Virus record (IMG/VR): IMGVR_UViG_3300010157_000317
Location: 1-20,394 of that record
Length of the DNA: 20,394 nt
DNA from: a virus
Strand: one strand, 5' to 3'
Shown here: positions 1-20,394 of the stretch, piece by piece
How the letters are laid out: each line of letters starts with the position of its first letter
Position numbering within the stretch: the first letter of the stretch is position 1
Position numbers and translations under genes: made by a program
Notes under the pieces: generated by a model
Databases searched by the model: none
What the model saw: the letters and a program-made list of their open reading frames with translations, nothing else
What the model was told of the DNA's origin: nothing

Positions 1-165
1 CGTATAAGAACATTCTTTGGGAAGCTGACTGGAACACACGCAGATAAAAAGACTGTCGTTGTGGCTGGTTCGGCTTGGGTTTGTACTAAGTGTAAGTTGG
101 TATTCATAACAAAAAGGGAGGGAGACAAACATGACTGTACGGAAGTCTACAGGGACGGTATTTGA
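1..165 (+). CDS. 3' end of a small protein with a possible zinc-binding Cys/His cluster (5' partial)
   Basis: Reading frame 1 is open from the first base to a TGA at 163-165, giving 54 visible residues; the start lies left of the window. The visible part contains a C-T-K-C pair followed about 12 residues later by H-D-C, a C-X2-C-X12-H-X-C pattern that could bind one zinc ion. The other two forward frames close within 50 bases or fewer, so this is the only forward frame that can carry an incoming gene. Its end overlaps the next gene by 35 bases, which is long for this genome and is the main reason for doubt. I do not recognise the family; the zinc role is an inference from residue spacing. Confidence 0.5.
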   Translation, partial: RIRTFFGKLTGTHADKKTVVVAGSAWVCTKCKLVFITKREGDKHDCTEVYRDGI

Positions 166-325
166 TTGGGAAGGGCCGAGCGTGTTCTCGACCGATGTAA
201 AGATGAAGCAAATGGCAAGCGGGGCTAGGGCAGGACAGATTGCAAGTCAAAGAGCCGCAGACAAACTGAATGAGCAAAAGCAAGTGCTTATCTACAGTAA
301 GGGGAAAGAAAGTGCAAAAACGTGA
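131..325 (+). CDS. Small basic protein of unknown function (64 aa)
   Basis: The ATG follows a purine-rich Shine-Dalgarno stretch (GGGAGGGAG, 116-124), which supports this start. The protein is 64 residues, rich in Lys, Ala and Ser, with no membrane segment and no Cys. The middle (about residues 24-49) is likely helical. It overlaps the next gene's GTG start by 14 bases, the tight packing seen throughout the left arm. I do not recognise the family. It sits at the head of a run of small putative DNA-binding proteins, so an early regulatory or host-takeover role is possible, but nothing in the sequence shows it. Confidence 0.6.
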   Translation: MTVRKSTGTVFDWEGPSVFSTDVKMKQMASGARAGQIASQRAADKLNEQKQVLIYSKGKESAKT

Positions 326-470
326 ACTGACAAAAAATGGCCGATGCGTGAGTGTTAAGTTAACGCAAAGCGAATACGCAGAGTGGATAAAACTTGGTAA
401 GGGTAAGTGGCTAAGAGCATTTCTAAAAGATAGCCGGTTTGAAAGGAAAGCAAATGACGGAGGAAATTAA
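312..470 (+). CDS. Small ribbon-helix-helix-like protein (52 aa, GTG start)
   Basis: The frame is open from an ATG at 270, but I choose GTG at 312: it lies just after AAGGGGAAAG (about 299-308), a good ribosome-binding site, whereas the ATG at 270 has none. The 52-residue product has a beta-like stretch VSVKLT, then SEYAEWIKLG and KWLRAFLKD helices. This strand-helix-helix order with the S-V-K-L-T signature resembles the ribbon-helix-helix (Arc/MetJ-type) fold, whose dimers bind DNA through the strand. Many phage and plasmid proteins of this size have a similar 'RxSVRLTxxxY...WLR' layout. The assignment is by pattern only; the protein could also be an unrelated small helical protein. Confidence 0.62.
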   Translation: MQKRELTKNGRCVSVKLTQSEYAEWIKLGKGKWLRAFLKDSRFERKANDGGN

Positions 471-651
471 AAAACGAAAGGGGCGGGGCGCTGGTAAGAA
501 GCCAACCCTTTTCAATACGAGCTTGCGGATACCAATGGAGGTGATGGATTACTTCAACACCCACCATCCGTATACAAAGCAAGCCAAAATTCGTGAAATT
601 CTTACCGAGTATGTAAACAGCCAACAGCAAGGAGCTAACAATGGCAACTAA
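454..651 (+). CDS. Small ribbon-helix-helix-like protein (65 aa)
   Basis: ATG at 454 is preceded by AAAGGA (442-447), a suitable ribosome-binding site; a TTG at 439 in the same frame is less likely. The first 20 residues are Lys/Arg/Gly-rich (KKRKGRGAGKK), then a strand-like stretch TLFNTSLRIP, a helix MEVMDYFNTHH and a second helix KQAKIREILTEYV. This is the strand-helix-helix order of ribbon-helix-helix repressors, with a basic N-terminal arm that could contact DNA. It overlaps the preceding gene by 17 bases and the following one by 11. Two such genes in tandem suggest paired regulators of early transcription. Target sites are unknown, but see the palindrome at 6611. Confidence 0.72.
   Translation: MTEEIKKRKGRGAGKKPTLFNTSLRIPMEVMDYFNTHHPYTKQAKIREILTEYVNSQQQGANNGN
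631..639 (+). promoter_or_regulatory. Ribosome-binding cassette GGAGCTAAC for the DUF3310 gene
   Basis: GGAGCTAAC ends one base before the ATG at 641. The same 9-mer precedes the genes at 1892 and 6668, and a reverse-strand copy lies at 11335-11343. It sets this start codon. Confidence 0.75.
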
Positions 652-1150
652 GAAAACCAGCCGCGCCGCAAAGATGCGCGAGTACTTCACCGTAAACCCA
701 ACAGCTACACCTAGCGAGGTAGCCAAAAAGTTTAAGACCTCGTACCAAGTTGCGTACATGTGCAGGAGGGGTATGCAACCGAAGAAACTTATTCTTGGAC
801 GCGCCGAGGTAGAGTTAGCCAACAAAATGGGCGTATCAGCAAAGGAGTATGCCGAGCAGATATATGAGTTGACCAAGGGGCGCAAGCGAGCACCGCGATG
901 GATACCAATGGAAATCACCTCAAGCAACACACCAATCACAATGGAAGAGCCAGCCGCAGACCCAGTGAACCATCCTGCTCATTACAAGGTAGGTGGAATG
1001 GAGACCATCGACTTCATTGAAGCCAAGGGGTTGACGTATCATTTGGGCAACGCTGTGAAGTACATCAGCCGAGCCGACCACAAGGGCAACCGCAAGCAAG
1101 ACTTGGAGAAAGCCAAGTGGTATCTTGAACGAGCAATCGCCCAAGCCTAA
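641..1150 (+). CDS. Helix-turn-helix/DUF3310 fusion protein (169 aa)
   Basis: The start is fixed by GGAGCTAAC immediately upstream. Residues about 12-45 look like a helix-turn-helix (SEVAKKFKTSYQVAYMCRRG). A linker rich in Pro and Thr follows, and residues about 107-167 match the DUF3310 family: DPVNHPAHY, then ETIDFIEAKGL, LGNAVKYISRA, KGN, and DLEKAKWYLERAI. DUF3310 is common in phage early regions and is sometimes annotated as a 'nucleotide kinase-like' protein; its biochemical role is not firmly established, so I do not claim one. The DNA-binding N-terminus would place the DUF3310 domain on DNA. It is the last gene before a strong terminator and so ends the first transcription block. Confidence 0.9.
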   Translation: MATKKTSRAAKMREYFTVNPTATPSEVAKKFKTSYQVAYMCRRGMQPKKLILGRAEVELANKMGVSAKEYAEQIYELTKGRKRAPRWIPMEITSSNTPITMEEPAADPVNHPAHYKVGGMETIDFIEAKGLTYHLGNAVKYISRADHKGNRKQDLEKAKWYLERAIAQA

Positions 1151-1170
1151 CAAATGTTAGGGTAAGTCCT

Positions 1171-1193
1171 AGCCGCCTACGGGCGGCTTTTTT
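1171..1193 (+). terminator. Rho-independent terminator with a UACG tetraloop
   Basis: AGCCGCC (1171-1177) pairs perfectly with GGCGGCT (1182-1188), leaving a TACG loop closed by C-G, i.e. a cUACGg member of the extra-stable UNCG tetraloop class. A run of six T (1188-1193) follows. It lies 20 bases past the DUF3310 stop codon. Confidence 0.93.
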
Positions 1194-1203
1194 ACGTCTG
1201 TCG

Positions 1204-1218
1204 CTTGACAAAGTAAAG
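1204..1218 (+). promoter_or_regulatory. Operator-like core overlapping the -35 box (copy 1)
   Basis: CTTGACAAAGTAAAG matches the perfect palindrome core at 6612-6626 at 13 of 15 positions. Here the symmetry is imperfect. Both copies cover the -35 box of a promoter, so a shared regulator is plausible. Confidence 0.45.
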
Positions 1219-1232
1219 CAATGTGTTATTAT
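1205..1232 (+). promoter_or_regulatory. Sigma70-type promoter for the polymerase/nuclease block
   Basis: TTGACA (1205-1210), a perfect -35 consensus, is followed after 16 bases by TATTAT (1227-1232), one mismatch from TATAAT. It lies directly after the terminator and about 30 bases before the ATG at 1262, leaving a short leader that contains GGAG (1252-1255). Confidence 0.82.
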
Positions 1233-1261
1233 CGCTGCCTGAACTTTTATTGGAGCGTTAG

Positions 1262-1600
1262 ATGACACCACGAATGGAAAATGCGTTGGCACTCGCAGAC
1301 AAGTGCTGGAAGAAAGCGGCTGAAACCGAACCCGTTTTTGTAGAAGAATACATAAGACTGGCTGAAGACCTACTTACAAAAAAGCCTATTGTGCTTGGTG
1401 ACGAATTTAGGAACCACTGCGCAAACAATAAGCTGTTTAGACCTAAGACGCTACACCCAAACGTATGGGTTTCTGGTGTTAAAGCGCTCAAGAATATTGG
1501 TTGGATTTACCCCATCGGCAAAGTTGAGCCAACCCAATCGCACAACCACATGCCCTCAGTAACCCAATGGCACAGCATGATATATGGCACAGACACCTGA
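1262..1600 (+). CDS. Phage protein of unknown function (112 aa)
   Basis: The ATG has GGAG (1252-1255) upstream at good spacing and is the first gene behind the 1205 promoter. The N-terminal 40 residues are helical and mixed-charge. The second half has aromatic and His-rich conserved-looking motifs (HPNVWVSGVKAL, IGWIYPIG, SHNHMPSVTQWHSMIYG) that are often seen in short phage proteins encoded near replication genes. No membrane segment or known catalytic motif is visible; the HNHMPS cluster could bind metal, but that is a guess. Its end overlaps the VRR-NUC gene by 17 bases, suggesting translational coupling because that gene has no clear ribosome-binding site. Confidence 0.82.
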   Translation: MTPRMENALALADKCWKKAAETEPVFVEEYIRLAEDLLTKKPIVLGDEFRNHCANNKLFRPKTLHPNVWVSGVKALKNIGWIYPIGKVEPTQSHNHMPSVTQWHSMIYGTDT

Positions 1601-1880
1601 AGTAAAAGTGAAAGCCAAGATCAAAAAAATCCTGAAAGACAACGGTGTCTACTACGCCATGCCCATCGGCACTGGCTACGGCAACTCAGGAGTCCCCGAT
1701 TTTCTATGCTGTGTCAACGGAAACTTCCTTGCTATTGAAGCCAAGGCGGGTAAGGGCACGACTACGGCACTGCAAGAAAAAAACCTTCGAGAGATAAAAG
1801 AATGCGGTGGCACAGCCGCCGTTATTGCCGAAGAGCAACTCGAATACTTAGAGCAACTTGTCCAACTGATGAAACAATGA
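1584..1880 (+). CDS. VRR-NUC domain nuclease (98 aa)
   Basis: A single-domain VRR-NUC protein of the PD-(D/E)XK nuclease superfamily. The active-site pattern is visible: G36-V-P38-D39, then E52-A-K54 in a strand (FLAIEAK), then Q64 after a Thr-rich turn. About 100 residues is the normal size for stand-alone phage VRR-NUC proteins. The family includes structure-specific nucleases such as the FAN1 catalytic domain; phage members are thought to cut branched DNA during replication or recombination. The partner is not shown by the sequence, but the polymerase, SNF2 helicase and Cas4-like nuclease are in the same operon. The ATG lies inside the end of the preceding gene, so re-initiation is likely. 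Confidence 0.93.
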   Translation: MAQTPEVKVKAKIKKILKDNGVYYAMPIGTGYGNSGVPDFLCCVNGNFLAIEAKAGKGTTTALQEKNLREIKECGGTAAVIAEEQLEYLEQLVQLMKQ

Positions 1881-1881
1881 A

Positions 1882-1890
1882 GGAGCTAAC
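1882..1890 (+). promoter_or_regulatory. Ribosome-binding cassette GGAGCTAAC for the 164-aa gene
   Basis: GGAGCTAAC, preceded by AA (AAGGAG), ends one base before the ATG at 1892. It decides between several in-frame ATG codons upstream, including one at 1877 that overlaps the VRR-NUC stop. Confidence 0.75.
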
Positions 1891-1891
1891 A

Positions 1892-2386
1892 ATGGCTGAA
1901 TTATCCGCAGGTGTACGTGCGTTGGTAGGGCGAATGGAGTCCAACCCCAGTGAGTTTTATGGTGATGCTGAGAAGTGGCGGTTCATGTTTGCCGCTAATT
2001 TCCGTGAGGTTTTGACCGAGCCTGAGAAGGGCGCACTGCATGAGGGCTTAAAAGAAGTACGGCGCAAAGAGTTCGACGAGAAGGTCATGCGCGAGTTGTT
2101 GAAAGATCAGATGGAGAACCAACTGAAAGCCGATACCCCATACTTCACCAGTGCGCAAATAGGTAGTAGTGGGTTTGGTCAAGCGCAGATCAAGGGTGAG
2201 GGCGCGGCTGTTGGGTATGTCAGCGACACTTCCGACAGTCTTGTGTACAGCACCGCAAAAAGATACGCCCTTGCACAGCAACAAGATTCACACAACACCC
2301 TTTTGCAACTTGGCAAGCAAACCCTTAGCGAAGAAGATGTAAAGCAGATGAAGGCGGCAACCACATCCTCGAATCTTTTCAAATGA
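1892..2386 (+). CDS. Phage protein of unknown function upstream of DNA polymerase (164 aa)
   Basis: The frame is open further upstream (to 1802), but the AAGGAGCTAACA cassette places the start at ATG 1892. Residues 1-75 are helical with alternating charge (VRALVGRMESNPSEFY, KWRFMFAANFREVL, TEPEKGALHEGLKEVRRKEFDEKVMRELL). The middle is Gly/Ser/Thr-rich and the C-terminus is polar and probably flexible. No catalytic motif or membrane segment is seen. Its TGA overlaps the polymerase ATG (ATGA), so the two are translationally coupled and probably made in similar amounts. A role as a polymerase accessory factor is a guess from this context only. Confidence 0.88.
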   Translation: MAELSAGVRALVGRMESNPSEFYGDAEKWRFMFAANFREVLTEPEKGALHEGLKEVRRKEFDEKVMRELLKDQMENQLKADTPYFTSAQIGSSGFGQAQIKGEGAAVGYVSDTSDSLVYSTAKRYALAQQQDSHNTLLQLGKQTLSEEDVKQMKAATTSSNLFK

Positions 2387-4203
2387 ACATCATCACGTTA
2401 GATTTTGAAACGGCCTACGGCGGCGACCTTGGATTTGCCAAGCAGACCACTGAGGAGTACATCCGCGACCCACGCTTTGAAGTTATCGGTGTTGCAGTAC
2501 AGGTAAACGATGGCGAGCCAAAATGGTTCAGCGGTACACACTCAGCCATGTACCAGTTCCTCCAAGACTTTGACTGGAAGAATTCCCTTGCGCTGGCGCA
2601 CAACGCAGTGTTTGACGGAGCTATTCTGAATTGGCAGTACGGCATCACACCTAAAGGCTGGTTGGACACGCTGAGCATGGCGCGAGCATTGCATGGTACG
2701 CAAGTAGGCGGTAGTCTTGGAGTCCTAGCGACTTACTATGGAATCGGGGTCAAGGGTGAGCAAGTCAAGCAGTACATCAATTACTTTCGCAAGAGTTTTA
2801 CCAAAGACGAATTAGCCGACTATGGAAGCTACTGCAAGAACGATGTGAAGCTGACATGGGATTTGTTTGGTTTGATGAGCCAAGGCTTTCCAAAAATCGA
2901 GTTACGCTTGATTGATCTGACCATCCGTATGTTTACCGAGCCAGTGTTGCAGTTGGACAAGCAGATGTTGGAAGTTCACTTGGTTAAAGAGAAGCGCCGC
3001 AAGGAAGATTTGCTGAACGAGTTTGACAAAGACACCTTGATGAGCAACCCACAGTTTGCTGACTTGCTTGTATCCTTTGGGGTTACGCCGCCCATGAAAA
3101 AGAGTCCCGCTAATGGGAAACAGACCTACGCATTCTCTAAGACGGATGAGGAGTTCAAGGCCCTGTTAGAGCATCCGGATACTCGGGTACAAGCAGTAGT
3201 TGCGGCCCGGCTGGGAACGAAGTCAACGATTGAAGAGACCCGCACCGAGCGGTTCATTGGGATTGCTAATCGGGGCCCAATGCCTGTACCCCTACGCTAC
3301 TATGCCGCACACACTGGACGCTGGGGCGGTGACGACAAGATCAACTTACAGAACTTGCAACGTGCATCCCCGCTGAAGAAGGCTATCTTTGCGCCGTTTG
3401 GTATGGTGATGATTGACTCAGACTCATCGCAGATTGAGGCGCGGACGCTGGCATGGCTGGCTGGTCAAGACAATTTGGTAGAAGCATTTGAAAGGGGCGA
3501 AGATGTATACAGAATCATGGCATCGGCTATCTATGGCAAGGCTGTCGAAGAGATTACCAAAGACGAGAGGTTTGTCGGTAAAACGACGATTCTTGGCGCA
3601 GGCTACGGCATGGGCGCGGCAAAGTTTACGGCGCAACTTAAAACTTTTGGTGTTGAAGTTACGCTTGAAGAAGCGCAACGAATTATCAATACGTATCGAA
3701 ATACATATCCGAAAATTACTGCACTATGGAAATCTGCGGCGAATGTCCTCCCTGCAATTGTCCGTGAGCAAACGACGGCGTTTGGGCGCGGTGACATACT
3801 TAAAGTAGATGGGTCAGAGGGCATCTTGCTTCCCAACGGACTGCGCTTGAAGTACCCCAACCTACGGCAAAAAACAGATGAGGAAAGTGGCAAGACCGAG
3901 CTTGTGTACGATACTAAAAAGGGCAAAGCTGTCATACCCAACCGAATCTACGGCGGTAAAGTGATTGAGAACGTATGCCAAGCACTTGCACGTATCGTGA
4001 TAGGTGAGCAGATGTTAATGGTGGCCAAGAAGTATCGCGTGGTGATGACAGTGCATGACGCCGTCGCTTGTATTGCACCGGAGGCCGAGGCTGAAACAGC
4101 TAAGGAGTACGTTGAATTGTGTATGCGTATACGCCCGTCGTGGGCAACCGAGTTACCGCTGAACTGCGAAGCAGGGTATGGAAAGAGCTATGGAGATTGC
4201 TAA
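2383..4203 (+). CDS. Family A DNA polymerase with 3'-5' exonuclease (606 aa)
   Basis: Replicative phage DNA polymerase. The N-terminal proofreading exonuclease shows Exo I (L6-D7-F8-E9), Exo II (H73-N74-A-V-F-D78) and Exo III (Y150-C-K-N-D154). The polymerase domain shows motif A (D347-S-S-Q-I-E352-A-R), the O-helix motif B (R396, K400, L404-G, Y408-G) and motif C (H558-D559). By family knowledge D347 and D559 bind the catalytic metals. The residue equivalent to E. coli Phe762 (O helix) is Leu404, a variant known from phage polymerases. The length is typical of compact phage PolA proteins lacking the 5' nuclease domain. There is no ribosome-binding site; the ATGA overlap with the upstream gene suggests coupling. 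All key residues are present, so it should be active. Confidence 0.97.
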   Translation: MNIITLDFETAYGGDLGFAKQTTEEYIRDPRFEVIGVAVQVNDGEPKWFSGTHSAMYQFLQDFDWKNSLALAHNAVFDGAILNWQYGITPKGWLDTLSMARALHGTQVGGSLGVLATYYGIGVKGEQVKQYINYFRKSFTKDELADYGSYCKNDVKLTWDLFGLMSQGFPKIELRLIDLTIRMFTEPVLQLDKQMLEVHLVKEKRRKEDLLNEFDKDTLMSNPQFADLLVSFGVTPPMKKSPANGKQTYAFSKTDEEFKALLEHPDTRVQAVVAARLGTKSTIEETRTERFIGIANRGPMPVPLRYYAAHTGRWGGDDKINLQNLQRASPLKKAIFAPFGMVMIDSDSSQIEARTLAWLAGQDNLVEAFERGEDVYRIMASAIYGKAVEEITKDERFVGKTTILGAGYGMGAAKFTAQLKTFGVEVTLEEAQRIINTYRNTYPKITALWKSAANVLPAIVREQTTAFGRGDILKVDGSEGILLPNGLRLKYPNLRQKTDEESGKTELVYDTKKGKAVIPNRIYGGKVIENVCQALARIVIGEQMLMVAKKYRVVMTVHDAVACIAPEAEAETAKEYVELCMRIRPSWATELPLNCEAGYGKSYGDC

Positions 4204-4291
4204 AGTAATTGGCGTTGCGTTTGGGGTGGTGTTGCTGGTAGCCGCCATTGTTATGTGGCTTTCTTTTACGAAATTTTGGGGTAATAAATGA
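4190..4291 (+). CDS. Very small single-pass membrane protein (33 aa)
   Basis: ATG at 4190 lies inside the polymerase's last codons, after a GGAAAG stretch (4180-4185). The frame encodes 33 residues: a short N-terminus (MEIAK), an unbroken hydrophobic segment of about 20 residues (VIGVAFGVVLLVAAIVMWLS), and a basic, aromatic tail (FTKFWGNK). This is a good transmembrane helix with a positive C-terminal end. The stop overlaps the next gene's ATG as ATGA, so the gene bridges two coupled neighbours; without it there would be an 84-base gap in an otherwise gapless operon. The role is unknown: membrane anchoring of replication, or a small holin- or toxin-like peptide, are possible. It is too short for most gene finders. 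Confidence 0.75.
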   Translation: MEIAKVIGVAFGVVLLVAAIVMWLSFTKFWGNK

Positions 4292-4950
4292 GTATCGTAT
4301 GGTCGTTCAGTAGCTTAAAAACATTTCAGCAATGCCCAAAGAAGTACTATCACACCAAGATAGCCAAGGACGTTGTTGAGTCTGACACAACGGCAACGCT
4401 GTACGGCAAGACTGCTCATACCGTAGCAGAGGAATACATTCGGGACGGCAAACCTATCCCGCCAGCCTTTGAGTACATGAAGGACACGCTGGATGCCCTT
4501 AAAAATTTAGAGGGGGAGAAGCTGTGCGAAGTGAAGTTAGGCTTGACCAAAGACTTAGAGGCTTGTGAGTTCCATGCCCCGAATGTATGGTGGCACGGCA
4601 TTGCCGACTTGGTTGTATTGAACGAAGAAAAGGGTTTGGCGCATTCCGCCGACTACAAAACCAGCAAGAGTGCACGGTACGCGGACACCAAACAACTCGA
4701 CCTTGTGGCGGCGGGTATCTTTGCCAAGTTCCCCAAAATCAACCGAGTGAAGTCAGCCTTGATCTTTACGGTAAGTAAGGAGTTTGTGAAGGCCGAGCAC
4801 CACAGAGAAATGATGCAAAAGTACCTAGAAAAGCCAGCAATGAGTGTTGCGCGGATTGAGGCGGCGTTGGAAAATGGGGTGTGGAACCCTACCAGTGGGC
4901 CGCTATGCAAGTTCTGCGCGGTCAAACAATGTGAATACAACAGGAGTTAA
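4288..4950 (+). CDS. Cas4/RecB-like PD-(D/E)XK nuclease with likely iron-sulphur cluster (220 aa)
   Basis: The N-terminal signature WSFSSLKTFQQCPKKYY is typical of RecB/Cas4-type nucleases. Active-site candidates are H44 (YGKTAHTVAEEY), D107 (HGIADLVVL) and D122-Y-K124 (SADYKTSK), followed by Q136. Four cysteines fit a 4Fe-4S cluster of the AddB/Cas4 kind: C16 near the N-terminus and C207-X2-C210-X4-C215 at the C-terminus. Family members are DNA exonucleases acting in end processing and recombination. In phages they are often found beside helicases, and here an HNH nuclease and a SNF2 helicase follow. A GGGG stretch (4278-4281) can act as its ribosome-binding site, and its ATG overlaps the membrane peptide stop. 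No cas1 or cas2 is visible, so I do not suggest CRISPR adaptation. Confidence 0.93.
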   Translation: MSIVWSFSSLKTFQQCPKKYYHTKIAKDVVESDTTATLYGKTAHTVAEEYIRDGKPIPPAFEYMKDTLDALKNLEGEKLCEVKLGLTKDLEACEFHAPNVWWHGIADLVVLNEEKGLAHSADYKTSKSARYADTKQLDLVAAGIFAKFPKINRVKSALIFTVSKEFVKAEHHREMMQKYLEKPAMSVARIEAALENGVWNPTSGPLCKFCAVKQCEYNRS

Positions 4951-4952
4951 TC

Positions 4953-5231
4953 ATGCCATACGTAAACAAACCTAGACCATACAAAAAAGAATATGAACAG
5001 CAAAAAGCAAGAGGCGAATCTGATTCTCGCCTTGAACGTCAACGAGCAAGAAGCGAGATGGACAAGAAGGGCATTGACCGTACTGGAAAAGACATCGACC
5101 ATGTGGTTCCCTTGTCCAAAGGGGGGAGCAATGCTTCGGGAAATCTTAAGCTCAAAGCCCCAAGCGCCAACCGTTCGTTCACTCGTAATTCAGACCATAC
5201 CGTCAAAATTAACAAGCCAAAGAAAAAATGA
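4953..5231 (+). CDS. HNH endonuclease (92 aa)
   Basis: A small HNH nuclease: D49-H50-V-V-P-L, the K-G-G-S-N turn, N64-L after a short spacer, and A-N73-R-S-F complete the beta-beta-alpha metal fold (H50, N64 and N73 as the three positions). There is no CxxC zinc pair, as in many short phage HNH proteins. The N-terminal 45 residues are highly charged and basic and probably contact DNA. The ATG has AGGAG upstream and lies two bases after the preceding stop. Its stop overlaps the helicase ATG. It could be a replication/packaging nuclease or a homing-type remnant; its tight overlap with neighbours on both sides argues that it is a fixed operon member. Confidence 0.92.
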   Translation: MPYVNKPRPYKKEYEQQKARGESDSRLERQRARSEMDKKGIDRTGKDIDHVVPLSKGGSNASGNLKLKAPSANRSFTRNSDHTVKINKPKKK

Positions 5232-6616
5232 ATCTATCAGAGTATGAGTGGCCTCGTCCCCACGGGTTCACACCGTTCGAGCATCAGAAGATTACAGCCG
5301 ACTTTTTAACGACCAATAACAAGGCGTTTTGCTTTAACGAGCAAGGTACAGGCAAGACAGCATCAGTGATTTGGGCAGTTGATTATTTGATGCAACGAGG
5401 GTTAGTCAAGCGTGTGTTAGTGATTTGTCCGTTGTCAATCATGAAGTCAGCATGGCAACAAGACCTGTTTAAGTTTGCAATCCATCGCACGGTATCCGTT
5501 GCACATGGGGCAGCTAAAAAGCGCAAAGAGATCATCAATGCAGGGTCAGAGTTTGTCATCATTAATTTTGATGGGGTTGGAATTGTTAAGAGTGAACTGC
5601 TCAAAGGCGGGTTTGATTTGATTGTGGTAGATGAAGCGTCAGCGTATAAGAATGCTCAGACCGAGCGGTGGAAAGACCTGCGTGACCTAACAAAAGTTAT
5701 ACGTGGGCTGTGGATGTTGACTGGAACACCTGCCGCGCAATCACCTGTGGATGCTTACGGATTGGCAAAGCTGGTGAACCCCAACGGCATACCTATGTTC
5801 TTTGGGCAGTTCAAGGACAACGTAATGTTGAAGGTTGGGCAGTACCGCTGGATACCCCGCCCCGAGTCCAAGCACATTGTCCATAAAGCACTCCAGCCAG
5901 CCATCCGGTTTGAAAAGAAGCAATGCCTTGACCTGCCCCCTGTGACTTTTGTTGACCGTGATGCCCCGATGTCACCTCAACAGATCAAGTACTACAACGT
6001 ACTCAAGAAGCAGATGTTGATTGAGGCCGATGGGGAAGAAATCTCTGCGGTAAACGCCGCTGTAAAGATCAATAAGCTACTTCAAATATCCGGGGGCGCT
6101 GTGTATACGGATACTGGGGAAGTCCTAGAGTTTGATGTATCTGGCAGATTAAACGCAGTGCAAGAAGTCATTGACGAATCAAGTCAAAAAGTTTTGGTGT
6201 TTGTGCCCTTTACCCACACCATCGAACTCTTAGAAAAGCACCTGAGCAAGCACGGCATAAGCTGTGAAGTCATCAACGGTGATGTGAGCGTTAACAAACG
6301 CTCGGTTTTGGTTCAGCAGTTTCAAGACCATACCCACCCCAAGGTGCTCATCATTCAGCCACAAGCAGCATCTCACGGGCTTACCCTAACTGCTGCCGAC
6401 ACAATTATTTGGTACGCTCCCTGCTCCAGCGTAGAGACATACTTACAAGCCAATGCTCGAATTGACCGACCCGGTCAGGTCAACCCAATGACCATCGTGC
6501 ATATAACGGGCAGTCCAATAGAGACAAAGATGTACAGCCTCTTGCGGGGCAACGTGAGTAATCACACAAAAATAATTGATTTGTACAGGCAAGAAATTAT
6601 TTCTGAAAGCACTTGA
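5228..6616 (+). CDS. SNF2-type superfamily 2 helicase/translocase (462 aa)
   Basis: Compact two-lobe SF2 motor. Motif I is G40-T-G-K43-T (Walker A), motif Ia VLVICPLS, motif II D135-E-A-S138, motif III T165-G-T-P168. The C-terminal lobe has VLVFVPFTHT, a LIIQPQAASHGLTLT segment and motif VI N409-A-R-I-D-R414-P-G-Q. This SNF2 layout is common in phages, usually without extra domains, and drives ATP-dependent movement on double-stranded DNA. It may remodel forks or recombination intermediates together with the adjacent Cas4-like and HNH nucleases (inference). The start is coupled (ATGA) to the HNH gene. The stop codon lies within the -35 box of the next promoter. Confidence 0.96.
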   Translation: MNLSEYEWPRPHGFTPFEHQKITADFLTTNNKAFCFNEQGTGKTASVIWAVDYLMQRGLVKRVLVICPLSIMKSAWQQDLFKFAIHRTVSVAHGAAKKRKEIINAGSEFVIINFDGVGIVKSELLKGGFDLIVVDEASAYKNAQTERWKDLRDLTKVIRGLWMLTGTPAAQSPVDAYGLAKLVNPNGIPMFFGQFKDNVMLKVGQYRWIPRPESKHIVHKALQPAIRFEKKQCLDLPPVTFVDRDAPMSPQQIKYYNVLKKQMLIEADGEEISAVNAAVKINKLLQISGGAVYTDTGEVLEFDVSGRLNAVQEVIDESSQKVLVFVPFTHTIELLEKHLSKHGISCEVINGDVSVNKRSVLVQQFQDHTHPKVLIIQPQAASHGLTLTAADTIIWYAPCSSVETYLQANARIDRPGQVNPMTIVHITGSPIETKMYSLLRGNVSNHTKIIDLYRQEIISEST

Positions 6617-6627
6617 CAATGTCAAGT
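6611..6627. promoter_or_regulatory. Perfect 8+1+8 palindrome over the -35 box (candidate operator, copy 2)
   Basis: ACTTGACA, one central A, TGTCAAGT: an exact inverted repeat that includes the whole -35 box and the helicase stop. A dimeric repressor or activator bound here would block or recruit polymerase. A near copy of its core sits at 1204-1218. Nearby candidate binders are the two ribbon-helix-helix-like proteins and the helix-turn-helix protein at 8030. Confidence 0.6.
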
Positions 6628-6640
6628 TTTGTGCTAAACT
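6613..6640 (+). promoter_or_regulatory. Extended -10 sigma70 promoter for the SSB-like/primase block
   Basis: TTGACA (6613-6618), 16-base spacer, TAAACT (6635-6640), with TG at 6632-6633 giving the extended form TGCTAAACT. The gene start is 28 bases downstream of the -10 box. It is one of the few intergenic stretches in the left arm. Confidence 0.78.
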
Positions 6641-6657
6641 AAAACCTCAAAACAACT

Positions 6658-6666
6658 GGAGCTAAC
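6658..6666 (+). promoter_or_regulatory. Ribosome-binding cassette GGAGCTAAC for the coiled-coil protein gene
   Basis: Third plus-strand copy of the 9-mer, ending one base before the ATG at 6668; only the base between differs (T instead of A). Confidence 0.75.
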
Positions 6667-6667
6667 T

Positions 6668-7102
6668 ATGGACGCATTAGAAGGTCAGGACGAAGTCACC
6701 ACTTCTTCCATCCCACTCGACAAACTTGCCGCTATCTATATCAGGATACGCGATGCCAAGGACGACCTCACAGAAACCTACAAAACAAAAGTCGCTGATC
6801 TTGATGAGCAGATGGGCGTACTTGAAACACAGATGCTGAATACTTGTAAAGAGCAAGGTATTGACAGCATCCGCACAAAACACGGCACGATCATTCGTTC
6901 AGTTAAATCACGGTACTGGACAAATGATTGGGATTCGATGTACGACTTCATTGAGGAGACCGGTGCATTTGGCCTGTTGGAGAAACGACTTCATCAAACA
7001 CACATGAAAGACTTTCTTCTTGAGAATCCTGACCTTCTACCGAGAGGTTTGAATGTCGAAAATCAATACACCGTGGTAGTTAGACGTTCTAAGGAAAACT
7101 GA
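6668..7102 (+). CDS. Conserved-type phage protein with N-terminal coiled coil (144 aa)
   Basis: Residues about 17-60 form a predicted helical coiled coil (LDKLAAIYIRIRDAKDDL...DLDEQMGVLETQML). A C-terminal globular part has GIDSIRTKHGTIIRS, WTNDWDSMYDFIEETGAFGLLEKRLHQ, and ends with LPRGLNVENQYTVVVRR. Proteins with this arrangement (helical hairpin, a 'GT-based' beta turn, then 'F-LL-RR' and 'PPGV.....V.VRR') are frequent in phage replication regions, usually next to a single-strand DNA-binding protein, and are loosely similar to the phage Gp157 group; I cannot confirm the family. It is the first gene behind the 6613 promoter and lies three bases before the next gene. Confidence 0.88.
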   Translation: MDALEGQDEVTTSSIPLDKLAAIYIRIRDAKDDLTETYKTKVADLDEQMGVLETQMLNTCKEQGIDSIRTKHGTIIRSVKSRYWTNDWDSMYDFIEETGAFGLLEKRLHQTHMKDFLLENPDLLPRGLNVENQYTVVVRRSKEN

Positions 7103-7105
7103 AAA

Positions 7106-8026
7106 ATGAGCAGCATTACACTTTTTAACCAAGACCTCCCCGACTTTCTGCAAACCGCTGGAGTCAGTGAGCTTACAAAACAACTTGCTGGTAACAGCGG
7201 GATTAAACGAGTCGTCCCTAAAAACGGAATCTTCCGCAAAATTGTGGGTGGCGAAGAAATGGGCAAGGTTAAAGGCGACTTAGAAGTTGTCGTTATCAAT
7301 GCTTCTCCTAAAGTTGGTCGCATCTTTTACGTCAATCAGTGGACTCCCGAAGCCGCGCCAACCGCGCCTGATTGTTTTTCCAATGATGGCAGTACGCCTG
7401 ATGCTGGTTCGGCTAACAAACAGTATGACCGTTGCGATTCATGCGAGCAAAACATCAAAGGCTCAGGTCAAGGTAACTCTAAGGCTTGCCGCTACACACG
7501 CCGCATTGCTGTGAATTTAGTAGAGGACTTTGGCACTTCACTTGAAGGTTCTGTATACCAAATGAACTTGGCCTCCAAGTCTTTATTTGGCGAGAGCGTT
7601 GGCGACAACACTCATCCGTTTGAGACTTACACCAAGTACTTGTCCAACAACGGCAAAAGCTTGGACTACGTTGTTACACAGGTGAGCTTCAACGAAGATA
7701 ACGACAACCAATCTGTTTTGTTTACCCCATTGCGCCATATCAACAAGGAGCAATACGCAGTGACCAGCAAGGCCGCTGTTCTGCCTGAGACACAGAAGAT
7801 GGTCACCATGACCCCATATCAAGCCGATATGTCAGGCCGTGCGCCAAAGCTGGAAGCGCCCAAAGCCGAGGCCCCAAAAGCCAAAGTTAAAGTGGAAGCC
7901 GAAGCTGAGGATGATGACGGAGTTGAAGCACCTAAGAAGCGTGAATCCAAGAAAGCTGTTGAAACCGCACCCACACCCAAGAAAAGTTTGGACTCAGTGG
8001 TAGCGGCTTGGGCAGACGAGGAGTAA
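7106..8026 (+). CDS. Candidate single-strand DNA-binding protein with Cys cluster and acidic tail (306 aa)
   Basis: The protein has three parts. Residues about 1-80 are beta-rich and basic (KRVVPKNGIFRKIVGG, GDLEVVVINASPKVGRIFYV). Residues 90-128 carry four cysteines, C90, C110-X2-C113 and C128, with KGSGQG between, consistent with a structural zinc site. Residues about 245-306 are Ala/Lys/Glu/Pro-rich and end in W-A-D-E-E, an acidic aromatic tip like those of SSB proteins. Position between a phage accessory protein and the primase fits an SSB role, as does the acidic tip, but the fold is not proved by sequence. The low-complexity linker (EAPKAEAPKAKVKVEAEAEDDD) is typical of flexible SSB tails. 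Confidence 0.87.
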   Translation: MSSITLFNQDLPDFLQTAGVSELTKQLAGNSGIKRVVPKNGIFRKIVGGEEMGKVKGDLEVVVINASPKVGRIFYVNQWTPEAAPTAPDCFSNDGSTPDAGSANKQYDRCDSCEQNIKGSGQGNSKACRYTRRIAVNLVEDFGTSLEGSVYQMNLASKSLFGESVGDNTHPFETYTKYLSNNGKSLDYVVTQVSFNEDNDNQSVLFTPLRHINKEQYAVTSKAAVLPETQKMVTMTPYQADMSGRAPKLEAPKAEAPKAKVKVEAEAEDDDGVEAPKKRESKKAVETAPTPKKSLDSVVAAWADEE

Positions 8027-8029
8027 CGC

Positions 8030-8269
8030 ATGACCTATGGTTACAGCCAAAAATTAGTTGATGCTAACAAAAAAGCCGATGCTGATTCTTTAGGCGTAGC
8101 CTTGGGTCGCTTCTGTATCGAGCGGGAGATTACTGCTACGCGAGTGGCATTAGAACTAGGCGTTAGCCGCATGACGGTCTACAACTGGTTTTGGGGTGAG
8201 TTCACCCCGTCTCCAACTTACGCTGAGCAGATAGAGCGTTTCATGGCACGGCATAAAAAGCGCAAATAA
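8030..8269 (+). CDS. Small helix-turn-helix DNA-binding protein (79 aa)
   Basis: Residues about 35-56 form a classic helix-turn-helix (ATRVALELGVSRMTVYNWFWG), with V-S-x-M-T-V-Y-N-W in the recognition helix as in Cro/CI-like and transposase-type HTH domains. The C-terminus is basic (MARHKKRK). The ATG has AGGAG upstream, three bases after the preceding stop. It is a candidate for the regulator that binds the palindrome at 6611, controlling its own operon, or for a replication-origin binder acting with the primase encoded just after it. Neither is shown directly. Confidence 0.9.
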   Translation: MTYGYSQKLVDANKKADADSLGVALGRFCIEREITATRVALELGVSRMTVYNWFWGEFTPSPTYAEQIERFMARHKKRK

Positions 8270-8272
8270 ACA

Positions 8273-11128
8273 ATGTCTACATTTGATTTGCTTGATACCG
8301 TATTACCTACGGAGGGGCGGTACTGCATAGTTGGCATAGGTAAATATGTTGACCAGCGTTTTGCAAACACAAGGGAAGAAACCGAGACACTCATCCAAGA
8401 GTTCAACACCAAGCAAGTCAACGTGTATTTTGGTTGTGCCAAGTTTGGTACGGCAGATGACAGGACGCACGAGAACGTAGCCTTTGTTCAAGCCTTATGG
8501 CTAGATATTGATTGCGGCCCGACCAAGGGTGTACCGAACTCCAAAGGGAAGATTGAAGGCTATCTCGACCAGCAAACAGGGCTGGAAGAGCTTAAGAAGT
8601 TTTGCAAGACTGTCGGCTTACCTAGACCAATTTTGGTGAACTCCGGCAACGGTGTTCATGCCTACTGGTTGCTTGAAAAGATGTTATCCCGCAAAGAGTG
8701 GGAGCCATTGGCCAAGCGACTAAAACAACTGTGCAAAGAACATGACTTGATCGTTGACGACAAGGTGTTTGAAGCATCGCGGGTTCTTCGTGTACCCGAA
8801 TCAATGAACGTGAAGAAAGGTTTAGAGCCTAAGCCAGTCAGTGTGTGGAACGAGGTTTCGCCGAGGCTGTCTATTGAGAAACTGCGTGAGTTGCTGGGCG
8901 CACCTGAACCCAAACAAGAAGAGGAAGTGCCTGACTTCGTACCTTCTTCGATGAGTCCGATGATGCAAGCATTGATGGGTAACAAGGTCAAACGGTTCAA
9001 GACCATCATGCTCAAGGCCGAGAACGGCTGTGCGCAACTGAATTACGTATTTCAAAACCAAGCTGAGATTGACGAGCCACTGTGGATGTCGGCGTTATCT
9101 ATTTCTGCTTTCTGTGTAGATGGGGACAAAGCGGCGCACAAGATGTCTAGCGGTCACCCCGAGTACGACCCCGCCGAGGTAGAGAACAAGCTCAGGAACA
9201 TACGTAAACGCGGTGGCCCACATCACTGCACAACATTTGAAGAGCGCAACCCCGGTGGCTGTGATGACTGTGTACACAAAGGCGAGATTACTTCACCTAT
9301 TGTGTTAGGCATAGAGGTAGCAGAAGCTACTGAAGCCGACAACGAAGTAGAGGTGGAAACCGAAGAGGGTGTTGAAACGCATCAAATACCTGAGTATCCG
9401 TTCCCATTCTTCAGGGGTAAAAAGGGTGGCGTATATGTTCGTCCCCCCAAAGATTCCGAAGAAGCACCCGCAATGGTGTACGAGCATGACTTGTATGTAG
9501 TCAAGCGTATGAGGGACAAAGAGTTGGGTGAAATGGCGTTGTTCAGACTTCACTTACCACATGACGGGGTGAAGGAGTTTGCGATAACCACTGCATCCAT
9601 TTCATCAAAGGACGAGCTACGCAAACAGCTTGCCCAGCAGGGCGTAATGGCGCACCACAAGCAATATGAAAATCTTGCAACGTACGTTATTACAGCAGTA
9701 AAGAATTTGCAATTTACAAAGAAAGCAGAGCTTATGAGAACACAATTTGGATGGGTTGACGGAGACAGTAAATTTATTATGGGCAACAAAGAGATCACCA
9801 AAGACGGTACGTTCTATAGCCCATCATCGACAACAACAGAATTTTTTGCCGAGAAGATTCATGAAAAAGGCGACATGGATAAGTGGAAAGAAGTCTTCAA
9901 CCTGTATGCAATAAAGGGTATGGAAGCCCATGCTTTTGGAGCCTTAACCGCGTTTGGCGCTCCACTAATGAAGTTCACTGGATTGAAAGGCGCGATCATT
10001 AACGTGATCTACCAATATGCTGGATCAGGAAAATCAACCATTCTGCGCATGTGCAACAGCGTATACGGTATGCCCTACGAGCTTATGTCAATCCAAAAAG
10101 ACACGCTCAATGCAAAGATGCAGCAGCTTGGGGTAATGAACAACATCGCCAATACGATTGACGAAATCACCAACATGACCCCTCAAGAGTTTTCTGACTT
10201 GTCATACGGCATCAGTCAGGGCCGAGGCAAACATCGCGTCAAAGGTTCTGAGAACGCACTACGCATCAACAACACCTCATGGCAAAACATGACTTTATGC
10301 TCATCGAACGCCAGCTTTTATGAGAAGTTGACCGCGTTGAAGAACAGCCCAGATGGTGAATCCGTACGGTTACTTGAGTACAAGATAGAACCTAACGACT
10401 TGATTGGCGTGGCTAGGGGCAAGGAAATGTTTGACCACCAACTCAATGAGAATTATGGTCATGCGGGTGAGATATACCTTGCATGGTTGGTAAACAACCT
10501 AGAGTACGCCAAGGACTTGGTAAAGAAAGTGCAAGCCCGACTGGACAAAGAAGTTCAGTTCACCGCAAGGGAGCGCTTTTGGTCGGCCACTGCCGCTTGT
10601 AATATTGCTGGTGGTTTGATTGCCCGCCACCTTGGTTTGCACGACTATGATATGACCGCTGTGTATGAGTGGCTAAAAGATATGTTGAGCGAAATGCGTC
10701 TCGATGTGAAGCCCCCGCAGTCAACCCCCGTTGCTACCCTTGGTGAATTTCTTGATAGCCATCACGCCAATGCTTTGGTGGTCAACGGTCAAGTAGATGC
10801 CCGAAGTAATATGTCGGCGCTACCTTTGCAAGAACCCCGTCAAGAATTGCTGGTACGTTACGAGCCGGATACCAAACACATCTATGTAGCAGCCAAGCAG
10901 TTCAAAGAGTTTTGTATCGAGCAGCAGGTCAATTACAAAAGTTTGCTCAAAGAGTTAACCGACTTGCAAATATTTGTTGAGGCAACCAACAAGCGTATGT
11001 CCAAAGGTATGAAGGTTGCGTCTCCTGCTGTACGCACGTTGAAATTTGACGCATCGCATTCCGAGTTCCTGCGCATGGACGATATGTTGGGCCTAAATGA
11101 AAATCGAGACAGTGTCGTATCAGCTTGA
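8273..11128 (+). CDS. Primase-polymerase fused to a DUF927-type helicase (951 aa)
   Basis: Replicative primase-helicase. The N-terminal 200 residues look like an archaeo-eukaryotic-type primase: D78-I-D80 (WLDIDCG), S124-G-N-G-V-H129-A-Y-W, and the basic R170-V-L-R-V-P motif ending in N179. A Cys/His cluster follows (H317-H-C319-X10-C330-X2-C333-V-H335), then IVLG. After an acidic linker, residues about 373-840 resemble DUF927, a P-loop NTPase domain: Walker A A583-G-S-G-K587-S-T and Walker B I-D630-E631. It would prime synthesis and unwind the fork for the PolA encoded upstream. The start is three bases after the HTH stop and has a weak ribosome-binding site, so coupling is likely. The end overlaps the next gene by 32 bases. 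Confidence 0.93.
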   Translation: MSTFDLLDTVLPTEGRYCIVGIGKYVDQRFANTREETETLIQEFNTKQVNVYFGCAKFGTADDRTHENVAFVQALWLDIDCGPTKGVPNSKGKIEGYLDQQTGLEELKKFCKTVGLPRPILVNSGNGVHAYWLLEKMLSRKEWEPLAKRLKQLCKEHDLIVDDKVFEASRVLRVPESMNVKKGLEPKPVSVWNEVSPRLSIEKLRELLGAPEPKQEEEVPDFVPSSMSPMMQALMGNKVKRFKTIMLKAENGCAQLNYVFQNQAEIDEPLWMSALSISAFCVDGDKAAHKMSSGHPEYDPAEVENKLRNIRKRGGPHHCTTFEERNPGGCDDCVHKGEITSPIVLGIEVAEATEADNEVEVETEEGVETHQIPEYPFPFFRGKKGGVYVRPPKDSEEAPAMVYEHDLYVVKRMRDKELGEMALFRLHLPHDGVKEFAITTASISSKDELRKQLAQQGVMAHHKQYENLATYVITAVKNLQFTKKAELMRTQFGWVDGDSKFIMGNKEITKDGTFYSPSSTTTEFFAEKIHEKGDMDKWKEVFNLYAIKGMEAHAFGALTAFGAPLMKFTGLKGAIINVIYQYAGSGKSTILRMCNSVYGMPYELMSIQKDTLNAKMQQLGVMNNIANTIDEITNMTPQEFSDLSYGISQGRGKHRVKGSENALRINNTSWQNMTLCSSNASFYEKLTALKNSPDGESVRLLEYKIEPNDLIGVARGKEMFDHQLNENYGHAGEIYLAWLVNNLEYAKDLVKKVQARLDKEVQFTARERFWSATAACNIAGGLIARHLGLHDYDMTAVYEWLKDMLSEMRLDVKPPQSTPVATLGEFLDSHHANALVVNGQVDARSNMSALPLQEPRQELLVRYEPDTKHIYVAAKQFKEFCIEQQVNYKSLLKELTDLQIFVEATNKRMSKGMKVASPAVRTLKFDASHSEFLRMDDMLGLNENRDSVVSA

Positions 11129-11291
11129 TTGGTCGAAGTTTAGAACCGGTCATTCGTTTTTTGTACCCTGCATAGACCACAATGCGGCGCGGGAAACCAT
11201 AAGCGCTGTAACAAAAAGATTGAAGATAACAATTGTTACAAAAGTTGTGATCGTAGAGGGTATAAAAGGTTTGCGAGTTTGGCGCGTTTAA
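11097..11291 (+). CDS. Small phage protein of unknown function (64 aa)
   Basis: Starts inside the end of the primase gene (32-base overlap) and is the last gene of the left arm. The sequence begins with YQLDWSKFRTGHSFFVPCIDH, a 'W-x-K-F-x-x-G-x-S-F-F-V-P' pattern recurrent in short phage proteins, followed by an amphipathic helix (AARETISAVTKRLKI) and a beta-rich end (IVTKVVIVEG, GLRVWRV). This alternation suggests a small alpha/beta fold. It has one Cys and no catalytic motif. Its function is unknown. The distribution of hydrophobic residues, the conserved-looking N-terminus and the position in the operon all argue that it is real. Confidence 0.8.
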   Translation: MKIETVSYQLDWSKFRTGHSFFVPCIDHNAARETISAVTKRLKITIVTKVVIVEGIKGLRVWRV

Positions 11292-11303
11292 TGTAGACTG
11301 GCA

Positions 11304-11324
11304 TCAATGGTAAGCAGTTGCCAT
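11304..11324 (-). other. Six-codon mini-ORF behind an orphan ribosome-binding cassette
   Basis: On the minus strand an ATG at 11324 begins ATGGCAACT, the same nine bases that open the DUF3310 gene (641), but stops after six codons (MATAYH). It is preceded by GGAGAC and, further up, GGAGCTAAC (11343-11335). It may be a leader peptide, a decayed gene start or chance. The same bases form a plus-strand hairpin (11307-11324). Confidence 0.25.
11307..11324. other. Short stem-loop in the convergent junction
   Basis: ATGGTAA (11307-11313) pairs with TTGCCAT (11318-11324) across a GCAG loop: seven base pairs including one G-U wobble. There is no T-run, so it is not a terminator by itself. It could protect or mark the 3' end of the left-arm transcript. 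Confidence 0.35.
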
Positions 11325-11334
11325 GTCTCCGAAA

Positions 11335-11343
11335 GTTAGCTCC
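11335..11343 (-). promoter_or_regulatory. Orphan GGAGCTAAC cassette on the minus strand
   Basis: The fourth copy of the 9-mer found before the genes at 641, 1892 and 6668, here read on the minus strand, preceded by AAA. Only short frames follow: 6 codons at 11324 and a further 22 at about 11307. No substantial gene uses it in this window. Confidence 0.4.
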
Positions 11344-11358
11344 TTTCAACCTCCCTTT

Positions 11359-11384
11359 CCCCCGCCTATGTGCGGGGGTTTTTT
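11359..11384 (+). terminator. Rho-independent terminator of the left arm
   Basis: CCCCCGC (11359-11365) pairs with GCGGGGG (11372-11378) around the loop CTATGT, followed by six T (11379-11384). The T-run lies on the plus strand only and overlaps the stop codon of the minus-strand 2147-residue gene. On the minus strand the same hairpin is followed by AAAGGG, so it does not look like an efficient terminator for the right arm. Confidence 0.93.
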
Positions 11385-14300
11385 ATGGCTTGTTGTATAC
11401 CGACAAAGCCTTTTCAGCTTCATTGGATACAGGGCCAAGGAGTGCAGCATTTTTCTCATTGATGTCGATACCGCCAAAGATTCCTTTGCGTAATACCTTG
11501 TTGATATTTTCAGCATTGGCATTCTCAAGCTCATCCATATCAATCTGCTTGGTTGGATTACGCAAGTTGAAATCAATGATCTTGTCAAAGGTATCTACCC
11601 ACTTATTCCCAAATCGTTCTTGCGCAGACAAAGGTATGGTTGGGTCGATTGACTTACGGAAGTTATCTTTGTACTGCTGTTCTAAGTTTTGCTTTTCCAT
11701 AGCAATTTGTTTTTCAACAACTGCACCACGGTTGGCTAAATCTTGCGCAGTAGATAGAGCCGCAGGACGGTATCCAATAGCTTGGCCGACAATCTCACTT
11801 GTTGGTACTTTGCCGGGTTCAGCAAGCTGTACGCCTTGAGGTGTTTGAATACCTTGAGTAGCGTAGCGATAAGCAATCATGTAGTTGCTGATGGAGCCGG
11901 GTGTTAACTTCTCCATACCACGCTGGTATTCACCGTTGGCTAAATCTTGCAACCCATTCATGGTGTTTATTGCCAAGTTCGGCACAGGGCCACCAAGCGC
12001 CAAAGCCCAATTCAAGAACGTGTCTTTATTGGTTTTGCCGGGGGAGTTTGGTTCACGGAACCACATGTTATCAAGTGAAACACGGCTGGATAAATCTATT
12101 CCAGCAAACTTATTTGCCACACCCTTTTTAAGAGTCTCAGACCATTCGTCTCCAAACTGCTGCGGCATAAACTCAGTTTTCCACCATGTCAGGTAGTCCA
12201 AGTTTTTCATTTCATCAGGCGCATCTGGGTCACGTCCCCATTTGTTCCATGCTGCACCAATGATGGCCATGATTGTTGTAAACAATGGCAATGCTTCCAA
12301 ACCACCAAGCAACAAGTGTGTGCCCAAAATTCCGAAGAATTTAGTAGCTGCTTTAGCTTTGTCTTCTTTGTTGAAGCCGGGGAGCATCTTAAAGAAATTG
12401 CTGGCCAAGTTCTTGTATGTCACCAAGGGGAAGAACTTATACATGGTCAACACCTTGCCGCCAGCACCTTGCATCAGCAATGGGCGGTTATCTGGGGAGT
12501 AATTACCAAAGGCTTCATAAGTCTCATCAACTGCGGCTCTGATTGCTTTATCGTAATCCCCCCCAAATTTTTCCATGTTGGCACGGAAAGAAGCCAGCCC
12601 CAAGAACTCACGAGACAAACGCTCGCCGTGGTGCATCAAACCACCAAAAATTAAATTGCTGGTTACGTCTTTAGCCATTCGCACGCCGGTGCTTGTAACA
12701 GGTTTCTTGGCTTGACTAAATACTGTACTGGCCAAAGTATCCTTAAACACTCCATACGAACCTATATCCCGAATGGCTCGGCGTTCTGTTGGTGTGAGTC
12801 CTGTAGCGTGCTCAATGCTTGGCATACGCCAGCGGGTAGTTCCATCTGCTTGGTGCTCAATAACGCCGTACTGATTCCAGAACTTGAGCATCTTTGACAT
12901 TTCAGCAAGCCCTCTAGGGCCATGATTGGCGAGCATCATGGGGACACCTTTGAGGAAAATATCCATAGGCTGCATGATTGCCGACGACCAACTTGTCATG
13001 TAGCGTAGATATGCGGCCTTGGTTACAAGTCCTGCTGCGGAATCATAAAACTTAGCAAGCGTTGTTTTTTCTGGCGGGCTCAAAGAGTTTGCAGCTAACT
13101 CAGCAGCACGTTGAACAAACGCTTTGTATGTGGGGTCATCGGCAATTGCTTTATACGCACCATCAACTGCACTGCGGATACTTGGGCCATAACGTAAATT
13201 AGGGAACTGCCGAGACATTTTTATTCCCACTGCGTTTACGTTCCTAAGCACATCACTGCTGTAGCCGGGTGTACCTTTGCGGTGCATAAACATTTTGCGC
13301 ACACTGGCTTCAGGCATAGCCGCTAAATACGCTTGGTAGATGTTGTCCTTGATAGCTTCTTTTGCACCGGGCTCAGTTATGTTGGCGGTATCAACGGCTT
13401 CATACGCGGCTTTGAGCAACTTACTTGTGCTTTCAATAGTACTGCGCATTCTAGACCCGCCAATATCATCGCTGATCTTGACATACCCATTGTCACGCAA
13501 ATACTTTAAAGATATATCCTTGCTCTTAGCGTACTCAAGTGCGGCTCGGTCACGTTCAATTTTTGTCTCAAAACGAACTGAGGTGCGCTTGTCGCCTTTG
13601 CCAAACTCCAAAACATAGTCGCCGTAGCGCATCAATGGGAAGTATGGGTCAATGGTTTTATCGCCCTCAAAGATTTCTCGTATACCCGCCATGACTTTGT
13701 CACGCTCACCTGCGGGCAAATCCAACTTATCAATCTGGTCAGAAATGATTTGCCGTTGGAAATCCTTCATGTCCGTGTAGTAGTCACGCAAGTTTTTGTA
13801 CAACTCTTTACCCCGCTCGGGCAGTGCGTTGTACATGGCATCTAAAGTTTTGTCGCGGTGCGTGTTGTTTGGTTTTGATGGGTCGTACTCGGCGTTTGTT
13901 GAGGCGTGTACCAAGTCGTTAAACACATCTTTAAATTTTGGATGTGCGTTGTAGAACCGAACAATTTGCTCTGACTGGTTAGCCACACTACGAAGAATAG
14001 ACTCGGTCATGCCATTCTTTTTCTGAATAGCCTCATACAAATCTTGTAAAGATTGAATGCGCTCACCGGGGCCTTTGGCTATGGCTTCCAAGTCATAAGC
14101 ATGAGAGAACACAGTACGAGCCGAATCGCTCAGGCTATCCCAAACCAGCTTTGTTTCTCTCCAAAGTATCCGAGGGTCACGCAAAGCCGCAGCTATGGAT
14201 ACCGACTTACCCAATTCATTACCCGCTCTGGAGAGAGCAACGCCACGCAAAGCCCTACTTGTTGCTTGCTGTAGCTGATGAGCAGTACGCTCTAACGGTT

Positions 14301-17300
14301 CTTTGGGCTCTTCGCTTGCAAAAGTTCTGGCAGCTAACTCTCCAGCAGGAGCTTTCTCATCAAGAATCTTATCGGTGATATTGATAAGGTCAGACATGGC
14401 AGAGAACTCATCTTTGCCTTTACCAAATGCCTTTGCCCACTCGTTGTACAGCGTGCGCACAAAAGAAGAGAACCCATTCTCATTCTGTGTACCTTTGACT
14501 CGACCCAAAAATTCTTGGAATACTTCATCAGACATACCGTAAGCCAAGAACTCTTGTGGTGTCTTGAATATGTCGTAGTGAACAGTGCCGTCGGCGTCTG
14601 TGACAATCGTAGCTTCGATGCGCTTCTTTAACTCATCGGGTACCAAATTCATTCTGTCCATCAACTCGTATTGACGTTTGACCCGGTCGGCTAAGTCTGT
14701 GAGTTCTTTGACAAGCGCAGAAGATTTACCAAATTTGGCAAGCGCAATTCTTCTATCAGTAGCGGCGTGCAGTAATTCATGGAGCACGGTAATGTTGTTT
14801 ATACCGTGACCACTACCCCAGCTTTCACCCCTGACGTAAACAGTTTTTGTGCCTCGGCTATACAAGCCGTTCGCAGACCGCATAGCTTCACGCAAGGCTG
14901 GGGGCATTGGGTCATCTTTTTCCAACACCACAAACGTGACACCATTGGTAAACGCACGCAGTCGGTTAGCCAAAGACTTTTGAAAAGCATTACCAGTCTT
15001 AGCAACAATGGTCAGTGCTTGAGATGCGTTGGTAGCTCTGTTGAACGCGGTGTTGGGTTTGCCCTTAACTGGGATTCTGCTTGCAAGCGGGCTCTTACCT
15101 TGGAATGACTCACCAATCTCTCCGCGCAAATCTGTCTTTGCACGAATCTCCATACCCCGTTTAGCCGCATCAATGTCGGCTTGGGATAATTTGCTGCGGT
15201 CATTCAGTAATGCTTTGACACGATTACCAACGGCTGTGCCCCGCAAGTTGGGGTTTAGGTTCAACTCCAACAATTGTGTTGCTACATACTTTTTGGCTTT
15301 CTCTTTATCTTCTTCAGCTTGGTCTACTTTATCGGCCTCAAGTTCTTCATCGACAGGCTTAAGCGCCTCGTCGAGCATCTTGTTCAACTTTTTAAGTTGA
15401 TAGTCGGCATTGTCAGTATCTTTCTTGCGCTGTTTTTTATCCCCTTCAAGTTTTTGTTTTTGTTCTTCTGTGCGCTCAAGGGGTGGCCGACCACGTCGTT
15501 TTGTTTCGGCTGGTGTTTCTGCGGCAGGTGCAGGCTGTTTTTGCTTTGCTTTGTTTATTTCATCATCGTATGTAGCAATTGCTTTATCAATCGTAGGCTG
15601 GTCGTCTATACCTTGCTCACGTAAAGTGTCCGCAATGTTGTCTCTATGTGCGCCAATTGATTCTTCTAAAGACTCAAAGTCGCCTTGCCCAGCTATTGCA
15701 CTATCTGCGGAGCGTTGAGCAAACGCAATTGGGTCTACTTTGGCTTCTTCAACAGGTGCGGGCTCTTCTGCTTTAGCTTCTTCAACAGGCGCAGCTTCTT
15801 CTGCTGTTGGGCGGCGCTCAATCTCATTGATTAAGCCAAACAATTTTTTGCCAAAGTCTATAGCCGAATCTTCGGCCTTCATCCAATTCCGTACTTTTTC
15901 TATATCTTCAGGTGTGACTTTGCCTTGAGTATGTAAGTCTTGGAGTTCCTCAATAAGTGTTTTGCCTATTGGAGCGGGTTGCGCTGGCGCTCGTTCATTA
16001 ACTCTTGCAACATCTTGTCCAGCAGAAACCACTCCACCTCGCTCAGTGACTCCAGCCCTTCCGGGGGGTAACTCTGTACTGGGCTGTTCAACCACTGGAA
16101 TGCTTGCTCCACTTGGCTTGGTAATAGTCTGTCCAACATTTGGTTCTCCTTGAGTTTCTGCTTGTGCAGGCGCATTGGTTCCTTCTTCGGCAGCTAAGCG
16201 TTCTTCAGCAATACGAGTTGCATTTTCAATTGGTATGTTTGTGCGTTTTTGGATTTCTTCCGCAAGCTGAGCAACTCGTTCATCTTTTGGTACAACTGGA
16301 GCTTGAGGAGGGGTAAGGTCTTCGCCCGGCCTAGCTTCGCCGACTGCACCTAAATCTGTAGCAGGGGCTGGAGGAGCTTTTTGTTCTTGGCGTTGTTGCT
16401 GCTCGGGGGTTAAGAACCCTTTGGATTTGGCAATGAGTTCAGCCAAGCCTTCATAGCTTGAGTCCTTCATGTAAGGTACACGCTCATCCGCTACTTGTTT
16501 GCCTTGAGTATGTTCAATACCTTTATGAGCACCGCGTAATACCGCAAACGCCAAAGCATTTTCAACCATGCTTTGTGGGTCAACTACCGGTGAGTCAGTA
16601 TTGCGGCCATTTACAACATCAATACCCTTATGAGTAGCGCTATCGGCAGCATTAAACAAAGCACCTTCGGCAGCAGCACTTGTCAGTTGGGGTAACAATT
16701 TATCAGATGCCTGTAACGCCTCCGGCAATACTTTGCCGCCAGTGGCAATTAACCGACCACCGTACATCATCATTCCCGCCGAGGCCAATGCGTGTTCAAC
16801 TGCAACTGATTGAGGAGCGCCTGCCTTAAGTTGTTCTTTATATGTGTCTCTAAACCCGGGCAACGCAAACAAAACACCGGTAGATAGCAAAGGGATTAAA
16901 CTCGCGCCCCCTGTATATGGAGCAGCCATTGTTTCAACTAACGCAGGGGTTAGGCCACCAACCATACTAGATACTCGGCCAAGAGTAGTGTCCCCACCAT
17001 ATTTGGATTGGAATTCTTTAACCGATTTACGTGTTGCATCCAGTTGGTCGGCAGTATCGGACGCACGTACATAGTCGGATAAAGCAGCCGTGGCACCTAA
17101 TATCGCATCAGCAAATCCACCGGCAAAGTTTGCACCAATGGTCTCGCCATAAGTTGGGGGTTTAACTCCTTGTTGCTTTGCTATGTATTCTTCGGGAGCT
17201 TCTTTTAACTGTGCGGGATTTGCAAACAACTGCCCACTTGCTGCTTGCGCACGAGCAAGACTTTCTGGGTCATATCTATTGTCTTCTGCAAACCGTTCAG

Positions 17301-17826
17301 TCTGTGCTTCAAGGCGTGGGTCAAACTTTCTTGTGGTTGGAGTTTGATTTTGATCTTCGGCGGCATACCGACCAGCAATAGCACGAGCGGCTCGGCCATA
17401 TACATCAGGGCGTTGCGCCATCTTATCCAACGCAGCTTGCCTTTGTTCGGCTGGCATTGCGTCTAGCTGGGCTTTAACTGCGGCTGTAAACTGAGGGTTT
17501 ACAACTGCTTGGTCTTCGGTTGGAAGTGGGGGAACTTTTACCCCTTCCATTACGCTTTCGCGTTTAGGTTGTGCCACATCCATGATGGCTGAGCCAAGGT
17601 CATCTCCCATAACCCCAGTGGTATTTTCAACAGGGGCGGCTTGCTTTTTAGGGTACGTCTTACCTTGAACTGTACGGGCCGGGCCTTGGGATTGCCTTGG
17701 TACGTAGTTGCGCATTCCCTCTTCAGATGAACTTGCACCAGCTTTGGTATTTAATAAATCTGAAAGACCAAACTCTTCTTGAGGCGCGGGGGTCAACGCC
17801 TCTTCCAACGAAAAATCTTTAGACAT
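11383..17826 (-). CDS. Giant virion-type protein with zincin (HELLH) motif, polyvalent-protein-like (2147 aa)
   Basis: A multi-domain protein. Residues about 225-375 contain Gly/Ala-rich hydrophobic segments (ANFAGGFADAILGATAAL, LIPLLSTGVLFALPGF, ALASAGMMMYGG) that could insert in a membrane. Residues about 480-775 are Pro/Glu/Ala-rich linker with a short tandem repeat. R777-R-G-R-P-P782 resembles an AT hook and leads into a Lys/Glu coiled coil (783-855). H1016-E-L-L-H1020 in TVLHELLHAATD is a zinc metallopeptidase motif. The C-terminal half is helical, with a hydrophobic stretch at about 1824-1863 (GILGTHLLLGGLEALPLF). This layout resembles phage polyvalent proteins, whose C-terminal part here recalls the LPD38 type (tentative), or internal virion proteins injected with DNA. 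AAGGGG precedes the ATG. The gene follows the next one by nine bases. Confidence 0.9.
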   Translation of the reverse strand: MSKDFSLEEALTPAPQEEFGLSDLLNTKAGASSSEEGMRNYVPRQSQGPARTVQGKTYPKKQAAPVENTTGVMGDDLGSAIMDVAQPKRESVMEGVKVPPLPTEDQAVVNPQFTAAVKAQLDAMPAEQRQAALDKMAQRPDVYGRAARAIAGRYAAEDQNQTPTTRKFDPRLEAQTERFAEDNRYDPESLARAQAASGQLFANPAQLKEAPEEYIAKQQGVKPPTYGETIGANFAGGFADAILGATAALSDYVRASDTADQLDATRKSVKEFQSKYGGDTTLGRVSSMVGGLTPALVETMAAPYTGGASLIPLLSTGVLFALPGFRDTYKEQLKAGAPQSVAVEHALASAGMMMYGGRLIATGGKVLPEALQASDKLLPQLTSAAAEGALFNAADSATHKGIDVVNGRNTDSPVVDPQSMVENALAFAVLRGAHKGIEHTQGKQVADERVPYMKDSSYEGLAELIAKSKGFLTPEQQQRQEQKAPPAPATDLGAVGEARPGEDLTPPQAPVVPKDERVAQLAEEIQKRTNIPIENATRIAEERLAAEEGTNAPAQAETQGEPNVGQTITKPSGASIPVVEQPSTELPPGRAGVTERGGVVSAGQDVARVNERAPAQPAPIGKTLIEELQDLHTQGKVTPEDIEKVRNWMKAEDSAIDFGKKLFGLINEIERRPTAEEAAPVEEAKAEEPAPVEEAKVDPIAFAQRSADSAIAGQGDFESLEESIGAHRDNIADTLREQGIDDQPTIDKAIATYDDEINKAKQKQPAPAAETPAETKRRGRPPLERTEEQKQKLEGDKKQRKKDTDNADYQLKKLNKMLDEALKPVDEELEADKVDQAEEDKEKAKKYVATQLLELNLNPNLRGTAVGNRVKALLNDRSKLSQADIDAAKRGMEIRAKTDLRGEIGESFQGKSPLASRIPVKGKPNTAFNRATNASQALTIVAKTGNAFQKSLANRLRAFTNGVTFVVLEKDDPMPPALREAMRSANGLYSRGTKTVYVRGESWGSGHGINNITVLHELLHAATDRRIALAKFGKSSALVKELTDLADRVKRQYELMDRMNLVPDELKKRIEATIVTDADGTVHYDIFKTPQEFLAYGMSDEVFQEFLGRVKGTQNENGFSSFVRTLYNEWAKAFGKGKDEFSAMSDLINITDKILDEKAPAGELAARTFASEEPKEPLERTAHQLQQATSRALRGVALSRAGNELGKSVSIAAALRDPRILWRETKLVWDSLSDSARTVFSHAYDLEAIAKGPGERIQSLQDLYEAIQKKNGMTESILRSVANQSEQIVRFYNAHPKFKDVFNDLVHASTNAEYDPSKPNNTHRDKTLDAMYNALPERGKELYKNLRDYYTDMKDFQRQIISDQIDKLDLPAGERDKVMAGIREIFEGDKTIDPYFPLMRYGDYVLEFGKGDKRTSVRFETKIERDRAALEYAKSKDISLKYLRDNGYVKISDDIGGSRMRSTIESTSKLLKAAYEAVDTANITEPGAKEAIKDNIYQAYLAAMPEASVRKMFMHRKGTPGYSSDVLRNVNAVGIKMSRQFPNLRYGPSIRSAVDGAYKAIADDPTYKAFVQRAAELAANSLSPPEKTTLAKFYDSAAGLVTKAAYLRYMTSWSSAIMQPMDIFLKGVPMMLANHGPRGLAEMSKMLKFWNQYGVIEHQADGTTRWRMPSIEHATGLTPTERRAIRDIGSYGVFKDTLASTVFSQAKKPVTSTGVRMAKDVTSNLIFGGLMHHGERLSREFLGLASFRANMEKFGGDYDKAIRAAVDETYEAFGNYSPDNRPLLMQGAGGKVLTMYKFFPLVTYKNLASNFFKMLPGFNKEDKAKAATKFFGILGTHLLLGGLEALPLFTTIMAIIGAAWNKWGRDPDAPDEMKNLDYLTWWKTEFMPQQFGDEWSETLKKGVANKFAGIDLSSRVSLDNMWFREPNSPGKTNKDTFLNWALALGGPVPNLAINTMNGLQDLANGEYQRGMEKLTPGSISNYMIAYRYATQGIQTPQGVQLAEPGKVPTSEIVGQAIGYRPAALSTAQDLANRGAVVEKQIAMEKQNLEQQYKDNFRKSIDPTIPLSAQERFGNKWVDTFDKIIDFNLRNPTKQIDMDELENANAENINKVLRKGIFGGIDINEKNAALLGPVSNEAEKALSVYNKP
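15743..15808 (-). repeat. 33-base tandem duplication in the Pro/Glu linker (2 copies)
   Basis: Two adjacent 33-base units (15743-15775 and 15776-15808) agree at 27 of 33 positions and encode the repeated PVEEAK motif of the giant protein's linker. The unit is a multiple of three, so the frame is kept. It looks like local slippage in low-complexity sequence. Confidence 0.7.
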
Positions 17827-17835
17827 AACGACCCC

Positions 17836-20394
17836 TTACGGTACAGGCGTGAATTTTTGCGTTGTTGCATTCCATTTAGCATTACCCCTTGACGTACTAT
17901 ATACAACTCCGTCTTTTAAAACAGCGGCTGTAGGGTTAGCGGGCAATGGTTGTGCAACTGGGGCTGCGGGGTTTGCACCGGGAGCACCAACAGCTGAACG
18001 TGCTTTTTGGAAATTGGTAAGTGCTCTTTGTGCGGCATCCTGTTCCATTTTTTGCATAGCACCAGCGTCTTTTTGTTGCATAGCTTTTAAATATGGAGCG
18101 GATTTCTTCACTGCGGCCACTTCTTTTTCTTGTTGCGCAGCTAAATCTTTTGCTAATACATCGGCTTTACCCGCAGCTTCAGCACCGCCGGGAGCAATGT
18201 CGTGTGTTTGAGCGCTTGTGACGGTTGATGTACCTTTGGTGGTGATGTCTTTTGTACCCTTCATTTCAAGAACTTGTCTATAGGCTGCGGCGTTTATACG
18301 TGCCTCGTATTGCTCTGGCGTTTCACCTGTTCTTATTGGCGTTGTAGATTTTAAATCCGCTGCAATTGATGCTTGCGCATTAATATCAAAGTTAGGTGTT
18401 GCCGCTTTGACGGGTCTGTTAAGCATAGCGCCTTTACCCAGCAACCTTGATTGTGCGTTAACTTTATCCACAGCAAACTTCTTGGCATCCATTTCGGATT
18501 TGCGTGCATTTTCCATAAGAGCCACGGCGTCTTTGGTGAGACCAAGGTTTTCTTTGCGTTTGGCATCAGCCAAGCTGTATTGCATTTGCGCCAAAGAAAG
18601 CTTTTCTTTGTTAGCGGCATTAACATATTGTCCATAAACACCAGCAAACGCACCGCCAGCAGCGCCTAACCCACGAAGGGCATTACCACCTTGGAGCATA
18701 GCGGGGATTGCTTGAAGCGCGGCTAAGCCTTTACCTTCATTAAGTCTATCTTGACTCGATGATTCTATGTCTGCAAGTTTTTTAGAAAAATCGTTGTAAC
18801 CAGTATCTGTACCAGCTTGATCGCGCAAAGCTTTGTTATAAATCCCAAGTTGAGCTATACGTTCTGCCGCAGTCATAGGCTTATCGTTAGCGCCTAAATT
18901 ATTTAATGCTTTTGATTGGTTTAATATTTCTTGGCTAAATTGATTAGCATAATTACCGCCTGCACCATCGGTGTCAGTGTCATTATCATCTTCGTTATCT
19001 TCTTTATTTTGATCTAGGATTTTTTGTAAATCTACATCGCTATCATCATTACCGGCAAACGCAACAATCCCACCACCAGCCATCATTTGTTCTTGCTGTT
19101 CTTGAGGGATTTGATTAAACGCATTACCAAGACCACCACGTACTGAAGCACGCTCAGCCATTTCTGCGTCAATCATTTGAGCTTGTTCTGCATCCCGCCG
19201 ACTCAGTGCTACTTCTTTGGCTTTTTGTAGTTGTTGGTCACTTAACTTACTGAGAATACTTTCTACATTTTGTGGGCTTGTTACTCCACCACCAGCGTAC
19301 GACTTCATCAAGCCGCCTTCTTTACCAAACAATTTAGATGCACCATACGCACCCAGCCCCAACGCACCAAGCGACTGTATTCCAGAAGGTGCTGGTTGGT
19401 ATATAGCCGATGTTGACTGTTGACCCAATGGCAAACCACGAATCATGTCAGACATGAAGCCCAACTGTTTATACGGGTAATTCTGTTGATTCAAGAAATC
19501 TTGATAAGCCTGATCCAGAGGACGCTGAGCTTGTTGTTGCATCTGACCGCCATATGTGCTTTGCAACTTATTGATGTCCATTCCCTGCTGGAACTGCTGA
19601 CCACCTAACTGACCAAGTTGACCCGCTGCTTGCAAGCCAGTCTGCAAACCCTGCATACCCAAACCAGCACCATACTGGCGGGACTGTTCACCTAATTGGT
19701 TTGCAGCTTGTCCATATTGAGCACCGAGACCAGCAGCTTGCAAACCTTGACCAGCGCCGTACTGCCGAGATTGTTCCGCAGCATTCTGCGCTTGCTGAAA
19801 TGCTTGTTGGTTTGCCAACTGAGATTGCAAGTTTTGACCCGCGCCAAGCTGCTGTACGCCAAGTAGCGCATTGAGGTTTTGACCGCCGACGTTAATACCA
19901 GCTTGCTGATTTGCCATCTGCGCTTGCAAACGTGCTTGTTGCTCGGTGTTAAATTGTTGCTGTGCATTTTGAAACGCAGCTTGTTGCCCCGTGGCTTGAA
20001 TATCACCTTTTTGCGTAGCTAAATTACGCGCAGCTTCCGCATCCATAATTGCTTGTCGAGAGCCGCCAAACGCACCAGCGCCCACAGCTTGCGCATTGCG
20101 TCCTGTACCGGCAATATCTGCTTGGCGCTGAGCCTCGCGCTGTTGAATATCCACCACATTTTGCATGTAGGGGGACATGTATTGTTGCGCAGAATATGGG
20201 TTTGCAAAGCTTTGTGTGCGGACTCTTTCCGCTGGATTCATTTGATAATTTTGCAAGTCAGGAGCTCGCGCTTGCATCATAGAAAACTGACCGGGCTGAT
20301 ACTGACCGGGCGCTTGAAATTGATTATCAAACTGACCTGATTGATATTGCGTATTAAGTGCGCCAAGACCTGCGGCTGTGGCTAAATCTGTACC
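17836..20394 (-). CDS. Gln/Ala/Gly-rich virion-type protein, 5' end outside the window (at least 852 aa)
   Basis: The frame is open without a stop to the right edge; the ATG at 20280 is only an internal Met, because 38 further in-frame codons (ending PGQYQPGQFS before it) have the same composition. The visible part begins Gln/Ala-rich, with a 29-residue repeat carrying EQSRQYGAG twice. It continues with Gly-rich segments (SYAGGGV, MMAGGGIVAFAG), an acidic Asp/Asn/Glu linker (about 18960-19040), Lys/Ala helices and a C-terminus ending GNAKWNATTQKFTPVP. No enzyme motif is visible. Such sequences are typical of phage internal virion or tape-measure-like proteins of podoviruses, an inference from composition and from the giant neighbour. 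AAGGGG near the stop serves the next gene. Confidence 0.88.
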   Translation of the reverse strand, partial: GTDLATAAGLGALNTQYQSGQFDNQFQAPGQYQPGQFSMMQARAPDLQNYQMNPAERVRTQSFANPYSAQQYMSPYMQNVVDIQQREAQRQADIAGTGRNAQAVGAGAFGGSRQAIMDAEAARNLATQKGDIQATGQQAAFQNAQQQFNTEQQARLQAQMANQQAGINVGGQNLNALLGVQQLGAGQNLQSQLANQQAFQQAQNAAEQSRQYGAGQGLQAAGLGAQYGQAANQLGEQSRQYGAGLGMQGLQTGLQAAGQLGQLGGQQFQQGMDINKLQSTYGGQMQQQAQRPLDQAYQDFLNQQNYPYKQLGFMSDMIRGLPLGQQSTSAIYQPAPSGIQSLGALGLGAYGASKLFGKEGGLMKSYAGGGVTSPQNVESILSKLSDQQLQKAKEVALSRRDAEQAQMIDAEMAERASVRGGLGNAFNQIPQEQQEQMMAGGGIVAFAGNDDSDVDLQKILDQNKEDNEDDNDTDTDGAGGNYANQFSQEILNQSKALNNLGANDKPMTAAERIAQLGIYNKALRDQAGTDTGYNDFSKKLADIESSSQDRLNEGKGLAALQAIPAMLQGGNALRGLGAAGGAFAGVYGQYVNAANKEKLSLAQMQYSLADAKRKENLGLTKDAVALMENARKSEMDAKKFAVDKVNAQSRLLGKGAMLNRPVKAATPNFDINAQASIAADLKSTTPIRTGETPEQYEARINAAAYRQVLEMKGTKDITTKGTSTVTSAQTHDIAPGGAEAAGKADVLAKDLAAQQEKEVAAVKKSAPYLKAMQQKDAGAMQKMEQDAAQRALTNFQKARSAVGAPGANPAAPVAQPLPANPTAAVLKDGVVYSTSRGNAKWNATTQKFTPVP
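19663..19776 (-). repeat. Degenerate 87-base (29-residue) repeat encoding EQSRQYGAG twice
   Basis: The 27-base cores at 19663-19689 and 19750-19776 encode identical nonapeptides. They differ at five bases, all at third codon positions, so the duplicated peptide has been kept while the DNA diverged. The intervening residues are also Gly/Ala/Leu/Gln-rich. Confidence 0.7.

Follow-up and report, generated by a model that had tools for sequence, protein, structure and literature searches.

What role does a 2147-residue protein play in an uncultured virus when its sequence joins membrane-like segments, an AT-hook-like motif and a zinc protease motif in one chain? This question is raised by the window analysed here, namely the whole 20,394-base record IMGVR_UViG_3300010157_000317, which is probably a fragment of an uncultured virus. 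A reading of the letters without database searches (hereafter, the sequence-only reading) had placed a 2147-residue ORF at 11383-17826. We found this ORF on the minus strand, with all the motifs at the places assigned to them, i.e., RRGRPP at residue 777, TVYVRG at 995, HGINNIT at 1007 and HELLH at 1016-1020.

11383..17826, minus strand: giant ORF of 2147 aa (start 17826, end 11383), a polyvalent/ejection-type protein

An identical second copy of the protein is present in IMGVR_UViG_3300010885_006879, and a partial protein with 84% identity is found in IMGVR_UViG_3300009184_002425 (L003). Comparison of the gene with this partial relative over 1149 codons gave a pN of 0.088 vs. a pS of 0.589, indicating that it is under purifying selection. 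More relatives were collected in two scans, one of which used the HExxH pattern itself, yielding approximately 160 viral-contig loci. Along the polypeptide, uncharged hydrophobic stretches at the N-terminus are followed by an AT-hook-like linker, a zincin domain at residues ~926-1166 and a helical part with LPD39 and the PLxRFG region at residues 1297-2102. Thus, as in other polyvalent proteins, several unrelated domains (zincin, LPD39 and PLxRFG) are found in one large ORF.

The zinc protease motif lies within a zincin-type metallopeptidase domain, which was delimited by hhalign, PDB profile matches, AlphaFold modelling and VIA structural alignment.

14329..15051, minus strand: zincin-type metallopeptidase domain, residues ~926-1166
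14767..14781, minus strand: HELLH, residues 1016-1020, predicted to provide two His ligands and the catalytic Glu; invariant in relatives
14551..14553, minus strand: E1092 in PQEFLAYG, proposed third zinc ligand; invariant, with a Glu aligned in known phage proteins

Based on the composition of the protein, approximately 0.017 occurrences of HExxH would be expected by chance. Residues H1016, E1017, H1020 and E1092 are invariant in the zincins of 91/91 non-redundant relatives. Since one scan had searched with HExxH, the count was redone on the subset for which the C-terminal region had served as the only query, and the same four residues were invariant in 47/47. The absence of HExxH from close homologues, which the sequence-only reading had named as refuting its interpretation, was looked for, and the motif was present in every member of both sets. 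The zincin itself was found in 54 of the 55 complete C-terminal relatives (those whose upstream part is longer than 350 aa), L022:2485-9549 being the sole one without any zincin match. In an alignment with phiKMV gp37, Vibrio phage PG11 vRNAP, Limnohabitans phage YIMV22061 and Xanthomonas phage CP2, the single conserved Glu after the HExxH is E1092, and the zincin profile match to PhiM1 gp48 also aligns a Glu with this position. In the AlphaFold model, HELLH lies in one helix and E1092 in the next conserved helix, the arrangement described for Iyer-type zincins. These results support the zincin reading and, from residue conservation, make E1092 the candidate for the third ligand that could not be placed previously.

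HGINNIT had been called conserved-looking in the same reading. The G-x-N-N-x-T pattern before the HExxH is indeed conserved, but its His (H1007) is replaced by Gln in 63/91 relatives, and H1007 was for this reason rejected as the third zinc ligand. H1007 and D1024 of the window protein also fit the signature of Iyer et al. (a His at the end of strand 2 and an Asp after the HExxH); this signature was set aside because both residues vary in the relatives, the Asp being present in 8/91. Some relatives have further domains: Xanthomonas phage CP2 ORF24 (L006) and the PG11 vRNAP (L007) contain two HExxH motifs per virion-type protein, suggesting tandem zincins, and L027:4412-12790 shows a weak match to a ParB N-terminal domain (E 1e-5) upstream of the zincin.

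The zincin model (pLDDT 89.3, pTM 0.89) consists of the HExxH helix and then the helix bearing E1092. VIA-align placed zinc metallopeptidases at the top, with lethal factor at Z 8.0 (4.3 Å, 152 residues), PPEP-2 at Z 6.8 (3.9 Å, 138 residues) and residues 2124-2348 of the N4 vRNAP (C1 domain) at Z 6.3, Z scores up to 8 being middling by the tool's own calibration. Foldseek yielded no match of the model to the PDB at E <= 0.001. We assign the domain to the zincins because the top VIA rows are zinc metallopeptidases and the sequence evidence agrees. Among predicted viral proteins (BFVD), 30 matches to the zincin were obtained at E <= 0.001, including large polyvalent proteins, internal core proteins, vRNAPs and a crAss-like RNAP-associated zincin protein.

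Profile comparisons related the domain to ejection proteins of known structure. Against solved phage chains, the zincin profile had two matches. One is 9sfn_G (E 1.4e-24), an internal virion protein of the phiKMV type; the other, at E 2.1e-4, is the tetrameric ejection protein of PhiM1 (8vb2_A), which carries LHEAAHA and a downstream Glu. Using hhalign, the zincin matched the phiKMV-like ejection protein with 99.2% probability (E 6e-20) and the N4-like vRNAP with 98% (E 2.8e-13). The zincin piece alone matched the virion RNA polymerase family phrog_2206 in PHROGs (E 1.5e-8). Its matches in phage genomes, at ~25-28% identity, were to N4-like vRNAPs, internal core proteins of the phiKMV type and a protein of a Limnohabitans phage. 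Residues 268-528 of the PhiM1 protein have been described as endolysin/exotransglycosidase-like (PMC11440229); the zincin profile match with HExxH and downstream Glu (8vb2_A residues 380-516, PhiM1 gp48) falls inside this stretch, and PPWS2 ORF51 (L220) was observed as a match of the same kind.

C-terminal to the zincin, four features were localized.

13723..13938, minus strand: LPD39, residues 1297-1368 (Pfam PF18858, 34.3 bits vs. a cut-off of 27)
11521..13647, minus strand: PLxRFG ("tail-700") region, residues 1394-2102 (NCBIfam NF032893, 309.5 bits vs. a cut-off of 100)
13621..13638, minus strand: PLMRYG, residues 1397-1402, a variant of the PLxRFG motif; cultured phages have PLARFG in the aligned place
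12247..12345, minus strand: hydrophobic segment within the PLxRFG region, residues 1828-1860, the strongest Kyte-Doolittle peak of the protein

LPD38 had been named in the sequence-only reading among the profiles to search with; the profile search returned LPD39 and PLxRFG instead, and in Pfam at E up to 1, where the HMMER filters drop weak matches, LPD39 was matched and LPD38 was not. In PHROGs, residues 1382-2100 matched phrog_10089, named "DarB-like antirestriction" (E 1.7e-61). When the PLxRFG region was compared by hhalign with the N4 C2 domain, the phiKMV hub, T7 gp16 and the JC1 C-terminus, no match was significant, the best being N4 C2 with 18% probability; the same method finds no link between the phiKMV and T7 hubs either. 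A long model of moderate quality (pLDDT 69.5, pTM 0.52) gave VIA scores of Z 7.9 with the N4 vRNAP, 6.0 with PhiM1, 5.4 with the E1004 core (model residues 266-763) and 4.8 with T7 gp16 (model residues 295-711), in a list of 50 rows that, like the Foldseek results, are mostly generic helical proteins. The N4 vRNAP score is probably driven by the zincin. The structural link between the modelled C-terminal region and a T7 gp16-type hub is thus suggestive only. Among the relatives, L040:7307-10009, L016, L035 and others of ~2900-3200 aa have ~750-1000 extra residues between the zincin and LPD39, which contain a second, weakly YgjP-like HExxH in addition to a match to an HSP90/histidine-kinase-like ATPase (HATPase_c_3, E 1.1e-5).

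Upstream of the zincin, the protein contains the linker and the hydrophobic N-terminal part.

15481..15498, minus strand: AT-hook-like RRGRPP, residues 777-782; RGRP recurs in relatives
15247..15474, minus strand: charged, probably helical stretch at residues ~785-860, seen in the translation and previously regarded as a putative coiled coil
17077..17139, minus strand: hydrophobic Gly/Ala-rich segment, residues 230-250, a Kyte-Doolittle peak of conserved position
16852..16932, minus strand: hydrophobic uncharged segment, residues 299-325 (Kyte-Doolittle), of conserved position

RGRP occurs at most 500 aa before the HExxH in 38/76 non-redundant relatives, whereas 200 shuffles averaged 0.65 and never exceeded 4; these 38 are not fully independent because some are closely related to each other. 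The motif is mostly located 213-279 residues before the HExxH and is downstream of it in two relatives, and a frequent form is K-R-G-R-P-x-x-L-T-x-E-E. The AT-hook-like motif proposed by the sequence-only reading is thus borne out as a recurring feature. As for the N-terminal hydrophobic segments, their position is conserved, the top peak falling within residues 130-400 in 58/62 sequences as compared with 22.8 in shuffles. Runs of at least 35 uncharged residues are present in 28 of the 62 N-termini (0.55 in shuffles), but the peak hydrophobicity is not above that of shuffled N-termini. The region shows no detectable sequence homology to the N-terminus of the N4 vRNAP, where membrane-spanning helices at residues 224-278 are supported by nanodisc incorporation (PMC12633501).

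The genomic context agrees with a late virion gene. The next gene upstream lies on the same strand as the giant gene.

17836..20394, minus strand: upstream gene of at least 852 aa, running off the window, with a weak match to the DNA-ejection-protein family phrog_4287 (E 3.6e-4)

Of 11 related records, 10 contain a match to this gene and only the 12.8-kb L003 fragment does not; its counterpart in the relative G003 matches a DNA ejection protein family with E 1.1e-6. In G003, terminase, portal and virion structural protein genes are located on the same strand as the giant gene, a late-virion-gene neighbourhood of which the window itself contains the ejection-like neighbour only. The order of structural genes, ejection-like gene and giant gene last is like that of phiKMV (gp35, gp36 and gp37) and of several giants of the PEp14 type considered below. 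The plus strand of the window (2383-11128) carries a replication module with DNA polymerase, exonuclease, helicase and primase/helicase matches, and in G001 and G003 ORFs of similar size and order lie opposite the giant gene's strand.

Based on these data, it is probable that the 2147-aa protein is a packaged and ejected ejectosome-type virion protein of an uncultured tailed phage, whose zincin most likely cleaves the protein itself or a partner. Packaging in the capsid and injection, as already proposed by the sequence-only reading, gain support from the homology to ejectosome proteins and N4-like vRNAPs and from the late-gene context. We infer that this largest internal virion (ejection) protein, of the polyvalent type with zincin, LPD39 and PLxRFG, would be packed with the DNA in the capsid and then ejected into the host via the tail. 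The uncharged N-terminal stretches may touch or enter the membrane, the AT-hook-like linker may hold DNA, and the helical C-terminal half would help to build the delivery machine. After ejection, the zincin, with H1016, H1020 and E1092 as predicted ligands and E1017 as general base, would cut its own polypeptide or a partner ejection protein, self-processing being the most likely form of proteolysis. Iyer et al. predicted that MPTase domains of this kind process polyvalent proteins, with self-processing as their proposal, and reported that the N4 vRNAP is packaged unprocessed (PMC5512222); hence, processing after ejection is the likelier order here. Several observations stand against this interpretation: RGRP is present in only half of the relatives, the N-terminus lacks detectable homology to that of N4, and the C-terminal region has no detectable sequence relation to the helical regions of T7, phiKMV and N4. 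In addition, our literature search yielded no report of protease activity for the solved ejectosome homologues, and the PhiM1 region has been published as endolysin-like.

The sequence-only reading had suggested that the protein could cleave a host target such as a defence protein. An effector protease acting after injection would agree with the full conservation of the metal site, with fold matches that include zinc proteases cleaving host proteins and with the proposal that polyvalent proteins carry such effectors (PMC5512222). Nevertheless, PADLOC gave no defence-related match, none of our results points to a substrate, and ejectosome proteins of many unrelated phages carry the same domain. 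Because of this wide occurrence, a general role in delivery or processing fits better than a single host target, and we consider the effector explanation unlikely. It is likewise improbable that the zincin is not a peptidase and retains its metal site for structural reasons or to carry out some other metal-dependent reaction. The HExxH Glu would be dispensable in a purely structural site and yet is invariant in 91/91 relatives, and the best structural matches by VIA are peptidases. What speaks for such a role is that HExxH is also known in metal enzymes other than peptidases, as noted in the N4 vRNAP paper (PMC12633501), that Foldseek weakly matched the model to an HExxH alpha-ketoglutarate oxygenase domain (E 1.4), and that the solved ejectosome homologues have been described as virion components, with no report of protease activity found in the literature.

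The name of the best PHROGs family would make the protein a DarB-type antirestriction protein. The phrog_10089 match on which this depends is strong, but it is confined to the C-terminal PLxRFG region, and searches of the window protein with Pfam, PHROGs and NCBIfam found neither a DNA methylase nor an SNF2 helicase domain. Antirestriction has been described for proteins of phage P1 but is not known for the PLxRFG region. Antirestriction of the DarB type is therefore a very improbable function for this protein.

The ejectosome-type reading places the protein in a known class whose present lineage is little described. The combination of an ejectosome/vRNAP-type zincin with LPD39-PLxRFG forms a coherent lineage that is widespread in environmental viruses, each part being of an already known kind. 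It joins two sets of giant proteins that are usually treated apart, the PLxRFG/LPD39 "antirestriction" proteins and the ejectosome/virion-polymerase proteins. A zincin-type site is also recognized in solved ejectosome proteins, one of them published as endolysin-like. As a tentative extension, LPD39/PLxRFG could be a divergent T7 gp16-type hub, the podovirus "DarB-like" giants could be ejectosome components with effector cargo, and the zincin could be a common processing part of the ejectosome in several phage groups; we regard this wider scheme as possible rather than likely.

Among known systems, lethal-factor-like and PPEP metallopeptidases share the overall zincin fold and the HExxH with a downstream Glu, at low identity to the window zincin (~14%). 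Their catalytic Tyr lies seven residues before the ligand Glu; at the corresponding position, 1085, our relatives mostly have D, E, G, K or N, and a Tyr is not conserved. The "DarB-like" giants of PEp14, Skulduggery, ZX1 and Atu_ph08 have homologous C-terminal ~800 residues (22-25% identity, E down to 4e-56) and the PLxRFG motif in common with the window protein, and their genes adjoin virion structural genes. They differ in length (3026-4985 aa), the annotations of several name a DNA methylase or an SNF2 helicase, and their HExxH, where present, does not match the window zincin. The virion proteomics of JC1 gp69 (51 peptides, PMC9144972) was rejected as a direct precedent, the C-terminal part of JC1 having no PLxRFG profile match; its support for the present interpretation comes solely by way of the PEp14-type giants, with which JC1 has other parts in common.

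phiKMV gp37 and PhiM1 gp48 (PDB 9sfn and 8vb2), tetrameric ejection proteins that are virion components of the ejectosome (PMC11440229), have the same zincin with HExxH and downstream Glu. They are shorter (1263-1337 aa), with no LPD39/PLxRFG match and no detectable homology past the zincin. The N4-like vRNAPs of the Schitoviridae differ in having an RNA polymerase domain, and their helical region is not detectably homologous. No T7-like RNA polymerase domain was found in the window protein with Pfam, NCBIfam or PHROGs, phrog_2206 matching the zincin part only. In the remaining architecture, the two are probably alike. The vRNAP of N4 is ejected from the virion and contains an HExxH domain (C1) as well as an N-terminus that inserts into the membrane (PMC12633501), and N4-like vRNAPs in general combine an N-terminal membrane-interacting region and ejection with the DNA, both predicted for the window protein too, with the same zincin, followed by a large helical C2 of similar length.
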